A DNA stretch of 64,000 nucleotides from Streptomyces kaniharaensis (GTDB lineage: Bacteria > Actinomycetota > Actinomycetes > Streptomycetales > Streptomycetaceae): assembly GCF_009569385.1 (NCBI RefSeq), contig NZ_WBOF01000001.1:5309501-5373500 (forward strand). Direction: 5' to 3'. The position numbers and the translations under genes are program-made. The notes under the pieces were generated by a model. The model was not told the origin of the DNA, did no database searches, and worked only from the letters and a program-made list of their open reading frames with translations. Positions 1 through 64,000 of the stretch are shown one piece after another. The number at the start of each line of letters is the position of its first letter. Positions within the stretch are counted from its first letter, which is position 1.

Positions 1-274
1 TGAACCGGGACCACCCGTCGAGGTCGCCCCACATGGCCGCCTCCAGAACCCCGGCGGCCGGGTCGCGCCGGCGCGACTCCAGCCCGATCACCAGGCGGTA
101 CGGCAGCAGCGCGCGCACCACGACCTCGCCCGACTCCTCACCGGTCTGCCGCACTTCCCGGATCTCCGGCCACCACAGCGGGTAGCTCTGCACGTCCTCC
201 AGCGCCGCGAACACCTCCGGTGCGGGCGCGGCGAGGCGCCACACGCCCCGGAAGCGGTAGTGGTTGGGGTCCAC
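1..274 (-). CDS. SRPBCC-fold protein, 3' end cut by window edge
   Basis: Only the first 91 codons are visible; the gene runs off the left edge. The visible part opens with DPNHYRFRG and VWRL-x-APAPEVFAALEDV, then YPLWWPEIREV, which is the usual start of polyketide-cyclase/START-like (SRPBCC) proteins: a beta-strand, then a helix with a W-W-P core. Members bind hydrophobic ligands or act as co-chaperones; no ligand can be assigned here. A GTG start at 274 is chosen because it lies 9 nt behind the stop of the upstream GH15 gene, so the two are probably co-transcribed. Assignment to the fold is fairly safe; function is unknown. Confidence 0.7.
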   Translation of the reverse strand, partial: MDPNHYRFRGVWRLAAPAPEVFAALEDVQSYPLWWPEIREVRQTGEESGEVVVRALLPYRLVIGLESRRRDPAAGVLEAAMWGDLDGWSRF

Positions 275-283
275 GCCCCCACC

Positions 284-2098
284 CTAGCCGGGCTCGGCCA
301 GGTCGAAGGCGGTGTTGACCAGGGCCACGTGGCTGAACGCCTGTGGTGTGTTGCCGAGTTGGCGTCCGGCGCGCGGGTCCCACTGCTCCGAGAGCAGGCC
401 GAGGTCGTTGGCGAGCCCGACCACGTGGGCGAAGAGTTCGCGCGCCTCGTCCGCCCGCCCGGTGGCGGCGAGCGCGTCGGCGAGCCAGAACGAGCAGGCC
501 AGGAAGGCGCCTTCGCCTCCCGCGAGGCCGTCGATCGTCGGGCCGCCGCCCCGCCCGTCGGCCCGGTAGCGGCGGACCAGCCCGCCGTGGTCGAGCCCGT
601 CGCGGACGGCGTCGACGGTGCGCACCACCCGGGGGTCGTCCGGCGGCAGGAACCCGCTCTTGACGACGAAGAGGGTGGCTGCGTCGAGCCCCTGCCCGCC
701 GTAGTGCTGGACGAAGACGCCTCGCCGCCGGTCGTAGCCGTTGGCGCAGACGTCCGCGTGGACGGCGTCGCGCATCTCCCGCCAACGCGCGACCGGTGCG
801 GGCAGTCCGGTGGCCTCGGCGAGCCGGACGGCCCGGTCGGCGGCGACCCAGCACATCACCTTGGAGTGCACGAAGTGCCGCCGCCCGCCGCGGACCTCCC
901 ACAGCCCCTCGTCGGGCTCGCGCCAGTGCCGTTCGAGGTACCCCATCAGTGCCCGCAGCAGGGTCCACACGTGTCGCTCCATCGGCAGCCCGGCCAGCAG
1001 CGCGAGGTGCAGGGTGTCCACGACCTCGCCGTAGACGTCGAGTTGGAGCTGGTCGATGGCGGCGTTGCCGAACCGGACCGGCTGCGAGCCCTCGTAGCCG
1101 GGCAGCCAGGTGGCGGTGGTCTCGCCGAGCACCCGTTCCCCGGCCACCCCGTACACGGCCTGGACGTCGCCCGGGCCCCCGGCGATGGCGCGCAGCAGCC
1201 AGCGGCGCCAGGCGGCGGCCTCCTCGCGGAATCCGCCGCGCAGGAGGGCGGAGAGCGTCATGGAGGAGTCGCGCAGCCAGCAGAACCGGTAGTCCCAGTT
1301 GCGCTCCCCGCCGATCCATTCGGGCAGCGAGGCGGTGGGCGCGGCGACGATCCCGCCGGTGGGCGCGTACGCGAGGGCCTTGAGCGTGATCAGCGAGCGC
1401 AGCACGGCCTCCCGCCACTCGCCCCGGTACCGGCAGCCGGCCGCCCAGTGCTGCCACTGCGAGACGGTGGCGAGCAGCGCCCGGTCGGGGTCGGTGCGCG
1501 GGGTGGTGGGCAGGTGGGAGGGCTGCCAGGTGAGGATGAACGGGACGCGGTGCCCGGCGGTGACGGTGAAGTCGGAGGTGGTGACGCCGTCGAGGCCGTA
1601 CGTGTGAACGCCGTCGGGTACCCGTAGCCAGGCGGAGTCGGGCCCGGCGACGGCGACCCGGTGATGGCCGGTGCGCCGCACCCAGGGGTCGATCCGCCCG
1701 TAGTTGAAGCGCAGTCGCAGTTCGCCGCGCATGGGGACGCTGCCGTCCAGGCCCTCGACGATGCGGATCAGCTGCGGGGAGCGCCGCCCGTCCGGGCCGC
1801 GCTGCGGCATGAAGTCGGTGACCCGGACGCTCCCGCCCGCCGTGTGCCACTCGCTCTCCAGCACCAGGCTGTCGCCCCGGTAGCCACGGGTCCGGCATTC
1901 GGCCCCCGGCGGCACGCCGGCGGGGGCGAGCCGCCAGGCGCCGTGGCGGTGGTCGCCGAGCAGCCCGGCGAAGCAGCTGGGGGAGTCGAACCGGGGCAGG
2001 CAGAGCCAGTCGACCGAACCGTCCCGGCCGACCAGGGCGGCGGTCTGCAGGTCGCCGATGAGGGCGTAGTCCTCGATGCGTCCGGCCACGAGGTCCAT
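284..2098 (-). CDS. Glycoside hydrolase family 15 (glucoamylase/trehalase-like)
   Basis: A 604-residue cytoplasmic protein (no signal peptide). The N-terminal beta-sandwich begins IEDYALIGDL...GRDGSVDWLCLPRFDSPS, the standard opening of bacterial GH15 enzymes. The C-terminal (alpha/alpha)6 barrel carries WIGGERNWDYRFCWLRD and, near the end, LSEQWDP...GNTPQAFSHVALV, where the catalytic glutamates of GH15 lie. Family members release glucose from alpha-glucans; the mycobacterial relatives act on trehalose, so either substrate is possible. ATG at 2098 is preferred over upstream in-frame codons because conservation begins right after it. Divergent from the methyltransferase gene; followed at 9 nt by an SRPBCC gene. 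Confidence 0.88.
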   Translation of the reverse strand: MDLVAGRIEDYALIGDLQTAALVGRDGSVDWLCLPRFDSPSCFAGLLGDHRHGAWRLAPAGVPPGAECRTRGYRGDSLVLESEWHTAGGSVRVTDFMPQRGPDGRRSPQLIRIVEGLDGSVPMRGELRLRFNYGRIDPWVRRTGHHRVAVAGPDSAWLRVPDGVHTYGLDGVTTSDFTVTAGHRVPFILTWQPSHLPTTPRTDPDRALLATVSQWQHWAAGCRYRGEWREAVLRSLITLKALAYAPTGGIVAAPTASLPEWIGGERNWDYRFCWLRDSSMTLSALLRGGFREEAAAWRRWLLRAIAGGPGDVQAVYGVAGERVLGETTATWLPGYEGSQPVRFGNAAIDQLQLDVYGEVVDTLHLALLAGLPMERHVWTLLRALMGYLERHWREPDEGLWEVRGGRRHFVHSKVMCWVAADRAVRLAEATGLPAPVARWREMRDAVHADVCANGYDRRRGVFVQHYGGQGLDAATLFVVKSGFLPPDDPRVVRTVDAVRDGLDHGGLVRRYRADGRGGGPTIDGLAGGEGAFLACSFWLADALAATGRADEARELFAHVVGLANDLGLLSEQWDPRAGRQLGNTPQAFSHVALVNTAFDLAEPG

Positions 2099-2322
2099 TG
2101 TCGGCCGCCGCACCGCCGGCCCGCAGCACGGAGCGACGCGCGGCACGGACTGACCCGCCCGCATCGCCGACCCTGCAGCACGGGCCGACCCGCCCGGGAA
2201 GCGCGCACTCCGCTTGCACCCGTTCGGGGTGCGGAGGAGGATCTTCTGTGCTTGTAGTCTCATCTGTCACAGCAGTGGCCTCGGGGCACTGCCCCCCTGA
2301 CCGGAGTGAAGGAGTCACAGGC

Positions 2323-3129
2323 ATGCGGCGACCGAGCTGGGTACCGGAGGGCACGGACCTGGACAAACCGAACGCCGCGCGGGTCTACGACTACTACCTC
2401 GGAGGCTCGCACAACTTCGAGGTGGACCGGCAGATGGCCCGCAAGGCGATCGCCCTGTGGCCGGAGCTGCCCCAGATCATGCGCTCCAACCGGGCCTTCC
2501 TGCGCCGTGCGGTGACCTTCCTCGCCGAGCGCGGCGTCACCCGCTTCCTGGACATCGGCTCCGGCATCCCGACCTTCGGGGCCGTGCACGAGATCGCCCG
2601 GGCGATCCACCCCGAGTCGCAGGTCGTGTACGTCGACCGCGACCCGGTGGCCGTCGCGCACAGCCGCCTGATGCTGGAGGGCGACCCGGGCAGCGCCGTC
2701 GTCCAGGCCGACCTGCGCGACGTCGAGGACCTGATGGGCCGGCCCGAGGTGACCGAGCTGCTGGCGGCGGGCGAGCCGGTGGGCGTCCTGCTGGTGGCCG
2801 TCGCCCACTTCGTCAGCGACGACGAGGACCCGTGGAAGCTGATCGCGACGATCCGCGACGCGCTCCCGAGCGGCAGCGCCCTGGTCCTCTCGCACGCCTC
2901 CCTGGAAGGCCGCCCCGACCAGGCGGAGGACCACCAGAAGCTGTACCGGATGACGCCGACCCCGCTGACCATGCGGACCCACGAGCAGATCACCGCCATG
3001 TTCGACGGCTTCGAGCTGGTCGAACCGGGCGTGGTCTACCTGCCGCAGTGGCGGCCGGACCTGCCGGAGACGGTCGGCACGCACCCCGAGCGGATGACCG
3101 GGGTGGCGGGCGTGGGGTTCCGCTCTTGA
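2323..3129 (+). CDS. DUF574-type SAM-dependent methyltransferase
   Basis: A 268-residue protein of the S-adenosyl methyltransferase family PF04672, which is expanded in streptomycetes. It starts with the family hallmark (PNAARVYDYYLGGSHNFEVDR), followed by the SAM-binding motif LDIGSGIPT at about residue 78 and VVYVDRDPVAVAHSR for the second strand. The methyl acceptor of this family is not established in general. ATG 2323 is chosen because GGAGTGAAGGAG lies just upstream at 2302-2313 and because the family motif starts within 20 residues. It is followed at 73 nt by a PAS-GGDEF-EAL gene on the same strand; co-transcription is possible but not shown. Confidence 0.85.
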   Translation: MRRPSWVPEGTDLDKPNAARVYDYYLGGSHNFEVDRQMARKAIALWPELPQIMRSNRAFLRRAVTFLAERGVTRFLDIGSGIPTFGAVHEIARAIHPESQVVYVDRDPVAVAHSRLMLEGDPGSAVVQADLRDVEDLMGRPEVTELLAAGEPVGVLLVAVAHFVSDDEDPWKLIATIRDALPSGSALVLSHASLEGRPDQAEDHQKLYRMTPTPLTMRTHEQITAMFDGFELVEPGVVYLPQWRPDLPETVGTHPERMTGVAGVGFRS

Positions 3130-3202
3130 GCGGACGGAGCGGGCGAGCGACCGACGGCTGCGGGTTCTGCGAAGCGACCGCCGGCGGCATCGGAGCGGAC
3201 GC

Positions 3203-5317
3203 ATGAACGACACCCCCGTGTCCGGCAGCGCCGAAGGGTTCCACGAGGACTGGGCGCGGCTGCTCTCCGGCGACCACGGCGTCGCGGTCCACCCCGGCCT
3301 GCTCGGCCGGCTGGTGGCCAGCACCGCCGCGCTGCTCCACCGCGCCCAGCAGGAGGAGCCGTTCGAGCCGCATCTGGCCGCCCAGGCCGGCGCCGAGCTG
3401 GTGGACGCGCACTTCACCGACCCGGTCGTGCTGGCCCGGGCGGTCGAGCTGCTCCACGCCCAGCCGGTCGGCGACGACCGCGGCCCCGTCCTGACCGGCG
3501 CCTTCGCGGCCGGCTGGGCGGCGGCCCTGCGCGAGCGCACCCTGCGTGAGCAGGAGGCGATCCGGGCCGCCGCGGACGTCGCCCGCAAGGAGGCCGAGCG
3601 GGCGCTGCGCGCCTCCGAGGCCCGGTTCCGCGCGCTGTTCGAGAGCGCGGCGATCGGCATCGGCATCGGTGACACCGACGGCAACATCCTGGCCGTCAAC
3701 AAGGCGCTCCAGGAGCTGTTCGGCGCCCGCCCGGAGGACATGGTGGGCCGCCGGGTCGGCGACCTCGTCCACCCGGAGGACACCCCGGGCGTGTGGGAGG
3801 CGTACGAGGACCTGATCAGCGGCCGGCGGGACTACTTCCAGTTCGACAAGCCGTACTACCGGCATGACGGCGAGGTGGTCTGGACCCACCTGACGGTCTC
3901 GCTGATCCGCGATGACTACGGCAGGCCGCAGTACCAGGTTGCGATGCTGGAGGACATCACCGACCGTTACCGGCTCCAGGAGCGGCTGCGCCACCAGGCC
4001 AACCACGACCCGCTGACCGGCCTGCCGAACCGGGCGGCCTTCTTCGAGCGGCTGGAGAAGCTGTTCGAGGAGCCGGAGCCGGGCGCCCGGTTCGGCCTGT
4101 GCTACGTCGACCTCGACGGCTTCAAGGTGGTCAACGACAGCCTCGGCCACGAGACCGGCGACCAGCTGCTGTCCGCCGTCGCCGCCCGGCTGAAGGCCGC
4201 GCTCACCCCGCTCGGCCACCTGGTCGCCCGGCTCGGCGGCGACGAGTTCGTCGTGCTGCTGGAGAACTGCCGGGGCGAGCAGGAGGCGGTGGCCGCCGCG
4301 AAGACCGTGCTCAAGGCGCTGGCCGGCCCGGTGCTGATCGGCGATCACAAGCTCGCCGTGGGCGCCAGCGTCGGCGTGCTGGAGCGGCGCGTGTCGACCA
4401 CCACCCCGGGCGCCGCCGTCCGGGCCGCTGACCTGACGCTGTACCGGGCCAAGGAGGCGGGCCGGGGCCGCTGGACGCTGTTCGACCCCAAGGAGAACGC
4501 CCGCGCGGTCAGCCGCTACGCGGTGTCGGTGCGGATGCCCGCCGCCCTCGACCGCGGCGAGTTCTTCATCGACTACCAGCCGCTTTACGCGCTCGCCGAC
4601 GGCCGGCTCGCCGCCGTGGAGGCGCTGGTGCGCTGGCGCCACCCGCAGCTCGGCGTGCTCGGCCCGGACGAGTTCGTGGCCACCGCCGAGGAGACCGGGC
4701 TGATCATGCCGCTCGGCCGCTGGGTGCTGGAGCAGGCCTGCGGCCAGGCCGCCGACTGGATCAAGCGGTTCGGCGACAACGCGCCCCAACTGAACGTCAA
4801 CCTGGCGGTCCGTCAGGCCCGCAGCGCGGCACTGGTCGCCGACCTCGGCCGGATCCTCGACGCGACCGGCCTCGACCCGGCCCGGCTCCAGCTGGAGATC
4901 ACCGAGTCCACCGTCGTCGGGCCCGAGGACGAGGCGCTGCGCACCCTGCACGGGCTGGTCGACCTCGGCGTCTCGCTCGCCGTGGACGACTTCGGCACCG
5001 GCTGGTCCAACCTCGCCTACCTGCGCGACCTGCCGGTCTCCGGCCTGAAGATCGCCGGGTCCTTCGTGGGCGATCTGCACGATCCGGCCAAGGACGAGTC
5101 CACCGGCTGGCGGATCGTCAGCGGCCTGGTGTCGATGGCGCACGCGCTCGGGCTGACCGTCACCGCCGAAGGCGTGGAGACCCGGAAGGACGCCGAGCGG
5201 TTGCGCACCATCGGCTGCGACTGGGCGCAGGGTTGGCACTTCGGCCGCCCGGTGCGGCCGGGTGAGATCGCCCGTCGGATCGCCGAGGAGCCGGGCGGGC
5301 GGCCGGTCGAGAGCTGA
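3203..5317 (+). CDS. PAS-GGDEF-EAL cyclic-di-GMP turnover protein
   Basis: A 704-residue soluble protein. Residues 1-125 form a helical domain I cannot name, ending in a likely coiled coil (about 110-140). A PAS domain follows (about 138-255), then GGDEF (265-430, intact GGDEF at 345-349) and EAL (440-695, intact EAL at 473-475, plus LEITES, DDFGTG and AEGVET, so phosphodiesterase residues look complete). The usual RxxD inhibitory site before GGDEF is absent (GHLVARL instead). The order resembles the streptomycete proteins CdgA and RmdA, which adjust c-di-GMP during development, but I cannot say which, if either, is the orthologue. GGAG precedes the ATG. Confidence 0.9.
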   Translation: MNDTPVSGSAEGFHEDWARLLSGDHGVAVHPGLLGRLVASTAALLHRAQQEEPFEPHLAAQAGAELVDAHFTDPVVLARAVELLHAQPVGDDRGPVLTGAFAAGWAAALRERTLREQEAIRAAADVARKEAERALRASEARFRALFESAAIGIGIGDTDGNILAVNKALQELFGARPEDMVGRRVGDLVHPEDTPGVWEAYEDLISGRRDYFQFDKPYYRHDGEVVWTHLTVSLIRDDYGRPQYQVAMLEDITDRYRLQERLRHQANHDPLTGLPNRAAFFERLEKLFEEPEPGARFGLCYVDLDGFKVVNDSLGHETGDQLLSAVAARLKAALTPLGHLVARLGGDEFVVLLENCRGEQEAVAAAKTVLKALAGPVLIGDHKLAVGASVGVLERRVSTTTPGAAVRAADLTLYRAKEAGRGRWTLFDPKENARAVSRYAVSVRMPAALDRGEFFIDYQPLYALADGRLAAVEALVRWRHPQLGVLGPDEFVATAEETGLIMPLGRWVLEQACGQAADWIKRFGDNAPQLNVNLAVRQARSAALVADLGRILDATGLDPARLQLEITESTVVGPEDEALRTLHGLVDLGVSLAVDDFGTGWSNLAYLRDLPVSGLKIAGSFVGDLHDPAKDESTGWRIVSGLVSMAHALGLTVTAEGVETRKDAERLRTIGCDWAQGWHFGRPVRPGEIARRIAEEPGGRPVES

Positions 5318-5458
5318 GCCGCCGCGCGAACGCCGAGGCGGGCCGTGGCGGCGCACGGGTGTGAGGCGGCCTCCATGCGGGCACTCAGGGCACTCGGGGC
5401 GCTCAAGGGACTCGCGGCGCTCAAGCGCCCAAAAAGGGAAAAAATCGGACAAACCCCC

Positions 5459-5488
5459 TTGACGTGACTTTTCGCTTCTGTGCACGAT
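5459..5488 (+). promoter_or_regulatory. Possible promoter of the polysaccharide operon
   Basis: TTGACG at 5459-5464, an 18-nt spacer, then CACGAT at 5483-5488. The -35 is close to the vegetative consensus; the -10 is weak. It lies in an AT-richer patch of the intergenic region and is the only candidate I see before the first glycosyltransferase. Confidence 0.4.
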
Positions 5489-5651
5489 GAAGCCCTGGCA
5501 CAGCCCGTATCTCCCGGTACGTGGCACTCAGCCAGTTCGACAGGCCGGCGCCTCCGCGCCGCGACAGTCGACACATCGGCGCTTCGGCGCCGCGAGAGCC
5601 CGGCGGTGCGCACCCCCTCCGGCCGCCACAGACGCTCTCCACACTTCCAGC

Positions 5652-5667
5652 AGTCCCCATGGGGACT
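5652..5667. promoter_or_regulatory. Perfect 16-bp palindrome in operon leader
   Basis: AGTCCCCATGGGGACT reads the same on both strands. It lies 114 bp before the start codon of the first glycosyltransferase and downstream of the possible promoter, so it could be a repressor operator or an RNA hairpin. No regulator gene is adjacent. Confidence 0.4.
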
Positions 5668-5780
5668 TTCCTCCGGGCCTCGGCCACGCGCATCTTCCGC
5701 GCCCGCCACCCAGCCCGTCACAGCAGGGGCCGCGCCTGCTCCGGCGCCGCCCGCCGCCTCCCCCCTCCGAGAGGCCCTCC

Positions 5781-6629
5781 ATGAGCACCACCCTGCCTCC
5801 CACCGCCGTTTCGCACCCTCACCAGCTCCCGCAGGCCCCGCAGGACACCCACCCGCACCGCCGGGCCAGTGACCGGGTCACCGACCGACGACCGATGCGC
5901 CGGGCCGAGGACCGCGTCACCACCCGGCACACCGTCAGCCTGGTCATCCCGGCCCACAACGAGGCCCGCAACATCCCCTGGGTGTTCGAGCAGATCCCCC
6001 GGTGCGTCGACGAGGTCATCCTGGTCGACGGGGCGTCCAGCGACGCCACCGTTCCGATGGCCCGGCACTGCCTGCCGACCGTCCGCAGCGTCCAGCAGAG
6101 CGGGCCCGGCAAGGGCAACGCGCTGCGCACCGGATTCGCCGCCGCCACCGGCGAGTACATCGTGATGATGGACGCCGACGGCTCCATGTGGCCCGGCGAG
6201 ATCCCGCACTACCTGCACTTCCTCGACAACGGCTTCGACTTCGTCAAGGGCTCCCGTTGCATCGCCGGTGGCGGCTCGCTGGACTTCACCAGGGTCCGCT
6301 CGCTCGGCAACCGCGTCCTGCTCACCCTCGTGAACCGCCTGTACAAGGCGAGCCTGACCGACCTGTGCTACGGCTTCTGCGCCTTCCGCCGCTCCTTCCT
6401 GGAAGCGCTCGATCTGCGCTCCTCGGGCTTCGAGATCGAGGCCGAGATGATCGCGCACGCGCTCCGATCGGGCCTGCGGATCGCCGAGGTGCCGAGCCTG
6501 GAACTTCCCCGCCGCAGTGGTCGCTCCCACCTCCACGCCGTCTCCGACGGCCGCCGGGTGCTGAGGACCCTGATCACCGAGCGTCCCGGCGCCCGGTCCT
6601 CGGCGGCCACTCCCGCGGGGGAGAACTGA
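5781..6629 (+). CDS. Family 2 glycosyltransferase (DPM1/GtrB-like)
   Basis: A 282-residue cytoplasmic enzyme. After a 50-residue basic, His/Arg-rich N-terminus the GT-A domain begins (VSLVIPAHNEARNI, about 52-65), with LVDGASSD at 81-88 and the metal-binding DADGS at 131-135. The body resembles polyprenyl-phosphate-glycosyl transferases of the DPM1/GtrB type, but there are no C-terminal membrane helices, so it may act with a separate membrane partner. ATG 5781 follows GAGAGG; the frame is open upstream but unconserved. Its stop overlaps the next start (TGATG). It is the first gene of an apparent ten-gene polysaccharide operon. Confidence 0.87.
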   Translation: MSTTLPPTAVSHPHQLPQAPQDTHPHRRASDRVTDRRPMRRAEDRVTTRHTVSLVIPAHNEARNIPWVFEQIPRCVDEVILVDGASSDATVPMARHCLPTVRSVQQSGPGKGNALRTGFAAATGEYIVMMDADGSMWPGEIPHYLHFLDNGFDFVKGSRCIAGGGSLDFTRVRSLGNRVLLTLVNRLYKASLTDLCYGFCAFRRSFLEALDLRSSGFEIEAEMIAHALRSGLRIAEVPSLELPRRSGRSHLHAVSDGRRVLRTLITERPGARSSAATPAGEN

Positions 6630-7939
6630 TGAATGGCTACGACCGGCGCACCGCAGCTGCCTGTTCGCGCCCTGCCGCCCGCGACTCGCTCTACACCCCC
6701 GTCAGGGTCGTCGAACTGGACCTGGACGAGCCGAGCGAGCTGCGCTCGCCCGGTGGCTTCGGCGCCGTCGACCCGGACGGACGCGTGTTGGCGTTGGTGC
6801 GGCTGCACGGACACCCGCTCGGCTTGGTCACGGCCACCGGAGCAGCAGGCGACGGTGCCACGCTGAGCCGGGCGCTGGTCGACGCCGCCCACCGGGAACT
6901 GTACGTTCCCGCCCTGTCCACCGCGACACCCGCGGCGCGTCCTGGTCGGGTCGGCCGCGCCCGGGTGCCTGCGGATCCGCCGCTGGTCAGCGTCATCGTG
7001 CCGACCCGTGACCGGTCCGCGATGCTGCCGCGCTGCCTGGACGCCCTGCTGGCGACCGACTACCCGCACGTCGAGGTGATCCTCGTGGACAACGCGCCCG
7101 CGACCGACGCCACCGAGGTGCTGGTCCGGTCCCGGTACGGGGACCGCGTCCGGTACGTGCGCGAGCCGCTGCCCGGCGGCTCGCGGGCCCGCAACCGCGG
7201 CCTCGCCCACGCCCGCGGCGCGATCTGCGCCTTCACGGACGACGACACCATCGCCGATCCCCACTGGGTGACGGCCGTGGTGGAGGCGTTCCAGTCCGAC
7301 GAGCGGATCGGCTGCGTGACGGGCCTGGTGGTGCCCGCCGAGCTGGAGACCGAGGCACAGCTCCTGCTGGAGGAGTACAGCGGCCCCGGCCGGGGCTTCA
7401 CCGCCCGCGCCTGGTCGCTGGAAGCCCTGGAGGACCCGCTGGTCCAGTTCTCGGTCGGCTGGTTCGGGCTGGGCGCCAACATGGCGTTCCGCACCGACGT
7501 GCTGAGGGAGGTCGGCGGCTTCGATCCGGCGACCGGCCCCGGCACACCGTCCAAGGGCGGGGAGGACCTGCTGGCCTTCCAGCAGGTGCTGTCCGCGGGG
7601 CACACGGTGGCCTACCAGCCCGACGCCCTGATCTGGCACCGCCACCGGCGGACCATGGACGACCTCAACGTCCAGGTGCGAGGCTTCGGCGTCGGCTTCG
7701 GCGCCTACCTGGCCGCCTCCATCGCCCACCAGCCACGCCAGCTCGCCGACCTCCTGCGGCTCCTGCCCTACGGCGTCTGGCGGTGGCACCGGAGCCACCG
7801 GCTCGGCTCCCGCGCGGCCCTGCCCGAGCGGAGCGCCCTGCGGGGCCTGCGACGGATGGAACGCCGGGGCCTGCTGTACGGGCCGTTCTGCTACCTGTTC
7901 ACCGTCTGGCAACAACGGCACGCCCGGATCGGAGGTTAG
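6629..7939 (+). CDS. Family 2 glycosyltransferase, tandem paralogue A
   Basis: A 436-residue protein. Residues 25-75 form a small beta-rich module (VRVVELDLDEP...RVLALVRLHGHPLGLVT) often found in front of actinobacterial GT2 domains. The catalytic domain runs from about 118 (LVSVIVPTRDR) with LVDNAP, RARNRGLAHARG and DDD at 204-206 (sugar-nucleotide/metal site), and GANMAFR and GGEDL further on (acceptor side). The C-terminus has amphipathic, membrane-proximal helices. Its start overlaps the previous stop by one base. The next gene is a close paralogue with the same architecture. Sugar and acceptor cannot be read from sequence. Confidence 0.87.
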   Translation: MNGYDRRTAAACSRPAARDSLYTPVRVVELDLDEPSELRSPGGFGAVDPDGRVLALVRLHGHPLGLVTATGAAGDGATLSRALVDAAHRELYVPALSTATPAARPGRVGRARVPADPPLVSVIVPTRDRSAMLPRCLDALLATDYPHVEVILVDNAPATDATEVLVRSRYGDRVRYVREPLPGGSRARNRGLAHARGAICAFTDDDTIADPHWVTAVVEAFQSDERIGCVTGLVVPAELETEAQLLLEEYSGPGRGFTARAWSLEALEDPLVQFSVGWFGLGANMAFRTDVLREVGGFDPATGPGTPSKGGEDLLAFQQVLSAGHTVAYQPDALIWHRHRRTMDDLNVQVRGFGVGFGAYLAASIAHQPRQLADLLRLLPYGVWRWHRSHRLGSRAALPERSALRGLRRMERRGLLYGPFCYLFTVWQQRHARIGG

Positions 7940-7944
7940 CCGCC

Positions 7945-9183
7945 ATGCCGGAGACGATCATCCTGCCGTCGGCCCCCGTCCAGGTGGCCGAGCTCGACCT
8001 GGAGCGGCCGACCGCACTGCTCCGGCCCGGGGGAGACGAGGTACTCCTCCGCAGTGGCCGGGTGCTGGCGCTGATCCGCCGGCAGGGCCGCCCGCTCGGC
8101 CTGGTCACGGCCGAGGCCGTACCGGGTGATCCGGACGGACTGTGCCGGGCCCTGGTCGCCGAGGCCTACCGCCGACTCGACCTGGCCGACCGGGACACCG
8201 TGCCACCGCGGCCACCGGCCGACCCCCCGCTCGTCAGCGTCGTCGTCTGCACGCACAACCGGGTGGATCTGCTGCCGCGGGCCCTGGACGCCCTGCTGGG
8301 CACCGCGTATCCGCGCATCGAGGTGATCGTGGTCGACAGCGCACCCGCGAACCAGGCCACGGACCTGCTGGTCCGGCTGCACTACCACGGCCGCGTCCGG
8401 TACGTGCGCGAGCCGGTGCCGGGCCTGGCCCGGGCCCGCAACCGCGGACTGGCCGCGGCGCGCGGCGAGATCTGCGCCTTCGCCGACGACGATCTCATCC
8501 TCGACGCGGGCTGGGTGCCCGCCCTCGTCGACGGTTTCCGGTCCGACGACCGAGTGGGCTGCGTGACCGGGCTGGTCCTGCCGGCCGAGCTGGACACCGA
8601 GGCGCAGATCGCGCTGGAGCGCTACGCCGGATACTCCAAGGGCTTCACCGCCCGCAGCTGGTCGCTGCGCGACCGGTCCGACGACCCGCTCTTCCCCTTC
8701 GCGACCGGCCGACTCGGCACCGGTGCCAACATGGCCTTCCGCACCGACGTGCTCCGCGCGATCGGCGGCTTCGACCCGGCGACGAGCACGGGCACCCCCG
8801 CGATGGGCGGGGAGGACCTGCTGTCCTTCCTCCAGGTGCTGGCCGCGGGGCACAAGGTGGCGTACCGGCCGGACGCGCTGGTCTGGCACCCCCACCGCCG
8901 CGGCATGGACTCCCTGACGACCCAGGTCTTCGGCTTCGGGGTCGGGTTCGGCGCCTACCTGACGGCTGCCGTGGCCCGCCAGCCGCGGCTGCTGGCCTCC
9001 CTCGTCCCCCGGGTGCCGCGCGGCATCTGGCAGACCCTGCACCGCGGCGATTCGGTCGTCGGCCCCCGCGACCCGCTGATGGCACACCTCAGGCGGCGGG
9101 AACTGCTCGGCCTGCTGTACGGTCCGATCTGCTACGTCCGCAGCGCTCGGCTGCAAACCCGGGCCAGGGCGGCGAGGCCGTGA
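7945..9183 (+). CDS. Family 2 glycosyltransferase, tandem paralogue B
   Basis: A 412-residue paralogue of the preceding gene, co-linear from end to end: N-terminal VQVAELDLERP...RVLALIRRQGRPLGLVT module (12-56), GT-A domain from about 96, DDD at 181-183, GANMAFRTDVLR, GGEDLLSF and FGFGVGFGAYLTA. It lacks about 20 N-terminal residues of paralogue A. The ribosome-binding GGAGG sits in the last codons of the upstream gene, 9 nt before the ATG, so translation is probably coupled. The pair could add two related sugars in sequence or form a heteromeric polymerase. The acceptor-side residues differ between the two copies, which argues against simple dosage duplication. Confidence 0.87.
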   Translation: MPETIILPSAPVQVAELDLERPTALLRPGGDEVLLRSGRVLALIRRQGRPLGLVTAEAVPGDPDGLCRALVAEAYRRLDLADRDTVPPRPPADPPLVSVVVCTHNRVDLLPRALDALLGTAYPRIEVIVVDSAPANQATDLLVRLHYHGRVRYVREPVPGLARARNRGLAAARGEICAFADDDLILDAGWVPALVDGFRSDDRVGCVTGLVLPAELDTEAQIALERYAGYSKGFTARSWSLRDRSDDPLFPFATGRLGTGANMAFRTDVLRAIGGFDPATSTGTPAMGGEDLLSFLQVLAAGHKVAYRPDALVWHPHRRGMDSLTTQVFGFGVGFGAYLTAAVARQPRLLASLVPRVPRGIWQTLHRGDSVVGPRDPLMAHLRRRELLGLLYGPICYVRSARLQTRARAARP

Positions 9184-10577
9184 TGTCCCTCCTCAAGTAC
9201 GCCCGCCCCAAGTCGCGTCCGACGGCCCCGCGGCCGTGCTCCTGCCCGCTGGCGCTGCCCTGCGAGTGCTCCTACACCACGCTGCTGAAGGCCCGGCTCA
9301 GGTCGGCCTCCCGGTGGTCGAGCGGAGAACCGCTCCTGCGCAACGGCCATCTGCTGGCGGCGAGTTCGGTGATCGCGGCGGGGCTGGGATCGGTCTTCTG
9401 GATCCTCGCCACCCGCTACTACAGCGCCGAGACCGTCGGGCGCAGCTACGCCGCGCTGTCCGCGGCCATGTTCCTGTCCACGCTCGGCAGCCTCAACCTC
9501 GGCGACGCCCTCGTACGGTTCGTCCCGGCCGCCGGGCAGCACACCCGGCGCCTGGTGCTCCGCTGCTACGCGATCAGCGTCGGATGCAGCGCCCTGGTCG
9601 CCGGCGCCTTCCTGCTGCTGATCCCACTGGTCGCCCACGACCTGGAATTCCTGCGTGGGCCGGTGCTCGCGGTCTCCTTCATCGCCGCCACCGCGGGCTA
9701 CTCGGTCTTCGTCCTCCAGGACGGGGCACTCACCGGCACGCGCCGCATCGGATGGGTGGTCGGCGAGAACACCGTCTTCGCGGTGGCGAAGGCCGGGCTG
9801 CTGGCCGGCTGCGCCGCCCTGGCGATGAGCACCGGAATCCTCGTGTCCTGGGCCGCGGCGATGGTCATCTCGATCGTGCTGGCCAACGTGGTGCTGTTCC
9901 GCCGGGCGGTGCCGGGCCACCAGGCCGAGACGCCCGCCCGCGAGCGGCCGCCGGACAAGGTGATGCGCTGGGCCACCGCGGACTACGTGGGCAACCTGTT
10001 CAGCTTCGCCACCTACACCGTGGTGCCACTGCTGGTGCTGGACGAGGTCGGCGCGCGGGTGAACGCCTACTACTCGCTGGCCTTCGTCATCGCCTCCACC
10101 CTGTACGTCGCGGTGTTCAGCATGGGCCACTCGCTGGTGGTCGAGGGCGCCAGGGATCCCCGGCGGCTCGCCGAGCACGCCCGGAGGATGCTGCGCCACT
10201 CCGCCTTGCTGATGGTCGCGGCGGCCCTGCTGGTGGTGGCCCTGGCGCCCTGGATCCTCGGCCTCTTCGGGCCCGAGTACGCCGCGCACGGCACCACCGT
10301 GATGCGACTGATGGCGCTCTCCGCCATCCCGAACGTCGTCCCGAACGTGGTCATCCAGATGGCCCGCGTGCGGCGGTCGATGCCGTGGATGATCGGCGTG
10401 CGGCTGGTCTTCTCCGTCGTGATCATTGCACTGGTGGCACTGCTACTGCCGCGGTACGGCCTGGCCGGAGTCGGCTGGGCCTGGCTGATCGCCGAATGCG
10501 CGGTGGCGCTGCCGCTGCTGTTCGTCCTCAGGCGCTGGCTGCGTTCCCTGGAACGGAGTGATTCCCATGACCGCTGA
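9183..10577 (+). CDS. MOP-superfamily polysaccharide flippase (Wzx-like)
   Basis: A 464-residue polytopic membrane protein with about 12 hydrophobic segments from residue 55 on, typical of Wzx/PST oligosaccharide-lipid flippases: an opening LLAASSVIAAGLGSVFWILATRYY helix, the FVLQDGALTG loop, and a second half starting near VMRWATADYVGNLF. It would move a lipid-linked repeat unit across the cytoplasmic membrane. The first 50 residues are unusual: basic, with two CxC pairs (C19/C21 and C27/C29). Start ATG overlaps the upstream stop (TGATG). Its presence between glycosyltransferases supports a Wzx-dependent type of export. Confidence 0.88.
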   Translation: MSLLKYARPKSRPTAPRPCSCPLALPCECSYTTLLKARLRSASRWSSGEPLLRNGHLLAASSVIAAGLGSVFWILATRYYSAETVGRSYAALSAAMFLSTLGSLNLGDALVRFVPAAGQHTRRLVLRCYAISVGCSALVAGAFLLLIPLVAHDLEFLRGPVLAVSFIAATAGYSVFVLQDGALTGTRRIGWVVGENTVFAVAKAGLLAGCAALAMSTGILVSWAAAMVISIVLANVVLFRRAVPGHQAETPARERPPDKVMRWATADYVGNLFSFATYTVVPLLVLDEVGARVNAYYSLAFVIASTLYVAVFSMGHSLVVEGARDPRRLAEHARRMLRHSALLMVAAALLVVALAPWILGLFGPEYAAHGTTVMRLMALSAIPNVVPNVVIQMARVRRSMPWMIGVRLVFSVVIIALVALLLPRYGLAGVGWAWLIAECAVALPLLFVLRRWLRSLERSDSHDR

Positions 10578-11595
10578 CCCGACCGCTGACCCGACCGTCG
10601 ACCGGACCGTCGGCCCGACCGCCCCGAGCCTGTCCGTCGCGATCTGCGCCTACACCGTCGACCGGTGGGACGACCTGTGCGCCGCCGTCGCGTCGGTGCG
10701 CACGCAGACCCACCCGCCCGCCGAACTGGTGCTGGTCATCGACCACTGCACGGAGCTGCTCCGGCTCGCCCGGGAGAGGTTCTCCGGCGTACGGATCGTC
10801 GCCAACGGCCAGCAGAGGGGACTCTCCGGCGCCCGCAACACCGCCCTGGCCGTGGCGCACGGCGACCTGATCGCCTTCCTGGACGACGACGCGGTGGCCG
10901 ACCCGGACTGGACGGCCCGCCTGCTGGCCGGATTCCGGACCCCCGGGGTACTCGGCGTCGGCGGCCTGGTCCGGCCGTGGTGGCGGACCGGCCGGCCCGG
11001 CTGGTTCCCGCCCGAGTTCGACTGGGTGGTCGGCTGCTCGTACCAGGGGCTGCCGGAGCGCGGCGCCGCGGTACGGAACTTCATCGGGGCCAACATGTCG
11101 TTCCGGCGGGCCCCGGTGCTGGCCGTCGGCGGCTTCCGGACCGATCTCGGCCGGGTCGGCAGGCGTCCGCTCGGCTGCGAGGAGACCGAACTCTGCATCC
11201 GGCTCGCCGCCCGGAACCCCGGCGCCGTACTGCACTACGAGCCGGCCGCGGCGGTCGACCACCGCGTGCCGGGACACCGCGCCACGCTCTCCTACTTCGC
11301 CGCGCGATGCTTCGCCGAGGGCCGCTCCAAGTCCGCGGTGGTCCGGCACGGCGGCGCCGCCGCGGGCCTCGCCAGCGAACGCGGCTACCTGCGGCACACC
11401 CTGCCGGCCGCGCTGCTGCGCTGCCTGCGCAGCGGTCAGGCGTCCATGGCGGCCGCCCTGTGCGCCGGCGTGGGGCTGACCGTCGCCGGATACCTCACGG
11501 GCCTCGCCGGCCAGTGGGCGGGATACCGACAGGCCCGTGGATCCGCGCTCACCCCGACCGCTTCCGTCGGGCAGTCGATCAGAGGCCGATCATGA
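10567..11595 (+). CDS. Family 2 glycosyltransferase
   Basis: A 342-residue protein. A short TADPTADPT-type repeat at the N-terminus precedes a GT-A domain (LSVAICAYTVDRWDDL, LVLVIDHC, GLSGARNTALAVAHGD, DDD at 106-108, IGANMSFRR, GCEETELCIR). The C-terminal 90 residues carry one or two hydrophobic stretches (LCAGVGLTVAGYLTGLAG) that could anchor it to the membrane. ATG 10567 is chosen over GTG 10558 because GGAG at 10555-10558 gives an 8-nt spacer. It overlaps the flippase gene by 11 bp and the deacetylase by 4 bp, so it belongs to the same operon. Confidence 0.86.
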   Translation: MTADPTADPTVDRTVGPTAPSLSVAICAYTVDRWDDLCAAVASVRTQTHPPAELVLVIDHCTELLRLARERFSGVRIVANGQQRGLSGARNTALAVAHGDLIAFLDDDAVADPDWTARLLAGFRTPGVLGVGGLVRPWWRTGRPGWFPPEFDWVVGCSYQGLPERGAAVRNFIGANMSFRRAPVLAVGGFRTDLGRVGRRPLGCEETELCIRLAARNPGAVLHYEPAAAVDHRVPGHRATLSYFAARCFAEGRSKSAVVRHGGAAAGLASERGYLRHTLPAALLRCLRSGQASMAAALCAGVGLTVAGYLTGLAGQWAGYRQARGSALTPTASVGQSIRGRS

Positions 11596-12404
11596 CTCCC
11601 GTACCCGTCTTCCTGTACCACTCGGTCTCGGACGATCCGCCGTCCTGGCTCGCGCCGTACACCGTCACACCGAGGACGTTCCGCGAGCAGCTGGAGCGGA
11701 TCAAGGACGCCGGCCTGTCGGTGGTGCCACTGCGCAGGCTGGTCTCGGCCGTCCGTGGCGGGCCACCGCTGCCGGCCGGAGCGGCCGTGCTGACCTTCGA
11801 CGACGGGTACGCCGACTTCTACTGGACAGTGGCGCCGATGCTCTCGGAGAGCGGCCTGCCGGCCACCCTTTACCTCACCGTCGGCGCGATCCACCCGCCA
11901 GGCGCTCAGGGCGCGGGCAGCCTGCTCCCGCCGGCGCCGATGCTGAACTGGCGCCAGGTCAACAACCTGGACGCGCTGGGCGTCGAGCTCGGCGGCCACT
12001 CCCAGACGCACGTCCCGATGGACACGGTCCACGGCCGGCGGCTGACCGAGGAGGTCGTCGGATGCAAGAAGGCGCTGGAGGACGCCCTCGGCCACGAGGT
12101 CACCTCCTTCTCCTACCCGCACGGGTACTCCAGCCCGGCGGTGCGCCGGAGGGTCATGCAGGCCGGCTGGACCTCCGCCACCTCCGTCGGGAACGCGTTC
12201 AGCTCCGCGGCCGACGACCCGATGCGGATATCCCGGCTGATGGTCCGCAGCGACACGCCACCGCAGGTGTTCGACGACTGGACCAAGGGACGCGGTGCCC
12301 CGGTGGCGCCCTTCCGCGAACGCGCCGCCACCCGGGCCTGGCGCACCTACCGCCGCCTGCGCGCGGCGGTGGGCCACCCGGTCGGCGGACCGCCGAAGTG
12401 CTGA
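11592..12404 (+). CDS. Polysaccharide deacetylase (NodB domain)
   Basis: A 270-residue protein with VPVFLYHSVSDDP at the start, the first NodB motif TFDDGYADF (general base and metal Asp), second motif GGHSQTH (metal His pair) and SYPHGYSS for the third. Enzymes of this kind remove N- or O-acetyl groups from hexosamine polymers. There is no signal peptide, which points to action on cytoplasmic lipid-linked intermediates or to non-classical export. ATGA overlap with the preceding glycosyltransferase. The operon's product therefore probably contains acetylated amino sugars, an inference from this gene alone. Confidence 0.87.
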   Translation: MTPVPVFLYHSVSDDPPSWLAPYTVTPRTFREQLERIKDAGLSVVPLRRLVSAVRGGPPLPAGAAVLTFDDGYADFYWTVAPMLSESGLPATLYLTVGAIHPPGAQGAGSLLPPAPMLNWRQVNNLDALGVELGGHSQTHVPMDTVHGRRLTEEVVGCKKALEDALGHEVTSFSYPHGYSSPAVRRRVMQAGWTSATSVGNAFSSAADDPMRISRLMVRSDTPPQVFDDWTKGRGAPVAPFRERAATRAWRTYRRLRAAVGHPVGGPPKC

Positions 12405-12431
12405 TCTGACCAGCGTGCAGGAGTGACCACA

Positions 12432-14309
12432 GTGTCAGGAGTGACGACCACAGTGACGGAATCCCTGGAGCGCGAGGCCGCCCGGCCCGCCGACCGTACG
12501 TCCACCGAGGGGCGCCCGACGGCCGGCCGGTCCGTGTGGGTGGTCCGGGGGGCCCTGCCGGTGGCGCTGGCACTCTGGCTGCTCGCACTGCCCCGCGTGC
12601 AGCTCTCCAGGATGGACGACCTCGGCCTGCTCCAAGCGCTGCCGCCGCTCTACTTCGCCGCCCTCGCCGTTCTCACCTGCGGATTCGTCGTCGCGGTGCG
12701 TGACCCGCGGACCCGCCAGGGCTGGCTCGCCGCCTACGTCCTGGGCCTGATCACGCTGATCCACGCCACGCCCAGCATCCTCTACCCGACCCTCCGCTAC
12801 GCCTGGGCCTGGAAGCACATCGCCATCGTCGACGCCATGCTGCGCCACCACGGGACGGTGCAGGGCGCGGGCAAGCTCGACGTCTACAACCAGTGGCCCG
12901 GCTTCTTCGAGCTCAACGGGCTGTTCCTGCGCGTGACCGGCCTGCCCTCCGCGCTCGGCTACGCGTCCTGGTACCCGGTGATCGCCAACGTCCTGCTGAT
13001 GGGCCCGCTGCTGCTGCTCTACCGCAGCCTCACCAAGGACCGCCGACTGATCTGGGCCGGGATCTGGCTCTACTACTCGGCGGCCTGGGTCGGCCAGGAC
13101 TACTTCTCACCGCAGGCCTTCGCGTACCTCCTGTTCGTCACCGTGATCGCGCTGGTGATGCGCCAGCTGGCAGCCCTGCGGGAACTCGCGGAGGACGGAC
13201 CGGGGGCGTCCGGGGCGCGAGCCGTGTCCTCGGCCGGCGAGATGTCGCGCCGCGGCGGCTGGCGACCCGTGCCGTTCGTGCTGCTGCTGGTGCTGATCGC
13301 CGCGATCGTCTCCTCCCACCAGCTGACCCCGATCATGCTGATCGCCTGCCTGGCGATGCTGTCACTGCCGCGGCGCAACCGCCGTACCGTCCTGCCGCTG
13401 CTGGCCGCGGCGGTCGCACTGACCTTCCTGTGGGATGCCACCGTCGCCCGGCCGTTCATGTCGGAGCACGTGGGCAGCCTGGTCACGGCGCTCACCTCCC
13501 CGGACCACAACGCGGTGGCCGGCTTCGCCGAGCTGTCCAACGCCGCCCCCGGGCAGGTGCTGGCGTCCTGGGTCGACCGCGCGATGACGGCCTCCGTGTT
13601 CCTGCTGGCGGTGGCGGGCGCCGTCCGCCACCGCTGGGTGCGCCGGACGAGCCTGCCGCTGCTCCTGGTGGCGCCGCTGGTGCTGCTGCCCGCCAACGCC
13701 TACGAGGGCGAGATGCTCTTCCGGGCGTACCTGCTCGCCCTTCCGGCCGCCGCCTTCCTCGCCGCGACCCTGCTGTTGGGGACGCGACCGGTCGGCCTGC
13801 TGCGGACCGGCGTCATGAGCGCCGTACTGCTCGCTCTGGTCGGTGGCTTTCTCTTCGGCTATTTCAGCAAGGAGAAGATGAACTACTTCCCGCCGGGGGA
13901 GGTGGCGGCGGTCCGCTACGTGACCAACACCCCGCCGGGATCCATGATCGTCTCGCTGACCTCGAACGAACCGGGCGGTGAGCTGAACTACGACAGCCAC
14001 GACCGCTTCGTCCTGGCCGGCACGTCCGTCCCGGACCGGGAGCGGCTGGTGGCAGACCCTGAGCACGTCCTGCAGGGAGTGCTGCAGCGCCGGGACGTGG
14101 CCGGACCCACCTACCTGATCCTGTCCAGGGCACAGGCCGCGGACTGCGAGCTGACGGGGCTTCTGCCGCAATCCACCGTCGAGCAGGTGGAGGCGGCGGC
14201 CGCGAGGGCCTCCGACCTGCGCGTCGTGCTGAAGAACTCCGACGCGGTGGTCTACCAGTACGTCGCCCAGGCACCTGACCAGGTCGTCGGCGGAGGGAGC
14301 GCACGATGA
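12432..14309 (+). CDS. Large polytopic membrane protein, possible GT-C type
   Basis: A 625-residue protein with roughly ten hydrophobic segments (first at about residue 35, TLIHATPSILYPTLRYAW loop near 115, others to about 480) and a hydrophilic C-terminal domain of some 150 residues. The layout, with a long first loop containing LDVYNQWPGFFELNG, resembles GT-C glycosyltransferases or polysaccharide polymerases, but I see no motif that proves it. GTG 12432 is preferred because AGGAG at 12419-12423 gives an 8-nt spacer; other in-frame GTGs are at 12423, 12441 and 12453. Position between deacetylase and GH16 hydrolase fits a polymerase or acceptor-transfer role. Confidence 0.72.
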   Translation: MSGVTTTVTESLEREAARPADRTSTEGRPTAGRSVWVVRGALPVALALWLLALPRVQLSRMDDLGLLQALPPLYFAALAVLTCGFVVAVRDPRTRQGWLAAYVLGLITLIHATPSILYPTLRYAWAWKHIAIVDAMLRHHGTVQGAGKLDVYNQWPGFFELNGLFLRVTGLPSALGYASWYPVIANVLLMGPLLLLYRSLTKDRRLIWAGIWLYYSAAWVGQDYFSPQAFAYLLFVTVIALVMRQLAALRELAEDGPGASGARAVSSAGEMSRRGGWRPVPFVLLLVLIAAIVSSHQLTPIMLIACLAMLSLPRRNRRTVLPLLAAAVALTFLWDATVARPFMSEHVGSLVTALTSPDHNAVAGFAELSNAAPGQVLASWVDRAMTASVFLLAVAGAVRHRWVRRTSLPLLLVAPLVLLPANAYEGEMLFRAYLLALPAAAFLAATLLLGTRPVGLLRTGVMSAVLLALVGGFLFGYFSKEKMNYFPPGEVAAVRYVTNTPPGSMIVSLTSNEPGGELNYDSHDRFVLAGTSVPDRERLVADPEHVLQGVLQRRDVAGPTYLILSRAQAADCELTGLLPQSTVEQVEAAAARASDLRVVLKNSDAVVYQYVAQAPDQVVGGGSAR

Positions 14310-15565
14310 GCACCCGTTCGTGGACCGTGCCGCGGGCTCTTCCGGCGCTCTGGGCCTGGATCGCCCTGCTGGCCACCTTGCTCCCCGCCGGGAACCCGCT
14401 GCGCGTGGCCGTGGCCGGAACGTTCCTGCTGACCTGCCCGGGTGCGGCGGCCGTGGGGTGGGGCCGTACCGTCCCGTCGTGGTTCGCCCGCCGGCCCGAC
14501 CGACTGGTCACCGCCGTCCTGGCCGTGACCCTGAGCGCCGCGATGACGGCGCTGACGGCCGAGGCGCTGTTCTTCGCGCACGCCTTCTCCACCACCCGCG
14601 CGGTGCTCGTCCTCGCCGTGGTCACCACGGTGCTGGTGCTGCTCCCGCGCCCCTCGGGGCCCGCGCGCGAGCCCGGGGCACCCCGCCGCCGCAGGAACTG
14701 GCGGACCTGGCTGGGATCCGGCCTGCTGCTCGCCGCCGCCGCCTGCGGCACCACCGCCGGCCACACCGCGTCCGCACCGTCGGGCTCAGGGGCCGCGGCC
14801 ACGATCTCTCCAGGCTCGGAGTCGCTGGAGAAGCCTCCGGGCCCCGGGCCCTGGCACCTCGTCTTCAAGGACGACTTCAACGGCTCGTCCCTGGACCGGT
14901 CCAAATGGGCGACCTGCTACGACTGGAACGACGGCGGCTGCACCAACGCGGGCAACAACGAGCTCGAGTGGTACCAGCCGGGCCAGATCCAGGTGGCGAA
15001 CGGCGTGCTCACACTCACCGCCGAACGCCGGCCGACGCCCGGCGCCGACGGCAAGACCTACCCGTGGCGCTCCGGGATGATCTCCACCGGCCGCGACCAC
15101 TGGGACGACCCCCCGCGCCACACCTTCACGTACGGCTACTTCGTCGCGGCGCTGAAGGCCCCGATGGACCCGGTGGGCATGTTCCCGGCCTTCTGGCTGC
15201 TCCCCGCGGACACCCGGGGCGGACTGCCGGAGCTGGACGTCGCCGAGTTCATCAACACCAGGCAGTACGCCGACCTGAACCTGCACAACCGGACGCCGGA
15301 CGGCAAGCCCGTCGACGTCCACGGCTGGGGCGGCCCGACGGACTTCGCCGCGGACTACCACGTCTTCGCGATGGACTGGCAGCCGCAGGCCGTCACCTGG
15401 TACGTCGACGGCGTGCCGAAGCTCCAGGTGACCGACCCGGCCGAGATCCCGCACACCGCGATGGAACTGCTCCTCAACCTCGCGGTGGGCTACCAGCAGA
15501 CACCGCCACCCGACGTCAACTCCGCCCAGCTGCGGGTCGACTGGGTCGCGGTCTGGCAGCACTGA
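14306..15565 (+). CDS. Membrane-anchored GH16 glycoside hydrolase
   Basis: A 419-residue fusion. Residues 1-120 hold three or four hydrophobic helices, followed by a basic patch (RRRRNW) and another hydrophobic stretch ending in AAAACGTT, which looks like a lipobox. From about 175 there is a GH16 jelly roll (WHLVFKDDFNGSSLD opening, E309-L-D-V-A-E314 carrying nucleophile and acid/base, final LRVDWVAVWQH). GH16 enzymes cut or transfer beta-1,3/1,4-glucans, galactans and related polymers. The enzyme would sit on the outer face of the membrane, where it could trim or transglycosylate the polymer made by this operon. ATGA overlap with the upstream gene. Confidence 0.88.
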   Translation: MSTRSWTVPRALPALWAWIALLATLLPAGNPLRVAVAGTFLLTCPGAAAVGWGRTVPSWFARRPDRLVTAVLAVTLSAAMTALTAEALFFAHAFSTTRAVLVLAVVTTVLVLLPRPSGPAREPGAPRRRRNWRTWLGSGLLLAAAACGTTAGHTASAPSGSGAAATISPGSESLEKPPGPGPWHLVFKDDFNGSSLDRSKWATCYDWNDGGCTNAGNNELEWYQPGQIQVANGVLTLTAERRPTPGADGKTYPWRSGMISTGRDHWDDPPRHTFTYGYFVAALKAPMDPVGMFPAFWLLPADTRGGLPELDVAEFINTRQYADLNLHNRTPDGKPVDVHGWGGPTDFAADYHVFAMDWQPQAVTWYVDGVPKLQVTDPAEIPHTAMELLLNLAVGYQQTPPPDVNSAQLRVDWVAVWQH

Positions 15566-15595
15566 GCGACTTCCCAGGCAAGGACGCACGACACC

Positions 15596-16855
15596 ATGGC
15601 CATGATTCTGAACGATCTGGACCGCCGAACCCCCGTCCTGCTGGTCAAGGTGGGGCGGTACCCGCTGGCGCACGGCCCGGTGGGCGTGGTCCGGTCGTTC
15701 GGCCGGGTCGGGGTCCCGGTGTTCGCGATCGTGGAGGACCCGCTGACGCCGACCGCGTTCTCCCGCTACCTGGCCCGCGCCTACATCCGGCCCACCACGG
15801 GCTGCGAGCGCGTCGAGCAGATGGTCGCGATCGTACGGGAGATCGGCCGGGAGATCGGCTGGCAGAACGGCCGCCGGTGCGTCGCCCTGCCCACCGACGA
15901 CGAGGCCGCCGTCCTGCTCGCCGAGCACGCCGAGGAGCTGACCCCGTACTTCCTGCTGCCGCCGATGCCCGGGGCGCTGCCCCGCCGGCTGGCCAACAAG
16001 GGCACCCTGTACGCGATGTGCGAGGAGCACGGTGTCGCGGCACCCCGCACCGTCATACCGAGCGAACCCGACGGGCTGCTGGAGGCCGCCAGGCTCTGCG
16101 GCTATCCGCTGGTGCTGAAGAACCTGGAGGCGTTCACCAGGCTGAGCCGTCCCGCGGTCAGGCACACCACCCTGATACACGACGAGCGGGAGCTGCTGAC
16201 CAGGTGCCCGCCGAGCGGTCAACTCTCCGTCCTCGCCCAGGAGTACCTGCCGGAGGAGTACTCCGAACACTGGATCACGCACCTGTGCTGCGGCCCGGAG
16301 GGCGAGCCGCTGGCCGTCTTCACCGGGCGGAAGCTGCGCTCCTACCCGCCGACCGGAGGCTTCACCACCCGGGCCGTTTCCCTGCCCAATCCCGAACTGG
16401 CCGAACTGGTCGCCGGCTTCTGCCGGAAGGTCGGCTACAGCGGCATCGCCGACCTGGACTGGCGGCTGGACCTGCGCGACGGCCGCTACAAGCTCCTCGA
16501 CTTCAATCCCCGCACCGGCGCCCAGTTCCGCCTGTTCGAAACCGTGGACGGCGTGGACGTGGTCCGTGCCCTGCACCTGTCGCTCACCGGCCGCCCGGTG
16601 CCGCAGGGGCCCCAGCTGAGCCGCTACTACGGCGTCGGGCAGCTGGACGTGGTCTCCGCCGCGGTCGCGGTCTGCCGGCAACGCCGCCCCCTGCCCGACC
16701 TGGTGCCGCGCAGGTCCACCGAGCGCGCCTGGCTCTGCCGCGACGACGTCGCGCCCGCCGCCGCCATGGTGGTCCGCTTCAGCGGCCAGGCGACCAGGTG
16801 GGTGGCCCAGAAGGCATGGAACCGGATGACTACCCGCTCCACCCCTGGAGGTTGA
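15596..16855 (+). CDS. ATP-grasp ligase
   Basis: A 419-residue cytoplasmic protein with the ATP-grasp fold: N-terminal Rossmann-like part (TPVLLVKVGRYPLAHGPVGVVRSFG), ATP-binding strand with YPLVLKNLEAF, and the metal-binding end GIADLDWRLD...YKLLDFNPRTGAQF (acidic D/D/N residues). Carboxylate-amine ligases of this type join an amino acid or acyl phosphate to an amine. In this setting it could attach an amino acid to an amino sugar of the polymer; that is inference. It lies 30 nt behind the GH16 gene and 3 nt before an FAD oxidoreductase, so these two probably act together. Confidence 0.85.
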   Translation: MAMILNDLDRRTPVLLVKVGRYPLAHGPVGVVRSFGRVGVPVFAIVEDPLTPTAFSRYLARAYIRPTTGCERVEQMVAIVREIGREIGWQNGRRCVALPTDDEAAVLLAEHAEELTPYFLLPPMPGALPRRLANKGTLYAMCEEHGVAAPRTVIPSEPDGLLEAARLCGYPLVLKNLEAFTRLSRPAVRHTTLIHDERELLTRCPPSGQLSVLAQEYLPEEYSEHWITHLCCGPEGEPLAVFTGRKLRSYPPTGGFTTRAVSLPNPELAELVAGFCRKVGYSGIADLDWRLDLRDGRYKLLDFNPRTGAQFRLFETVDGVDVVRALHLSLTGRPVPQGPQLSRYYGVGQLDVVSAAVAVCRQRRPLPDLVPRRSTERAWLCRDDVAPAAAMVVRFSGQATRWVAQKAWNRMTTRSTPGG

Positions 16856-16858
16856 GAC

Positions 16859-18121
16859 ATGACTGCGTCCACTGAGGTACCCGTCGCGATCGTGGGTGCC
16901 GGTCCGTACGGACTGTCCGTGGCGGCCCACCTGAGGGCAGCCGACGTGCCCGTGCGTATCCTCGGTCAGCCGATGGGAAGTTGGCGGGCGCGGATGCCGG
17001 CGGGAATGTTCCTCAAGTCCACACCCCGGGCGTCCTCGATCTCGGATCCCGCCGGCCGCCACGGCCTCAACGACTTCCGGGCCACCGAGGGCCTGCCCTG
17101 GGTGGGCGACCGCTACGCGATTCCGCTCGACGAGTTCATCCGCTACGGCGAGTGGTTCCAGCGGCGGTGCGTGCCCGAGGTCGAGCGCGCTGCCGTGGTC
17201 CGGATCGAACCGAACTCGCACGGCTTCCGGCTCCGGCTGGACACCGGCGAGCGGTTCACCGCTCGCGCCGTCGTCGTGGCCAGCGGCTTTCCGCCGTACG
17301 CGACCATCCCCGCCGAACTGCGGCCGCTTCTGGAGGCAGGACTGGTCTCGCACACCTCGGACCACGCGGACCTGGCGACGTTCGCCGGACGGCGGGTGGC
17401 GGTGATCGGTGCCGGGCAGTCCGCGCTGGAGAGCGCCACCCTGATGCACGAGGCGGACGCCGACGTGATCCTGATCGCGAGGACGGACCGCCTGATCTTC
17501 GGAACCCCGCCCACGACCGACTGGGACCGTGACCGCCCGTGGCCCGTCCGGCTGGCGAAGCCGGCCACGCCGCTCGGGCCCGGATGGTCGTTCGCCGCGT
17601 TCAGTAACGCGACCGGGGCCTTCCGCCACCTGCCGGACCGGACCAGGGCCCGTCTCGTGCGCACCGTGCTCGGCCCGTCGGGCGGATGGTGGCTGCGCGA
17701 GCGCATGGAGGACCGGTTCCCGGTGCTCACCGGTCACGAGGCGGTCTCCGCCGTGGAGGCCGACGGCCGGGTCCGGCTCCGGCTGCGCGGACCGACCGGC
17801 GCCCTGGAGGTCGATCACGTGCTCGCCGCCACCGGGTACCGGGTGGACATCGACCGGCTGGACATCCTGGACGCCGGCCTGCGCCGGTCGGTCGCCCGGC
17901 GGAACGCCGGCGCACCCCGTCTGACCAGCGGATTCGAGTCCTCCGTGCCCGGTCTCTACTTCACCGGGCTGTCCGCCGCCGACACCTTCGGACCGCTGAT
18001 GCGCTTCGTCTGCGGCACGGGGTTCGCGGCCCGGCGGATCAGCCGGTCGATCGCCTCGGCGCAGCGGCGCTCGCCCTCCGCACGACCGGCTCCTGTGCCT
18101 CATATCACAACCAGTCGGTGA
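16859..18121 (+). CDS. FAD/NAD(P)-dependent oxidoreductase
   Basis: A 420-residue flavoprotein with two Rossmann signatures: AIVGAGPYGLSVAAHL for FAD near the start and AVIGAGQSALESATL for NAD(P)H near residue 183, and ATGYRVDIDRL in the C-terminal part. The arrangement matches class B flavin monooxygenases and the SidA/IucD N-hydroxylase superfamily. The FxGxxxHxxxW/Y fingerprint of Baeyer-Villiger enzymes is not visible. It directly follows the ATP-grasp gene (3 nt, GGAGG in that gene's last codons), suggesting joint modification of an amino-acyl or amino-sugar substituent. Last gene before a hairpin at 18171. Confidence 0.83.
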   Translation: MTASTEVPVAIVGAGPYGLSVAAHLRAADVPVRILGQPMGSWRARMPAGMFLKSTPRASSISDPAGRHGLNDFRATEGLPWVGDRYAIPLDEFIRYGEWFQRRCVPEVERAAVVRIEPNSHGFRLRLDTGERFTARAVVVASGFPPYATIPAELRPLLEAGLVSHTSDHADLATFAGRRVAVIGAGQSALESATLMHEADADVILIARTDRLIFGTPPTTDWDRDRPWPVRLAKPATPLGPGWSFAAFSNATGAFRHLPDRTRARLVRTVLGPSGGWWLRERMEDRFPVLTGHEAVSAVEADGRVRLRLRGPTGALEVDHVLAATGYRVDIDRLDILDAGLRRSVARRNAGAPRLTSGFESSVPGLYFTGLSAADTFGPLMRFVCGTGFAARRISRSIASAQRRSPSARPAPVPHITTSR

Positions 18122-18170
18122 CGGCGCCTCCAACCCTGCTCCTGCCAGGCGTTTTCAGCGGGAACATGAT

Positions 18171-18198
18171 CGATGCCGCGGCTCAGGCCGCGGCATCG
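18171..18198. terminator. GC-rich hairpin behind the polysaccharide operon
   Basis: CGATGCCGCGGC pairs with GCCGCGGCATCG around a TCAG loop: a perfect 12-bp stem without a T tail, as is common in high-GC actinobacteria. It stands between the FAD oxidoreductase and the secreted GH16 gene and may end or attenuate transcription of the operon. Confidence 0.6.
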
Positions 18199-18274
18199 GG
18201 CTTGCATACGGACCATCCCTTCGTTCAGGCTGCTCCGGGTCCAGCAGTGGGGGGAACGAAAGGTCTCCCTCCGT

Positions 18275-19666
18275 ATGCCCAAGCATTCGAAACACCGCCG
18301 CAGCACCTTCAGCACGCGCCACCGCTTCGCCGCGGTCGGCCTCGCACTCGCCGCCGTCGGGACGGGCGCGGCCGCCTGGGCCGTACCGGCCAGCGCCGGC
18401 CAGACCGAGCCGGTCGTCGTCGACTCGCTCACGATCACGCCGACCGCTCCCGGTGCCGACGCTCCGGTCACGGCCACCGCGACGCTGCACGCCACCAGCC
18501 AGGTGTCGGCGTCGGCGCTGACCATCGCGGTCCGCTCGGCCGGCGGTACCCACTACGACTTCCCCGGCGCGATCGCGACCACGCTGACCTCGCAGGAGAG
18601 CACCTTCACCTCGGGGAGCCGGACCTTCCCGGCAGGCGACTACACGTACTTCGTGGCGTACAAGGGCACCGACCACCACTGGCACAACCTGAAGCCGGTC
18701 AACACCTTCACCGCGGCTGCCGGTTCGGCGACGACGGCCAGCCCGTCCGCCTCGCCGGCGGCCACGGCCACCGCGTCTCCCACGCAGACGCCGACGGCCA
18801 CGGCTTCGCCGACGGCGACCGCCTCGCCCACGCAGACGGCCACCGCCACCCCGTCGCCGACGGCCACCGCCTCGCCGACCGCGACGGCCACCGCTTCGCC
18901 GACCGCGATCTCGCCGACCGCCACCGCTTCGCCGACGGCCACGGCCACGGCCACCGCCTCGCCCACCCAGACGGCCGCTTCCACCGGGGGCCCCACCGGC
19001 ATCCCGGGCACCTGGCGGCAGGTCTTCGCGGACGAGTTCAACGGCAGCTCGCTCGACTCGACCAAGTGGAACCCCAACTGGTTCGGCTGCGACACCTGCA
19101 CCACCCCGCCGGTTAACACCGCCGAGTCCGCCGCGTACGCCCCGTCGCAGGTCTCGGTGAGCGGCGGCAGCCTGCACCTGACGGCCGAGCAGAAGCCGGC
19201 CACGGTGAACGGCAAGACCTACCCGTACACCTCGGGCCTGATCAACAGCAACGGCAAGGCGTCGTTCACCTACGGTGCCTTCGAGGCCCGGATGTACCTT
19301 CCGGCCTCCGGCTCGCAGGTCGCCAACTGGCCCGCGTTCTGGACGGACGGTCAGAGCTGGCCGACCGATGGTGAGCTGGACGTCATGGAGGGCCTCGGCG
19401 GCCAGGCCTGCTACCACTTCCACTCCCCGTCCGGCGGCCCCGGCGGCTGCGCCTCCGGCAACTTCAGCGGCTGGCACACCTTCGGTGCCGACTGGGAGCC
19501 CGGCTCGGTCACCTACTACTACGACGGTGTGAAGGTCGGTCAGATCACCACCGGCATCACCTCCTCGCCGATGTACCTGATCCTCAACAACGCGGTCGAC
19601 TCCAACAACCCGGCCGTCGCCCCGGCCGACGCGCAGGTCGACTACGTGCGGGTCTGGCAGCACTGA
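18275..19666 (+). CDS. Secreted GH16 glycoside hydrolase with Ser/Thr/Pro linker
   Basis: A 463-residue exported enzyme. A Sec-type signal (basic KHSKHRRSTFSTRHR, hydrophobic FAAVGLALAAVGTGAAAWA, AxA cleavage) is followed by a small Ig/cohesin-like domain (about 45-150), a highly repetitive TASPTAT linker of about 90 residues, and a GH16 domain from about 245 (WRQVFADEFNGSSLD; E367-L-D-V-M-E372; DYVRVWQH end). It should attack a beta-glucan or related polymer outside the cell. ATG 18275 is chosen since it directly precedes the signal peptide. The catalytic domain resembles the neighbouring GH16 lipoprotein at 24.8 kb more than the membrane fusion at 14.3 kb. Confidence 0.9.
   Translation: MPKHSKHRRSTFSTRHRFAAVGLALAAVGTGAAAWAVPASAGQTEPVVVDSLTITPTAPGADAPVTATATLHATSQVSASALTIAVRSAGGTHYDFPGAIATTLTSQESTFTSGSRTFPAGDYTYFVAYKGTDHHWHNLKPVNTFTAAAGSATTASPSASPAATATASPTQTPTATASPTATASPTQTATATPSPTATASPTATATASPTAISPTATASPTATATATASPTQTAASTGGPTGIPGTWRQVFADEFNGSSLDSTKWNPNWFGCDTCTTPPVNTAESAAYAPSQVSVSGGSLHLTAEQKPATVNGKTYPYTSGLINSNGKASFTYGAFEARMYLPASGSQVANWPAFWTDGQSWPTDGELDVMEGLGGQACYHFHSPSGGPGGCASGNFSGWHTFGADWEPGSVTYYYDGVKVGQITTGITSSPMYLILNNAVDSNNPAVAPADAQVDYVRVWQH
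18745..18985 (+). repeat. Coding tandem repeat (TASPTAT linker)
   Basis: Imperfect 18- to 24-bp units (ACGGCCACCGCYTCGCCSACS) encode the Ser/Thr/Pro linker between the N-terminal module and the GH16 domain of the secreted hydrolase. It is a protein linker, likely to vary in copy number between strains. Confidence 0.8.
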
Positions 19667-19685
19667 TCCGACGGCGCCCACAGGT

Positions 19686-19725
19686 GGCCCGGTCCTCGCG
19701 GAAATCCTTCCGTGAGGGCCGGGCC
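19686..19725. terminator. Bidirectional terminator hairpin
   Basis: GGCCCGG (19686-19692) pairs with CCGGGCC (19719-19725) and the intervening CCTC/GAGG and CGGAA/TTCCG continue the stem, with two mismatches. It lies between the stops of convergent genes (GH16, plus; kinase-like gene, minus). Confidence 0.7.
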
Positions 19726-19734
19726 CGCGCCGTT

Positions 19735-20742
19735 TCACGGCCAGCCCGCCGCCTCCTCCAGCACCGGCACCACCACCGACAGCAGCCAGCCGCGGTTCCT
19801 CGCGAACTGCCGTGACTTCTCCAGGTTGGCCGCCACGTGCCAGAGCCAGGTCAGCAGCACGATGTCCGCCGGCTGCTCGGCGCCGACCTCGTCGACCACG
19901 AGCGATCCGGTGCGCAGGGCGCCCACGACCTGCCGGCCCCAGGGCCGGCGGTCGAGCAGCCAGCGCAGTGCGAGGGCGAAGGTGCAGACGTCGACCTCCG
20001 AGGGCCCGTCAGGGGAGGCGCCGGCCCAGTCGACCAGCCCGGTGACCCGGCCGCCGTCCCGGGACAGCAGGACGTTGTTGGCCGCGAAGTCCCCGTGGAT
20101 CCACGCCACCAGCATCGGGCGGTGCGCCAGGCGTTCGCGCAGTCGCCGCTCCACCGCGGCCAGCCCGGCCGCACCGGGATCGTGCCGGCACCAGCGGACC
20201 TGACGGGTGATGACGTCCAGCCGAGGTCCGATCCAGTCGTCGATCCGGTCGCCCGCGTTCTCCATCCGTCCGGTGGCCCGGTGCAGTGTCCGGATGGCGG
20301 CGAGGGAGAGCCCGGCGACCCTGGTGGCGTTCTGGGGGTACCGGCTCAGCAGTGCGTCGGCGGGCGCGCCCGGGAGCCAGCCCTGGAGGAGGACCGGCAG
20401 CGGTGCGTCGAGCCGGGAGTCGACGGACTCGGGGACCAGGCTGCGCCAGCCGCGCAGCCGTTCGTCCCGGGCCAGCTCCAGCAGGACGTCCCGCTCCTGG
20501 GTGAGGGAGGCCAGCGCACGGGGGTTCCTCGGGTGCTTGACGGCCAGGGGGCGGCCGGCCTCGCCGTCCCAGCGCAGCACCAGCACGTCGGAGTAGCCCG
20601 GTGACGGCCGTTGGAGTGCCGGTGGGTCGTGCGGGCACAGCTGGCGGGCGAGCCGTCGCGCTGTCAGCGCGTCGAGAGGTCCGGCCAGCGGCCGGTGAAG
20701 GGACGCGATCGGGCCGGGGAGCGCGATGATCCGCTCGCTCAT
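19735..20742 (-). CDS. APH-fold phosphotransferase
   Basis: A 335-residue protein with the aminoglycoside-phosphotransferase/choline-kinase fold: VLRWDGEAGRPLAVKHPRNP for the ATP lysine, HGDFAANNVLL as catalytic loop (Asp and Asn present) and GLVDWAGAS as the metal-binding DFG equivalent. Such kinases phosphorylate small molecules (choline, sugars, antibiotics) or amino acids; the substrate here is unknown. Its ATG overlaps the stop of the upstream PRTase/HAD fusion gene (ATGA), so the two proteins are made together and likely share a pathway. Because it sits with a large biosynthetic-looking fusion rather than alone, antibiotic resistance is the less likely role. Confidence 0.85.
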   Translation of the reverse strand: MSERIIALPGPIASLHRPLAGPLDALTARRLARQLCPHDPPALQRPSPGYSDVLVLRWDGEAGRPLAVKHPRNPRALASLTQERDVLLELARDERLRGWRSLVPESVDSRLDAPLPVLLQGWLPGAPADALLSRYPQNATRVAGLSLAAIRTLHRATGRMENAGDRIDDWIGPRLDVITRQVRWCRHDPGAAGLAAVERRLRERLAHRPMLVAWIHGDFAANNVLLSRDGGRVTGLVDWAGASPDGPSEVDVCTFALALRWLLDRRPWGRQVVGALRTGSLVVDEVGAEQPADIVLLTWLWHVAANLEKSRQFARNRGWLLSVVVPVLEEAAGWP

Positions 20743-23552
20743 GCGTCCACCCCGTGTCGCCCGATGCCCCTGACGCTCAGCGCCAGATCCGCGCCGGCCA
20801 GCCGGGCCAGCCGCGGCGGTATTCCCCGCGGACCGGCCTCGGGAATCGCCAGCACGGCCAGGAGTGCGCGGGTCTCCGCGGAGGTTCGGGGCGGCCGGCA
20901 GGTGGGGCAGCGCCCGGGGCGGTGGCCGATGAGCCGCGCGACGGCATCGGCGAGACCGGCCTGGTAGGCGCCTCGCGTCAGCGGTACCCCCGCCGCGCGC
21001 ACCTCGGGCGATGCGTTGGCCGGGGCCACGCCGTTCAGCGCCCACCGGAGCAGGCCGAGGTCGGCCGGTCCGTCGCCCACGGCCAGGACGGGGACGGCGC
21101 CGTCGGCGCCCAGGAGGGCGAGCAGGGCGCGCACACCGTGGACCTTGTCCGTCCCGTGCGGGACGAAGTCGGTCTGCCGCTCGCCGGGCACCACGTCGAA
21201 CCGGTCGTCGAGCGGGCTCCCGAAGCCGCCGGCCGTCCCGTCGTGGAGCAGCGCGGCGACGGTCGCGGCGGGCAGTCCCGTCCGGCGGCTGTCGTGCACC
21301 AGCGACGCGCGCACGATCCGCCGGGAGAACGGGTCGACCGTGACCTCCGGCAGGAGGGCGAGGCGGCGGCGGAGTTCGGCGTCCGGTCCTTCCCACCCGG
21401 CCGGCAGGACGGTCTCGACGGTTCCGGGCACGGACAGGTGGACGGCGGTGCCGTACTCGGCCACGCCACCGGCGAGGCCGTACGCGGCGCAGCGGTCCTG
21501 GATCTCCGGCAGGGAGCGGCCGGTGGCGAGCAGCACCCGGTAGCCGTGGGCCCGCAGCGCGCGCAGGGCGAGCATTCCCGTCGGCGACCCGGCGGGGACG
21601 TCGAGCGGATCGGTCTCCAGCACTCCGTCGACGTCCAGGACGCACCACGGCCCGCGGGGGTCGGCCTCCGTCAGGTCGGACAGGTACGTCTCGGCCAGGA
21701 ACCGCTGGACGGCGCGCGCCTGGGCACGGCGGGACCGTGCGCGGTCCCGCGAGGAGACGCGCATGTGGCCGGGCCGGGGCATCCCGAGGCCCAGGGCCTG
21801 GACGAGGCACAGCACGCACCAGCGCGCGGGCGAGACCCGTTCACCGCTCAACTCCTCGTAGCGGGAACGCAGTTCGCCCTCGGTGTCGTTGAGGCCGTCG
21901 AGGCCGTCGAGCGACACCGCGGCTCCCGCCAGATCGTACGCCGCGTCGTAGCTCGTCAGGTTCATGTTGCTGAACGCGCCCTCGGCGAAGTCGGTCTTGA
22001 CCCAGCGGCCGTCCTCGTCCGCGACCCAGTTGCGGTCGAGGGTGCGCCCGTCGACCACGCACGGCCGGCCGGACGTCAGCAGACGGTGCATCAGCGGGTC
22101 GAGCAGGACGGCCCGCAGCAGCACCTCCGGCCGTCCGAGGATCGGGGCCAGGTGCCGGGAGGCGACCTCCCACACCGGTCCCCGGCCGGTCAGCCTGAGG
22201 CTGCGGTCGGCGTCGACGGCCAGCCGTCGCTGACGGGCCGCCACGTACCGGGCGACGTCGGCCGGAGCGACCCGTTCGCCGGCCCGGTCGCGCTGCTCGC
22301 CCGGCAGCCGGGCGCGGAGCAGCACGCCGTCGGCGAAGCCGTAGACCGGCGGCACCAGTTCGCCCAGTGCGTCGGCCACGACCACCGCGCGCCGCCCGAG
22401 GAAACCGAGGCCGGCCGACTCGGCGACCATCGGCAGTGTGCGGCCGTCCACCCGCGCCGTCACCGGTACCGCGAGATGCGCACCCCGGGTCTGCGGCCCG
22501 AGCGGACCGACCTCCAGGGGCGGCCGGAAGTCGGGCAGCAGACGCGGCACCAGCTCGGCCAGCGCGGCCGGCCGCAGCAGCTCCCGTACGTGCCAGTCCG
22601 GCCCGGGCAGGACCACGCGGGGATACCGGTCGAGTCGCCGGGGCAGTACGGGCTCGTCCTCGCAGACGGCGAGCAGCAGGACGATCGAACTGGCCGGGAA
22701 GCCCGCCCGCTCGGCCGCCGCGGCGACCTGGGCCAGCGACCTGCCGGACGCCGGCGGGTCGTCCAGCAGCAGGACCAGGCCCTCGCCCCGGACCAGCCGC
22801 CGGAGTTCTGCCGCTCGGCCGGGGAGCAGCGACGCCCCGGGGCGGGCGGTGCAGACCGTCACCTGCCGGTAGCCCTGCTGCCGCAGGGCGGCCCCGGCCA
22901 GCGGGGCGAGGTAGCTCCCGGAGGTCCGGACACCCACGACCAGTAGCGGACGGTCATGGGCGGGGTGTTCCGCGGCGAACCGCCGGACCAGCTCGGCGAC
23001 GTCCTCCGGGTACTGGTCGAAGTTGCAGAAGCAGGACGGCGGGCGGACCACGGCCGGGCCGAGCACCTGCCGGACGGCCGAGGGGCGGCGCAGGGCGTCG
23101 GTCGCCCGAAGCAGCTCGCGGTGCAGGTCCGGCGGAGGTCGGTGCGTGTCGCGGGCCCCGAGCACCAGGTCCGCCAGCAGACCGGTGACCGTCTCGACCC
23201 GGGCCGTCCAGCGTTCCAGCGTGCGCGCGGGCGGCACGCGCCGGATCGCCCCGCTCGACGCCTCCAGAACGGTCCGGGCCGGCCCGGCCAGTGCCGCCGA
23301 CCGGGTGCCGGACAGGCTGTCCAGGTAGTCGACCACTCGGCGTGACGGCCGCCAGGTGCCGCTGAGACGGTCCTCGGAGGCCTGAACCGCCCCGGCCGCG
23401 AGGAGGAAGGCGTCCAGCCACCGGGATCCGTCGACGGCATCGGTCAGGCGGGCCATCAGCTCGCGGACATCGGCGTGGAGGTCGACGGCACGGAGGTCGA
23501 CGGCATGGAGGTCGGCGGCGGACCGGTCGGTGACACGTGACCCAGGACTCAA
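20739..23552 (-). CDS. PRTase / kinase-like / HAD trifunctional fusion, function unknown
   Basis: A 937-residue protein I do not recognise as a named family. Residues 20-160 are helical. About 175-300 is a phosphoribosyltransferase-type domain: LLVVGVRTSGSYLAPLAG and the PRPP-loop-like LVLLLDDPPASGRSL (264-272). About 400-560 ends in a degenerate APH-like catalytic lobe (DGRTLDRNW at 501-509, KTDF at 519-522, YDAAYDLAGA). From 636 a HAD phosphatase domain has all four motifs: LDVDGVLE, LLATGRS, K in DKVHG, and VGDGPADLG. A CPTC pair (882/885) closes it. TTG 23552 is chosen for the GGGAG 6 nt before it; ATG 23456 is the alternative. Coupled to the APH-fold gene. Confidence 0.75.
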   Translation of the reverse strand: MSPGSRVTDRSAADLHAVDLRAVDLHADVRELMARLTDAVDGSRWLDAFLLAAGAVQASEDRLSGTWRPSRRVVDYLDSLSGTRSAALAGPARTVLEASSGAIRRVPPARTLERWTARVETVTGLLADLVLGARDTHRPPPDLHRELLRATDALRRPSAVRQVLGPAVVRPPSCFCNFDQYPEDVAELVRRFAAEHPAHDRPLLVVGVRTSGSYLAPLAGAALRQQGYRQVTVCTARPGASLLPGRAAELRRLVRGEGLVLLLDDPPASGRSLAQVAAAAERAGFPASSIVLLLAVCEDEPVLPRRLDRYPRVVLPGPDWHVRELLRPAALAELVPRLLPDFRPPLEVGPLGPQTRGAHLAVPVTARVDGRTLPMVAESAGLGFLGRRAVVVADALGELVPPVYGFADGVLLRARLPGEQRDRAGERVAPADVARYVAARQRRLAVDADRSLRLTGRGPVWEVASRHLAPILGRPEVLLRAVLLDPLMHRLLTSGRPCVVDGRTLDRNWVADEDGRWVKTDFAEGAFSNMNLTSYDAAYDLAGAAVSLDGLDGLNDTEGELRSRYEELSGERVSPARWCVLCLVQALGLGMPRPGHMRVSSRDRARSRRAQARAVQRFLAETYLSDLTEADPRGPWCVLDVDGVLETDPLDVPAGSPTGMLALRALRAHGYRVLLATGRSLPEIQDRCAAYGLAGGVAEYGTAVHLSVPGTVETVLPAGWEGPDAELRRRLALLPEVTVDPFSRRIVRASLVHDSRRTGLPAATVAALLHDGTAGGFGSPLDDRFDVVPGERQTDFVPHGTDKVHGVRALLALLGADGAVPVLAVGDGPADLGLLRWALNGVAPANASPEVRAAGVPLTRGAYQAGLADAVARLIGHRPGRCPTCRPPRTSAETRALLAVLAIPEAGPRGIPPRLARLAGADLALSVRGIGRHGVDA

Positions 23553-23728
23553 GGTGATCTCCCGTGGTGAGGCTGTTCCCCCTGGAAGCCCCCCGGAAGT
23601 CCGGATCGCCCCGCGCCGCTCACTGGCGGCTCCCGTCCGGGCGCGCACCCGCCCAGGACGCCGGGATCCTCCTCTCGGCACCGGCACCCACCGCGCGGGC
23701 GTCGCCGTTTCCACCCTCCGCTCGTTGT

Positions 23729-23764
23729 GGGCATTAGTCAACGTGGGGTGGGCATCAGTCAACG
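23729..23764. promoter_or_regulatory. Two 15-bp direct repeats, 21-bp period
   Basis: GGGCATTAGTCAACG (23729-23743) and GGGCATCAGTCAACG (23750-23764) differ at one position and lie exactly 21 bp (two helical turns) apart in the divergent region between the PRTase/HAD fusion gene and the phosphoesterase gene. They look like paired binding sites on one face of the helix. Confidence 0.55.
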
Positions 23765-23819
23765 CGACGTGGCCACGCCCGATTTGCCGCCCCCACCCGG
23801 ACCGGCCAGGATTGACGGC

Positions 23820-24752
23820 GTGACCTGCGCGGACGCCCGAGGCGCCGGTCGGCGTCGCCGAGTGGGCGCGCCCGCCGGCGCGGTGGCGGCCGCGTTCGTG
23901 CTGCTGGTGGCGGGTTGTGCGGCCTCACCAGCCGGACCGGCCGGGAGCGGCACCAGGAGCTCCCCGGTCTCCCCGGTCCCGGCGGTCGCGGTTCCCCGCC
24001 CCGACCACGTCGTGGTGGTGGTCGAGGAGAACAAGTCCTACGCCGACGTCATCGGCAGGACGGCCGAGGCGCCGTTCATCAACACTCTCGCGGCACAGGG
24101 CGCGTCCTTCACCCGGTCGTTCGCCGTCGCCCACCCCAGTCAGCCCAACTACCTGGCGCTCTTCTCCGGTTCGGTACAGGGCGTCACCGACGACTCGTGC
24201 CCGCACGCCTTCTCGACGCCCGACCTCGGCTCCGCCCTGCTCGCCGCCGGCCTGACCTTCGCCGGCTACTCCGAGGACCTGCCGGGCGCGGGCTACACCG
24301 GCTGCGGCAGCGGCGGATACGCCCGCAAGCACAACCCGTGGGTGGACTTCGGCGCCCTGCCGCCCGGCGTGAACCTGCCGTTCTCGGCCTTCCCGCACGA
24401 CTACGCGGCGCTGCCGGCGGTGTCCTTCGTCGTGCCGAACCTGACCAACGACATGCACGACGGCTCCGTGACGCAGGGCGACACCTGGCTGAAGGACAAC
24501 CTGGCCGGCTACGCCGACTGGGCGCGCACCCACAACAGCCTGCTGGTGATCACCTGGGACGAGGACGACGGCAGCCAGGACAACCGGATCCCGACCGTCG
24601 TCGTCGGGCAGCAGGTCAACCCCGGCACTTATGACGAGCGGACCGACCACTACCGGCTGCTGCGCACACTGGAGGACGCCTACGGCCTGCACCCGGTCGG
24701 AGCCAGCGCGGGCGTCACCGCCGTCGGGGACATCTGGCGGCCCGCACCGTGA
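23820..24752 (+). CDS. Lipoprotein phosphoesterase (PF04185, acid phosphatase/phospholipase C family)
   Basis: A 310-residue lipoprotein: basic start, hydrophobic AAAFVLLV and lipobox VAGC at about residue 35. The mature part has HVVVVVEENKSYADV (metal-binding E-N), SQPNYLALFSG, NLTNDMHDGS, and LLVITWDEDDGSQDNR with DHYRLLRTLEDAYGL, all marks of the phosphoesterase family that includes phospholipase C and AcpA-type acid phosphatases. It would release phosphate outside the membrane. GTG 23820 is preferred: AGGA at 23808-23811 has an 8-nt spacer and the lipoprotein signal follows at once. It is divergent from the PRTase/HAD unit, sharing the repeat-bearing promoter region. Confidence 0.86.
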   Translation: MTCADARGAGRRRRVGAPAGAVAAAFVLLVAGCAASPAGPAGSGTRSSPVSPVPAVAVPRPDHVVVVVEENKSYADVIGRTAEAPFINTLAAQGASFTRSFAVAHPSQPNYLALFSGSVQGVTDDSCPHAFSTPDLGSALLAAGLTFAGYSEDLPGAGYTGCGSGGYARKHNPWVDFGALPPGVNLPFSAFPHDYAALPAVSFVVPNLTNDMHDGSVTQGDTWLKDNLAGYADWARTHNSLLVITWDEDDGSQDNRIPTVVVGQQVNPGTYDERTDHYRLLRTLEDAYGLHPVGASAGVTAVGDIWRPAP

Positions 24753-24835
24753 CCGCCGGCTGCCATCGCCGCAGCACCGGATGCGCGCACCGCGCCCGGA
24801 TGGAACCCTGATCGGGCGAAGAAGGTAGGTGCGTC

Positions 24836-25705
24836 ATGGAACTCCGCCGCAGCCCGTGGTGCGCCATGCCCGCCGGGGCGCTCGCCCTCCTGCTCACCGC
24901 CCTGGCCGGCTGCTCGGGTTCGGGCGGCGGGCCGGCGAGCTCCGCCCGCCCGTCGGCCTCCTCCTCCCGGGCGTCGCGCAGCGTCATGCCGCTGGGCATC
25001 CCCGGCGACTGGCACCTGGTCTTCGAGGACGAGTTCGACGGCACCTCGCTGGACACCGCCAAGTGGTCCACCGGCAACCCGTTCGCCCCGGGGGCGATCG
25101 CCCCGCCCGTCAACGACAAGGAACTGGACTGCTACGACGCCGCGCAGGTCGCGGTGCGCGACGGCATGCTGCACGTCACCGCCGAGGCGCGGCAGCAGAC
25201 CTGCGGCGACCGGACCCTCCCGTACGTCTCCGGCATGGTCAACAGCAGGGACAAGTTCTCCTTCACCTTCGGCGCGCTGGAGGCCCGGGTCAACGTCCCC
25301 GCCGCCGCCCCCGGCGTGGTCGCCAACTGGCCCGCCTTCTGGGCCGTCGGCGCCGACTGGCCCCACGGCGGCGAGAACGACGTCATGGAAGGGCTGCACG
25401 GCCTCGTCTGCGCCCACTTCAACTCCGCCGCCGCCTCCACCGGCAGCTGCTCCGACACCGGCCTCACCGGCTGGCACGTCTTCGGCGCCGAATGGCAGGA
25501 CGGCCGGGTCGACTACTACCGGGACGGCATCCTCGTCGCCACCCTCACCCAGGGCATCACCTCCGCGCCCATGTGGCTGATGCTCGACAACGCCGTCCAG
25601 CCCGCCATCGGCGGCCCCACCTCCCTGCCGGCCACCCTCTCGTTCGACTACGTCCGGGTCTGGCAGCGCCGGAGCCCGTCACCGACCGGCTCCAGCGCTG
25701 CGTAA
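24836..25705 (+). CDS. GH16 glycoside hydrolase lipoprotein
   Basis: A 289-residue lipoprotein with signal and lipobox LAGC (about residue 25), a short Ser-rich spacer and a GH16 domain: WHLVFEDEFDGTSLD, NWPAFWAVG, catalytic E180-N-D-V-M-E185, and SFDYVRVWQ at the end. The usual Ile/Leu between the first Glu and Asp is Asn here, while the catalytic residues themselves are kept. The closest relative in the window is the secreted GH16 at 18.3 kb. It follows the phosphoesterase lipoprotein at 83 nt on the same strand. Substrate is probably a beta-glucan-like polymer; anchoring keeps it at the cell surface. Confidence 0.88.
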   Translation: MELRRSPWCAMPAGALALLLTALAGCSGSGGGPASSARPSASSSRASRSVMPLGIPGDWHLVFEDEFDGTSLDTAKWSTGNPFAPGAIAPPVNDKELDCYDAAQVAVRDGMLHVTAEARQQTCGDRTLPYVSGMVNSRDKFSFTFGALEARVNVPAAAPGVVANWPAFWAVGADWPHGGENDVMEGLHGLVCAHFNSAAASTGSCSDTGLTGWHVFGAEWQDGRVDYYRDGILVATLTQGITSAPMWLMLDNAVQPAIGGPTSLPATLSFDYVRVWQRRSPSPTGSSAA

Positions 25706-25804
25706 CGGCTTGGAAACGGGAGTGGCCGAAAGCTGGAACACCGCTGCCCCTCTTGACACATGATGATGCGTCACACCAGGTCGGCTGAAGGGGAGAACGA
25801 CAGG

Positions 25805-28800
25805 ATGGCCGACGGCACGCCGACGGATGCGGTCCCGCGGACGCGGGTGGACCGATGGCCCTGGGGCCGCCGTGACCTGACCCGGATCCCGGACCCGCCC
25901 ACGCGGTTGCGGCGGCTGCGCGCCGACCCGGAGGCGCCGACCCGGGTCAAACCCCGCGCCGCCACCCCGCCGACACAGACCCGCCGCCCGGCGCCCGCGC
26001 GCGGCGGCCACTTCGGGGGTGCCTTCCCGGCGGCCCTGCTGAACCGCTACGAGCCGTACCAGGTCGCCGGTTCGGGCACCGAGGGCACCGTCTGGCACGT
26101 CCGGCGGACGGACGGCGGCGGGGACGCCGCGGTGAAGGTCACCCGGTCCGGCCAGGCCATGGACACCGACCTGCTGGAGCACCTGCGCGACGAGGCCTAC
26201 CGCCGCCACGTGCCGCGGATCACCGACTACGGCCAGGTCGAGCACGCCGGGGTGGGCTGCGACTGGGTGGCGATGGAGTACCTGCCCGTCACCCTCGCCG
26301 ACCGCATCGCCGCCCTGACCCGCGACGGCCGGCACGCAGACCCGCGCGAGACCGAACCCATCGTCCGCGAACTCGTCGCCATGCTCGACTTCTGGCAGCG
26401 GCGGATCCAGCGCAACCCGGTCGACTTCAAGCCCGCCAACATCCTGGTGCGCCCCGGCGGTGGCCCCGGGAGCCCGGGTGGCCCCGGCGAGTTCGTTATC
26501 GCGGACTTCGGCGGCGTCGCCAAGCTCACCGCCAGCCGCAGCTTCTCGCCCGAGATGCAGGTCACCGTCGCCTACATGGCCCCCGAGCAGCTGGCCGGCT
26601 CCAACCACCCGGCCGGCCCCTGGTGGGGGCTCGGCAACGTGCTGTACGAGCTGTTCACCGGCCGGCCCCGCTACCTCGACCAGGACGGCCTGCTGCTCAG
26701 CGACGAGGTGCTGCAGTACGACCTGGTCTTCTCGGAGGAGGTCGACCTCTCCGCCGTCACCGATCCGCGCCGGCTGCTCCTCCTGCAGGGCCTGTTCACC
26801 AGGAACCCGGCGCAGCGCTGGAAGGCCGAGCAGGTCAGGAGCTGGCTGGCGGGCGGCAGCCCCGCGGTCGTCCGGCCCCAGGCGACCGCGGCAGGCGCGA
26901 CGGGCGGCCATGCCCACCGGCCGATCACCTTCCTCGGCGACCCCTACCACGCCCCGTCCGTCCTGGCCTGGACGATGCTGAACCGCTCCGGCGAGGCCGC
27001 CGAGTGGCTGGTCGACGGCGGCGCGCAGAGGCTGCTGGCCTGGCTGCGCGACGACGTCCGCGACACCGTGTTCGACCTGCACTACCTCCGGGACGTCGAC
27101 CGCGCCCGGGGCGCCGGGCGGGCCCGCGCGGCGGCCCTCGCGGTGCTCGCCCTCGGCGCCGCGTTCGCGCCGTCCGCCACCCCGCACTACCGCGAACGCC
27201 CGATCGACACCGCCGGCCTGACCCGGATCGGCACCGAGCCGGACGTCGTCGCGTTCCTCGACGAGCTGCTCGCCGCCTCGGTGCCGGCCGTCGCCGCGCG
27301 CTACGACTGCGACCACCCCGAGTGCTCCGGCGAGCACTGCGGGCGGCTGCTCGCCCTCACCCGCGTGCCGCAGGCCGTGACCGAGACGGACCGCGCCGCC
27401 CGCGAGCTCGGCGGCGGCGGACGCACCGGCGACGGGCTGACCGTCGACGAACGGGCCCAGGCGTACCGCCTGGCGCTGTGGCTGACCGTCCGGCCCGAGG
27501 AGCACGCCCGGCTGCTCGCCCGGCTCTCCCCGCTGCCCACCGCGGTGTACCGGCTGCCGCTGTCCGGGCGGGTGTCGGCGGTGACGGCCGTGGTGGCGGC
27601 GGTCGTGGCGGACGTCGTGCTGGCGGCCTGGAGCGCGGTGCGCCGCGACGCGGTGGACGGCGTGCGCCGGCGCTGGTCCGCTCTGCGCAGGCGTGCCGTG
27701 AGCGCCGACCCCGGATCGGTGCCCGGCTGTGCGGTGCTGGTCGCCGCCGAGACGCTGCGGGCCAGGCGCGCACCCGCCGAGTGCGGGCGCGCGGCCGGCG
27801 GACGGACGGCGCAGGGGCGGACGGCGACGGGCGGGCGCACCCGTGAGCCCGTCGTGTGGCGGCCGTGGGTGCGGGTCTGGTGGGCGAACACCGGTACCGC
27901 GCTGCCCCGGCAGGCCGCGGCGGCGCTACTGCTGCTCGTCGCCCTCGCGCTGGTGCTCTGGGCGGGCGCGCTCGCGCGGATCAGCGTCGACGCCGGGAAC
28001 CAGCTGAAGATCCTGCCCAACAGCCTCTTCGGCGGTCACCTGCGAACGGCCGGGGAGCACGCGGCGCGAGCGGTGGCGCCCCAGCTGGGCGCGGCCCTCG
28101 CGGCGGCCGTCACCTTGGTGGTCTTCCCCGCCCGGGTCGGCCGGGGGACGATCGCACTGGCCGCCGCCGGCGCCGGCGCGATCGGCTACCTGCGGCTGGG
28201 GCCGCCGATGACGGTGCTCAAGCCGCCGCCCGCGCTGGCCGACCGGGTGGTCATGTTCGAGGGCGGCATGGGCAGTTGGGCCGCAGTGGCGGCGACCGTC
28301 GGGGTCGTCCTGGCCCTGGTCCTGGTCGAGCGCGCCACCAGGCTGCTCCGGCCGGTCCACGACGCGCGGCGCCGGACCGTGGAGGAGTGGCGGCGCCTGG
28401 CCGAGGGCCGTCGGGCCTCCGGCGGCGGCCGACGGGCTTCCCGCCCCGCGGCCGCGGTCAAGGCGTCCTGGCCGGGACCTGCGGCGACGGCCTGGCGGAC
28501 GGGCGCCCCCGGCCTGCGCGACCGCGCCCTGTTCGTGCTCGGCAGCAGCTTCGTCCTGGTCGTCCTGCTGTGGGCGACCGTCGAGGTCCGGCTGGCTGCC
28601 ACCGGCCACCACCCGACCCCGGCGTCCTGGGGCACCGGCCAGGCCGGAGCCGCCTACCAGGCCGGCTTCACGCTCCTGCTGGCCACGGTGTCCGCCGCCA
28701 CCACCCTGGCCGGGCCCGGGGCCGCCCGCCGCCTGTTCGTCCTGTGGCTCCTCGGCACCCTGCTGCTCGGCGCCTGGCCCCCGCCGCTCGGTCCGATGGA

Positions 28801-28948
28801 GGCCCTGCGCATCCCCGTGGCCGAGCCGCTCTACGGCGGCATCGCCGAGCTCTGGGGCCACAGCGCCTTCTGGGCGGCCGTCCTGATCGCCCTCCCCCTG
28901 GCCTGCCTCGGCATCCAGCGCACCATCGGCCGCACCGGCCGCCGCTGA
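25805..28948 (+). CDS. Membrane-bound Ser/Thr protein kinase, large
   Basis: A 1047-residue protein. Residues 75-370 are a protein-kinase domain: VAGSGTEGTVWHV loop, K111 in AAVKV, VDFKPANIL (D207; the HRD histidine and arginine are replaced by V and F), DFG at 234, and YMAPEQLAG. About 380-640 is a soluble helical region with a CxxxxCxxxxCG cluster (CDHPECSGEHCG). The last 400 residues hold about seven hydrophobic segments, so the kinase probably faces the cytoplasm from a polytopic C-terminal anchor, the reverse of PASTA kinases. ATG 25805 follows GGGGAG at 25790-25795. TTGACA at 25753-25758 could be a -35, but no good -10 follows. Confidence 0.82.
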   Translation: MADGTPTDAVPRTRVDRWPWGRRDLTRIPDPPTRLRRLRADPEAPTRVKPRAATPPTQTRRPAPARGGHFGGAFPAALLNRYEPYQVAGSGTEGTVWHVRRTDGGGDAAVKVTRSGQAMDTDLLEHLRDEAYRRHVPRITDYGQVEHAGVGCDWVAMEYLPVTLADRIAALTRDGRHADPRETEPIVRELVAMLDFWQRRIQRNPVDFKPANILVRPGGGPGSPGGPGEFVIADFGGVAKLTASRSFSPEMQVTVAYMAPEQLAGSNHPAGPWWGLGNVLYELFTGRPRYLDQDGLLLSDEVLQYDLVFSEEVDLSAVTDPRRLLLLQGLFTRNPAQRWKAEQVRSWLAGGSPAVVRPQATAAGATGGHAHRPITFLGDPYHAPSVLAWTMLNRSGEAAEWLVDGGAQRLLAWLRDDVRDTVFDLHYLRDVDRARGAGRARAAALAVLALGAAFAPSATPHYRERPIDTAGLTRIGTEPDVVAFLDELLAASVPAVAARYDCDHPECSGEHCGRLLALTRVPQAVTETDRAARELGGGGRTGDGLTVDERAQAYRLALWLTVRPEEHARLLARLSPLPTAVYRLPLSGRVSAVTAVVAAVVADVVLAAWSAVRRDAVDGVRRRWSALRRRAVSADPGSVPGCAVLVAAETLRARRAPAECGRAAGGRTAQGRTATGGRTREPVVWRPWVRVWWANTGTALPRQAAAALLLLVALALVLWAGALARISVDAGNQLKILPNSLFGGHLRTAGEHAARAVAPQLGAALAAAVTLVVFPARVGRGTIALAAAGAGAIGYLRLGPPMTVLKPPPALADRVVMFEGGMGSWAAVAATVGVVLALVLVERATRLLRPVHDARRRTVEEWRRLAEGRRASGGGRRASRPAAAVKASWPGPAATAWRTGAPGLRDRALFVLGSSFVLVVLLWATVEVRLAATGHHPTPASWGTGQAGAAYQAGFTLLLATVSAATTLAGPGAARRLFVLWLLGTLLLGAWPPPLGPMEALRIPVAEPLYGGIAELWGHSAFWAAVLIALPLACLGIQRTIGRTGRR

Positions 28949-28984
28949 CGCTCCGGCCTCCGCCGCAGCCGACGGTCGGCAGCC

Positions 28985-29614
28985 TCAGCCGACCAGCCGG
29001 GACAGCTCGATCGAGTGCCCGGTCCGCTCCACCTTGGCGCGCAGGTACCGCACATTGCTCGCCGAGAGGTGGACGCCGGTCGGCGTCCGGCGCTCCACGG
29101 TGATCCCGAGGCAGGCCAGCTGCGCCGCCTTGTCCGGATTGTTGCTCAGCAGCTCGATGCCCGCGGCGCCGAGGGCGGTCAGCATCTGGGCGGCGGCGGT
29201 GTAGTCGCGGCCGTCCTCGGGGAGGCCGAGGGCGGTGTTGGCGTCGTACGTGTCGAGGCCCGAGTCCTGGAGGGCGTACGCGTCGAGCTTGTTGTAGAGC
29301 CCGATGCCGCGGCCCTCCTGGCGCAGGTAGAGCAGGTAGCCGCCGGCCTCGCTGATCCGCTCGACCGACTCGCGCAGCTGCGGGCCGCAGTCGCAGCGGT
29401 CCGAGCCGAACACGTCGCCGGTCAGGCACTCCGAGTGCAGCCGCACCAGCGGCGTCCCGCCCTGCGGCACCTCGCCGAACGCGAGCGCGATGTGCTCGGC
29501 GCCGTCAGCCAGTCCGTGGAAGGTGAAGACCTCCGCGTCGGCGCGGTAGCCGTCCGGGAAGGTCAGCGGGATGCGCACGCGTGAGCGCACCGTGGCGGAG
29601 CCGGGCTGCGGCAT
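28985..29614 (-). CDS. ribA: GTP cyclohydrolase II
   Basis: A 209-residue stand-alone GTP cyclohydrolase II, which opens GTP to the pyrimidine precursor of riboflavin. The zinc site is intact (C63, C74, C76 in SECLTGDVFGSDRCDCG), as are RQEGRGIGLYNK and the C-terminal NNPDK / RTPTGVHLSASN. It is not fused to DHBP synthase. ATG 29614 follows GGAGG with a 7-nt spacer. It stands alone, away from rib operon genes, divergent from an AraC-type gene, and has a promoter with an overlapping palindrome, so it may serve a pathway other than housekeeping riboflavin (for example a secondary metabolite or F420/flavin demand). Confidence 0.93.
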   Translation of the reverse strand: MPQPGSATVRSRVRIPLTFPDGYRADAEVFTFHGLADGAEHIALAFGEVPQGGTPLVRLHSECLTGDVFGSDRCDCGPQLRESVERISEAGGYLLYLRQEGRGIGLYNKLDAYALQDSGLDTYDANTALGLPEDGRDYTAAAQMLTALGAAGIELLSNNPDKAAQLACLGITVERRTPTGVHLSASNVRYLRAKVERTGHSIELSRLVG

Positions 29615-29657
29615 GGGCGGGCCTCCGTTACCGAGGGGGGTGAACCGGACTTCGACG

Positions 29658-29687
29658 ACCGTACTCGGTTGTTCCAATTTGAACAAC
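29658..29687 (-). promoter_or_regulatory. ribA promoter with overlapping palindromic operator
   Basis: On the minus strand TTGTTC (29686-29681) and TACGGT (29663-29658) are 17 nt apart, a good vegetative spacing. The palindrome GTTGTTC-N6-GAACAAC (29668-29687, perfect 7-bp arms) covers the -35 element, a classic repressor position. The 5' leader would be about 35 nt. No FMN riboswitch is visible. Confidence 0.55.
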
Positions 29688-29882
29688 TGGCTGCGGTCGG
29701 TGCCAGGGACGGCTACGGAGGCGGAGAACATCACGCCCGTCCCGGCTGTTCCCGCACCCTGTGCGCGGCGATCCGGCTCGGGGATCTGCGACGAGCACCC
29801 GACCGGAGCGGGCACCGATTGTCGGGTGCGGCAAGGTGGGTCCCTCCTACGGTGAAGATCAACAAGGAAGGACGGGGCGGGA

Positions 29883-30758
29883 GTGCTGGAGCACCTGAAC
29901 CGCGCGATGGAGCACATCGAGCGGAACCTGGACCACGAGGTCGAGGTGGCCGAGCTGGCGCGGATCGCGATGACGTCGGAGTACCACTTCCGGCGGCTGT
30001 TCTCGATGCTCGCCGGGATACCGCTGTCGGAGTACGTCCGGCGCCGGCGGCTGACCGTCGCGGGTGCCGAAGTGCTCGGCGGCGAGCGGACGCTGCTCGA
30101 TGTCGCGGTGCGCTACGGCTACACCTCGGGGGAGGCGTTCGCCCGGGCGTTCCGGGCGATGCACGGGGTCGGGCCGGGAGAGGCCCGGCGCGACGGCGCG
30201 GTGCTCAAGTCCCAGCCCCGGATGTCCTTCCGACTCGTCGTGGAAGGAACCAGCACCATGGAATACCGCATCGTGCAGAAGCCGGCGCTCCGGATCGTCG
30301 GCAAGAGGGCCCGGGTCACCCTGATCTACGAGGGGGTGAACCCGGCGATCGCCGAGTTCATCAAGGGGCTCGGCACGGAGACCGTCGCCCGGATCTCGGC
30401 GCTCTCCGACCAGGATCCGGACGGCATCATCTCGGTGACCGACTGCCTGTCGGAGAACCGCGAGGAGGGGTCCGACGTCGACTACTGGCACGCGGTGGTG
30501 GCGCGTCCGGACGCCGAGCTGCCGGACGACCTGGACGTGCTCGACGTCCCGGCCGGCACCTGGGCGGTGTTCAGCAGCACCGGGCCGTTCCCGCAGGCGC
30601 TCCAGCGCATGTGGGGCGACACGGCGAGCCAGTGGTTCCCGTCCAACCCGTACGAGGCCCGGCCGGGCCCGGAGCTGCTGCGGACCCGCTTCGTCCCGGG
30701 GACGGGCGACGCCGAGGCACAGCTGTGGATCCCGGTGACGCGGGTGGCGCGGAGCTGA
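29883..30758 (+). CDS. AraC-family regulator with GyrI-like effector domain
   Basis: A 291-residue regulator. Residues 1-105 contain two helix-turn-helix motifs of the AraC type (VEVAELARIAMTSEYHFRRLFSML and LLDVAVRYGYTSGEAFARAFRA). Residues 125-291 form a GyrI-like/SOUL-related ligand domain (MEYRIVQKPALRIVGKR, PAGTWAVFSSTGPFP, LWIPV end), as in Rob, SoxS-linked BmrR-type multidrug sensors and many actinobacterial paralogues. It probably senses a hydrophobic or cationic compound. GTG 29883 lies 269 bp from the divergent ribA start; control of ribA is possible but not shown. A long hairpin repeat begins at its stop codon. Confidence 0.88.
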   Translation: MLEHLNRAMEHIERNLDHEVEVAELARIAMTSEYHFRRLFSMLAGIPLSEYVRRRRLTVAGAEVLGGERTLLDVAVRYGYTSGEAFARAFRAMHGVGPGEARRDGAVLKSQPRMSFRLVVEGTSTMEYRIVQKPALRIVGKRARVTLIYEGVNPAIAEFIKGLGTETVARISALSDQDPDGIISVTDCLSENREEGSDVDYWHAVVARPDAELPDDLDVLDVPAGTWAVFSSTGPFPQALQRMWGDTASQWFPSNPYEARPGPELLRTRFVPGTGDAEAQLWIPVTRVARS

Positions 30759-30823
30759 CAGGTCACCGCTGACAGATGACAGGTGACAGATTTCGAAATC
30801 TGTTATCTGTCATCTGTCTTTTG
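30756..30823 (+). repeat. TGACAGAT hairpin repeat, copy A
   Basis: A 24-bp inverted repeat (30771-30794 with 30795-30818) containing two G:U-type positions, centred on the perfect palindrome ACAGATTTCGAAATCTGT (30786-30803), followed by CTTTTG. It begins at the stop of the AraC-type gene and is built from repeated CTGACAG/ATGACAG words. As RNA it would form a loopless-looking long stem with a short T tail, so terminator function is likely. Two related copies lie at 41.97 and 57.77 kb. Confidence 0.75.
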
Positions 30824-30932
30824 TTCCCCGCCCCCGTTCGGCCCACCAGCGCCCGCCCCCACCCGGTCCCGCCCCGCATGCTGGGGCCGAGGACGGGGAT
30901 CGCAGGCCGGCTACCCGAGGAGTGGGATCACG

Positions 30933-31841
30933 ATGGCCAAGGCGTTCGGGTTCGTCGACTACGGCGGGCCGGAGACTCAGGAGTTCCTGGACCGGCCGGT
31001 GCTCGCCGCCGGGCCGGGTCAACTGGCGATCACCGTCCGGGCGGCCGGCGTGAACCCGGTGGACTGGAAGATCCGGCGCGGCCTGTTCGGCCGGGAACGC
31101 CAACTGCCCGCCGTCATGGGCCAGGAGGCCGCGGGCGTCGTGCAGCAGGTCGGCCCCGGGGTGACCGGTTTCACCCCGGGCGACGAGGTGTTCGGCGTCG
31201 CCGCCGCCGGCGGCTTCGCCGAACAGACGCTGCTGCTCGCCAGGATGAGCGCTCTCAAACCCGCGAACGTCGACTTCGACCGGGCCGCCACCCTGCCCGT
31301 CTCGGTGGCCACCGCGGACGACGCCGTCCGCGACGTGGGACTCGGCTCCGGGCAGACGCTGCTGATCCTCGGCATCGCGGGCGGCGTCGGGAGCGCGGCG
31401 GCACAGATCGCCCGCAGCCGCGGCCTCCGCGTTCTGGGCACCGCGAGCGACGCCAACCGCGAGCACGTGGAGTCGCTCGGCGCCGTCCACATCCGGTACG
31501 GCGACGGAGTGGCCGAGCGGATCGCGAAGGCGGCGCCGGACGGCGTGGACGGCATCCTCGACCTGGTCGGCGGTGACGCCCTGCGGGCCGCCGCCGTCAC
31601 CCTCGCCGACCGCTCGAAGCTGGTCAGCACCGCCGACCCGGTCGCCGCCGCCCAACTCGGCGGCCGCTACGTCACCCGCTCCACCACCCGCGAGTCCCTC
31701 GCCGCGCTGGCCGCCCTGGTCGCCGTCGGCGAGCTGGACCCGCACGTCACCGGCCGCTACCCGCTGACCCACGCCGCCGAGGCACTGGCCCTCGTGGAGT
31801 CCGGCCACGTCCGAGGCAAGCTCGTCCTCGAAGTCGCCTGA
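30933..31841 (+). CDS. Zinc-independent alcohol dehydrogenase / quinone oxidoreductase-like (MDR)
   Basis: A 302-residue medium-chain reductase without the zinc-binding cysteines, so of the NADPH:quinone oxidoreductase type. The N-terminal GroES-like part has VNPVDWKIRRG and MGQEAAGVVQQVGPGV; the Rossmann part has LLILGIAGGVGSAAAQIARSRGLRV. It should reduce quinones or alpha,beta-unsaturated carbonyls with NADPH. ATG 30933 is preferred because GAGGAG at 30917-30922 precedes it and conservation starts there; the open frame extends back into the hairpin repeat and is not coding. Followed at 78 nt by a VOC-family gene. Confidence 0.88.
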   Translation: MAKAFGFVDYGGPETQEFLDRPVLAAGPGQLAITVRAAGVNPVDWKIRRGLFGRERQLPAVMGQEAAGVVQQVGPGVTGFTPGDEVFGVAAAGGFAEQTLLLARMSALKPANVDFDRAATLPVSVATADDAVRDVGLGSGQTLLILGIAGGVGSAAAQIARSRGLRVLGTASDANREHVESLGAVHIRYGDGVAERIAKAAPDGVDGILDLVGGDALRAAAVTLADRSKLVSTADPVAAAQLGGRYVTRSTTRESLAALAALVAVGELDPHVTGRYPLTHAAEALALVESGHVRGKLVLEVA

Positions 31842-31919
31842 CGCGCTGGGAATTTGACGATCCGAAGTCACGACGTGGGCAACCACGTGTCAACCACACC
31901 CCGACGATCCGAGAGAGCC

Positions 31920-32684
31920 ATGAAGCAGACTTCCGTGACCACCAACGGCCCCTGCTGGGTCGAGCTGGGCACCTCCGACCCCGCCGCCGCCAAGTCCTTC
32001 TACGGCGAGCTGTTCGGCTGGCGGGCCGAGACCGACCCGCGCCCCGAGGCCGGCGGCTACACCCAGATGCTCCTCGGCGACGCCCCCGCCGCCGCCGTCA
32101 CCCCGCTCTACACCCCGCAGCAGCCGACCGCCTGGACGGTGTCCTTCGCCGTCCCCGACGCCGACGTCACCGTGGCGATGGTCCAGGACGCGGGCGGCAG
32201 CGTCCTGATGGAGCCCGCCGAGGTGTTCGACCTCGGTCGGTACGCGGTGGTCGCCGACCCGTCCGGCGCCGTCTTCTCACTCTGGCAGGCCCGCGCCTTC
32301 CAGGGCGTCGGCGTGCTCAACGAGCCCGGCGCGCTCGGCTGGGTCGAGCTGCTCACCCGCGACGCGCCCGGCGCGGCCGCCTTCTACCCGACGGTGTTCG
32401 GCTGGTCCGTCAGCTCCTCCGAGCAGTACACCCAGTGGGGCCTGCACGGCGAGGACTTCGGCGGCATGCTGGTGATGGACGACCGCTTCCCGCCGCAGGT
32501 CCCGCCGCACTGGCTGCCGTACTTCTCGGTCGCCGACGTCGACATCACCGTCGCCCGGGCCACCAAACTGGGCGCCGACGTGCTGCTGCCACCCACGGAC
32601 GTGCCGGGCGGCCCGCGCATCGCCGTCCTGCGCGACCCCCAGGGCGCCGCGTTCGGCGTCTACCTGGCCGGCGCCGAGGGCTGA
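31920..32684 (+). CDS. Two-domain VOC (glyoxalase/bleomycin-resistance) protein
   Basis: A 254-residue protein made of two tandem VOC half-barrels: PCWVELGTSDPAAAKSFYGELFGW and, from about residue 138, LGWVELLTRDAPGAAAFYPTVFGW, each with a VADPSGAVFSLWQ / LRDPQGAAFGVY end strand. Such proteins bind small hydrophobic ligands or metals; the CFP-30B/27-kDa antigen group has this length. No catalytic metal ligands can be assigned with certainty. GAGAG precedes ATG 31920 closely. Convergent with lnt downstream. The combination with a quinone reductase upstream hints at detoxification, but this is only context. Confidence 0.85.
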   Translation: MKQTSVTTNGPCWVELGTSDPAAAKSFYGELFGWRAETDPRPEAGGYTQMLLGDAPAAAVTPLYTPQQPTAWTVSFAVPDADVTVAMVQDAGGSVLMEPAEVFDLGRYAVVADPSGAVFSLWQARAFQGVGVLNEPGALGWVELLTRDAPGAAAFYPTVFGWSVSSSEQYTQWGLHGEDFGGMLVMDDRFPPQVPPHWLPYFSVADVDITVARATKLGADVLLPPTDVPGGPRIAVLRDPQGAAFGVYLAGAEG

Positions 32685-32763
32685 CCGCTCACGCTCACCG
32701 GCGGCAGGCTCGGTGGCGTCACGCTCGGCGGCGTCAGAGCCACCGACGTCGGACTCACCGACG

Positions 32764-34350
32764 TCACACCCACCGGCGCCGCAGCACCATGACCGCCGAC
32801 CCCGTCGTCACCAGCAGTGCCGCCAGCGGCACCACGTCGCCGACCCGGTCGTACCAGGTCAGCGTCCCCGGCGCGGTGAGCGGCAGCCGGACGGTCAGTG
32901 CGCCGGTGCCGTCGGTGCCGAGCCGGGCGAGCTCGCGGCCCTGCGCGTCGAAGGCCGCCGAGACCCCCGTCAGCGAGGCCTGCACGGCCGGCCGGCCGGT
33001 CTCGGCGGCCCGGATCGCCGCCAGCGAGACGTGCTGCTCGGGCGCCCAGGTGTGCTGGAAGGTCGAGGTCGAGGACTGGTAGACCAGCACCCGGGCGCCG
33101 TCGCGCGCCGCCGTGCGGGCCATGTCGGGGAATGTCGACTCGAAGCAGATCAGCGCGCCGACCGGCAGCGCGCCGCCTGCCTGGTCGGTGGCCGGCAGGA
33201 GGTGGAAGGTGATGCCGGGCGCCCGGTTCTCGCCCGCCGCCCGGCTGACCCCGGCGATCCACCCGAGCACGGACCGCAGCGGGATGTACTCGCCGAACGG
33301 TACCAGCCGGATCTTGCGGTACCGGTCCACCACGCCCGCCGGGGAGACGAGCACCGCGTCCTTGGAGATCCGCCCGTCCGCCTTGCGCGCGTCCTCCCCG
33401 GCCACGATCTGCGCGCCGGTGGCGGCGGACAGTTCGCGCAGCCGCTCCAGTGCGGCCCGGTCGCGGTCCAGATCGGCGCCGGTGCTGCTCTCGCCCCAGA
33501 CGATCAGGTCCACCGGCCGCCCGCCGAGCGCGGCCGTGGCGCGGGCGCTGGCCTCGAACCGCGCCTGCGGCTCGTCGATGATGCCGGGCTGGACGAGAGC
33601 GACGGTGACGGCCTCGGTCCGGGCGGGCGCGTCGCGCAGCGCGAACAGCAGCGGACCGGCGGCCAGTACCAGCACGGTCGTCAGCGCCGCAGCGGCGCGC
33701 GGTCGCCAGGGGGCGGCGGTGAGCACGATCAGCACCCCGGTGTTGACCGCCACGACCGCCGCGCTGACGAGCCAGATCCCGCCCGTCGAGGCGAGACCGA
33801 GGATCGCCGGGTGCTGCCACTGGGTGGCGCCGAGCAGTGCCCACGGCCCGCCGAGCGCGTGCCAGGAGCGCGCGTACTCGGTGGTCAGCCAGAGCGCGGG
33901 GACCACGACCAGGGCGAGCAGCGCCCGACGGGCGGTCAGCGGCGGGTGCAGCAGCCGGTGCACGCCGTAGCCGACGCCGGCCTGGAGTGCCCCGAACACG
34001 AGAGCGAGCAGCAGCAGCGCCGGCCCGATCGACGGGATCAGCCAGGACATCGCCGTCAGGATGAAGCCCGCGCCGAACCACCACCCGCGCAGGGCCGCCT
34101 CCCGGCCCCCGGGCGCCCGCTGCATCAGCAGCAGCCCGGGCACCAGCGAGACCCACGCCAGCCACGCCAGCCCCGGCGCCGGGAACGCGAGCACCGGCAC
34201 CGCCCCGGCCACCAGCGCGCCGAGGCGCGCCCGGTAGCGGTGCTCGGGCACCGCCCGCCCGCCGGGGTCAGTGGTGCGCAGGACGCCAGGGGTGCGCAGG
34301 ACGCCAGGGGTGCGCAGGACGGGGCGCGTGAGGGTCAGGCGGCGTGACAT
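32764..34350 (-). CDS. lnt: Apolipoprotein N-acyltransferase
   Basis: A 528-residue membrane enzyme that N-acylates the lipidated cysteine of lipoproteins. The N-terminal half has five to six hydrophobic helices (PVLAFPAPGLAWLAWVSLVP onward); the C-terminal nitrilase domain carries the E-K-C triad: VWGESST, YRKIRLVPFGEY and GALICFESTFPD. Streptomycetes usually carry two Lnt homologues. The first 30 residues are odd: an 18-bp tandem repeat encodes VLRTPG units right after the start, so the true start could be GTG at VPEHRYRAR further in. It lies downstream of cobN on the same strand with a 107-bp gap. Confidence 0.88.
   Translation of the reverse strand: MSRRLTLTRPVLRTPGVLRTPGVLRTTDPGGRAVPEHRYRARLGALVAGAVPVLAFPAPGLAWLAWVSLVPGLLLMQRAPGGREAALRGWWFGAGFILTAMSWLIPSIGPALLLLALVFGALQAGVGYGVHRLLHPPLTARRALLALVVVPALWLTTEYARSWHALGGPWALLGATQWQHPAILGLASTGGIWLVSAAVVAVNTGVLIVLTAAPWRPRAAAALTTVLVLAAGPLLFALRDAPARTEAVTVALVQPGIIDEPQARFEASARATAALGGRPVDLIVWGESSTGADLDRDRAALERLRELSAATGAQIVAGEDARKADGRISKDAVLVSPAGVVDRYRKIRLVPFGEYIPLRSVLGWIAGVSRAAGENRAPGITFHLLPATDQAGGALPVGALICFESTFPDMARTAARDGARVLVYQSSTSTFQHTWAPEQHVSLAAIRAAETGRPAVQASLTGVSAAFDAQGRELARLGTDGTGALTVRLPLTAPGTLTWYDRVGDVVPLAALLVTTGSAVMVLRRRWV
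34273..34321 (-). repeat. 18-bp tandem repeat in the 5' end of lnt
   Basis: GGTGCGCAGGACGCCAGG occurs at 34273-34290 and 34291-34308, with a third partial copy to 34321. In the lnt frame it encodes VLRTPG units in the cytoplasmic N-terminal tail. Being a whole number of codons, changes in copy number would keep the frame. Confidence 0.75.
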
Positions 34351-34457
34351 GCCCCGTATTGTCCGCTTGGGCGGGGTGCGCCACCAGTGTTCCCGTCACC
34401 CGAATGGACGCGGGAACACCGGCGGCGGGAACCCAGGCCGCAGGAGGAGGGGCGGGC

Positions 34458-38065
<3,608 letters not shown>

Positions 38066-38069
<4 letters not shown>

Positions 38070-38158
38070 GCGAAGGCCCTCCCGGCCTCGATGGTGGCCA
38101 GGGCGGCCTCGGTGGTGGCCTGGGACGCGGGCGCGGGCATGCGACAGCGCTGGTGCAT
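38066..38158 (-). CDS. 30-codon ORF between cobalamin riboswitch and cobN
   Basis: ATG at 38158 preceded by a strong GAGGAAGG (5-6 nt spacer after it) opens a 30-residue frame, MHQRCRMPAPASQ...AFA, whose stop overlaps the cobN start (GCATGA). The peptide is small, Ala-rich in its second half and has one Cys and one His near the start. It could be a translated leader that couples cobN translation to ribosome access controlled by the riboswitch, or a genuine small protein. No family is recognised. The strong ribosome site in a place where cobN itself has only a moderate one is the main support. Confidence 0.5.
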
Positions 38159-38189
38159 TTCTGCCTTCCTCGGGGTCCGCGCCCCGGGC

Positions 38190-38345
38190 CGGTGGAGGAC
38201 GGCAGGAGTTCCTGGCTTCCGCGGCCGCCGGGTGTCCCGGTGAACCGCGGTCACAGTGGCGGGACCGCACCGGGCTTGCACCGGTTTCCTCCCCTGCGCC
38301 GTCGCTGGCGTGGACGGTCGGCGGGGACCGTCCGCCAGCATCGTA
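38190..38345 (-). ncRNA. Cobalamin riboswitch upstream of cobN
   Basis: Read on the minus strand it has GGAAACCGGTGCAAGCCCGG, GCGGTCCCGCCACTGTGA and the B12 box GAAGCCAGGAACTCCTGCC (38219-38200), the three conserved blocks of the AdoCbl riboswitch in the right order. The 5' part is a strong hairpin (38339-38304), and TACGAT at 38345-38340 may be its -10. Behind the aptamer, GGGGCGCGGACCCC can form a stem next to the GAGGAAGG ribosome site of the 30-codon ORF, so translational control is likely. Confidence 0.93.
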
Positions 38346-38428
38346 CGGGGTGCGGCTGACCCGGGGGAGGGTGATCCTCCGGAGACGCACGGAGTGACGG
38401 CGGTGCGATGCGGCGTGCGGGGCAGCGC

Positions 38429-38464
38429 GTGAGTCAGCGTGTGAGCCGACGTGTGAGGCAACGG
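38429..38464 (+). repeat. Three 12-bp tandem repeats before cobG
   Basis: GTGAGTCAGCGT, GTGAGCCGACGT and GTGAGGCAACGG follow each other with an exact 12-bp period, 40-75 bp before the proposed cobG start and just upstream of its -10. They may be binding sites for an activator or repressor. Confidence 0.55.
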
Positions 38465-38490
38465 ACGGAGGCAAGCGATCGGATCATCTG

Positions 38491-38496
38491 TATGCT
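38491..38496 (+). promoter_or_regulatory. -10 element of a probable leaderless cobG transcript
   Basis: TATGCT lies seven bases before ATG 38504, the spacing seen in leaderless actinobacterial genes, and no ribosome-binding site precedes that ATG. No clear -35 is visible; tandem repeats occupy the region instead. Confidence 0.5.
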
Positions 38497-38503
38497 CGCC
38501 GCC

Positions 38504-39814
38504 ATGCCACCGACACCCGACGTCACCGCGCCGGGCGCCGCGGTGCCCGACCGGGGGCGCGCGGACGCCTGCCCAGGGGCGCTTCGTCTGCACACCGCCG
38601 ACGACGGCGCCCTGGCCCGGGTCCGCCTGCCCGGCGGCCTGCTGACGGACCGTCAGGCGCTCGCGCTGGCCGAGGCGGCGCAAGCCCTCGGCGACGGCGA
38701 GCTGGAGACCACCTCGCGCGGCAACGTCCAACTCCGCGGCCTGGCTTCGCACTGCGGGGCGGAACTCGCCGAACGGCTGCGCGCCGTCGGGCTGCTGCCC
38801 TCCGACACGCACGAGCGGGTGCGCAACATCGTCGCCTCACCGCTCGCGGGGCTCGACGGGCTCGACCGTGCCGACGTGCAGACCTGGGTGCGGGAGCTGG
38901 ACGCGCGGTTGTGTGCGAGTGCGTGGGCGACCGGACTCTCCGGCAAGTTCCTCTTCGCGCTGGACGACGGGCGGGGCGACGTCGCCACCCTCGACGCCGA
39001 TGTGACATTGATCGCAGGCTCGGACGGCACCCGGCTGCTGCGCCTCGGGCGCGCCGCGTACGGGCGTCCGGTCGAGGCCGGGCAGGAGGTGACCGCCGTG
39101 CTGGACGCGGCCCGGTCCTTCCTCGACGCGCTGCGGGCGAGCGGCCGCAAGGCCTGGCACCTGCGCGAAGTACCCGAGCTCCTGCCGGACGGGCCGGTGC
39201 CGCTGCCCGCCTTCGCCGCAGCCGCACCCGCCGCCGGGGCACTGCCCGGCGGGCTCTCGGTGGGCATGCGCTTCGGCCGGGCGAGCGCCGCGCAGTGGCG
39301 TGCCCTGGTGGCGGCCTCGGCCGGCGAGCTGCGGCTGACGCCCTGGCGCGGCGCGGTGCTGCCCGGTGCCCCGGCCGACCGCCTGCCGGCGCTGGCCGCG
39401 GCCGGGTTCCGGACGGTGCCCGGCTCGCCCTGGGAGCGGGCCACCGCCTGCACCGGACTGCCCGGGTGCGCCAAGTCCCTGGCCGACGTCCGGGCGGACG
39501 CGGCGCGGGCACTCGACGCCGCGCCGGCCGGCGGCCTGCCCGTGCACTGGTCGGGCTGTGAACGGCGCTGCGGCCACCCGGCCGGACGGTGGGTGGACGT
39601 GCTCGCCACCGGGCAGGGCTACCGGGTGACGGTGAACGGTCCGGCAGCCGCCGGGACGGCCGTGGACACGGCTTCCGGGGACGCGTCTTCCGCGGGTGCG
39701 GCTTCCGTTGAAGCGGCTTCGGTGGACGTGGTTTCCGCGGATGTGTCGTCCGTGGATGTGACGAACGAGGAGATGGCCGAGGCGGTCGCCGAGGCCAGGA
39801 GGACCACGAAGTGA
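38504..39814 (+). CDS. cobG: Precorrin-3B synthase (CobG)
   Basis: A 436-residue protein of the nitrite/sulfite reductase half-domain fold. It oxidises precorrin-3A with O2 to precorrin-3B, preparing ring contraction. The N-terminal ferredoxin-like part has [24 protein letters not shown] and [12 protein letters not shown]; the 4Fe-4S/siroheme-type cysteine motif is present: [11 protein letters not shown] followed by [11 protein letters not shown]. After the catalytic part (about residue 385) comes a 45-residue degenerate repeat ([20 protein letters not shown]). ATG 38504 is chosen for the leaderless promoter; ATG 38492 would overlap the -10. The stop overlaps cobH. Divergent from cobN. Confidence 0.9.
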
Positions 39815-40437
39815 TCGAGTACGAGAAGGACGGCGCGTCGATCTACCGCCAGTCCTTTGCCACCATCCGGGCGGAGGCCGACCTGGCCGCCCTGCCGGCG
39901 GACGTCTCCCAGGTCGCGGTGCGGATGATCCACGCCTGCGGGATGGTCGACCTGGTCGAGGACCTGGTGTACTCGCCCGGCGTGGTCGCCTCCGCGCGCG
40001 CCGCGCTGCACGCCGGTGCGCCGATCCTCTGCGACGTCAACATGGTCGCGAGCGGCGTCACCCGTAAGCGGCTGCCCGCCGACAACGAGGTGATCTGCAC
40101 CCTCACCGACCCGGCGGTCCCCGAACTGGCCCGGAAGATGGGCAACACCCGCAGCGCCGCCGCCATGGAGCTGTGGCTGCCCCGGCTGGAGGGCGCGGTG
40201 GTGGCCGTCGGCAACGCGCCGACCTCGCTGTTCCGGCTGCTGGAGATGATCGAGGCGGGCGCGCCGCGCCCGGCCGCGGTGATCGGCGTCCCGGTCGGCT
40301 TCATCGGCGCCGCCGAGTCGAAGCAGGCGCTGGCCGAGCACCCGTCCGGCCTGGAGCACCTGGTGGTGCGCGGCCGGCGCGGCGGCAGCGCGATCGCCGC
40401 CGCTGCCATCAACGCGATTGCGAGCGAGGAAGAGTGA
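39811..40437 (+). CDS. cobH: Precorrin-8X methylmutase (CobH)
   Basis: A 208-residue enzyme that moves the C11 methyl group to C12, turning precorrin-8X into hydrogenobyrinic acid. Conserved parts are visible: [29 protein letters not shown] (with the catalytic His in the M-I-H-A-C-G segment), [13 protein letters not shown] and [13 protein letters not shown]. Length is normal. The GTG start overlaps the cobG stop (GTGA), and its own stop overlaps the cobIJ start the same way, so cobG-cobH-cobIJ form one translationally coupled operon. Confidence 0.95.
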
Positions 40438-41969
40438 CGGAACGTCAGATTAGCGACGTGCGCGTCGGGCGGCTGTACGGGGTCGGGCTCGGTCCGGGCG
40501 ACCCATCGCTGGTGACCGTCCGCGCCGCCGAACTCATCGGCAAGGCCGATGTCGTGGCGTACCACAGTGCCCGGCACGGGCGGTCCATCGCGCGCTCCAT
40601 CGCCGAGCGTTATCTGACGGGTGGTCAGATCGAGGAGAAGCTCGTCTACCCGGTCACCGTCGAGACCACCGACCACCCGGGCGGCTACCGGGGCGCGCTG
40701 GACGACTTCTACGAGGAGGCCGCCGCGCGGCTGGCGGCCCACCTGGACGCCGGCCGGGACGTCGTGGTGCTCGCCGAGGGCGACCCGCTGTTCTACGGCT
40801 CCTACCAGCACATGCACAAGCGCCTCGCGCACCGCTACCCGACCGAGGTGGTGCCGGGCGTGACCTCGGTCAGCGCCGCGGCGGCCCGGCTCGGGCAGCC
40901 GCTGACCGAGGCCGAGGAGACGCTCACCGTCATCCCGGGCACGCTGCCCGAGGAGGAACTGGCGGCGCGGATCGCGTCCGCCGACTCGGCCGTGATCATG
41001 AAGCTCGGGCGTACCTTCCCGGCCGTCCGGCGCGCGCTGGAGCGGGCGGGACGCCTCGAGGACGCGCAGTACGTCGAGCGCGCGTTCATGGACGGGGAGC
41101 GCATCGCGCCGCTCGCCGAGATCGACGGCGAGACCGTGCCGTACTTCTCGGTCGCGGTGCTGCCGAGCAAGGTCGCGCCGCTGGAGCCGGTCGTGCGGGT
41201 CGCGGACGGCATGGGCAGCGTGACGGTGGTCGGCACCGGACCGGCCGGACCGCTCTGGCTCACCCCCGAGGCGCGCGGCGCGCTGGCCGAGGCCACCGAC
41301 CTGGTCGGCTACACCACCTACCTGGCCCGGGTGCCGGAGCGGCCGGGGCAGCGGCGGCACGGCTCGGACAACAAGGTGGAGTCGGAGCGCGCCGAGTTCG
41401 CCCTCGACCTGGCCCGGCGCGGGCACCGGGTCGTGGTGGTGTCCTCGGGCGACCCGGGTGTCTTCGCGATGGCCACGGCCGTCCTGGAGGTCGCCTGCGA
41501 GCAGGACTACCGGGACGTCCCGGTGCGGGTCCTGCCCGGTATGACCGCGGCCCACGCGGCCGCCTCCCGGGCCGGTGCCCCGCTGGGGCACGACTACGCG
41601 GTGGTGTCGCTCTCGGACCGGCTCAAGCCCTGGGACGCGGTGGCCCGGCGTCTCCGCGCGGCGGCCGAGGCGGACCTGGTGCTCGCCCTGTACAACCCGG
41701 GCTCGAAGTCCCGGACGACGCAGGTGGGCCTCGCCCGCGACCTGCTGCTGGAGTACCGCGCGCCCGAGACGCCGGTGGTGATGGCGCGTGACGTCGGTGG
41801 GCCGACGGAGCGGGTGCGCATCGTCCGGCTCGGCGAGCTCGACCCGGCGCTGGTCGACATGCGGACGATCCTGCTGATCGGCTCCTCGCAGACCCGGGCG
41901 GTCGAGCGCGGCGGCGGCGTGGAGGTCGTCTGGACGCCGCGGCGGTACCCGGACGACGCGGAGGACTGA
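40434..41969 (+). CDS. cobIJ: CobI-CobJ fusion (precorrin-2 C20- and precorrin-3B C17-methyltransferase)
   Basis: A 511-residue fusion of two SAM-dependent uroporphyrin-type methyltransferases. The CobI half (1-250) has [37 protein letters not shown] and [16 protein letters not shown]. The CobJ half (255-511) has [80 protein letters not shown] and LYNPGSKSR. It adds methyl groups at C20 and, with ring contraction, at C17. This fusion is usual in actinobacteria. GTGA overlap with cobH. A TGACAGAT hairpin repeat follows six bases after the stop. Confidence 0.95.
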
Positions 41970-41970
41970 C

Positions 41971-42046
41971 CAGTAACAGATGACAGCTGACAGATTTCGT
42001 CAGCTGTCAGCTGTCAGCTGTCAGCTGTCATCTGTTTTCTGTTATC
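41971..42046 (+). repeat. TGACAGAT hairpin repeat, copy B, with heptamer array
   Basis: AACAGATGACAGCTGACAG (41975-41993) pairs perfectly with its complement at 42018-42036 (19 bp). The loop and 3' arm contain a heptamer array: four CAGCTGT units and one CATCTGT (42001-42035), so many alternative registers are possible. The 3' arm is followed by TTTCTGTTATCC. It lies between convergent cobIJ (plus) and a metallophosphatase gene (minus) and is related to the copies at 30.77 and 57.77 kb. Confidence 0.75.
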
Positions 42047-42104
42047 CGTCGCCCCCGGTCGCCTATCCGTCAGCCGCCCGGTCGCCGAGCGACGACCCCC
42101 GCCG

Positions 42105-43865
42105 TCAGCGCGTCGGCTTCGTGATCAGCAGCTCCGTGTTGTGGTCCTGCCCCGAGCCGAGCAGCGCCGACACCCGGCCGTTGGGGTCGTTGTACGACAG
42201 CTCGCGGTAGAGCGCGGCCAGGTTGGTGTCCGAGGTGCTGCCGAAGTCCGTCCCGTACGGCGCGGCGGACTCGATCAGCGTGGTGAACAGGGACAGCGTG
42301 CCGTCCCCGTTGTCCGCGATCTCGATGATGCGGCCGTGCTGCGGGTAGTCGATGTGCGAGGCGGTGTTGATCTCCCAGAACGCCCGCTCCGGCACCGCGT
42401 GGCCGTGCGCCGTGATCTTGTTCGCGTGGGTGTGGCCGTTCACCCACGCGACGACGTTCGGGTAGCGCTGGAGCAGCGCCACCAGCTCGTTGCCGTCGTG
42501 CCGCTTCTCGAAGATGTTGCGCGGGTCGGGCAGCAGGTTGCCCATGCTGGTGCTGGTGTGGTGGCTGAAGACGAGGATCAGCTCGTCCGTGCTGCCGCCC
42601 GTCACCTTCCGCCCGTCGGTGTCGTACCAGTGCCCGCTGTGCGCCTTCAACTGCTGCTCCAGCCAGCGCAGTTGAGCGGTGCCGAGCGAACCGTCGGCGA
42701 ACCCGGCCTGGTTGGTGGTGTCCAGGCTGATGCCGACCACCTTCTCCGAGATGCGGAAGGTGTAGTAGAGCTTGCCGCTGCTCACCATGTCCGAGGTGAA
42801 GCCGTGCCCGTACGGGCCCGCGCCGGTGACAGCCGGGTTCAGGTGGGCCTTGGCGAACTCCTTGAGCGTGAACGGCCGGCGGCGCTCGTCCGGGGTGATC
42901 TGCCGTACCAGGTCGCCGGTCGCCAGCAGCTTGCCGAGCAGCAGCGCGGCGCCCGCCGGGTCGCGGCGCAGCGACTCCATCAGCTGCGCGGCCTCGGCGT
43001 CGTTGCAGCCCTCCAGCTTGTACTCGCCGGTGTAGAGGTCGTTCAGCAGCCCGAAGTCCGGCAGCGAACCCTCGAGGCTGTCATCGTGGTTGCCGACCGT
43101 CGTGTACCAGGGCATGCGCAGGCCCGGGGCGTCGAAGGGGCGGCCGGCGGCCGTGAGGAAGCCGGGAACCTGCGGGAAGCCCTTCGCCTTGTACTCGTCC
43201 TGGAAGGTGAGTTCGGGGTTCCAGTAGATGCCGCTGCCGGAGTTCTGCACGCCCTCGTAGGCGGCGGGGTCGCCGGTGTTCTGGGCGAGGCGCCCGCCGC
43301 CCATCACGGTCAGGTACCAGTCGAGTTCGGCGTGCTCGTGGTTGTCGGTGTTGTCGCCGGTGGCCATCACCATGCTGAACGGCATCCCGGTGTAGGGGCC
43401 GCCGGGGAGCGAGTTGACGCGCTCGACGAGGGCCGACACGCCGCGGGCGTTCAGGGTCTCCTGCGGCCGGTAGGCGGCGCCGGTGAAGCGGGCCAGGTAC
43501 TCGAAGCGCACGGGGGACTCGGTGTCCACCAGGTGCAGGTCGGAGAACTGGACGAAGCTGGCCAGCCCGGTGCGACGGTCGTCCCGGCCGCTGCCCGGTG
43601 CCGCCAGGTCGCCGCGCACCACCAGCGGCCAGCCCGGTCCGGCCGTCAGCCGCTTGTAGGCCCCGCTGCCGACCGGCGTGGCCACCTGGTCGAGGGTGGT
43701 CCCGGTCACCTGCACCGCTCTGGCCGCGGTGGCCGCCAGCGCCCGCTCCCGCGCCGCCGCCGAGGCGAACTGCGCGCCACCCAGCGACAGAGCCGCCCAG
43801 GTGGCGGCCACCGACGTACCCGTGACGAACGTACGCCGACTCAAACCAGCCACAAAAACCCCCAT
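42105..43865 (-). CDS. Tat-exported metallophosphoesterase
   Basis: A 586-residue calcineurin-like phosphoesterase. The Tat signal is clear: SRRTFVTG followed by a hydrophobic stretch ending FASAAA. Metal-ligand motifs appear in order: FSDLHLVD, MATGDNTDN, TTVGNHDD, VFSHHTS and WVNGHTHAN. Long insertions between GDN and GNHD are as in the TIGR03767-type actinobacterial exported phosphatases. It should hydrolyse phosphomono- or diesters outside the cell. ATG 43865 lacks a ribosome site; GTG 43853, preceded by GGGGG, is a plausible alternative that keeps the whole signal peptide. It interrupts the cobalamin gene order and is divergent from cbiD. Confidence 0.88.
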   Translation of the reverse strand: MGVFVAGLSRRTFVTGTSVAATWAALSLGGAQFASAAARERALAATAARAVQVTGTTLDQVATPVGSGAYKRLTAGPGWPLVVRGDLAAPGSGRDDRRTGLASFVQFSDLHLVDTESPVRFEYLARFTGAAYRPQETLNARGVSALVERVNSLPGGPYTGMPFSMVMATGDNTDNHEHAELDWYLTVMGGGRLAQNTGDPAAYEGVQNSGSGIYWNPELTFQDEYKAKGFPQVPGFLTAAGRPFDAPGLRMPWYTTVGNHDDSLEGSLPDFGLLNDLYTGEYKLEGCNDAEAAQLMESLRRDPAGAALLLGKLLATGDLVRQITPDERRRPFTLKEFAKAHLNPAVTGAGPYGHGFTSDMVSSGKLYYTFRISEKVVGISLDTTNQAGFADGSLGTAQLRWLEQQLKAHSGHWYDTDGRKVTGGSTDELILVFSHHTSTSMGNLLPDPRNIFEKRHDGNELVALLQRYPNVVAWVNGHTHANKITAHGHAVPERAFWEINTASHIDYPQHGRIIEIADNGDGTLSLFTTLIESAAPYGTDFGSTSDTNLAALYRELSYNDPNGRVSALLGSGQDHNTELLITKPTR

Positions 43866-44183
43866 AAATTGATGGCCCGGCCGGCTGCCCCGGTCATCGG
43901 ACCACGTGTCATGAACCCGCATCTGGCGGAGCGACAGATTACTCACTGGTAGGTGCAAGGGGCGAGGCCCGTGCAGAGAACTTTTCGCGAACGAGGGGCA
44001 GCGCCTTCCCGCCGCGCTCCCGGTTCCATCCCTTCGCGTGGGCCCCGGTCGGGGTGCAGCAGGGCCAGTGGGGGAAAATCGGCACGGACGGCCGGTGCGG
44101 CCGTACCGAAGCAGCAACGGAAGCGGACGGCCCGCCCCGGCACGACCGGAGGCCCCGTCCCGGGTCAGCGAAACGAGGCGGAC
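43866..44183. other. 318-bp divergent region, metallophosphatase/cbiD
   Basis: No gene recognised. The frame of cbiD is open back to 43953, but the translation there is Arg/Pro/Gly-rich without conservation. I looked for a second cobalamin riboswitch (B12 box, GCCACTG block) and found none. It contains GGGAAAATCGG (44082) and several GC-rich inverted repeats, none strong. Confidence 0.5.
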
Positions 44184-45335
44184 GTGGCCGAACCGGGAGG
44201 CCGGGCCGGGCAGCTGAAGAGCAGCGGTCTGCGGCACGGCTGGACGACGGGCGCCTGTGCCACCGCCGCCACCAAGGCCGCGTACACCGCGCTGCTCACC
44301 GGCGAGTTCCCGGACCCGGTGACCATCACCCTTCCCAAGGGCCAGCAGCCCGCCTTCGCCCTGGCCGCCGAGGAGCTCACGCCGGCCGACGGGGCCACCT
44401 CGGTCGCGGGGACCGCCCCCCGCGCCATGGCCGGTGTCGTCAAGGACGCCGGGGACGACCCCGACGTCACCCACGGCGCCCTGATCCGCTCGACGGTACG
44501 GGCCGGCGAGCCCGGTGCCGGGGTGGTGTTCCGGGCCGGTCCCGGGGTCGGGACGGTCACCAAGCCCGGCCTGCCGCTGCCCGTCGGTGAACCCGCCATC
44601 AACCCGGTGCCCCGGCAGATGATCCGCGACGCCGTCGCCGAGGTGGCCGCCGAGCACGGCGGCACCGGGGACGTCGTCGTGGAGATCTCCGTCGACCACG
44701 GCGAGGAGATCGCCCGCTCCACCTGGAACCCCCGGCTGGGCATCCTCGGCGGCCTGTCGATCCTGGGCACCACCGGCATCGTCGTCCCCTACTCCTGCTC
44801 GGCCTGGATCGACTCCATCCGCCGTGGCGTGGACGTGGCGCGTGCGGCCGGGCGGACGCACGTGGCCGGCTGCACCGGCTCGACGTCGGAGAAGGTCGCC
44901 GTGGCCGTGCACGGGCTGCCCGAGGACGCGCTGCTGGACATGGGCGACTTCGCCGGCGCCGTCCTCAAGTACCTCAAGCGCCACCCGGTGCCCCGGCTGA
45001 CCATCGCGGGCGGCTTCGCGAAGCTGTCCAAGCTCGCGGCCGGCCACCTCGACCTGCACTCGGCGCGCTCGCAGGTGGACAAGGGGTACCTGGCGGAGCT
45101 AGCCCGGCGCGGCGGGGCGGGGGAGGCACTGGCGGAGGCGGTGGCCGCCGCCAACACCGGCCTGGAGGCGGTGCAGCTGTGCCGGGCGGCGGGCGTGCCG
45201 CTGGGGGACCTGGTCGCCGAGGCGGCCCGGGCGACGGCACTCGGCGTGCTGGTGGGTTCGCCGGTGGCGGTGGACGTCATCTGCATCGACCGTGCGGGCA
45301 CGATCGTCGGGCGGGCGGAACCGCTCGGACCGTGA
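44184..45335 (+). CDS. cbiD: Cobalt-precorrin-5B C1-methyltransferase (CbiD)
   Basis: A 383-residue enzyme methylating C1 of the corrin ring. It opens with LRHGWTTGACATAATKAAYTAL, the CbiD signature, and has TVTKPGLPLPVGEPAINPVPR, LGILGGLSILGTTGIVVPYSCSAW and HVAGCTGSTSEK. CbiD belongs to the oxygen-independent route, whereas CobF does this step in the aerobic route; its presence next to CobG marks a hybrid pathway. GTG 44184 follows GAGG at 44175-44178 and puts the signature 18 residues in. It is separated from the cobG operon by the metallophosphatase gene. Confidence 0.93.
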   Translation: MAEPGGRAGQLKSSGLRHGWTTGACATAATKAAYTALLTGEFPDPVTITLPKGQQPAFALAAEELTPADGATSVAGTAPRAMAGVVKDAGDDPDVTHGALIRSTVRAGEPGAGVVFRAGPGVGTVTKPGLPLPVGEPAINPVPRQMIRDAVAEVAAEHGGTGDVVVEISVDHGEEIARSTWNPRLGILGGLSILGTTGIVVPYSCSAWIDSIRRGVDVARAAGRTHVAGCTGSTSEKVAVAVHGLPEDALLDMGDFAGAVLKYLKRHPVPRLTIAGGFAKLSKLAAGHLDLHSARSQVDKGYLAELARRGGAGEALAEAVAAANTGLEAVQLCRAAGVPLGDLVAEAARATALGVLVGSPVAVDVICIDRAGTIVGRAEPLGP

Positions 45336-45390
45336 GGCGTACCCGGATGACCGGATGACAGGCGACCGGAGCCACAGCGAAAGCTCAGCA

Positions 45391-45499
45391 ATATCGCATG
45401 GTGATGTGAAGATCTGACGCCCATACGGGGTGAGAAACGGACAAAAGGAGTAGTGAATCCACGCCTGGTTCTGTCGCCATCTCAACCATGAGATATGGT
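45391..45499 (+). promoter_or_regulatory. XRE-murA promoter region with inverted motif pair
   Basis: TATGGT at 45494-45499 stands seven bases before GTG 45507 and fits a leaderless -10. ATATCGCATGG (45391-45401) and CCATGAGATAT (45486-45496) are inverted copies with one or two differing bases, the second overlapping the -10. CTCAACCATGAG (45481-45492) is also palindromic. The encoded protein has its own HTH domain, so autoregulation is conceivable. Confidence 0.4.
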
Positions 45500-45506
45500 C
45501 TGCCGG

Positions 45507-47036
45507 GTGACAGGCGACTACCTCACCCGTATCGGCACCCTCATCCGTACCGCGCGCCAGCACCGCGGCTGGTCCCAGGCGCAGCTCGGCGAGGCCCTCG
45601 GCACCAGCCAGAGCGCGGTCAACCGCATCGAGCAGGGCAAGCAGAACGTCAGTCTTGAGATGATCGCTCGCATCGGCGAAGCCCTCGACAGCGAGATCGT
45701 CTCCCTCGGCTACTCCGGTCCGATGCACCTGCGCGTCGCCGGCGGCACCCGCCTCTCCGGCGCCATCGACGTCCGCAGCAGCAAGAACGCCTGCGTCGCG
45801 ATCCTCTGCGCCTCGCTGCTGACCACCGGCCGCACCACGATCCGCAGCGTCGCCCGGATCGAGGAGGTCTACCGCATCCTCGAGGTGCTCACCAGCATCG
45901 GCGTCAAGAGCCGCTGGATCAACGACGGCCGCGACCTCGAACTCACCCCGCCCGCCGAGCTCGACCTCGCCGCGATGGACGTCGAGGCCGCCCGCCGCAC
46001 CCGAAGCGTGCTGATGTTCCTCGGCCCGCTGATGCACCGCGCCGAGCGCTTCGCCATCCCCTACGCGGGGGGCTGCGACCTCGGCACCCGCACCGTCGAG
46101 CCGCACCTGACCGCGCTGCGCCGCTTCGGCCTGGAGGTCGCCACCACCGGCGGCGCCTACCACGCCTCGGTCGAGCCCGGTGCCCCGCTGGACCGCCCGA
46201 TCGTACTGACCGAGCGCGGCGACACCGTCACCGAGAACGCCCTGCTCGCCGCCGCCCGGCACGACGGCGTCAGCGTGATCCGCAATGCCTCGCCCAACTA
46301 CATGGTCCAGGACCTCTGCTTCTTCCTGGAGAAGCTGGGCGTGAAGATCGAGGGCATCGGCACCACCACCCTCACCGTGCACGGCGTGCCCGAGATCACC
46401 TGCGACGTCGACTACACCCCGGCCGAGGACCCGGTGGAGGCGATGAGCCTGCTCGCGGCCGCCGTCGTCACCTCCTCCGAGCTGACGATCCGCCGGGTGC
46501 CGATCGAGTTCCTGGAGATCGAGCTCGCGGTCCTGGAGGGCATGGGCCTCGACTACGACCGCACCGCCGAGTACCGGGCCCACAACGGCCACACCCGCCT
46601 GGTCGACCTCACCGTGCGTCCGTCCAAGCTGACCGCGCCGATCGACACCATCCACCCGATGCCGTTCCCCGGCATCAACATCGACAACGTGCCGTTCTTC
46701 GCCGCCATCGCCGCGGCGGCCCACGGCACCACGATGATCCACGACTGGGTCTACGACAACCGCGCGATCTACCTCACCGAGCTGACCCGCCTCGGCGCGG
46801 ACGTCAAGCTCCTCGACCCGCACCGCGTCCTGGTCCAGGGCCCCACCCGCTGGCGCGCCGCCGAGATGATGTGCCCGCCCGCCCTGCGCCCCGCCGTGGT
46901 CATCCTCCTCGCCATGCTCGCCGCCCAGGGCACCTCCGTCCTGCGCAACGTCTACGTCATCAACCGCGGCTACGAGGACCTCGCCGAACGCCTCAACTCC
47001 ATCGGCGCCCAGATCGAGACCTTCCGCGACATCTGA
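45507..47036 (+). CDS. MurA-like enolpyruvyl transferase with N-terminal XRE domain
   Basis: A 509-residue fusion. Residues 3-62 are an XRE helix-turn-helix (LTRIGTLIRTARQHRGWSQAQLGEALGTSQSAVNRIEQG). The rest is an EPSP-synthase-fold UDP-GlcNAc 1-carboxyvinyltransferase: SSKNACVAIL (Lys-Asn), GGCDLGTRTVEPH with the active-site Cys at 190, PFPGINIDNVPFF (Asp) and PALRPAVVILL (Arg). The catalytic set appears complete, so it may still make enolpyruvyl-UDP-GlcNAc. I recall a similar second MurA homologue in streptomycetes (SCO5998-like), not the housekeeping MurA. GTG 45507 is preferred over ATG 45495, which overlaps the -10. It is placed inside the cobalamin gene block. Confidence 0.88.
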   Translation: MTGDYLTRIGTLIRTARQHRGWSQAQLGEALGTSQSAVNRIEQGKQNVSLEMIARIGEALDSEIVSLGYSGPMHLRVAGGTRLSGAIDVRSSKNACVAILCASLLTTGRTTIRSVARIEEVYRILEVLTSIGVKSRWINDGRDLELTPPAELDLAAMDVEAARRTRSVLMFLGPLMHRAERFAIPYAGGCDLGTRTVEPHLTALRRFGLEVATTGGAYHASVEPGAPLDRPIVLTERGDTVTENALLAAARHDGVSVIRNASPNYMVQDLCFFLEKLGVKIEGIGTTTLTVHGVPEITCDVDYTPAEDPVEAMSLLAAAVVTSSELTIRRVPIEFLEIELAVLEGMGLDYDRTAEYRAHNGHTRLVDLTVRPSKLTAPIDTIHPMPFPGINIDNVPFFAAIAAAAHGTTMIHDWVYDNRAIYLTELTRLGADVKLLDPHRVLVQGPTRWRAAEMMCPPALRPAVVILLAMLAAQGTSVLRNVYVINRGYEDLAERLNSIGAQIETFRDI

Positions 47037-47064
47037 CGGCCGGTACCGGCCGAAGCCACCACTC

Positions 47065-47844
47065 CTAGTAAGCCGGTTCGCCCAGGTCGGCGAGCCAGTG
47101 GACCGCGCCCTGCACGTCCGGGGCGACCGGTACGCCGTCCGGTACCGGCGGGCGCTCCACGACGACCACGGGCAGGCCGAGTTCACGTGCGGCCGTGAGT
47201 TTGGGGGCGGTGGCGGCGCCGCCGCTGTCCTTGGTGACGAGGACGTCGATCCGGTGCTCGCGCAGCAGCGCCCGTTCGCCGTCCAGGGTGAACGGGCCGC
47301 GGTCCAGCAGGACGTCGAGCGCGGACGGCAGCGGCGGCTCGGGCGGGTCGACGGAGCGGGCGAGGAAGTGCAGCCCGTCGAGGTGGGCGAAGGTGCCGAT
47401 GCCCTGGCGCCCGGTCGTGAGGAAGACCCGGCGTCCGAGCCCGGGCAGCAGCTCGGCCGCCGCGGCGAGCGAGGGGACGGGGTGCCAGCGGTCCCCGAGG
47501 ACCGGCGTCCAGCCGGGCCGCCGCAGGGCCAGCAGCGGCACGCCGGTGGCGGCGGCCGCGAGGGCGGCGTTGCGCGACATGCCGGCGGCGAACGGGTGCG
47601 TGGCGTCCACCACCGCGGCCACCCGTTCGGCGCGCAGCCAGGCGGCGAGCCCGTCCGGACCGCCGAAGCCGCCGATCCTCACCTCCCCGGCGGGCAGCCG
47701 GGGTTGGGCGACCCGGCCGGCCAGCGAGCTGGTGACGCGAAGCGGCGTCTGGCCGGCGAGCTCGGCGGCGAGCGCCCGCCCCTCGGTCGTCCCGCCGAGG
47801 ATCAGAACGTGTCGGGCCGTGCGGTCGCGCCCCGCAGGAGTCAC
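47065..47844 (-). CDS. cobK: Precorrin-6A reductase (CobK)
   Basis: A 259-residue NADPH-dependent enzyme reducing precorrin-6A to precorrin-6B. The start HVLILGGTTEGRALAAEL, VVDATHPFAAGMSRNA in the middle, VFLTTGRQGIGTFA and VTKDSGGAATAPKLTAARELGLPVVVVERPP are CobK/CbiJ hallmarks. GTG 47844 begins four bases after the stop of cobM, so cobL-cobM-cobK form one minus-strand operon in that order. It converges on the XRE-murA gene with only 28 bp between stops. Confidence 0.93.
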   Translation of the reverse strand: MTPAGRDRTARHVLILGGTTEGRALAAELAGQTPLRVTSSLAGRVAQPRLPAGEVRIGGFGGPDGLAAWLRAERVAAVVDATHPFAAGMSRNAALAAAATGVPLLALRRPGWTPVLGDRWHPVPSLAAAAELLPGLGRRVFLTTGRQGIGTFAHLDGLHFLARSVDPPEPPLPSALDVLLDRGPFTLDGERALLREHRIDVLVTKDSGGAATAPKLTAARELGLPVVVVERPPVPDGVPVAPDVQGAVHWLADLGEPAY

Positions 47845-47848
47845 GCGG

Positions 47849-48610
47849 TCACGCCCCGCAGGGCTCGTGCGGGCGCTCGCGGTCCGCCGAGTAGAGGTGG
47901 CTGTCGCGGAACTGCTCAGCGGCCAGCGTCCGTCCGACGATGATCACCGCGGTACGCACCACGCCCGCCGCCTTGACCTGCTCGGCGATGTCGGCGAGCG
48001 TGCCGCGCAGCACCAGCTCGTCGGGTCGGCTGGCCATCGCGACGACGGCGGCCGGACAGTCGGCGCCGTAGTGCGGCAGCAGCTGCTCGACGACGTCGTC
48101 CACGTAGCCGGCGGCGAGGTGCAGCACCAGCAGCGCGCCGCTGCGGCCGAGGGTGGCGAGGTCCTCGCCCTCGGGCATGGGGGTGGCGCGCTTGGCGATC
48201 CGGGTGAGGATGACGGTCTGGCCGACGGTCGGCACGGTCAACTCCCGCTTCAGCGCCGCCGCCGCTGCGGCGAAGGCGGGCACGCCCGGGACCACCTCGT
48301 ACGGCACGCCGGCCGCGTCCAGGCGGCGCATCTGCTCGGCGACGGCGGAGAAGACGGACGGGTCGCCGGAGTGCAGGCGTGCCACGTCCTGTCCGGCCTC
48401 GTGGGCGCGGACCAGTTCGGCGGTGATCTGGTCCAGGTTGAGCTGGGCGGTGTCGACGAGGCGGGCGCCGGCCGGGCACTCGTCGAGCAGTTCGCGCGGC
48501 ACCAGGCTGCCGGCGTAGAGGCAGACCTCGGCGCGGGCGAGGATGCGCTGGCCGCGCAGGGTGATCAGGTCGGCCGCACCCGGGCCGGCTCCGATGAAGT
48601 GGACGGTCAC
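47849..48610 (-). CDS. cobM: Precorrin-4 C11-methyltransferase (CobM)
   Basis: A 253-residue SAM-dependent methyltransferase of the corrin pathway. VHFIGAGPGAADLITLRGQRIL opens it, followed by CLYAGSLVPRELL, the SAM site VARLHSGDPSVFSAVAEQM, YEVVPGVPAFAAAAAALKRELTVP and AVIIVGRTL. These match CobM/CbiF, which methylates C11 of precorrin-4. GTG 48610 overlaps the cobL stop (GTGA). Length is normal. Confidence 0.94.
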   Translation of the reverse strand: MTVHFIGAGPGAADLITLRGQRILARAEVCLYAGSLVPRELLDECPAGARLVDTAQLNLDQITAELVRAHEAGQDVARLHSGDPSVFSAVAEQMRRLDAAGVPYEVVPGVPAFAAAAAALKRELTVPTVGQTVILTRIAKRATPMPEGEDLATLGRSGALLVLHLAAGYVDDVVEQLLPHYGADCPAAVVAMASRPDELVLRGTLADIAEQVKAAGVVRTAVIIVGRTLAAEQFRDSHLYSADRERPHEPCGA

Positions 48611-49845
48611 GAGGCGTTCTCCTGGGGGGTGTCGGGCTTGACGGCGGACCACTGGGTGACCGGCATGGCCTGGCGCCATCCGGTGAAGCCGCCCACCGGG
48701 ACGGCGTGGGCGACGGCGAGGCGCAGCAACTCGCCGCCATGGCGCCGGTACCAGTCGGTGAGCAGGGCCTCGGACTCCAGCGTCACGGTGTTGGCGACCA
48801 GCCGGCCGCCCGGCGGCAGGGCCGCCCAGCAACTCTCCAGCAGGCCGGGCGCGGTGAGTCCGCCGCCGATGAACACGGCGTCGGGGGTGGGCAGTTCGGC
48901 GAGCGCGGCGGGGGCGGGGCCGGTCACGACGCGCAGCCGGGGCACACCGAGCGCGGCGGCGTTGCGGGCGATGCGCTCGGCCCGGACGGGGTCCCGCTCG
49001 ACGCTGACGGCCTGGCAGTCGCGGTGGGCGCGCAGCCACTCGATCGCGATCGAGCCCGAGCCGCCGCCGACGTCCCAGAGCAGCTCGCCGGGGGCGGGCG
49101 CGAGGGTGGCGAGGGTGGCGGCGCGCACGTGGCGCTTGGTCAGCTGGCCGTCGCTCTCGTACGCGGCGTCGGGCAGTCCTGGCACGAGGGAGGTGCGGGG
49201 GCCGTCGCCGAGTTCGACCGCGACGAGGTTCAGCGGGTCGCCGGGCGGGTGCGGCCAGCCGTCCGCCGGGCCGTCGAGCTGCCGTTCGGTCGGGGCGCCG
49301 AGCTGTTCGAGCACCCGCAGGCGGGCGGCGCCGTACCCGCGGGCGGTGAGCAGCGCGGCGACGGCGGCCGGGGTGGCGGCGTCGGCGCTGAGCACCAGCA
49401 GGCGGCGGCCGGGGTGGAGGGCGAGGTTGAGGGTGTCCAGCGGCCGGCCGACCAGGCTGACCACCTCGGTGGCCTCCAGCGGCCAGCCGAGGCGGGCGCA
49501 CGCGTAGGAGACGGAGGACGGGTGCGGCAGGACGCGCAGCCGCTCGGCGCCGACCGTCTCGGCGAGGGTGCGGCCGATGCCGTGGAACATCGGGTCGCCG
49601 CTGGCGAGCACAGCCACCCGGCGGCCGGCGTGCGCGGCGAGCAGCCCGGGGACGGCCGGGCGCAGCGGGGACGGCCACGGCACGCGTTCGGCGGAGATTT
49701 CGTCGCGGGGGAGGAGGTCCAGTTGCCGGGAGCCGCCGACGACGACCTCGGCCGCCCGCAGCGCGGCCCGGGAGGTGGCGGCGAGACCGGGCCAGCCGTC
49801 GGCCCCGATCCCGACGACGGTGATCGGGGATGGCAGCTCGGGCAC
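48607..49845 (-). CDS. cobL: Precorrin-6Y C5,15-methyltransferase, decarboxylating (CobL)
   Basis: A 412-residue two-domain enzyme. The N-terminal methyltransferase (ITVVGIGADGWPGLAATSRAAL, AVLASGDPMFHGIGRTL, PHPSSVSYACARLGWPLEATEVVSL) methylates C5/C15 and the C-terminal CbiT-type domain (LLWDVGGGSGSIAIEWLRA, VSVERDPVRAERIARNA, DAVFIGGGLTAPG) removes the acetate carboxyl. Both halves are intact. GTG 49845 is supported by GAGGAG 9 nt upstream. A run of four 14-bp tandem repeats lies 26-81 bp before the start and may hold the control site of the cobLMK operon. Confidence 0.95.
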   Translation of the reverse strand: MPELPSPITVVGIGADGWPGLAATSRAALRAAEVVVGGSRQLDLLPRDEISAERVPWPSPLRPAVPGLLAAHAGRRVAVLASGDPMFHGIGRTLAETVGAERLRVLPHPSSVSYACARLGWPLEATEVVSLVGRPLDTLNLALHPGRRLLVLSADAATPAAVAALLTARGYGAARLRVLEQLGAPTERQLDGPADGWPHPPGDPLNLVAVELGDGPRTSLVPGLPDAAYESDGQLTKRHVRAATLATLAPAPGELLWDVGGGSGSIAIEWLRAHRDCQAVSVERDPVRAERIARNAAALGVPRLRVVTGPAPAALAELPTPDAVFIGGGLTAPGLLESCWAALPPGGRLVANTVTLESEALLTDWYRRHGGELLRLAVAHAVPVGGFTGWRQAMPVTQWSAVKPDTPQENAS

Positions 49846-49870
49846 CGGGGTGGCTCCTCGTGGTTCGGTG

Positions 49871-49926
49871 GGCCGTGAGCGATCGGCCGTGAGTGGGCGG
49901 CCGTCAGTATGCGGCCGTGAGTACGC
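49871..49926 (-). repeat. Four 14-bp tandem repeats before cobL
   Basis: GGCCGT begins at 49871, 49885, 49899 and 49913, an exact 14-bp period: GGCCGTGAGCGATC, GGCCGTGAGTGGGC, GGCCGTCAGTATGC, GGCCGTGAGTACGC. They stand 26-81 bp upstream of the cobL start codon. The shared GTGAG core also occurs three times, at 12-bp spacing, before cobG. Confidence 0.65.
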
Positions 49927-49982
49927 AACAGAAGTAGCCGGGGCAGCCTACCTGGCGGTCTGTCGCCGGCCGCCCCCGCCCT

Positions 49983-50402
49983 TCACCTGTCCGACCAGTC
50001 CCCGGAGGCGATGAGCGCCGGCCGCGCCCGCAGCCGCTCCGCCGCGGCCGGCCCGGCGAGGTACACCCACGCCTCCCGGGTCTCGCCCGCCTCCGTCCGC
50101 ACGGACATCCGCCGTCGCACGTACAGCCCCGTCCCGTCGGCCCGGCACCCCTCCAACTCGTCCAGCGCCGCGAGCGCACCCGCGTACGCGCCGGGGCGTA
50201 CGGTGACGAGTTCACCCACGATCCGGCGCCCGGGCGTCGGATCCGGCACCGCGTACGGGAATCCGGGTCCGTCGTGCAGCGCGGCGCCGTTCAGGACAGC
50301 GCGGCGGATGTCGGCGCAGCGACCGGCCAGGTGGACGGCGTGGTTGCGGCCGCTGCTGCGCAGGGTGCCGTAGACGAAGAACGGCAGCGCCTCGTCGGAC
50401 AC
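49983..50402 (-). CDS. Gamma-glutamylcyclotransferase-like protein
   Basis: A 139-residue GGCT/AIG2-like protein. PFFVYGTLRSSGRNHAVHL carries the YGTLR substrate loop; the conserved Glu of the family is probably in LDELEGC. Such enzymes form 5-oxoproline from gamma-glutamyl amines, or belong to toxin-handling amidotransferase relatives. GTG 50402 is chosen because GGAGG at 50411-50415 gives an 8-nt spacer and the YGTLR motif follows; the longer open frame upstream is not conserved. Same strand as cobL but 137 bp upstream of it. Confidence 0.82.
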   Translation of the reverse strand: MSDEALPFFVYGTLRSSGRNHAVHLAGRCADIRRAVLNGAALHDGPGFPYAVPDPTPGRRIVGELVTVRPGAYAGALAALDELEGCRADGTGLYVRRRMSVRTEAGETREAWVYLAGPAAAERLRARPALIASGDWSDR

Positions 50403-50534
50403 GGATTCGACCTCCTGGCTGGGGGAGGGCCCACGGTACGTCGTCGTGCCCACGTGGTGATACCGACTGGCGCACCGGGTCTCCGATGCGCTGTCATGGC
50501 AGGTGTTTGCCAGCACCGTCCAAGGGGGACACAC

Positions 50535-51515
50535 ATGACAGCGCCCACCTCCTCCAGATCAGCCGACGCCTCCGCCGCGTCCACTTCCGCCCTGCCCACC
50601 TCCCGCCCGGCCCGGCTCGGCGGGGCGGTGTGGCTGGCACTCGCCGTGGTCTACGTGGTGTGGGGCTCCACCTACCTGGCGATCCGGATCACGGTGGAGA
50701 CGATGCCGTCCTTCCTCTCCGCCGCCGCACGCTTCCTCACCGCCGGCCTGCTGCTGACCGGTTACGTGCTCGTCCGGCAGGGCCCGGCCGGCCTGCGGGT
50801 GAGCCTGCGCCAGCTGGCCTCCGCCGCACTGGTCGGCGTGCTGCTGCTGGCCGGCGGCAACGGCCTCGTGGTGCTGGGCGAGCGCTCGGTCCCGTCCGGC
50901 CTGGCCGCTCTGCTGGTCGCCGCCGTCCCGCTGTGGATGGTCCTGCTCACGGCCGTCGGCGGCGAGCGCCCTAAGCGCGCCGAAGTGGCCGGGGTGGTGC
51001 TAGGGCTGGTCGGCCTGGCGGTGCTCTCCGCCCCCGCGATCGGCGGGGACATCGCGCCGCTCGGCGTGGTCGTGATCATCTGCGCCACGGTGACCTGGGC
51101 GGCCGGCTCGTTCGCGAGCAAGCGCATCCCGATGCCGGGCAACGTCCTCGCCGCGAGCGGCTACCAGATGCTCGCTGGCGGGCTCGCCGACCTGCTGATC
51201 GGCCTGGTGCGCGGCGAGACGCACGGTCTGGACCTGGGCGCGGTCTCCGGCCGGTCCTGGCTGGCCCTCGCCTACCTGGTGGTGTTCGGTTCGCTGCTCG
51301 CCTTCACCGCCTACGCGTGGCTGCTGCGGTCCGCGCCGCTGACCCTGGTCGCGACCTACGCGTACGTGAACCCGGTGGTGGCGGTGCTGCTGGGCTGGCT
51401 GATCCTGGCCGAGCCGCTGACCGGCCCCACCGTCGCGGGCGGGCTGATCGTGGTGGCGGGCGTCTGCCTGGTGGTGAGCGTCAGCCGGAAGTCGGGGCGG
51501 TCCTCGCGTACGTGA
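50535..51515 (+). CDS. EamA/DMT-family transporter
   Basis: A 326-residue inner-membrane protein with ten predicted helices in two EamA repeats; GGAVWLALAVVYVVWGSTYLAIR opens the first and GVVVIICATVTWAAGSFASKR the second. The family exports amino acids and small metabolites; the closest known style is YedA/RhaT-like efflux. AAGGGGGA at 50522-50529 precedes ATG 50535. Divergent from the GGCT-like gene with about 130 bp between. A hairpin at 51541-51565 follows the stop. Confidence 0.87.
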   Translation: MTAPTSSRSADASAASTSALPTSRPARLGGAVWLALAVVYVVWGSTYLAIRITVETMPSFLSAAARFLTAGLLLTGYVLVRQGPAGLRVSLRQLASAALVGVLLLAGGNGLVVLGERSVPSGLAALLVAAVPLWMVLLTAVGGERPKRAEVAGVVLGLVGLAVLSAPAIGGDIAPLGVVVIICATVTWAAGSFASKRIPMPGNVLAASGYQMLAGGLADLLIGLVRGETHGLDLGAVSGRSWLALAYLVVFGSLLAFTAYAWLLRSAPLTLVATYAYVNPVVAVLLGWLILAEPLTGPTVAGGLIVVAGVCLVVSVSRKSGRSSRT

Positions 51516-51540
51516 GGACGACGTCGGTCGAGCGTGCTCG

Positions 51541-51565
51541 AACACCTCGCCCTGCCCGAGGTGTT
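51541..51565 (+). terminator. Hairpin behind the EamA gene
   Basis: AACACCTCG (51541-51549) pairs with CGAGGTGTT (51557-51565) around a 7-nt loop; a second small palindrome, TCGAGC-GT-GCTCGA (51528-51541), abuts it. No T tail. It probably ends the transporter transcript. Confidence 0.5.
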
Positions 51566-51696
51566 GGGCGCGGACGGCCTCGCCGCGATGATCGACACCG
51601 TTGTCGAACGGGCCGCCCGGCCGCCTGACCGCGGCGCCCCTTGCACAGCCGAACGGAAGAGGCGGGAAGGGACCGGAACGGGCCGTCGGAGGAGCG

Positions 51697-52260
51697 TCAG
51701 AGCTCGTGCGGCGCCGTGCCGGTCCACCAGTTGCCGGGCGCCTCGGGGTCGCGGCTGGTCCAGTACTCGATGATCGCGGCGGTGAACTCCTCCGCGGAGA
51801 GCATGCCGTCGCCGTCGCGGTCGAGCCTGCGGAACGCCTCGTCCGCGTCGTCGCGGGAGAGCCCGACGAAGTGGCCGCGCTGGAACACGAAGAACTCGCC
51901 CGCGTCCACCGTTCCGCTGCGGTCCGCGTCGGCCACGGCGAGGAACGCCTCGGCGAGCGCCCCGAGGCTGGCGAGGGCGGCCTCCGGGTCGTCGGCGAGG
52001 GAGCTCGTCGAGCGGATGAACTGCTCGCGGGTGATCGACTCGGTCCCGACCGGCAGCCGGGCGAGGTGCAGGTCGTGCCAGATCGTGAGATACGCGCGGA
52101 CGATGACCGCCTCGGCCTCCGAGCCCTCGCGGTGGCCGAGCGAGCGTGCCACCGAGTGGCCCATGAGGACGTGGTCCCGTTCGGTGATCAGTCCGTCGCC
52201 GTCGGCGTCGAGGTACTGGAACCCGTGGTTGATCTTCGCGATGAGCAGCTCGTCCGACAT
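51697..52260 (-). CDS. EF-hand calcium-binding protein
   Basis: A 187-residue calerythrin-like protein. Three canonical EF-hand loops are visible: DADGDGLITERD near residue 19, DADRSGTVDAGE near 112 and DRDGDGMLSAEE near 146; a fourth site at about 65 is degenerate. Streptomycetes carry several such cytosolic calcium buffers or sensors (CabB/CabC type) linked to aerial growth and sporulation. ATG 52260 is preceded by GAGGGGA. It is flanked by single genes with no obvious partner. Confidence 0.88.
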   Translation of the reverse strand: MSDELLIAKINHGFQYLDADGDGLITERDHVLMGHSVARSLGHREGSEAEAVIVRAYLTIWHDLHLARLPVGTESITREQFIRSTSSLADDPEAALASLGALAEAFLAVADADRSGTVDAGEFFVFQRGHFVGLSRDDADEAFRRLDRDGDGMLSAEEFTAAIIEYWTSRDPEAPGNWWTGTAPHEL

Positions 52261-52426
52261 GTGTCCCCTCGGTTGGCGGTCCCGTTGGCAATACGGTGGT
52301 GATCTGGTGGCGATCCGGTGGGTGATCTCCACGACACGACGCCTGCACGCTAGCCCCTCGCACCTCGGCCGCGCAGCCGAACGACGGGCGACGGCACCGG
52401 CGAGTCGCAAGCGAACTTCCGTGCTC

Positions 52427-52747
52427 TCAGTCGCAGTGCGAGGACCGGCCGAGCAACACCATCCCGATCGCGCAGAGCACCGCGACGGCCGCCAACCCCC
52501 AGGCCGCGACCCCCGCGGTCCGCGAGTGCCGCCACCACCCGGCCACCCAGGAGAGCGCCGCCGCGATCGCCCCGAGGACCGCCAGACCGATCGCCCCGAG
52601 CGCGGGCGCCGGCCAACCGGGCTCCTTGCCCCAGCACGGCGCGTCCCGGTGGAACAGCTGCCAGCTCCCGGCGGCGCCGCCCGCCAGCGCCATCACCGCG
52701 AGGCCCAGGCCGACCAGTTGCCACCGAATTCCCGGCTTCCCGTTCAC
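52427..52747 (-). CDS. Small membrane protein, function unknown
   Basis: A 106-residue protein with three hydrophobic segments (about 8-30, 43-66 and 73-97) and two cysteines outside them (DAPCWGKEPGW in the first loop, SSHC at the end) that could form a disulfide on the outer face. No family recognised. GTG 52747 is preferred for GAGGAG 9-12 nt upstream and because the first helix starts seven residues later. It lies between an EF-hand gene and a deaminase gene on the same strand. Confidence 0.65.
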   Translation of the reverse strand: MNGKPGIRWQLVGLGLAVMALAGGAAGSWQLFHRDAPCWGKEPGWPAPALGAIGLAVLGAIAAALSWVAGWWRHSRTAGVAAWGLAAVAVLCAIGMVLLGRSSHCD

Positions 52748-52940
52748 CCTGGGGCTCTCCTCGCCACGCCGATCACGAGCCACGTACCGTGCGCCACGTG
52801 CCGCGTACCTGCAGCACGTACCGTCGACGACCGGTGAACTCTCGCAGAGCGCCGAGCACTTGGGCGTCACCCGGCAGACGGAGGCGGTGCCGCGGGATCC
52901 GCCCCGAACGGCGGGGGCCGTCCCGCGCCGAAAGTGGCGC

Positions 52941-53438
52941 CTACCCGTCCTGGTGGCCGGCCCACACGTACGCCTCGGGGAGCAGCTCCCGGACCGGCAC
53001 GGCCCGCAGCTGCGGGCCGCGGCCGACGAGGACCTCGATCTCCGGGAAGTAGTCGAGCAGCACCTGCCGGCACCGGCCGCACGGCGGGATGACGCCCCGG
53101 CCCCGGTCCGCGACGGCGACGATCGCGGTCAGGTCGTACGCACCCTGCCCGGCCGCCGCGCCGAGGACGACGAGCTCGGCGCAGGGCCCGCCCGTGAAGT
53201 GGTAGGCGTTCAGCGCCGTGACGATCCGCCCGTCGGCGTTGCGGGCGGCAGCGGCGACGGTGTGGTTGTCCGCGCGGGCGAAGCGGCGGGCGACGGCCTC
53301 GGCGGCGTCGAGGAGTTCCCGGTGAGCGGGGGAGGGCGGCGCGGCCTTCTGCGGCGCGGCCTTCTGCGGCTCGGACCTCTGCGGCTCGGTCCTCTGCGAC
53401 TCGGACCCGTCCGGCTCCGGCCTGTGCGGCGTGGACAT
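52941..53438 (-). CDS. Blasticidin-S deaminase-like cytidine deaminase
   Basis: A 165-residue zinc deaminase. Zinc ligands are C86 (in GGPCAELVVLG, Cys in place of the usual His of cytidine deaminase), C120 and C123 (PPCGRCRQVLLDYF), with catalytic E88. The AYHFTGGPCAELVVLG block and the RELLPEAYVW end match fungal blasticidin-S deaminase (BSD) much better than housekeeping Cdd. It may deaminate blasticidin-like nucleosides or simply cytidine. The first 36 residues are a low-complexity SEPQRTEPQKAAPQKAAP tail from a coding repeat; the fold starts at about residue 38. Divergent from a GNAT gene by 41 bp. Confidence 0.85.
   Translation of the reverse strand: MSTPHRPEPDGSESQRTEPQRSEPQKAAPQKAAPPSPAHRELLDAAEAVARRFARADNHTVAAAARNADGRIVTALNAYHFTGGPCAELVVLGAAAGQGAYDLTAIVAVADRGRGVIPPCGRCRQVLLDYFPEIEVLVGRGPQLRAVPVRELLPEAYVWAGHQDG
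53338..53405 (-). repeat. 15-bp coding repeat in the deaminase N-terminus
   Basis: Units of GGCGCGGCCTTCTGC and the related GGCTCGGACCTCTGC follow one another about four times. They encode the QKAAP / QRSEP units of the disordered tail of the deaminase-like protein. Confidence 0.65.
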
Positions 53439-53479
53439 ATTCGGTGGGACTCCCTGGTCACTCGTGTCAGGCTACGAGC

Positions 53480-54157
53480 ATGGACCGCCCATCCTTGTTC
53501 GTGCCGACACTCGACGCCGGGCCCTTCGATGTGCGCCCCTGGCGGCTCAGCGACGCCGACCTGCTCCGGGAGGCCGCCGCCGACCCGTACATTCCGCTGG
53601 TCACCACCGTCCCGGGCCGCTACGACGCCGGCTCCGCACGGGAGTTCGTCGAACGGCAGTGGGCCAAGGCCGCGAACGGCTCCGGGTACTCGTTCGCCGT
53701 GGCGCGCCGCGCGGACGAGCGGGCCGTCGGCTTCGTCGGGCTGTTCCCGCAGGGCGACGGCCGCGCCTCGATCGGCTACTGGACGGCCGCCTCGGCGCGC
53801 GGACAGGGCGTGGCCGGGCACGCGCTGAGGGCGGTGGCGGGCTGGGCGCTCGGCGAACTCTGCCTGGCGCGGCTGGAGTTGCACATCGAGCCCTGGAACG
53901 TCGGCTCGCTCCGGACGGCCGAGCGGGCCGGCTTCCGGCGCGAGGGCCTGCTGCGCAGCCATCGGACGATCGCGGGCGAGCGCCGCGACATGGCGCTCTA
54001 CGCACTCCTGCCCGCCGACCTCGCTCGGCACACCGCCGACCTCGCCCAGCAGGCCGCGGACGCGGTCGCGGGGGTCGTCGCGGCGGCGAACAGCTCGCCG
54101 CTCGTTCCGCATTCCGATCATCTCCGCCACAGCCCGGCGCGGTCCGCCCGGTGTTGA
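53480..54157 (+). CDS. GNAT acetyltransferase (RimJ/RimL-like)
   Basis: A 225-residue N-acetyltransferase. [19 protein letters not shown] opens a RimJ/RimL-type GNAT domain; the acetyl-CoA loop is [19 protein letters not shown] and the C-terminal strand has [23 protein letters not shown]. These enzymes acetylate protein N-termini or small amines. The last 55 residues are Ala-rich and unconserved. ATG 53480 lacks a good ribosome site and may be leaderless. Divergent from the deaminase gene by 41 bp, so the two promoters overlap; joint resistance or detoxification is a possibility only. Confidence 0.84.
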
Positions 54158-54163
54158 TACGAT
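54158..54163 (+). promoter_or_regulatory. -10 element in front of the ZTP riboswitch
   Basis: TACGAT, about eight bases before the first conserved bases of the ZTP aptamer. No good -35 is visible. Confidence 0.45.
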
Positions 54164-54170
54164 CCCGATG

Positions 54171-54258
54171 AGCCGCGACTGGCGCGCATGGATGGAATCA
54201 ACCATCGGGAAGCGGCTTCGTGGCACCCCACGTCAAGTTGCCGAGCGCCTGGGCCGTC
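54171..54258 (+). ncRNA. ZTP (pfl) riboswitch upstream of glyA
   Basis: CGCGACTGGCG (54174-54184), then GGATGG...CCATCGGGAAGCGG forming the first helix with its conserved CGGGA, a variable hairpin (GTGGCACCCCAC), and CCGAGCGCCTGGGCCG (54241-54256) holding the conserved GCCTGGG. This matches the ZMP/ZTP-sensing pfl motif, which responds to 10-formyl-THF shortage and is known in front of purine and folate one-carbon genes including glyA. The glyA ribosome site follows about 20 nt later. Confidence 0.85.
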
Positions 54259-54290
54259 CGAACTCGTCCGTGCACCACGAGGAGACCGCC

Positions 54291-55772
54291 TTGGCCCCGC
54301 AGCAGCAGCCCCTGCACCACCAGCCCCCGCACACCGTCGCCACCGACGCCGCCAACGCCGCCTTCCGCAACGCCCTCGACGTCGTCGCCGGCGTCGAACC
54401 CCGGATCGCCGCCGCCATCGGCCAGGAGATCGAAGACCAGCGCGCCTCCCTCAAGCTGATCGCCAGCGAGAACTACGCCTCCCCGGCGGTCCTGCTCGCC
54501 ATGGGCAACTGGCTCAGCGACAAGTACGCCGAAGGCACCGCCGGCCGCCGCTTCTACGCCGGCTGCCGCAACGTCGACACCGTCGAGACCCTCGCCGCCG
54601 AGCACGCCCGCGCCCTCTTCGGCGCCGACCACGCCTACGTCCAGCCGCACTCCGGCATCGACGCCAACCTCACCGCCTTCTGGGCCGTCCTGTCCCAGCG
54701 CGTCGAGAGCCCGGCCCTGGAGCGCGCCAAGGTGCGCAACGTCAACGACCTCACCGAGCAGGACTGGGCGCAGCTGCGCCACGAGCTCGGCAACCAGCGG
54801 ATGCTCGGCATGTCCCTGGACACCGGCGGCCACCTCACCCACGGCTTCCGGCCCAACATCTCCGGCAAGATGTTCGAGCAGCGCAGCTACGGCACCGACC
54901 CGGCCACCGGCCTGATCGACTACGACGCGCTGCGCGAGACCGCCCGCGAGTTCCGCCCGCTCATCCTGGTGGCCGGCTACTCGGCCTACCCGCGGCGGGT
55001 CAACTTCCGCAAGATGCGCGAGATCGCGGACGAGGTCGGCGCGACGCTGATGGTCGACATGGCGCACTTCGCCGGCCTGGTCGCGGGCAAGGTGTTCACC
55101 GGTGACCACGATCCGGTGCCGCACGCCCAGATCGTCACCACGACCACCCACAAGTCGCTGCGCGGCCCGCGCGGCGGCATGGTGCTGTCCACCGCCGAGC
55201 TCGCCGAACACGTCGACCGCGGCTGCCCGTTGGTCCTCGGCGGCCCGCTGTCGCACGTCATGGCGGCGAAGGCGGTCGCCTTCGCCGAGGCCCGCCGCCC
55301 CGAGTTCCAGGCCTACGCCCGCGCCGTCGTCGACAACGCCCGCGCGCTGGCCGAGGGCCTGCTGCGCCGCGGTGGCAAGCTCGTCACCGGCGGCACCGAC
55401 AACCACCTGGTCCTCGCCGACGTCTCCGGTTACGGCCTGACGGGTCGTCAGGCGGAGGCGGCGCTCCTCGACTCGGGCATCGTCACCAACCGCAACTCCG
55501 TCCCGCAGGACCCGAACGGCGCCTGGTACACGTCCGGCGTCCGCCTCGGCACCCCCGCGCTCACGACCCGGGGCCTGGGCGCCGCCGAGATGGACGAGAT
55601 CGCCGCCCTGATCGACACCGTCCTGCGCGCCACCAGCCCCGCCCCCACCTCGGGCGGCGCTCCCTCCAGGGCCCAGTACACCCTGGACGAATCCCTCCGC
55701 GACGGCATCGCCAAGCGCGCCGCCGATCTCCTCGCCCCGTTCCCCCTCTACCCGGGCGTCGACCTGGCCTGA
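54291..55772 (+). CDS. glyA: Serine hydroxymethyltransferase
   Basis: A 493-residue PLP enzyme making glycine and 5,10-methylene-THF from serine and THF. Visible motifs: [40 protein letters not shown] and [14 protein letters not shown] with the PLP lysine. At about 490 residues it is of the longer actinobacterial form; common bacterial GlyA is about 420. TTG 54291 is chosen because GAGGAG at 54279-54284 gives a 6-nt spacer. The frame is open further upstream, but that DNA is the ZTP riboswitch. Expression should rise when ZTP accumulates, that is when folate one-carbon units run short. A strong hairpin follows. Confidence 0.94.
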
Positions 55773-55780
55773 CCACTGAC

Positions 55781-55817
55781 GGTCGGGGGCGAGACGTGTG
55801 CACCCTCGCCCCCGACC
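55781..55817. terminator. Bidirectional terminator hairpin behind glyA
   Basis: GGTCGGGGGCGAG (55781-55793) pairs perfectly with CTCGCCCCCGACC (55805-55817): 13-bp stem, 11-nt loop, no T tail. It separates convergent glyA and the next minus-strand gene. Confidence 0.75.
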
Positions 55818-55848
55818 GGCTTGGTACTGCAGCGATTTGTCCCGCCTG

Positions 55849-56364
55849 CTACCTCGGTGCGAACCGCGCGGTGTACTCGTCGAACGGCTCGATCCCGACC
55901 TCCGCGCGCCGTTCGTCCAGCCGCTCCGGTTCTTCGCACGGCCACGGCACCGGGCGGCCGTCCGTGACCGCGCCGATCTGCGTGCCGTACCGCTGCTCGC
56001 GGCCCTCGTTGACGGCGAGCCGGTCCTGAAGGAACGCCAGATCCCGTGCACTTGCCGCGCCGTCCGACACGGCCGCGGTCATCAGCTCCACGGCCCGCCG
56101 CTGGACGTCGAGTTGACGGTCCGCATGTTGCGCGACCAGCCAGGCCGCCTTCGCCGCGTCCGGGCCGACCAGCGCCTCGGTCGGCCAGCCGTGCACCGCC
56201 ATGATCTCGGCGAGCCGGTCCCCGTGCCGGGTGGTGAGCCGCCGCCAGACCGCCTGATCGGCGAGGTCGGGGCTGTTGGCCAGCCGAGCCGCGGCGGCGT
56301 CCTCGGCCATCATCGCCGCCAGTTCCCCGGCCAGTGCCGTCCGGCCCTGCTCGGTTGTCGCCAT
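55849..56364 (-). CDS. DUF6624-like protein
   Basis: A 171-residue cytoplasmic, largely helical protein with HGWPTEALVGPDAAKAAWLVAQHAD in the middle and AFLQDRLAVNEGREQRYGTQIGAV further on. These two blocks are, from memory, the core of DUF6624, a family of unknown function seen across actinobacteria and bacteroidetes. The conserved His, Asp and Tyr could be catalytic or metal-binding, but nothing is established. It stands alone, convergent with glyA. Confidence 0.7.
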   Translation of the reverse strand: MATTEQGRTALAGELAAMMAEDAAAARLANSPDLADQAVWRRLTTRHGDRLAEIMAVHGWPTEALVGPDAAKAAWLVAQHADRQLDVQRRAVELMTAAVSDGAASARDLAFLQDRLAVNEGREQRYGTQIGAVTDGRPVPWPCEEPERLDERRAEVGIEPFDEYTARFAPR

Positions 56365-56747
56365 CTCGCTCCGCTCCTCGCTCCGGGCCCCTGCGGGCCG
56401 CCCGCGACCAGGCTAGGTGCCGCAGCTGCAACGAAGATCATTCCGGCGGATGGTGACTCTGCGGATTCGAGAGGGCACAATGGATGTACGTGGTCAGCAT
56501 GCCGTGTTCATCTCCGGCCCCGATGCGACAGTCCACGAAACCCATTGCGCGAAAACCTCCTCAAGCCCGATGGCTCGGCTGTAGATTGCAGCGAACTCAG
56601 CTGCGGGGGGCTAGTGTTAGCGGCGGGTGCAGGTGGTGTGCGCACCGTCGGTATTTCGTGCGCCCCGAAGGTGCCCCGGCTGTCGCCCACTCGTTCTGAG
56701 GTCTGGCTCGACCCGCAGGTCATCCGTACCGCCTAAGGAGCTTCCCC
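56365..56747. other. 383-bp divergent intergenic region
   Basis: No gene recognised. It should hold promoters for the DUF6624-like gene (minus) and the methyltransferase (plus). TAGTGT at 56612-56617 inside GCTAGTGTTAGC is a possible plus-strand -10, which would give a leader of about 125 nt. A Cys-containing frame of 71 codons at 56484-56699 is open but has no ribosome site and no recognisable fold. Confidence 0.5.
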
Positions 56748-57746
56748 GTGACCGACGCGTTCACTGCCGAGGAGCAGAGGCCCGCCGAGCCGGCTGCGCT
56801 GGACGATGTCCCGGGCTGGTTCTGGGATCACGATCGGCATTCTTTCGAGTGGTTCCTGGGTCGGCAGGAGAAGGCCGGGGTCACCGGTGATCTGCTGGAG
56901 ATGGGCGCATACCTGGGCCGCAGTGCGATCGTCATCGGCGAGCACCTCCAGCCCGGCGAGACGTTCACCGTCTGTGACCTCTTCGACTCGGACGCGCCGG
57001 ACGACGAGAACGCGGCGGAGATGGACATCTCCTACCGGAAGACCCTGACCCGGTCCGCCTTCGAGGCCAACTACCTCGCGTTCCACGACGAGCTGCCGGA
57101 GATCATCCAGGCGCCGACCTCGTCGCTCGCGGGCGGGCGGATCCCGGCGGGAGCGTTCCGGTTCATCCACATCGACGCCTCGCACCTCTACGAGCACGTC
57201 GTCGGCGACCTCCAGGTGGCCCGCACCGCGCTGCAGGACCAGGGCGTCGTGGTGCTCGACGACTACCGCTCCCAGCACACCCCGGGTGTCGCCGCCGCGA
57301 CCTGGGAGGCCGTGTTCAACCACGGACTCAAGCCGATCATGCTGACCGAGTGCAAGTTCTACGGCACCTGGGGGGACCCGGAGCCCTTCCAGCGCGACCT
57401 GCTGGACCGGGTGGACCTCGCCGAGGGCTGCCTCCTGACCACCGAGACCCTGAACGGCCGGCAGCTGCTGCGGATGGTCGGCACCTCGGACGGCATCGAG
57501 TCGTTCCGGCCGTCCCGCCACCAGCGCCGGCTGGCGACCGAGGCCGCCCGCCGCGACGCCGACCAGGCGGCCGAGGAGTCCCGCCGGGCCCTGCTGGAGG
57601 CGCAGGAGGAGGCCGCCCGCGACCTCGCCGCCCGCCGCGCTCGCGCCGCTGAGCAGCGCCGCCCCGTCAACGTCGCCAAGCGCGCCGCCCGGGATCTGCT
57701 CCCGCCGGTGATCACCTCGGCGATCCGCCGCGCCCGGCGCGGCTGA
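56748..57746 (+). CDS. Methyltransf_24-type class I SAM methyltransferase
   Basis: A 332-residue protein. Residues 45-200 form a SAM-binding Rossmann fold of the Methyltransf_24 kind: GDLLEMGAYLGRSAIVIG (glycine loop), FTVCDLFDSD, FRFIHIDASHLYEHVVGDL and GVVVLDDYRS. This group includes sugar and lipopeptide O-methyltransferases. From about 250 to 310 there is an Ala/Arg/Glu-rich coiled coil (EAARRDADQAAEESRRALLEAQ), which could mediate oligomerisation, and a basic end. GTG 56748 follows AAGGAG. A TGACAGAT hairpin repeat lies 24 bp behind the stop. Confidence 0.83.
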   Translation: MTDAFTAEEQRPAEPAALDDVPGWFWDHDRHSFEWFLGRQEKAGVTGDLLEMGAYLGRSAIVIGEHLQPGETFTVCDLFDSDAPDDENAAEMDISYRKTLTRSAFEANYLAFHDELPEIIQAPTSSLAGGRIPAGAFRFIHIDASHLYEHVVGDLQVARTALQDQGVVVLDDYRSQHTPGVAAATWEAVFNHGLKPIMLTECKFYGTWGDPEPFQRDLLDRVDLAEGCLLTTETLNGRQLLRMVGTSDGIESFRPSRHQRRLATEAARRDADQAAEESRRALLEAQEEAARDLAARRARAAEQRRPVNVAKRAARDLLPPVITSAIRRARRG

Positions 57747-57767
57747 GGCCGGCCGGCGGCGAGCGAC

Positions 57768-57833
57768 AACTGACAGATTTCAGATGACAGAATCTGAAAT
57801 CTGTCATTTGAAATCTGTCCGCTGTCATCTGTT
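57768..57833 (+). repeat. TGACAGAT hairpin repeat, copy C
   Basis: TGACAGATTTCAGAT (57771-57785) pairs perfectly with ATCTGAAATCTGTCA (57792-57806) around GACAGA, and a second set of words (GAAATCTGTCCGCTGTCATCTGTT) follows. It shares the core TGACAGATTTC and the end TGTCATCTGTT with the copies at 30.77 and 41.97 kb. It stands between the convergent methyltransferase and permease genes. Confidence 0.75.
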
Positions 57834-57890
57834 CGCCCGGCGCCCGGCGCACCTCACCCGACACCCCGGCCCCACCCCACCCAGAACGCA

Positions 57891-57925
57891 AGAGTGCCGG
57901 TCGAGCCACGCTCGACCGGCACTCT
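57891..57925 (-). terminator. Terminator of the APC permease gene
   Basis: AGAGTGCCGGTCGAG (57891-57905) pairs perfectly with CTCGACCGGCACTCT (57911-57925): 15-bp stem, 5-nt loop, 16 bp behind the permease stop. Confidence 0.78.
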
Positions 57926-57940
57926 CACCGTTTCAGGGCC

Positions 57941-59620
57941 TCAGACCCGAGAGGGTTCCCGCGACTCCGGAGCCTGCTCGGCCGGCACGGCCTCCGCGTC
58001 CAGCTCCCGGCGGACCTCCGCCAGCGACGGGTTGGCCCAGGCGCTGGCGACGCCCCAGTAGTAGAAGGCGAGCGCCAGGGCGGCGACGATCAGCAGGTCC
58101 CAGCCCTCGGGCAGGTAGCCCTGCCCGCCGAAGTCGGTGCTGCCGGCCCAGGAGACGGCGGCCATCACGAACAGGTACCCGACCATCCAGGCACCCGCCC
58201 GCAGGTGCGGACGCAGCTCGGCCCACGGCTTGCGCAGCTCGTACCAGGCCCAGATCGGCAGGCCGGCGGCCATCAGCAGGATGACCTTGCCGGTGAGCGG
58301 CCAGCGGGCCCAGTACAGGACCAGGGAGCCGAACACCATCGCGACCGGAGCGACGACCGGCATCGCGCGCAGCCGGACCGGCCGGGGCAGGTCGGGGGCG
58401 AGGCGGCGCAGCGCCATCACGGCGACGGGGCCGGTGATGTACGAGATGACGGTGGCCACGGAGACGATCTCGGCGAGCGAGCCCCAGCCGCGGAAGACGG
58501 CGAGGAAGAGGAACGCGACGACGAGGTTGAGCACCAGGGCCGGGCGGGGGATGCCGGTCCGCGCGTCGACCTTGCCGAAGATCCGCGGCAGGTGCCCGTT
58601 CTCCTGCACACCGTGGATCATGCGCGAGGTGGTGGCGGCGTAGATCATGCCGGTGCCGCTGGGGGAGATGAACGCGTCCGCGTACAGCAGCATGGCGAGC
58701 CAGTTGAGGCCCCAGGCGATCGACAGGTCGGCCAGCGGCGAGGTGTAGCCGAGGCCGCTCCAGCCCTTCGACAGGTCGGCGGCCGGGATGGCGCCGATGA
58801 AGGCGACCTGGAGCGCGACGTAGATCACCAGGGCGATCAGGATCGAGCCGATGACGGCCTTCGGCAGCGACTTGCCGGGGTTGTTGGCCTCGGCCGCCAG
58901 GTTGAGCGGGGACTGGAAGCCGTTGAACGCCCAGACGATGCCGGAGACGGCGACGGCGGTGAACACCGCGCTCCAGCCGTTCGGCGCGAAGCCGCCGTGG
59001 TCGGTGAAGTGGGCGGTGTCGAAGTGGGCGAACAGCAGGGCGCCGGCGGTCAGCGTCGGGACGACGACCTTGAAGACGGTGATCGCCGTGTTGGTCTTGG
59101 CGAAGAGCGTGATCGCGAACCAGTTGAGGACGAAGTAGCCGACCAGGAGCACGCTGGCGAGTGCCACGCCGCTGACGGTCAGCTCCTTGCCCTCGTAGAG
59201 GCCCTTCGCCCAGGCGAAGTGCCAGGAGCTCATGTACTGGACGGACGCGGTGGCCTCGCCGGGGATGACCGAGACGATGGCGATCCAGTTGGCCCAGGCG
59301 GCGAGGTAGCCGGCCAGCGAGCCGTGCGAGTACTGGCCGTACCGGACCATGCCGCCGGCCTTGGGGAACATCGAGCCCAGCTCGCTGTAGGTCAGCGCGA
59401 TGGTGAGGGCCACCGCGGCGCCGATCACCCAGGCGAGGATCGACGCGGGCCCGGCGAGGCGGGCGGCCCGCTCGGCGCCGAACAGCCACCCGGATCCGAT
59501 GATCGAGCCCAGCCCGACGGCGGTGAGGCTGATGGTGCCGAGCGAGCGTCGGTAGTTCTGATGCGATGCCGTCGACTGCTCCTGCTCACTCAACGTATCG
59601 GTCCTCTCGCTCGGGGTCAT
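57941..59620 (-). CDS. APC-family amino acid permease
   Basis: A 559-residue polytopic membrane protein with about 12-14 helices. It begins with the APC signature SLTAVGLGSIIGSGWLFGAERAA, followed by YSELGSMFPKAGGMVRYGQYSHG (helix 2-3 region) and GFQSPLNLAAEANNPGKSLPKAV. This subgroup carries amino acids or polyamines; the substrate is not readable. ATG 59620 has only GAGGA 12 nt upstream, so the start is somewhat uncertain. Single gene with its own terminator. Confidence 0.87.
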   Translation of the reverse strand: MTPSERTDTLSEQEQSTASHQNYRRSLGTISLTAVGLGSIIGSGWLFGAERAARLAGPASILAWVIGAAVALTIALTYSELGSMFPKAGGMVRYGQYSHGSLAGYLAAWANWIAIVSVIPGEATASVQYMSSWHFAWAKGLYEGKELTVSGVALASVLLVGYFVLNWFAITLFAKTNTAITVFKVVVPTLTAGALLFAHFDTAHFTDHGGFAPNGWSAVFTAVAVSGIVWAFNGFQSPLNLAAEANNPGKSLPKAVIGSILIALVIYVALQVAFIGAIPAADLSKGWSGLGYTSPLADLSIAWGLNWLAMLLYADAFISPSGTGMIYAATTSRMIHGVQENGHLPRIFGKVDARTGIPRPALVLNLVVAFLFLAVFRGWGSLAEIVSVATVISYITGPVAVMALRRLAPDLPRPVRLRAMPVVAPVAMVFGSLVLYWARWPLTGKVILLMAAGLPIWAWYELRKPWAELRPHLRAGAWMVGYLFVMAAVSWAGSTDFGGQGYLPEGWDLLIVAALALAFYYWGVASAWANPSLAEVRRELDAEAVPAEQAPESREPSRV

Positions 59621-59837
59621 CGGGTCGTGTCCTCGTTTACAGCGGTTTTGCGTGTGTTTTCCGGACAAACGCCCAGCAGCCTATGAGGCGAAATCGGTCG
59701 TATACCTCAGAGGAAGCTCAAACCGTCCGATCGTTGCCATCTCGTGTCCGTTATCCGGAGCACTGCGGCCCTCGGGCCAGGCCTTCCGCGCCGGAACCAG
59801 GCAAGCCGGGGACAGGGGCCCCGACACCTCGGCGGTG

Positions 59838-59884
59838 AAAAAAGAAAATTCCCCGCGGGATTCCTTTCGGATCCCACGGGGAAT
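59838..59884 (-). terminator. Intrinsic terminator of tRNA-Leu with T tract
   Basis: On the minus strand ATTCCCCGTGGGATCC pairs with GGAATCCCGCGGGGAAT (two mismatches), followed by TTTTCTTTTTT. This is a full E. coli-like intrinsic terminator, rare in such GC-rich DNA, and lies right behind the tRNA gene. Confidence 0.85.
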
Positions 59885-59891
59885 TCGGCTG

Positions 59892-59976
59892 TGTCCGAGG
59901 GGGGACTTGAACCCCCACGCCCGATAAAGGGCACTAGCACCTCAAGCTAGCGCGTCTGCCATTCCGCCACCCGGAC
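59892..59976 (-). tRNA. tRNA-Leu (anticodon GAG)
   Basis: An 85-nt gene on the minus strand. The acceptor stem GTCCGGG/CTCGGAC closes with one G:U, the T loop region reads GGGGGTTCAAGTCCCCC, the anticodon stem CTAGC/GCTAG encloses TTGAGGT (anticodon GAG, reading CUC), and there is a long variable arm as in leucine tRNAs. CCA is not encoded. Confidence 0.95.
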
Positions 59977-60265
59977 GGGGTGTGTGCTTCGGGGTTTGTC
60001 TCGCCCCCTCGGCGACAGAGAGAACATTACCAGGGTTCTGGAGTGCTTCTCACCTGCGTTTCCCCGGCGGGGATGCCTGGGCTGGCTGGGACGGCTCGCG
60101 AGGGTGCGCGAACCGGCGGCGAAGCGACGTCGAGCGCGAACGAATCGGTCGACTCCGGTGGGAGCGCCGATCGATGCCGGTCGGGAGTGGTCCGACACGA
60201 GCAGATTCTCGACGGTGCCACGGTCCCGGGGGCCGCTCTCCTAGCCTCTGTGCACCGAGGGCGCC

Positions 60266-60862
60266 ATGAGCGGAACGCCTGATTCCCGGGTCGCGGACGA
60301 AGGGCGGCTGGACGTGGAGCAGATCAGCGGGGCGGCGAAGGCCGAGCCGAGACGCGACGGCGCCGGGCACGAGGCCGACCGCGGAGCCGGACTCGGCGCC
60401 CCGCGCGGACCGGGACACACGGCGACGGAGCCGGCCGAGGGCGCCTGGCGGTTCCCGGTGCCCGCCACGGGGTCCTCGGTGCCGCGCACCCGGCACGCGG
60501 TGCGGGACCGGCTGCTGGCCCAGGGGATGGGCGCGGTGCGGTACCAGGAGCTGGTGGACGACCTGCTGCTGATCGTCTCGGAGCTGGTCAGCAACGCCGT
60601 GACGCACGCCGCCAAGCTGTCACCGGAGGTGACCACCGAGCTGACGGTGCGCGGCGGCTGGGTGCGGGTCTCGGTCGAGGACGGCGACCCGTACCGGCCG
60701 AAGGCGCTGGAGAGCGACACCGCGCGGACCGGCGGGCGCGGCCTGCTGCTGGTGAAGAGCGTGACCCTGCAGGCAGGCGGGATGTGCGACGTGGAGCGGA
60801 CGAGGGAGGGCGGCAAGGTCATCTGGGCCTCGCTGCCCATTCCCCCGCGGAAGGACGACTGA
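60266..60862 (+). CDS. RsbW-like anti-sigma/HATPase protein
   Basis: A 198-residue protein. After about 75 disordered residues comes a GHKL ATPase fold of the RsbW/SpoIIAB kind: LLLIVSELVSNAVTHAA (N box with catalytic Glu and Asn), VSVEDGDPYRPK (G1 Asp) and TGGRGLLLVKSV (G2). Streptomycetes have dozens of these, acting as anti-sigma factors or partners of SpoIIE-type phosphatases. No sigma or anti-anti-sigma gene is adjacent. ATG 60266 follows GAGG; TAGCCT at 60242-60247 may be the -10. Confidence 0.86.
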   Translation: MSGTPDSRVADEGRLDVEQISGAAKAEPRRDGAGHEADRGAGLGAPRGPGHTATEPAEGAWRFPVPATGSSVPRTRHAVRDRLLAQGMGAVRYQELVDDLLLIVSELVSNAVTHAAKLSPEVTTELTVRGGWVRVSVEDGDPYRPKALESDTARTGGRGLLLVKSVTLQAGGMCDVERTREGGKVIWASLPIPPRKDD

Positions 60863-60891
60863 CCGGGGACCGGCCCGTCACCGGCGTGCGG

Positions 60892-61533
60892 CTACCAGTC
60901 CCGACCGGCGATCTCCCGGATCCCGGGCAGGGCCGCCTCGAAGACCGTGTCGAACCAGACCGAGAACGTCCGCTCGGCCCGCAGCTCCCGCAGCTCCTGC
61001 GCGGTGACGAAGGCGTGGTCGTCCACCTCGTCCGGGTCGGGCCGCACCGGCGCGGTGACCAGGCCCACGAACAGGTGGTTCCACTCCCGCTCGATCAGCC
61101 CGGAGGCCTCGTCCGGCAGGTCGTAACGGACGTTCCCGGCCTCGCAGAGCAGCGCCGGGGCGACGCCCAGCTCCTCGGCGGTGCGGCGGGCGGCGGCGAC
61201 GAACGGCGCCTCGCCCGGGTACGGGTGGCCGCAGCAGGTGTTCGACCAGACGCCAGGCGAGTGGTACTTGCCGAGCGCGCGGCGCTGGAGCAGCAGTCGC
61301 CCCTGGCGGTCGAAGAGGAAGACCGAGAACGCCCGGTGCAGCCGGCCCGGCTGCTGGTGGGCCCAGAGCTTCTCGGCGGTGCCGATCGTGACGCCCTCGT
61401 CGTCGACCAGTTCCAGCAGGATCTCGTCGGTGCCGGCGGCCCCCGGGTCGGCCGCTACGTCGGTCTCCACGTCGAGGCCGGTGTCGACCTCTGAGGTGAA
61501 GTGCGTCGGGTTGGTCGGCGGACTCTGGGGCAT
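60892..61533 (-). CDS. idi: Isopentenyl-diphosphate delta-isomerase, type I
   Basis: A 213-residue Nudix-fold enzyme converting IPP to DMAPP. Catalytic residues are visible: the Cys in WSNTCCGHPYPGE (C100/C101) and the Glu in REWNHLFVG; metal-binding His residues lie in RLHRAFSVFLFD and CCGHP. About 35 extra N-terminal residues are acidic and probably disordered. ATG 61533 follows AGAGG. It lies on the other strand from a putative polyol-phosphate lipid operon; in streptomycetes idi often sits near isoprenoid/hopanoid genes, which could lie beyond the right edge. Confidence 0.94.
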   Translation of the reverse strand: MPQSPPTNPTHFTSEVDTGLDVETDVAADPGAAGTDEILLELVDDEGVTIGTAEKLWAHQQPGRLHRAFSVFLFDRQGRLLLQRRALGKYHSPGVWSNTCCGHPYPGEAPFVAAARRTAEELGVAPALLCEAGNVRYDLPDEASGLIEREWNHLFVGLVTAPVRPDPDEVDDHAFVTAQELRELRAERTFSVWFDTVFEAALPGIREIAGRDW

Positions 61534-62006
61534 GGGGCCTCTTTCGGGAGCGGGAGCGACGGGAGCATCGGGTGCGTCCGGTACACGGATGCAGCGGACG
61601 CAGCGGGGGCACCCGCGCCGGCGTCGGGCTCCAGTCTGCCGTATGGGTGGCGGTAGGCACCGGTCCCACGCACAACCGGGCGGATCATGACTCTCCAGGG
61701 GTCTTTTCCGGGCACGGGAGGACTCGACAGGGCCCCGGAAGGGTCACGGAGGTAGCAGGTCAGTTCGGAGGTCGTTCGACGCGCGTTCGGCCCCGTCCCA
61801 CACTGCTCCCGGTCCACTCCCGGCCACCACTCAGTCACCTCCCAGCTGCCCGGCCGCGTTCGGGCTGGTCGCCACGGTCGCCTACCATCACTTACGACAC
61901 GGTGCCCGCATCTGCGCCGGCACCGGCGCGCCGCTGTGCGGCCCGGCCGACGAGTGCCGGCGCCCCGGCGCGCCCGCGCACAGCACGACGGATCAGGAGA
62001 CCTCGC
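61534..62006. other. 473-bp divergent region, idi / nucleotidyltransferase
   Basis: No gene recognised. The frame of the nucleotidyltransferase is open back to 61572, but the translation is not conserved. TACCAT near 61883 in CGCCTACCATCACTTACG is a plausible plus-strand -10, giving a leader of about 110 nt that is strongly GC-rich and can fold (CGGCACCGGCGCGCCG, GCGCCGGGGCGC). Minus-strand CATACGGCAGACT near 61640 could serve idi. Confidence 0.5.
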
Positions 62007-62762
62007 ATGATCGGCCTCGTTCTGGCAGCCGGCGCCGGCCGCCGGCTGCGCCCGTACACCGACACACTGCCCAAGGCGCTGGTGCCGGTCGACGGGGAGC
62101 GGACCGTCCTGGACCTCACGCTCGGCAACTTCGCCGAGGTCGGGCTGCGTGAGGCCGCGGTCGTCGTCGGCTACCGCAAGGAGGCCGTGTACGACCGCAA
62201 GGCCGCCCTGGAGGGCAAGTACGGCGTCAAGCTCCACCTGGTCGAGAACGACAAGGCCGAGGAGTGGAACAACGCCTACTCCCTGTGGTGCGCCCGCGAC
62301 CTCTTCGCCGAGGGCCTGCTGCTGGCCAACGGCGACACCGTCCACCCGGCCTCCGTGCAGCGCACCATGCTGGAGGGCAACCAGCGCCTCACCGAGGCCG
62401 GCCGGGCCCCCGGCATCCTGCTCGCCCTCGACACGGTGAAGAAGCTCGCCGACGAGGAGATGAAGGTCGTCGTCGACCCGGCCGCCGGCATGCGCCGCAT
62501 CACCAAGCTGATGGACCCGGCCGACGCGACCGGCGAGTACATCGGCGTCACCGTGATCAACCCGTCCGCCGCCGTCGACCTGACCGACGCCCTGCGCGCC
62601 ACCTACGAGCGCGACCCGCAGCTGTACTACGAGGACGGCTACCAGGAGATGGTCAACCGGGGCCTGCGGATCGACGTGCAGCCGATCGGCGAGGTGTCCT
62701 GGGTCGAGGTCGACAACCACGACGACCTGGCGAAGGCGCGGGAGATCGCGTGCCGGTACTGA
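62007..62762 (+). CDS. Sugar/polyol-phosphate nucleotidyltransferase
   Basis: A 251-residue NTP transferase. MIGLVLAAGAGRRLRPYTDTLPKALVPV is the nucleotide-binding signature (G-x-G-x-R...PK), VGYRKEAV and LANGDTVHP (metal Asp) follow, and WVEVDNHDDLAKA is the C-terminal metal-binding Asp region. The short single-domain form resembles CTP:phosphocholine and inositol-1-phosphate cytidylyltransferases rather than glucose-1-phosphate enzymes. It probably activates a polyol phosphate or choline-like phosphate as CDP derivative for the phosphatidyltransferase two genes on. AGGAGA precedes ATG 62007; the 3' end overlaps the next gene by 13 bp. Confidence 0.85.
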   Translation: MIGLVLAAGAGRRLRPYTDTLPKALVPVDGERTVLDLTLGNFAEVGLREAAVVVGYRKEAVYDRKAALEGKYGVKLHLVENDKAEEWNNAYSLWCARDLFAEGLLLANGDTVHPASVQRTMLEGNQRLTEAGRAPGILLALDTVKKLADEEMKVVVDPAAGMRRITKLMDPADATGEYIGVTVINPSAAVDLTDALRATYERDPQLYYEDGYQEMVNRGLRIDVQPIGEVSWVEVDNHDDLAKAREIACRY

Positions 62763-63811
62763 CCCGACTGGTCCCGTCGCCGCTCTTCGTCGAGATCCGC
62801 CCGGGCGCGCTGGACGCGCTCGGCGGCATCCTCGCCGACCAGCGGCTGTCGGCCTCGGGCCGGATCGCGGTGGCGATCAGCAACGGCTCCGGCGCCGCGA
62901 TGCGCGAGCGCCTGGAGCCGGCCCTGCCCGGCGCCGACTGGTACAACGTGGACGACGGCAGCCTGGACAGCGCGGTGCGCCTGGCCGAGGCGATGCGCGG
63001 CGGGCACTACGACGCGATCGTGGGCCTCGGCGGCGGCAAGATCATCGACGCCGCCAAGTACGCCGCGGCCCGGGTCGGCCTGCCGCTGGTCGCGGTGGCC
63101 ACCAACCTCGCCCACGACGGCATCTGCTCACCGGTCTCCACGCTCGACAACGACGCCGGCCGGGGCTCCTACGGGGTGCCCAGCCCGATCGGCATCGTCG
63201 TCGACCTGGACGTGATCCGGCAGGCCCCGCCGCGCTTCGTGGCGGCCGGCATCGGCGACGTCATCTCCAACATCTCAGCCTGCGCGGACTGGGAGCTGTC
63301 GCACGCGGTCACCGGCGAGCCGGTGGACGGACTGGCTGTGGCGATGGCCCGCTCGGCGGGCGAGAACCTGCTGCGCCACCCCGGGAGCCTCGGGGACCGG
63401 GACCTCCTGACGGCGCTGGCGGAGGCCCTGGTACTGTCCGGCATCGCGATGAACATCGCGGGCAGCACCCGTCCCTCGTCGGGTGCCTGCCACGAGATCT
63501 CGCATGCCCTGGACGTGCTGTATCCCAAGCGGTCCGCCCAGCACGGCGAACAGGTCGGCCTCGGCGCGGCGTTCGCCAGCTTCCTGCGGGGCGAGCGCGA
63601 GCTGACCGGCCTGATCGTGGAGCGCCTGGCGCGCCACGGACTGCCGGTGACCGCCGCTCAGATCGGCTTCACCGAGGCTGAGTTCACCGAAGCGGTGCAC
63701 TACGCTCCAAACACCCGCCCGGGCCGTTTCACCATCCTCGAGCACCTCGACCTCTCCCCCTCAGCAATCAGGGACGCGTACGCCGACTATGTCCAAGCCG
63801 TCAACAGCTGA
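62750..63811 (+). CDS. Glycerol-1-phosphate dehydrogenase-like enzyme (Fe/Zn-ADH superfamily)
   Basis: A 353-residue dehydrogenase of the G1P dehydrogenase/AraM-like group. The NAD(P) site is IVGLGGGKIIDAAKYAA; metal ligands are expected in the NISACADWELSHA segment, in SSGACHEISHALDVL and in SAQHGEQVGLG. Archaeal homologues make sn-glycerol-1-phosphate for ether lipids; bacterial AraM makes it for heptaprenylglyceryl phosphate. GTG 62750, with GGAG just upstream, lies inside the preceding gene, so translation is coupled. Overlap with the next gene continues the operon. Confidence 0.87.
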   Translation: MPVLTRLVPSPLFVEIRPGALDALGGILADQRLSASGRIAVAISNGSGAAMRERLEPALPGADWYNVDDGSLDSAVRLAEAMRGGHYDAIVGLGGGKIIDAAKYAAARVGLPLVAVATNLAHDGICSPVSTLDNDAGRGSYGVPSPIGIVVDLDVIRQAPPRFVAAGIGDVISNISACADWELSHAVTGEPVDGLAVAMARSAGENLLRHPGSLGDRDLLTALAEALVLSGIAMNIAGSTRPSSGACHEISHALDVLYPKRSAQHGEQVGLGAAFASFLRGERELTGLIVERLARHGLPVTAAQIGFTEAEFTEAVHYAPNTRPGRFTILEHLDLSPSAIRDAYADYVQAVNS

Positions 63812-64000
63812 CCCCTCCACCGCGGGCGCCGAGCGGCCCCCGGTGGACCTGACCCGCCGGCCCTCGATCGAGGAGCTGCGCGCGGTGATCCACCCCGAGG
63901 GCATGCTCCAGCGCCGCAGCGCCGAGCACTGGGCCGGGCGCCTCTACATGCGGAAGATCTCGCTGCGGATCACCCGCGTGCTCTCCACCATGACGGCGAT
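63789..64000 (+). CDS. CDP-alcohol phosphatidyltransferase family, N-terminus only
   Basis: The first 70 codons before the window ends. The visible part reads SIEELRAVIHPEGMLQRRSAEHWAGRLYMRKISLRITR, a soluble amphipathic N-terminus of the sort seen before the first membrane helix of actinobacterial CDP-alcohol phosphatidyltransferases; the DG(x)2AR(x)8G catalytic motif would lie beyond the edge, so the assignment is by context and style. ATG 63789 overlaps the dehydrogenase gene by 23 bp. Confidence 0.55.
   Translation, partial: MSKPSTADPSTAGAERPPVDLTRRPSIEELRAVIHPEGMLQRRSAEHWAGRLYMRKISLRITRVLSTMTA

Follow-up and report, generated by a model that had tools for sequence, protein, structure and literature searches.

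A phosphoribosyltransferase, kinase-fold, and HAD phosphatase fusion protein at a Streptomyces exopolysaccharide locus, with a possible role in ribose addition

A 64,000-nucleotide stretch of the Streptomyces kaniharaensis contig NZ_WBOF01000001.1 (the window) contains a gene that was predicted, from the DNA letters and their translation alone, to join a phosphoribosyltransferase (PRTase)-like domain, a degenerate APH-like kinase domain, and a complete HAD phosphatase in one 937-residue protein. The question raised by this gene is which reaction such a combination would catalyze. The reading frame was found exactly where the original prediction had placed it, with a TTG start at 23552, GGGAGA just 5′ of it at 23563-23558, and a TGA stop ending at 20739 (Table 1). 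The codon-position GC content is 0.82/0.55/0.91 within the frame and flat just upstream, and ten homologues at 45 to 74% identity keep the fusion architecture; together, these observations rule out a frameshift or a false open reading frame. The combination of domains is not covered by the domain-model libraries searched, and no description of it was found in literature searches.

Table 1. Features of the fusion gene, the adjacent kinase gene, and the exopolysaccharide (EPS) locus in the window
Feature	Residues	Coordinates	Strand	Basis or remark
Fusion gene, 937 aa		20739..23552	-	Helical N-domain, type I PRTase, APH-fold pseudokinase-like domain, HAD-IIB phosphatase, CxxC tail
All-helical N-terminal domain	22-165	23058..23489	-	Secondary structure of models
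Type I PRTase domain	166-345	22518..23057	-	Profile matches and Foldseek
Putative PPi loop GVRTSGSY	207-214	22911..22934	-	Alignment
PRPP loop VLLLDDPPASGRS	260-272	22737..22775	-	Alignment of 11 sequences
APH/choline-kinase-fold domain	346-630	21663..22517	-	Foldseek and N-lobe/C-lobe pattern in model
Degenerate kinase catalytic loop to second metal-binding Asp (DGRTLDRNW...KTD)	501-521	21990..22052	-	Alignment
HAD-IIB phosphatase	632-885	20898..21659	-	Hydrolase_3 and Foldseek; cap between motifs II and III
HAD motif I D640-V-D642	640-642	21627..21635	-	D640 in 10/11, D642 in 11/11 sequences
CPTC pair C882/C885	882-885	20898..20909	-	Conserved in 10/10 sequences with intact C terminus
APH-family kinase, 335 aa		19735..20742	-	Intact K, HGDF..NN, and VDW motifs
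EPS locus		5781..19663	+	Scan of neighboring genes
GT2 genes		Starts 5781, 7022, 7945, 10567	+	EPS locus
Flippase		9183-10574	+	EPS locus
NodB deacetylase		11592-12401	+	EPS locus
Polytopic protein		12423-14306	+	EPS locus
TM+GH16		14306-15562	+	EPS locus
ATP-grasp		15596-16852	+	EPS locus
FAD oxidoreductase		16859-18118	+	EPS locus
GH16		18173-19663	+	EPS locus
PAS-GGDEF-EAL c-di-GMP protein		3203..5314	+	Flanks EPS locus

Domain architecture of the fusion protein

The AlphaFold2 model of the protein (pLDDT 82, pTM 0.85) and profile searches bore out the three predicted domains, with Foldseek support for all three folds. No multi-helix membrane domain was found in the 937 residues. The original prediction had set the PRTase at residues 175 to 300; the fold is present in the model, where structure comparison recognizes the alpha/beta core of a diverged type I PRTase, but its limits are wider and it follows a separate helical domain. 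The Pfam profile Pribosyltran matches 7 of the 11 homologous sequences (best E value, 1.2e-5), although its match to the window's own protein falls below the Pfam cut-off. A profile of the domain matched 13 PDB sequences up to an E value of 5 (best, 0.011), every one of them a PRTase or PyrR. In Foldseek searches with the N-terminal and PRTase domains, type I PRTases make up most of the top 50 matches, with weak E values (0.014 to 0.07) and target-based TM scores mostly between 0.4 and 0.5.

The core fold and the PRPP and PPi loops are shared with type I PRTases such as the orotate, xanthine, and hypoxanthine-guanine enzymes and PyrR. The putative PPi loop is invariant at G207, R209 to G212, and Y214. 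In the PRPP loop, D264 and G270 are invariant and D265 is present in 9/11 sequences, the other two having A or E. None of the 11 sequences strictly matches the 13-residue PRPP motif (PROSITE PS00103), but all of them match a relaxed version in which DD is followed by PP, in the place of the hydrophobic pair of type I PRTases. The protein further differs from these enzymes in its long helical N-terminal domain and in being joined to kinase-fold and HAD domains.

The middle domain was recognized from structure, with no sequence-level match in the profile searches. The full model matches choline/ethanolamine kinases in Foldseek (E values of 2.5e-4 to 9e-4), and a choline/ethanolamine kinase is also among its viral matches (E value, 0.02). 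The HxD...N catalytic loop of active APH and choline kinases is absent. In a register read by eye from the strands of the model, the position of the HGD Asp is R, S, or T across the 11 sequences and that of the Asn is variable, neither being conserved as in those kinases, whereas D501, W509, K519, and D521 are invariant; in the same inferred register, the strand that should carry the kinase Lys has a near-invariant E378. Derivation of this domain from the adjacent APH gene was rejected, there being no profile similarity between the two. Lacking the canonical catalytic motif, the domain most likely would bind the acceptor or hold the other domains together and, if so, would illustrate the use of an APH fold for something other than kinase activity.

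The HAD domain is matched by Hydrolase_3 above the cut-off (E value, 1.3e-11) and by HAD-IIB structures in Foldseek (E value, 2e-7). Its motif residues are D640/D642, T677, K803, and D827/D831; all four motifs are present in 10/11 sequences, and the homologue at locus L038 has a HAD domain without D640 and D827. A distance of 37 residues separates motif I from motif II, and the C2 cap occupies the same position as in HAD-IIB/Cof-type sugar phosphatases (e.g., BT4131, YidA, and NtdB), in which all the motifs are likewise found. Unlike those enzymes, the domain is C-terminal to a PRTase and kinase-fold protein and carries a CxxC tail, the CPTC pair that had been noted in the window sequence.

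Purifying selection on the protein is strongest in the PRTase (dN/dS, 0.31) and HAD (dN/dS, 0.34) domains, and the N-terminal domain is the least conserved folded part (66% identity to the L032 homologue; dN/dS, 0.67). This pattern bears on whether the protein could be a regulator. In that case, the PRTase fold would serve, like PurR, as a sensor of PRPP or a nucleotide, and control of the APH kinase or the EPS enzymes would fall to the pseudokinase-like and HAD domains. PurR is among the Foldseek matches, the pseudokinase-like domain is present, D265 is lost in two homologues, and an APH gene is nearly always paired with the fusion. However, the HAD active-site residues are kept in 10/11 sequences and the PRTase is the most constrained domain, as enzymes would be, and we consider a regulator the least probable of the functions weighed here. 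A role in defense was set aside, as PADLOC returned no match for the gene.

A two-gene module at an exopolysaccharide locus

The ATG of the downstream kinase gene overlaps the TGA of the fusion gene (ATGA), and the two form a two-gene module at the EPS locus. An APH-fold gene follows the fusion in 9 of the 10 homologues in which this regularity, raised by the original prediction, could be tested. The two genes are missing together from six EPS loci. In L039 and L040 the kinase is fused to a flippase, and a flippase adjoins the module, or is fused within it, in L033, L037, L039, and L040. At each end, the fusion gene of L039 overlaps an EPS gene, and that of L037 is flanked by the NodB and flippase genes. 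In L038, the module is kept though the EPS genes are gone, and it was not seen beside EPS genes in L032, which lies at a contig end, or in its counterpart in genome G102.

The fusion is rare; in a set of 70 genomes from the genus, 8 contain it. The EPS polytopic gene is present in 7/8 fusion-bearing and 25/62 fusion-free genomes (Fisher's exact test, P = 0.015, kinship ignored). Most EPS loci of the genus do without the module, so it is not required for the EPS. Module-free loci have the polytopic gene and a flippase as well, so both serve the polymer backbone too. The search was extended to 200 genomes of the order and 250 of the class; because scoring in the class stopped at five candidates for each genome, the rarity there was established with lower sensitivity. 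Spread on plasmids was rejected, with no match in plasmids. Separately, locus L008 (genome G068) contains a GT2-PRTase fusion as one open frame; it was not relied on, given the short contig (3.3 kb) and the lack of a BLAST match to the window's GT.

Candidate functions

Because the gene sits among polysaccharide-building genes, our preferred reading (probability, about 40%) is that the fusion is a cytoplasmic two-step enzyme that adds ribose to the exopolysaccharide. The PRTase domain would bind PRPP and pass ribofuranose-5-phosphate to an acceptor, and the HAD domain would then strip the 5′-phosphate from the transferred ribose. Transfer from PRPP followed by dephosphorylation had been put forward in the original prediction and appears plausible or supported. 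Given the neighborhood, the acceptor would be glycan or lipid linked rather than a base, i.e., either a glycan intermediate or a polyprenyl-phosphate carrier. The intact APH kinase would act on the same material, perhaps phosphorylating a sugar near the flippase, and the polymer itself would contain ribose; a literature search found nothing on ribose in Kitasatospora exopolysaccharide. Favoring this reading are the PRTase core with its conserved PPi loop and DD-PP-x-[ST]-G loop, the complete HAD-IIB sugar-phosphatase fold, the selection on both domains, the lack of a multi-helix membrane domain, the EPS context, the flippase-APH fusions, and the joint absence of the two genes. Counting against it are the variation at D265, the absence of the module from most EPS loci of the genus, the L038 module, which is kept without EPS genes and has a HAD domain that has lost D640 and D827, and the L032 and G102 modules not beside EPS genes.

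The product could instead be a small soluble metabolite, either nucleoside-like or ribosylated. The PRTase would link a base or an acid to ribose phosphate, the HAD domain would dephosphorylate the conjugate, and the APH kinase would phosphorylate it, paralleling the predicted Ter-linked pathway. The best-matching type I PRTases are orotate and purine enzymes, an ATP-grasp gene lies in the same locus, and L038 retains the module in the absence of EPS genes. Against this, the ATP-grasp gene is found also in module-free EPS loci, and the operon and fusion links go to glycosyltransferases and flippases. The Ter-linked nucleoside setting mentioned in the original prediction was not supported either: no Ter-type family is among the neighboring window genes scanned, and the genome's Ter-type PRTase_2 gene lies ∼3.8 Mb away. 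PRTase_2 (PF15609) shares a DD-x-x-x-[ST]-G type PRPP loop with the fusion but is a different family at a different locus, its profile resembling that of the fusion PRTase only around this loop (hhalign probability, 4.8%). The Ter-linked pathway was therefore rejected, and a small-metabolite product in general seems unlikely.

A special case of ribose addition to the exopolysaccharide involves three components: polyprenyl phosphate is charged with ribose-5-phosphate, the HAD domain yields polyprenyl-P-ribose, the flippase exports it, and the polytopic protein acts as a GT-C that adds the ribose outside. The flippase beside or within the module in four loci would suit this scheme, as would the three-component precedent (PMC11127046), which relies on a flippase of the MATE family together with a GT-C. 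However, the polytopic gene and flippase are not confined to module-bearing loci, and the polyprenyl phosphoribose synthases known so far are membrane proteins of the UbiA type, whose domain is not present in the fusion. We rate this scheme below a small-metabolite product and above a regulator.

Comparison with known ribosylation systems

Only recently was PRPP shown to donate the ribose of bacterial polysaccharides, the transferase involved having a divergent fold, and there is precedent for PRPP plus a HAD phosphatase in polysaccharide ribosylation (PMC11127046, PMC11231755, PMC10299916). Our preferred reading is patterned on such enzymes, which serve capsules and O antigens. The dual-domain ribofuranosyltransferases (gPRT plus PRP), such as the Klebsiella O4/O7 enzymes and the CriT-CrpP part of Haemophilus influenzae b Bcs3, resemble the fusion in joining PRTase-type and HAD domains in one polypeptide at a polysaccharide locus, with helical regions around the PRTase core. 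They differ in having no kinase-fold domain and no sequence match to the fusion. CriT splits D680 and E818 between two loops, and the CrpP cap (residues 393 to 490) directly follows motif I (PMC10299916), whereas the fusion has a contiguous D264-D265 in a canonical PRPP loop and a cap between motifs II and III. The solved gPRTs (Bcs3 CriT and the T. composti enzyme) were not among the profile matches or the top 50 Foldseek matches. The fusion resembles these enzymes in logic but departs from the family in its contiguous DD loop, its C2-cap HAD domain, and its lack of a match to solved members. The lack of sequence similarity between its PRTase and the solved glycan PRTases also counts against ribose addition. 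Polyprenyl phosphoribose synthases with a PRP domain (Citrobacter ORF15) and mycobacterial DPPRS share a location beside a flippase and the two-step chemistry proposed for the fusion, but they are UbiA-type membrane proteins, whereas the fusion is a soluble type I PRTase.

It is possible, though doubtful, that the fusion represents a class of PRPP-dependent ribosyltransferases, acting on glycans or lipid carriers, that has not been described before and that evolved separately from the gPRT-PRP enzymes. In such a class, a canonical type I PRTase would have been recruited to form O-glycosides and the kinase-fold domain would have been turned to acceptor binding, alongside a HAD phosphatase of the C2-cap type and a partner APH kinase, in some cases fused to the polysaccharide flippase. 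If ribose addition is correct, a second, canonical PRTase architecture would serve the same job, a case of convergent PRPP use in glycan assembly, and PRPP-based ribosylation would extend to actinomycete exopolysaccharides, with the soluble three-domain enzyme and the flippase-linked kinase as objects on which to test it.

The fusion protein and its domains

The original prediction of a single frame encoding a phosphoribosyltransferase (PRTase)/kinase-fold/HAD fusion held: the gene is open for 937 codons on the minus strand, from TTG to TGA. GGGAGA lies shortly 5′ of the TTG (23563-23558), and GC content by codon position (0.82/0.55/0.91) follows the pattern of a high-GC coding gene. The 210 bases upstream of the TTG in the same open frame lack this pattern, which makes the TTG a plausible start codon. 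Ten homologues of 45-74% identity aligned across almost the full length, although a short contig truncates one at its C terminus; their sources are the same genus, one further genus within the order, and the named records Kitasatospora sp. Root107 and Streptacidiphilus anmyonensis. Against the nearest relative, dN/dS was below 1 in every segment, lowest in the PRTase (0.31) and HAD (0.34) parts, with 0.54 in the middle domain and 0.67 in the N-terminal part. In locus L008 (G068), the frame runs on upstream into an apparent GT2 C-terminal part, on a contig of only 3.3 kb that may be chimeric.

The AlphaFold2 model of the whole protein, from an alignment of 11 sequences (those behind the fusion models were shallow, at 11-12 sequences), had a mean pLDDT of 82 and a pTM of 0.85. 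Residues 22-165 are helical in this model, and residues 166-345 form the expected PRTase. Pribosyltran matched four to seven fusion-family sequences weakly, and all 13 PDB matches of the PRTase profile up to E 5 were orotate, uracil, or purine/pyrimidine PRTases, UMP synthase, or PyrR. Foldseek with a 324-residue N-terminal model returned mostly xanthine, hypoxanthine-guanine, and PyrR/PurR structures, at individually weak E-values. The PRPP loop reads V-L-L-L-D-D-P-P-A-S-G-R-S and does not strictly match PROSITE PS00103 because of its two prolines; D264, P266, P267, and G270 are invariant among homologues, and D265 is replaced by A or E in two.

Sequence searches with residues 346-630 matched nothing, and Foldseek aligned the full model with choline and ethanolamine kinases (E 2.5e-4 to 9e-4). 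The strand pattern of this middle domain aligns DGRTLDRNWVADEDGRWVKTDF with the catalytic loop of kinases, in a register inferred by eye, where R, S or T stands in for the HGD aspartate and the metal-binding asparagine varies; D501, W509, K519, and D521 are invariant. With these substitutions the modeled domain is pseudokinase-like, in keeping with the degenerate APH-like lobe anticipated earlier. Residues 632-885 are the complete HAD phosphatase that was foreseen, here assigned to HAD-IIB (D640/D642, T677, K803, and D827/D831; its cap follows motif II and precedes motif III), and the C-terminal CPTC pair (C882/C885) is kept in every homologue whose C terminus is present.

The APH partner and the exopolysaccharide (EPS) locus

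The APH gene starts within the fusion stop codon (ATGA overlap), and K69, H216, D218, N223, and D238 of its intact product are invariant in eight relatives. Whether such a gene always follows the fusion had been posed as a check: it lies directly downstream in 9 of 10 judgeable homologues and is absent from locus L037. The L032 copy has seemingly lost its catalytic segment. In L039 (6904-9306) and L040 (6025-8472), the gene directly downstream encodes a flippase-APH kinase fusion of 801-816 residues, with the G of HGD replaced.

Positions of the fusion gene and surrounding features in the window
Feature	Position	Strand	Description
PAS-GGDEF-EAL gene	3203-5314	+	adjoins the EPS genes
EPS locus	5781-19663	+	four GT2 glycosyltransferases, Polysacc_synt/MatE flippase, NodB deacetylase, polytopic protein, two GH16, ATP-grasp, flavin oxidoreductase
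Polytopic membrane protein	12423-14306	+	628 aa; possible polymerase or GT-C
GH16 proteins	14306-15562, 18173-19663, 24836-25705		three in a 12-kb stretch; membrane segments in one
APH gene	19735-20742	-	335-aa kinase
Fusion gene	20739-23552	-	937 aa
Phosphoesterase (PF04185) gene	23727-24752	+	divergent; a relative also precedes the fusion in L032
GTP-cyclohydrolase-II-like gene	28988		assigned by eye
Nucleotidyltransferase-like, then sugar/glycerol-phosphate dehydrogenase-like gene	62007-63808	+	window end; assigned by eye; possibly another glycan locus

The second and third GH16 genes flank the fusion and its neighbors. Similarity of the NodB deacetylase to PgaB was below the cut-off, and Pfam and NCBIfam searches with the polytopic protein gave no match. 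Other genus members carry the same EPS locus, usually between a GGDEF-EAL gene and the counterpart of the gene at 28988. The polytopic gene was found in 32/70 genus genomes and the fusion in 8/70, with both in seven (Fisher p 0.015, uncorrected for relatedness); the class-wide search for the fusion scored few candidates per genome. APH is likewise missing from six EPS loci that have no fusion. In L039 the fusion shares one operon with the genes on both sides and overlaps them, and in L037 it has a NodB gene on one side and a flippase gene on the other, all on one strand. In a related EPS locus (L064, genome G261), a separate 293-aa protein related to the PRTase part (9540-10418, minus strand), without kinase-fold or HAD part and with the loop DD changed to GG, lies between GT2 and flippase genes. 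Against strict dependence on the EPS locus, L038 (G021) retains fusion and APH between GGDEF-EAL and GTP-cyclohydrolase-like genes, with the EPS genes missing; its fusion has lost HAD residues D640 and D827 (D640E, D827G) and carries D265E in the PRTase.

Putative ribosyl transfer

PRPP was recently established as a ribose donor for bacterial polysaccharides, through dual-domain enzymes in which a glycan phosphoribosyltransferase is joined to a HAD phosphoribosyl-phosphatase (PMC11127046, PMC11231755); the H. influenzae b capsule polymerase likewise pairs transferase and phosphatase inside one chain (PMC10299916). The fusion matched none of the solved glycan PRTase and HAD enzymes in sequence or structure, its loop DD is contiguous whereas that of the known family is split, and its HAD cap is of a different class. 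On these three features, we keep it outside that family. The full architecture had no counterpart among the library models, solved structures, viral models, or literature searched. Because the fusion shares the two-domain logic of those enzymes and a polysaccharide locus, we propose by analogy that it may work like them, adding ribose-5-phosphate from PRPP to an acceptor and then dephosphorylating the product. The parts that the kinase-fold domain and APH would play we can only infer. Either a glycan or polyprenyl phosphate could serve as acceptor, and the flippase association is compatible with both alike.

Follow-up and report, generated by a model that had tools for sequence, protein, structure and literature searches.

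The window, a stretch of 64,000 nucleotides from Streptomyces kaniharaensis (genome size 8.77 Mb), ends inside a group of overlapping genes that encode a nucleotidyltransferase (NTase), a sn-glycerol-1-phosphate (G1P) dehydrogenase-like enzyme (DH) and a membrane protein with the fold of CDP-alcohol phosphotransferases (CDP-AP), here called PT. The group continues in the stretch L007, whose coordinates become window coordinates when 62000 is added. The features are as follows.

60892..61533, minus strand: idi, isopentenyl-diphosphate isomerase, divergent neighbour of NTase (from the open reading frame list; S. fungicidicus annotates idi at the same place)
61823..61933, plus strand: relic of the DUF5941 part of a lost gene, PT2 (PF19365 positions 103-139, E 5.5e-6)
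61966..62010, plus strand: remnant of the 3' end of the PT2 gene, up to the NTase start codon (46 columns, 80% identity to the end of the intact gene of locus L086)
62007..62762, plus strand: NTase, cytidylyltransferase-type nucleotidyltransferase (COG1213-like, LicC/IMPCT type), 251 aa, PF00483
62750..63811, plus strand: DH, sn-glycerol-1-phosphate dehydrogenase-like enzyme, 353 aa, GTG start, PF13685
63789..64000, plus strand: PT, CDP-alcohol-phosphotransferase-fold membrane protein, 5' part in the window; 283 aa, stop at 64640 beyond the window, PF01066
L007:2637-3575: GT2 glycosyltransferase gene, overlapping the PT gene by 4 bp
L007:3712-4653: ABC-2 permease gene, starting 136 bp past GT2
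L007:4646-5455: ABC ATPase gene, TagH-like, after the permease gene
Beyond the ATPase gene, in order: hpnC, hpnD, hpnE, prenyl synthase (assigned from its position and from what S. fungicidicus has annotated there), shc, hpnH, dxs, aminotransferase

A preliminary description of this DNA had proposed three overlapping genes for an NTase, a G1P dehydrogenase-like enzyme and a homologue of CDP-alcohol transferases, and all three were found on the plus strand, with overlaps of 13 bp between NTase and DH and 23 bp between DH and PT. It had also suggested looking past the end of the window for hopanoid or prenyltransferase genes; these are indeed present downstream, behind a conserved hairpin. NTase, DH, PT and GT2 overlap in frame, and their order is kept across Streptomycetaceae and, with no hopanoid genes in the fetched stretch, in 5 of the 5 loci read from the family f17 (L069-L073). 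The PT gene is present in 70/70 genomes of the same genus; its closest named relatives are found in Streptomyces sp. LS1784 (96%), Streptomyces sp. CBMA156 (95%) and Kitasatospora sp. A2-31 (94%), which points to a Streptomycetaceae genome that probably falls under Kitasatospora as GTDB defines it. GC3 is 0.98 for both the NTase and PT genes.

The hairpin lies 3' of the ATPase gene (L007:5450-5530, -50.3 kcal/mol, z -5.05), and one of -21 kcal/mol or lower follows the ABC ATPase gene in all 54 measured relatives, with a median of -37.5 versus -21.8 in a coding control; in this survey 20 of 74 loci with a computed gap below 40 or above 900 nt were dropped, hpnC starts were approximated and the control comprised at most 30 loci. 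No hairpin above the coding background was found in the gap between GT2 and permease (median -17.7, 70 measured). Because a conserved hairpin follows the ATPase gene and none rises above background in the GT2-permease gap, the transcription unit probably terminates upstream of hpnC. At the other end, idi is not judged part of the operon.

The NTase belongs to the Pfam family NTP_transferase (PF00483, E 6.7e-12), and its best phmmer match in the PDB is LicC (1jyk, E 1.4e-13), followed by the IMPCT-like protein 4jd0 (E 2.4e-8). Residues R13, K23 and D110 align with active-site residues named for the IMPCT/CpgD family (PMC12275187). By similarity and by these active-site R, K and D, NTase is a COG1213-type cytidylyltransferase, for which the use of CTP and a polyol phosphate is predicted. 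The pathway of the phosphoglycerate cytidylyltransferase CpgD in Caulobacter is alike in that a COG1213-type enzyme activates a three-carbon phosphate for lipid decoration; it is unlike in that CpgD, in the assays described in passages of that work, gave no product with glycerol-1-phosphate, and in that its acceptor is a sphingolipid (PMC12275187).

DH matches Fe-ADH_2 (PF13685, E 2.1e-28) and scores 237.3 bits with the G1P dehydrogenase (G1PDH) model NF002022 versus 88 with the glycerol dehydrogenase model NF006941; since the NF002022 cut-off of 413 is missed, we label it G1PDH-like and do not file it as a member of EgsA/AraM. Its best PDB relatives are G1PDHs (4rgq, E 4.9e-43). A tree of 19 sequences, three of them partial PDB sequences, puts it on the side of archaeal G1PDHs and Clostridium 3ce9, with 100/100 support for the branch that parts this side from glycerol dehydrogenases and no clear placement inside it. 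The motifs DGI-SP, GIGD, SRP-SG, HGE and RYTIL are common to DH and archaeal G1PDHs. The positions GIGD, SHALD and QHGEQ, aligned with 4rgq and 5fb3, presumably hold the metal-binding Asp and two His. A Streptomyces sequence was also included in the alignment of a published G1PDH study (PMC5059525). From its family, DH is predicted to reduce dihydroxyacetone phosphate to sn-G1P, with a putative stereospecificity. DH thus resembles AraM/EgsA G1PDHs in grouping and motifs, and differs in its setting, where a PcrB partner is missing and DH is tied to CTP activation instead.

PT is recognised by CDP-OH_P_transf (PF01066, E 7.4e-9), and its closest sequence profile is 4o6m (E 7.3e-18). The predicted model (pLDDT 88.7) matches AF2299 best (4o6n; Z 18.1, rmsd 4.5, 225 aligned) and also the IPCT-DIPPS fusion 4mnd (Z 16.9, rmsd 2.7, 193 aligned); the first 19 structural matches are without exception CDP-alcohol phosphotransferases, and no protein of different function was listed in the fold searches with this model. 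On this model, PT has the six-helix CDP-AP fold. The signature of the family, D1xxD2G1xxAR...G2xxxD3xxxD4, is termed absolutely conserved, with D4 as the likely catalytic base; changing D4 to Asn in a mycobacterial relative nearly abolished activity and did not spoil binding, and AF2299/DIPPS-type enzymes are said to favour soluble donors, CDP-glycerol among them (PMC4634129, in the passages available).

In the protein studied here this region reads DCVDGEVARWRRQTSLTGVYLDRVGH, and the signature is DCVDGEVAR-x8-G-x3-D-x3-H: D4 is His138, and the other seven of the eight signature residues are present. Across 80 named Streptomycetaceae loci the same position carries His 43 times and Ala 37 times, and the residue four places further on is always Glu where D4 is His and always Asp where it is Ala; Ala is the type in most Streptomyces PT. 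Asp at D4 was not found in any of the PT rows compared, among which some genes are entered twice. An alignment of 47 sequences shows no variation at D1, D2, G1, A, R, G2 or D3; as D4 is replaced and these seven residues are not, the family retains the nucleotide and metal site, not the base. PT is therefore a homologue of CDP-alcohol phosphotransferases and not a canonical member. This leaves three possibilities: a different group takes over from the base, the acceptor reacts without one, or PT has no catalytic role. The preliminary description would have been undermined by a third gene unrelated to CDP-alcohol transferases; the kinship held, and what the protein lacks is the catalytic-base Asp of the family. 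A paralogue of PT, of Ala type and 53% identical, lies at C1:1955274, beside a YidC homologue and proteins with no Pfam match.

The interval between idi and NTase, taken in the preliminary description for a promoter region, holds the relic of the PT2 gene. In DNA, positions 61849-61933 align with the intact PT2 gene of L086 over 86 columns with 90% identity and 2 gaps. In many relatives PT2 heads the operon; at its N-terminus it carries a degenerate domain similar to IspD (Z about 13), and it further contains a CDP-AP domain that retains all four Asp, and DUF5941. In the structure predicted for PT2 (pLDDT 86.1), residues 159-586 superpose on cholinephosphotransferase 8ul9 (Z 21.1, rmsd 4.1, 311 aligned), so a ten-helix fold like that of cholinephosphotransferases is predicted for PT2, and because the superposition spans 159-586, DUF5941 would resemble the extra membrane helices of that class. 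PT2-DUF5941 of the relatives is in this respect like eukaryotic CPT1/CEPT1; unlike them it also has the N-terminal IspD-like domain, and from the present genome it is gone. Full-length DUF5941 was found in 9/70 genomes of the genus, the remaining 61 having fragments or no match. The PT paralogue is present in 0/9 genomes with full-length PT2 and in 33/61 of the others (p 0.0025, uncorrected for kinship). Part of the relic, GTCGCCTACCAT, is kept in 11 of 12 rows that have no PT2, including Streptomyces humicola, in a 14-row alignment from which L110, where the start motif was not found, was left out; the kept stretch may be a promoter that formerly lay inside the lost gene.

The position of the operon between idi and the hopanoid genes raises the question of a connection with isoprenoids. 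We compared 296 genomes of the class with cut-offs of our own choosing (PT, E<1e-40; DH, E<1e-60; hopene cyclase, above its cut-off) and with genome lists compiled by hand and uncorrected for kinship. Strong PT was found in 101 genomes, strong DH in 72 and hopene cyclase in 67. PT and DH go together: PT is present in 65/72 genomes with DH, and in 37/44 outside Streptomycetaceae (p 3e-18). DH and cyclase are also associated over all 296 genomes (32 with both, p 1.4e-6), and this is due to the family of the window itself, since outside it the association vanishes: 7 genomes have both, 37 DH only and 35 cyclase only (odds ratio 1.02, p 1.0).

These data bear on two isoprenoid readings. According to one, the operon supplies the hopanoids of the downstream genes with a head group, either a glycerophosphate or a sugar; in fact hpnC-hpnD-hpnE-shc adjoin it in the majority of the 80 named loci of Streptomycetaceae, and S. 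fungicidicus is annotated with the same adjacency. Against this reading stand the hairpin that follows the ATPase gene in 54/54 measured loci, the independence of DH and cyclase outside the family, and the existence of the operon (locus L087) in genome G346, and of DH-PT in f17 genomes, with no hopene cyclase match; in genome G310 the PT locus and the cyclase lie on separate contigs (C22 and C39). Hairpin, co-occurrence and gene order led us to reject a hopanoid role as the main reading, and we hold it to be improbable. The other is an archaeal-type ether lipid, for which G1P would be joined with a prenyl diphosphate in the manner of Bacillales. It is favoured by the grouping of DH with archaeal G1PDHs and by idi and a polyprenyl synthase gene nearby; it was rejected on the lack of any match to PcrB/GGGPS in this genome, in a search that was positive in 7/14 control genomes, and NTase and a CDP-AP-fold protein have no place in such a pathway, which makes it extremely improbable. 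The ether-type lipid of the preliminary description is thus not borne out, and neither is the link to isoprenoids that it drew from idi, as the hairpin parts the operon from the hopanoid genes and DH is independent of hopene cyclase outside the family.

A second setting, that of teichoic acids, is suggested by the exporter genes. The ATPase is TagH-like, with 175 bits for NF010066 (cut-off 320) and 143 of 400 for the galactan Wzt model. The genome encodes three strong PF04464 (TagF-type polymerase) proteins, unlinked to the operon, which itself holds none, and no TagD match at E 0.001. TagD exceeds its cut-off in 3/296 genomes of the class; in 22 genomes the TagD match reaches at least about 109 bits, and the 72 genomes with DH include not one of these (p 0.003), an exclusion that may reflect shared ancestry because most of the 22 belong to one family. 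Weak matches to the TagD model (up to 68 bits) occur in 15/28 Streptomycetaceae, so another CTP transferase is possible there. A second IspD or TarI was considered and rejected, the genome having one strong IspD (224 bits), two weak matches (35 and 32 bits) and no clear TarI.

Outside Streptomycetaceae, we examined 17 loci chosen by us for spread and not at random (L069-L085). TagGH-like ABC genes lie near PT-GT2 in 7 of them and PF04464-like genes in 4 (L075, L077, L082 and L083; E 1e-6 to 1e-9, above the Pfam cut-off); in the other 13, PF04464 was not recognised in the part of their genes that was scanned. An IspD-SDR fusion lies beside PT-GT2 in L077, with a layout that we take to be that of CDP-ribitol synthases, and MobA-like NTP transferases accompany PT in L078 and L085, which lack DH.

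A 2026 synteny paper groups CDP-alcohol phosphatidyltransferase, GT2, tagG, tagH, araM, nucleotidyltransferase and crtB, in clusters associated with teichoic acid biosynthesis and secondary metabolism; the passages available give no mechanism (PMC13118837). The block has already been named teichoic-acid related, and the function of the operon is, within the passages of that paper and the open-licence literature, unreported: that literature gave nothing on DUF5941, nothing joining teichoic acid, G1PDH, CDP-glycerol and actinobacteria and, by titles on SCO6751-SCO6756, nothing about this operon. From Streptomyces hygroscopicus a poly(glycerol phosphate) lipoteichoic acid (LTA) has been reported that is almost the same as the wall teichoic acid of this species; clear orthologues of LtaS are described as missing in actinobacteria, and the route of LTA synthesis is left open in the passages available (PMC3196553). 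In Bacillus, wall teichoic acid is built from sn-G3P and LTA from sn-G1P (PMC7086022). Since related polymerases accepted both enantiomers from racemic CDP-glycerol (PMC8262930), stereochemistry is not readable from sequence.

Established directly are the order of the genes, the assignment of their domains and folds, a conserved end to the transcription unit, the absence of the Asp and, outside the family, independence from hopanoid genes. The best reading, to which we give an even chance, is an envelope operon working with CDP-activated glycerol phosphate, whose exported product, a glycolipid with glycerophosphate or a polymer of teichoic type, would be made by way of CDP-(sn-1-)glycerol. DH would convert dihydroxyacetone phosphate to sn-G1P, as its family suggests, and NTase would couple this with CTP to CDP-glycerol of the sn-1 series. 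The membrane-embedded PT would then move glycerol phosphate from the soluble CDP-polyol to a membrane acceptor, by a mechanism that would be unusual given His or Ala at D4; the GT2 enzyme would add a sugar, and the ABC pair, similar to TagGH/Wzm-Wzt, would export the product. In its favour we count the overlaps and kept order of the genes, the co-occurrence of PT and DH, the kinship with AF2299/IPCT-DIPPS, the TagH-like ATPase, the PF04464 and TagGH-like neighbours of PT-GT2 in some other actinomycetes, the three PF04464 proteins with no TagD, and the teichoic-acid association made in the synteny paper (PMC13118837); against it count the NF002022 and TagH cut-offs, which are not reached, the failure of CpgD, one COG1213 enzyme tried on G1P, to use it (PMC12275187, in part), and the lack of a PF04464 polymerase in the operon and of a recognised one near 13 of the 17 outside loci. 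As for the preliminary description, activation of a polyol phosphate with CTP agrees with the grouping of DH with archaeal G1PDHs and with LicC as the closest solved relative of NTase, and transfer by a CDP-alcohol transferase is supported by the AF2299 match of the predicted PT, in which D4 is absent.

The loss of D4 could mean that PT is no transferase at all. PT would then be a non-catalytic partner (a scaffold, a flippase or an acceptor-binding subunit) and PT2-DUF5941, with its four Asp and predicted ten-helix cholinephosphotransferase-like fold, the true transferase. His or Ala at D4 in 80/80 named loci, the effect of the Asp-to-Asn change in the mycobacterial relative (PMC4634129, in part) and the presence of PT2 in 36/37 Ala-type loci, the exception lying on a 5.7-kb contig, argue for this; the invariance of the remaining signature residues (three Asp, Gly, Ala, Arg) argues against it, as does the retention of PT where PT2 is missing, here and in the 61/70 genus genomes with no full-length DUF5941 match. 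We consider a non-catalytic PT unlikely. A comparable doubt concerns the substrate, since DH and the transferases may act on another polyol phosphate, for example of arabinitol, ribitol or inositol type. With 237 bits against the 413 required, DH stays under the cut-off of the G1PDH model, and PT with no DH stands beside other activating enzymes in L077, L078 and L085; 36 of the 101 PT genomes have no strong DH, and the polyol need not be G1P everywhere. For the present enzyme, the motifs shared with archaeal G1PDHs and the G1PDHs as best PDB relatives speak against such a change of substrate, which we also rate as rather unlikely.

Set beside known systems, the proposed CDP-glycerol route is like Bacillus wall teichoic acid synthesis (TagD, TagB/TagF, TagGH) in the expected CDP-polyol donor, in the TagGH-like exporter and in the PF04464 enzymes, which are here elsewhere in the genome and near PT-GT2 in some relatives. 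It is unlike it in that a TagD match is missing and the donor, predicted to be the sn-1 enantiomer, would be made by unrelated enzymes, and in that the operon holds a membrane CDP-AP-fold enzyme instead of TagB. With AF2299 and IPCT-DIPPS of Archaeoglobus it shares the fold, the closest profile and the pairing with an IPCT-type cytidylyltransferase, which is here a separate gene with the G1PDH-like gene between, and PT differs from them by His or Ala at D4.

A bolder extension, which we regard as quite unlikely, is that the operon is the missing actinobacterial route from sn-G1P via CDP-G1P to poly(glycerol phosphate) teichoic acid or to a lipid anchor, with units of the stereochemistry of Firmicute LTA. 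PT would in this case dispense with a base because the acceptor, for example polyprenyl phosphate, is already ionised, and would form a lipid-diphosphate-glycerol primer unknown in the enzyme family.

What is new here is a PT family that lacks the fourth signature Asp, and a genome with three TagF-type polymerases and no TagD match. A CDP-AP family devoid of the usual base would put the accepted mechanism to the test. Since the genome encodes TagF-type polymerases and has no match to TagD, a conserved operon that joins a G1PDH-type enzyme to a cytidylyltransferase and a TagGH-like exporter makes the question of actinobacterial LTA directly testable. If the CDP-glycerol reading is true, bacteria would use G1P outside ether lipids, and this could help to explain how a soil actinomycete and its relatives make their teichoic acids.

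Among the 80 named Streptomycetaceae loci (L099-L178), the fourth signature aspartate of CDP-alcohol phosphotransferases (D4) is replaced in PT, the membrane protein of the operon with this fold, by histidine or alanine, and the residue four positions on (D4+4) changes together with it: histidine is followed by glutamate in 43/43 loci and alanine by aspartate in 37/37, counts that are uncorrected for kinship. Because the residues switch together in all 80, the two positions may be functionally coupled.

A second PT is encoded in the genome of S. kaniharaensis itself, and the following features, the relic excepted, lie outside the window:

G000:C1:1955274-1956041 (L068:9763-10545), PT paralogue, 53% identity, alanine at D4
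L086:5939-7963 and L142:6432-8216, PT2-DUF5941 genes of relatives
L190:8051-10114, galE and a cation diffusion facilitator gene of S. fungicidicus, flanked by idi and the operon
window 61823-61933 and 61966-62010, PT2-DUF5941 relic in the gap that separates idi from the nucleotidyltransferase gene

In the genus, the paralogue is found in none of the 9 genomes with intact PT2, versus 33 of the 61 without it. PT2 joins an IspD-like N-terminal domain to a C-terminal membrane portion, DUF5941 (function unknown in Pfam), and in structure comparison its predicted model is matched over residues 159-586 by eukaryotic cholinephosphotransferases (Z 21.1). Two actinomycetes with genomes of 1.3 and 1.6 Mb (L084 and L085) retain both a His-type PT and a PT2-like transferase; the other genes of the operon are mostly absent, few being carried.

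The cation diffusion facilitator and galE of S. fungicidicus are absent from the 475-bp gap of the window, where the relic lies. In the alignment, a short stretch of the relic that includes GTCGCCTACCATCAC is retained in 11 of 12 loci that have lost PT2, which suggests a putative internal promoter that survived the loss of the PT2-DUF5941 gene.
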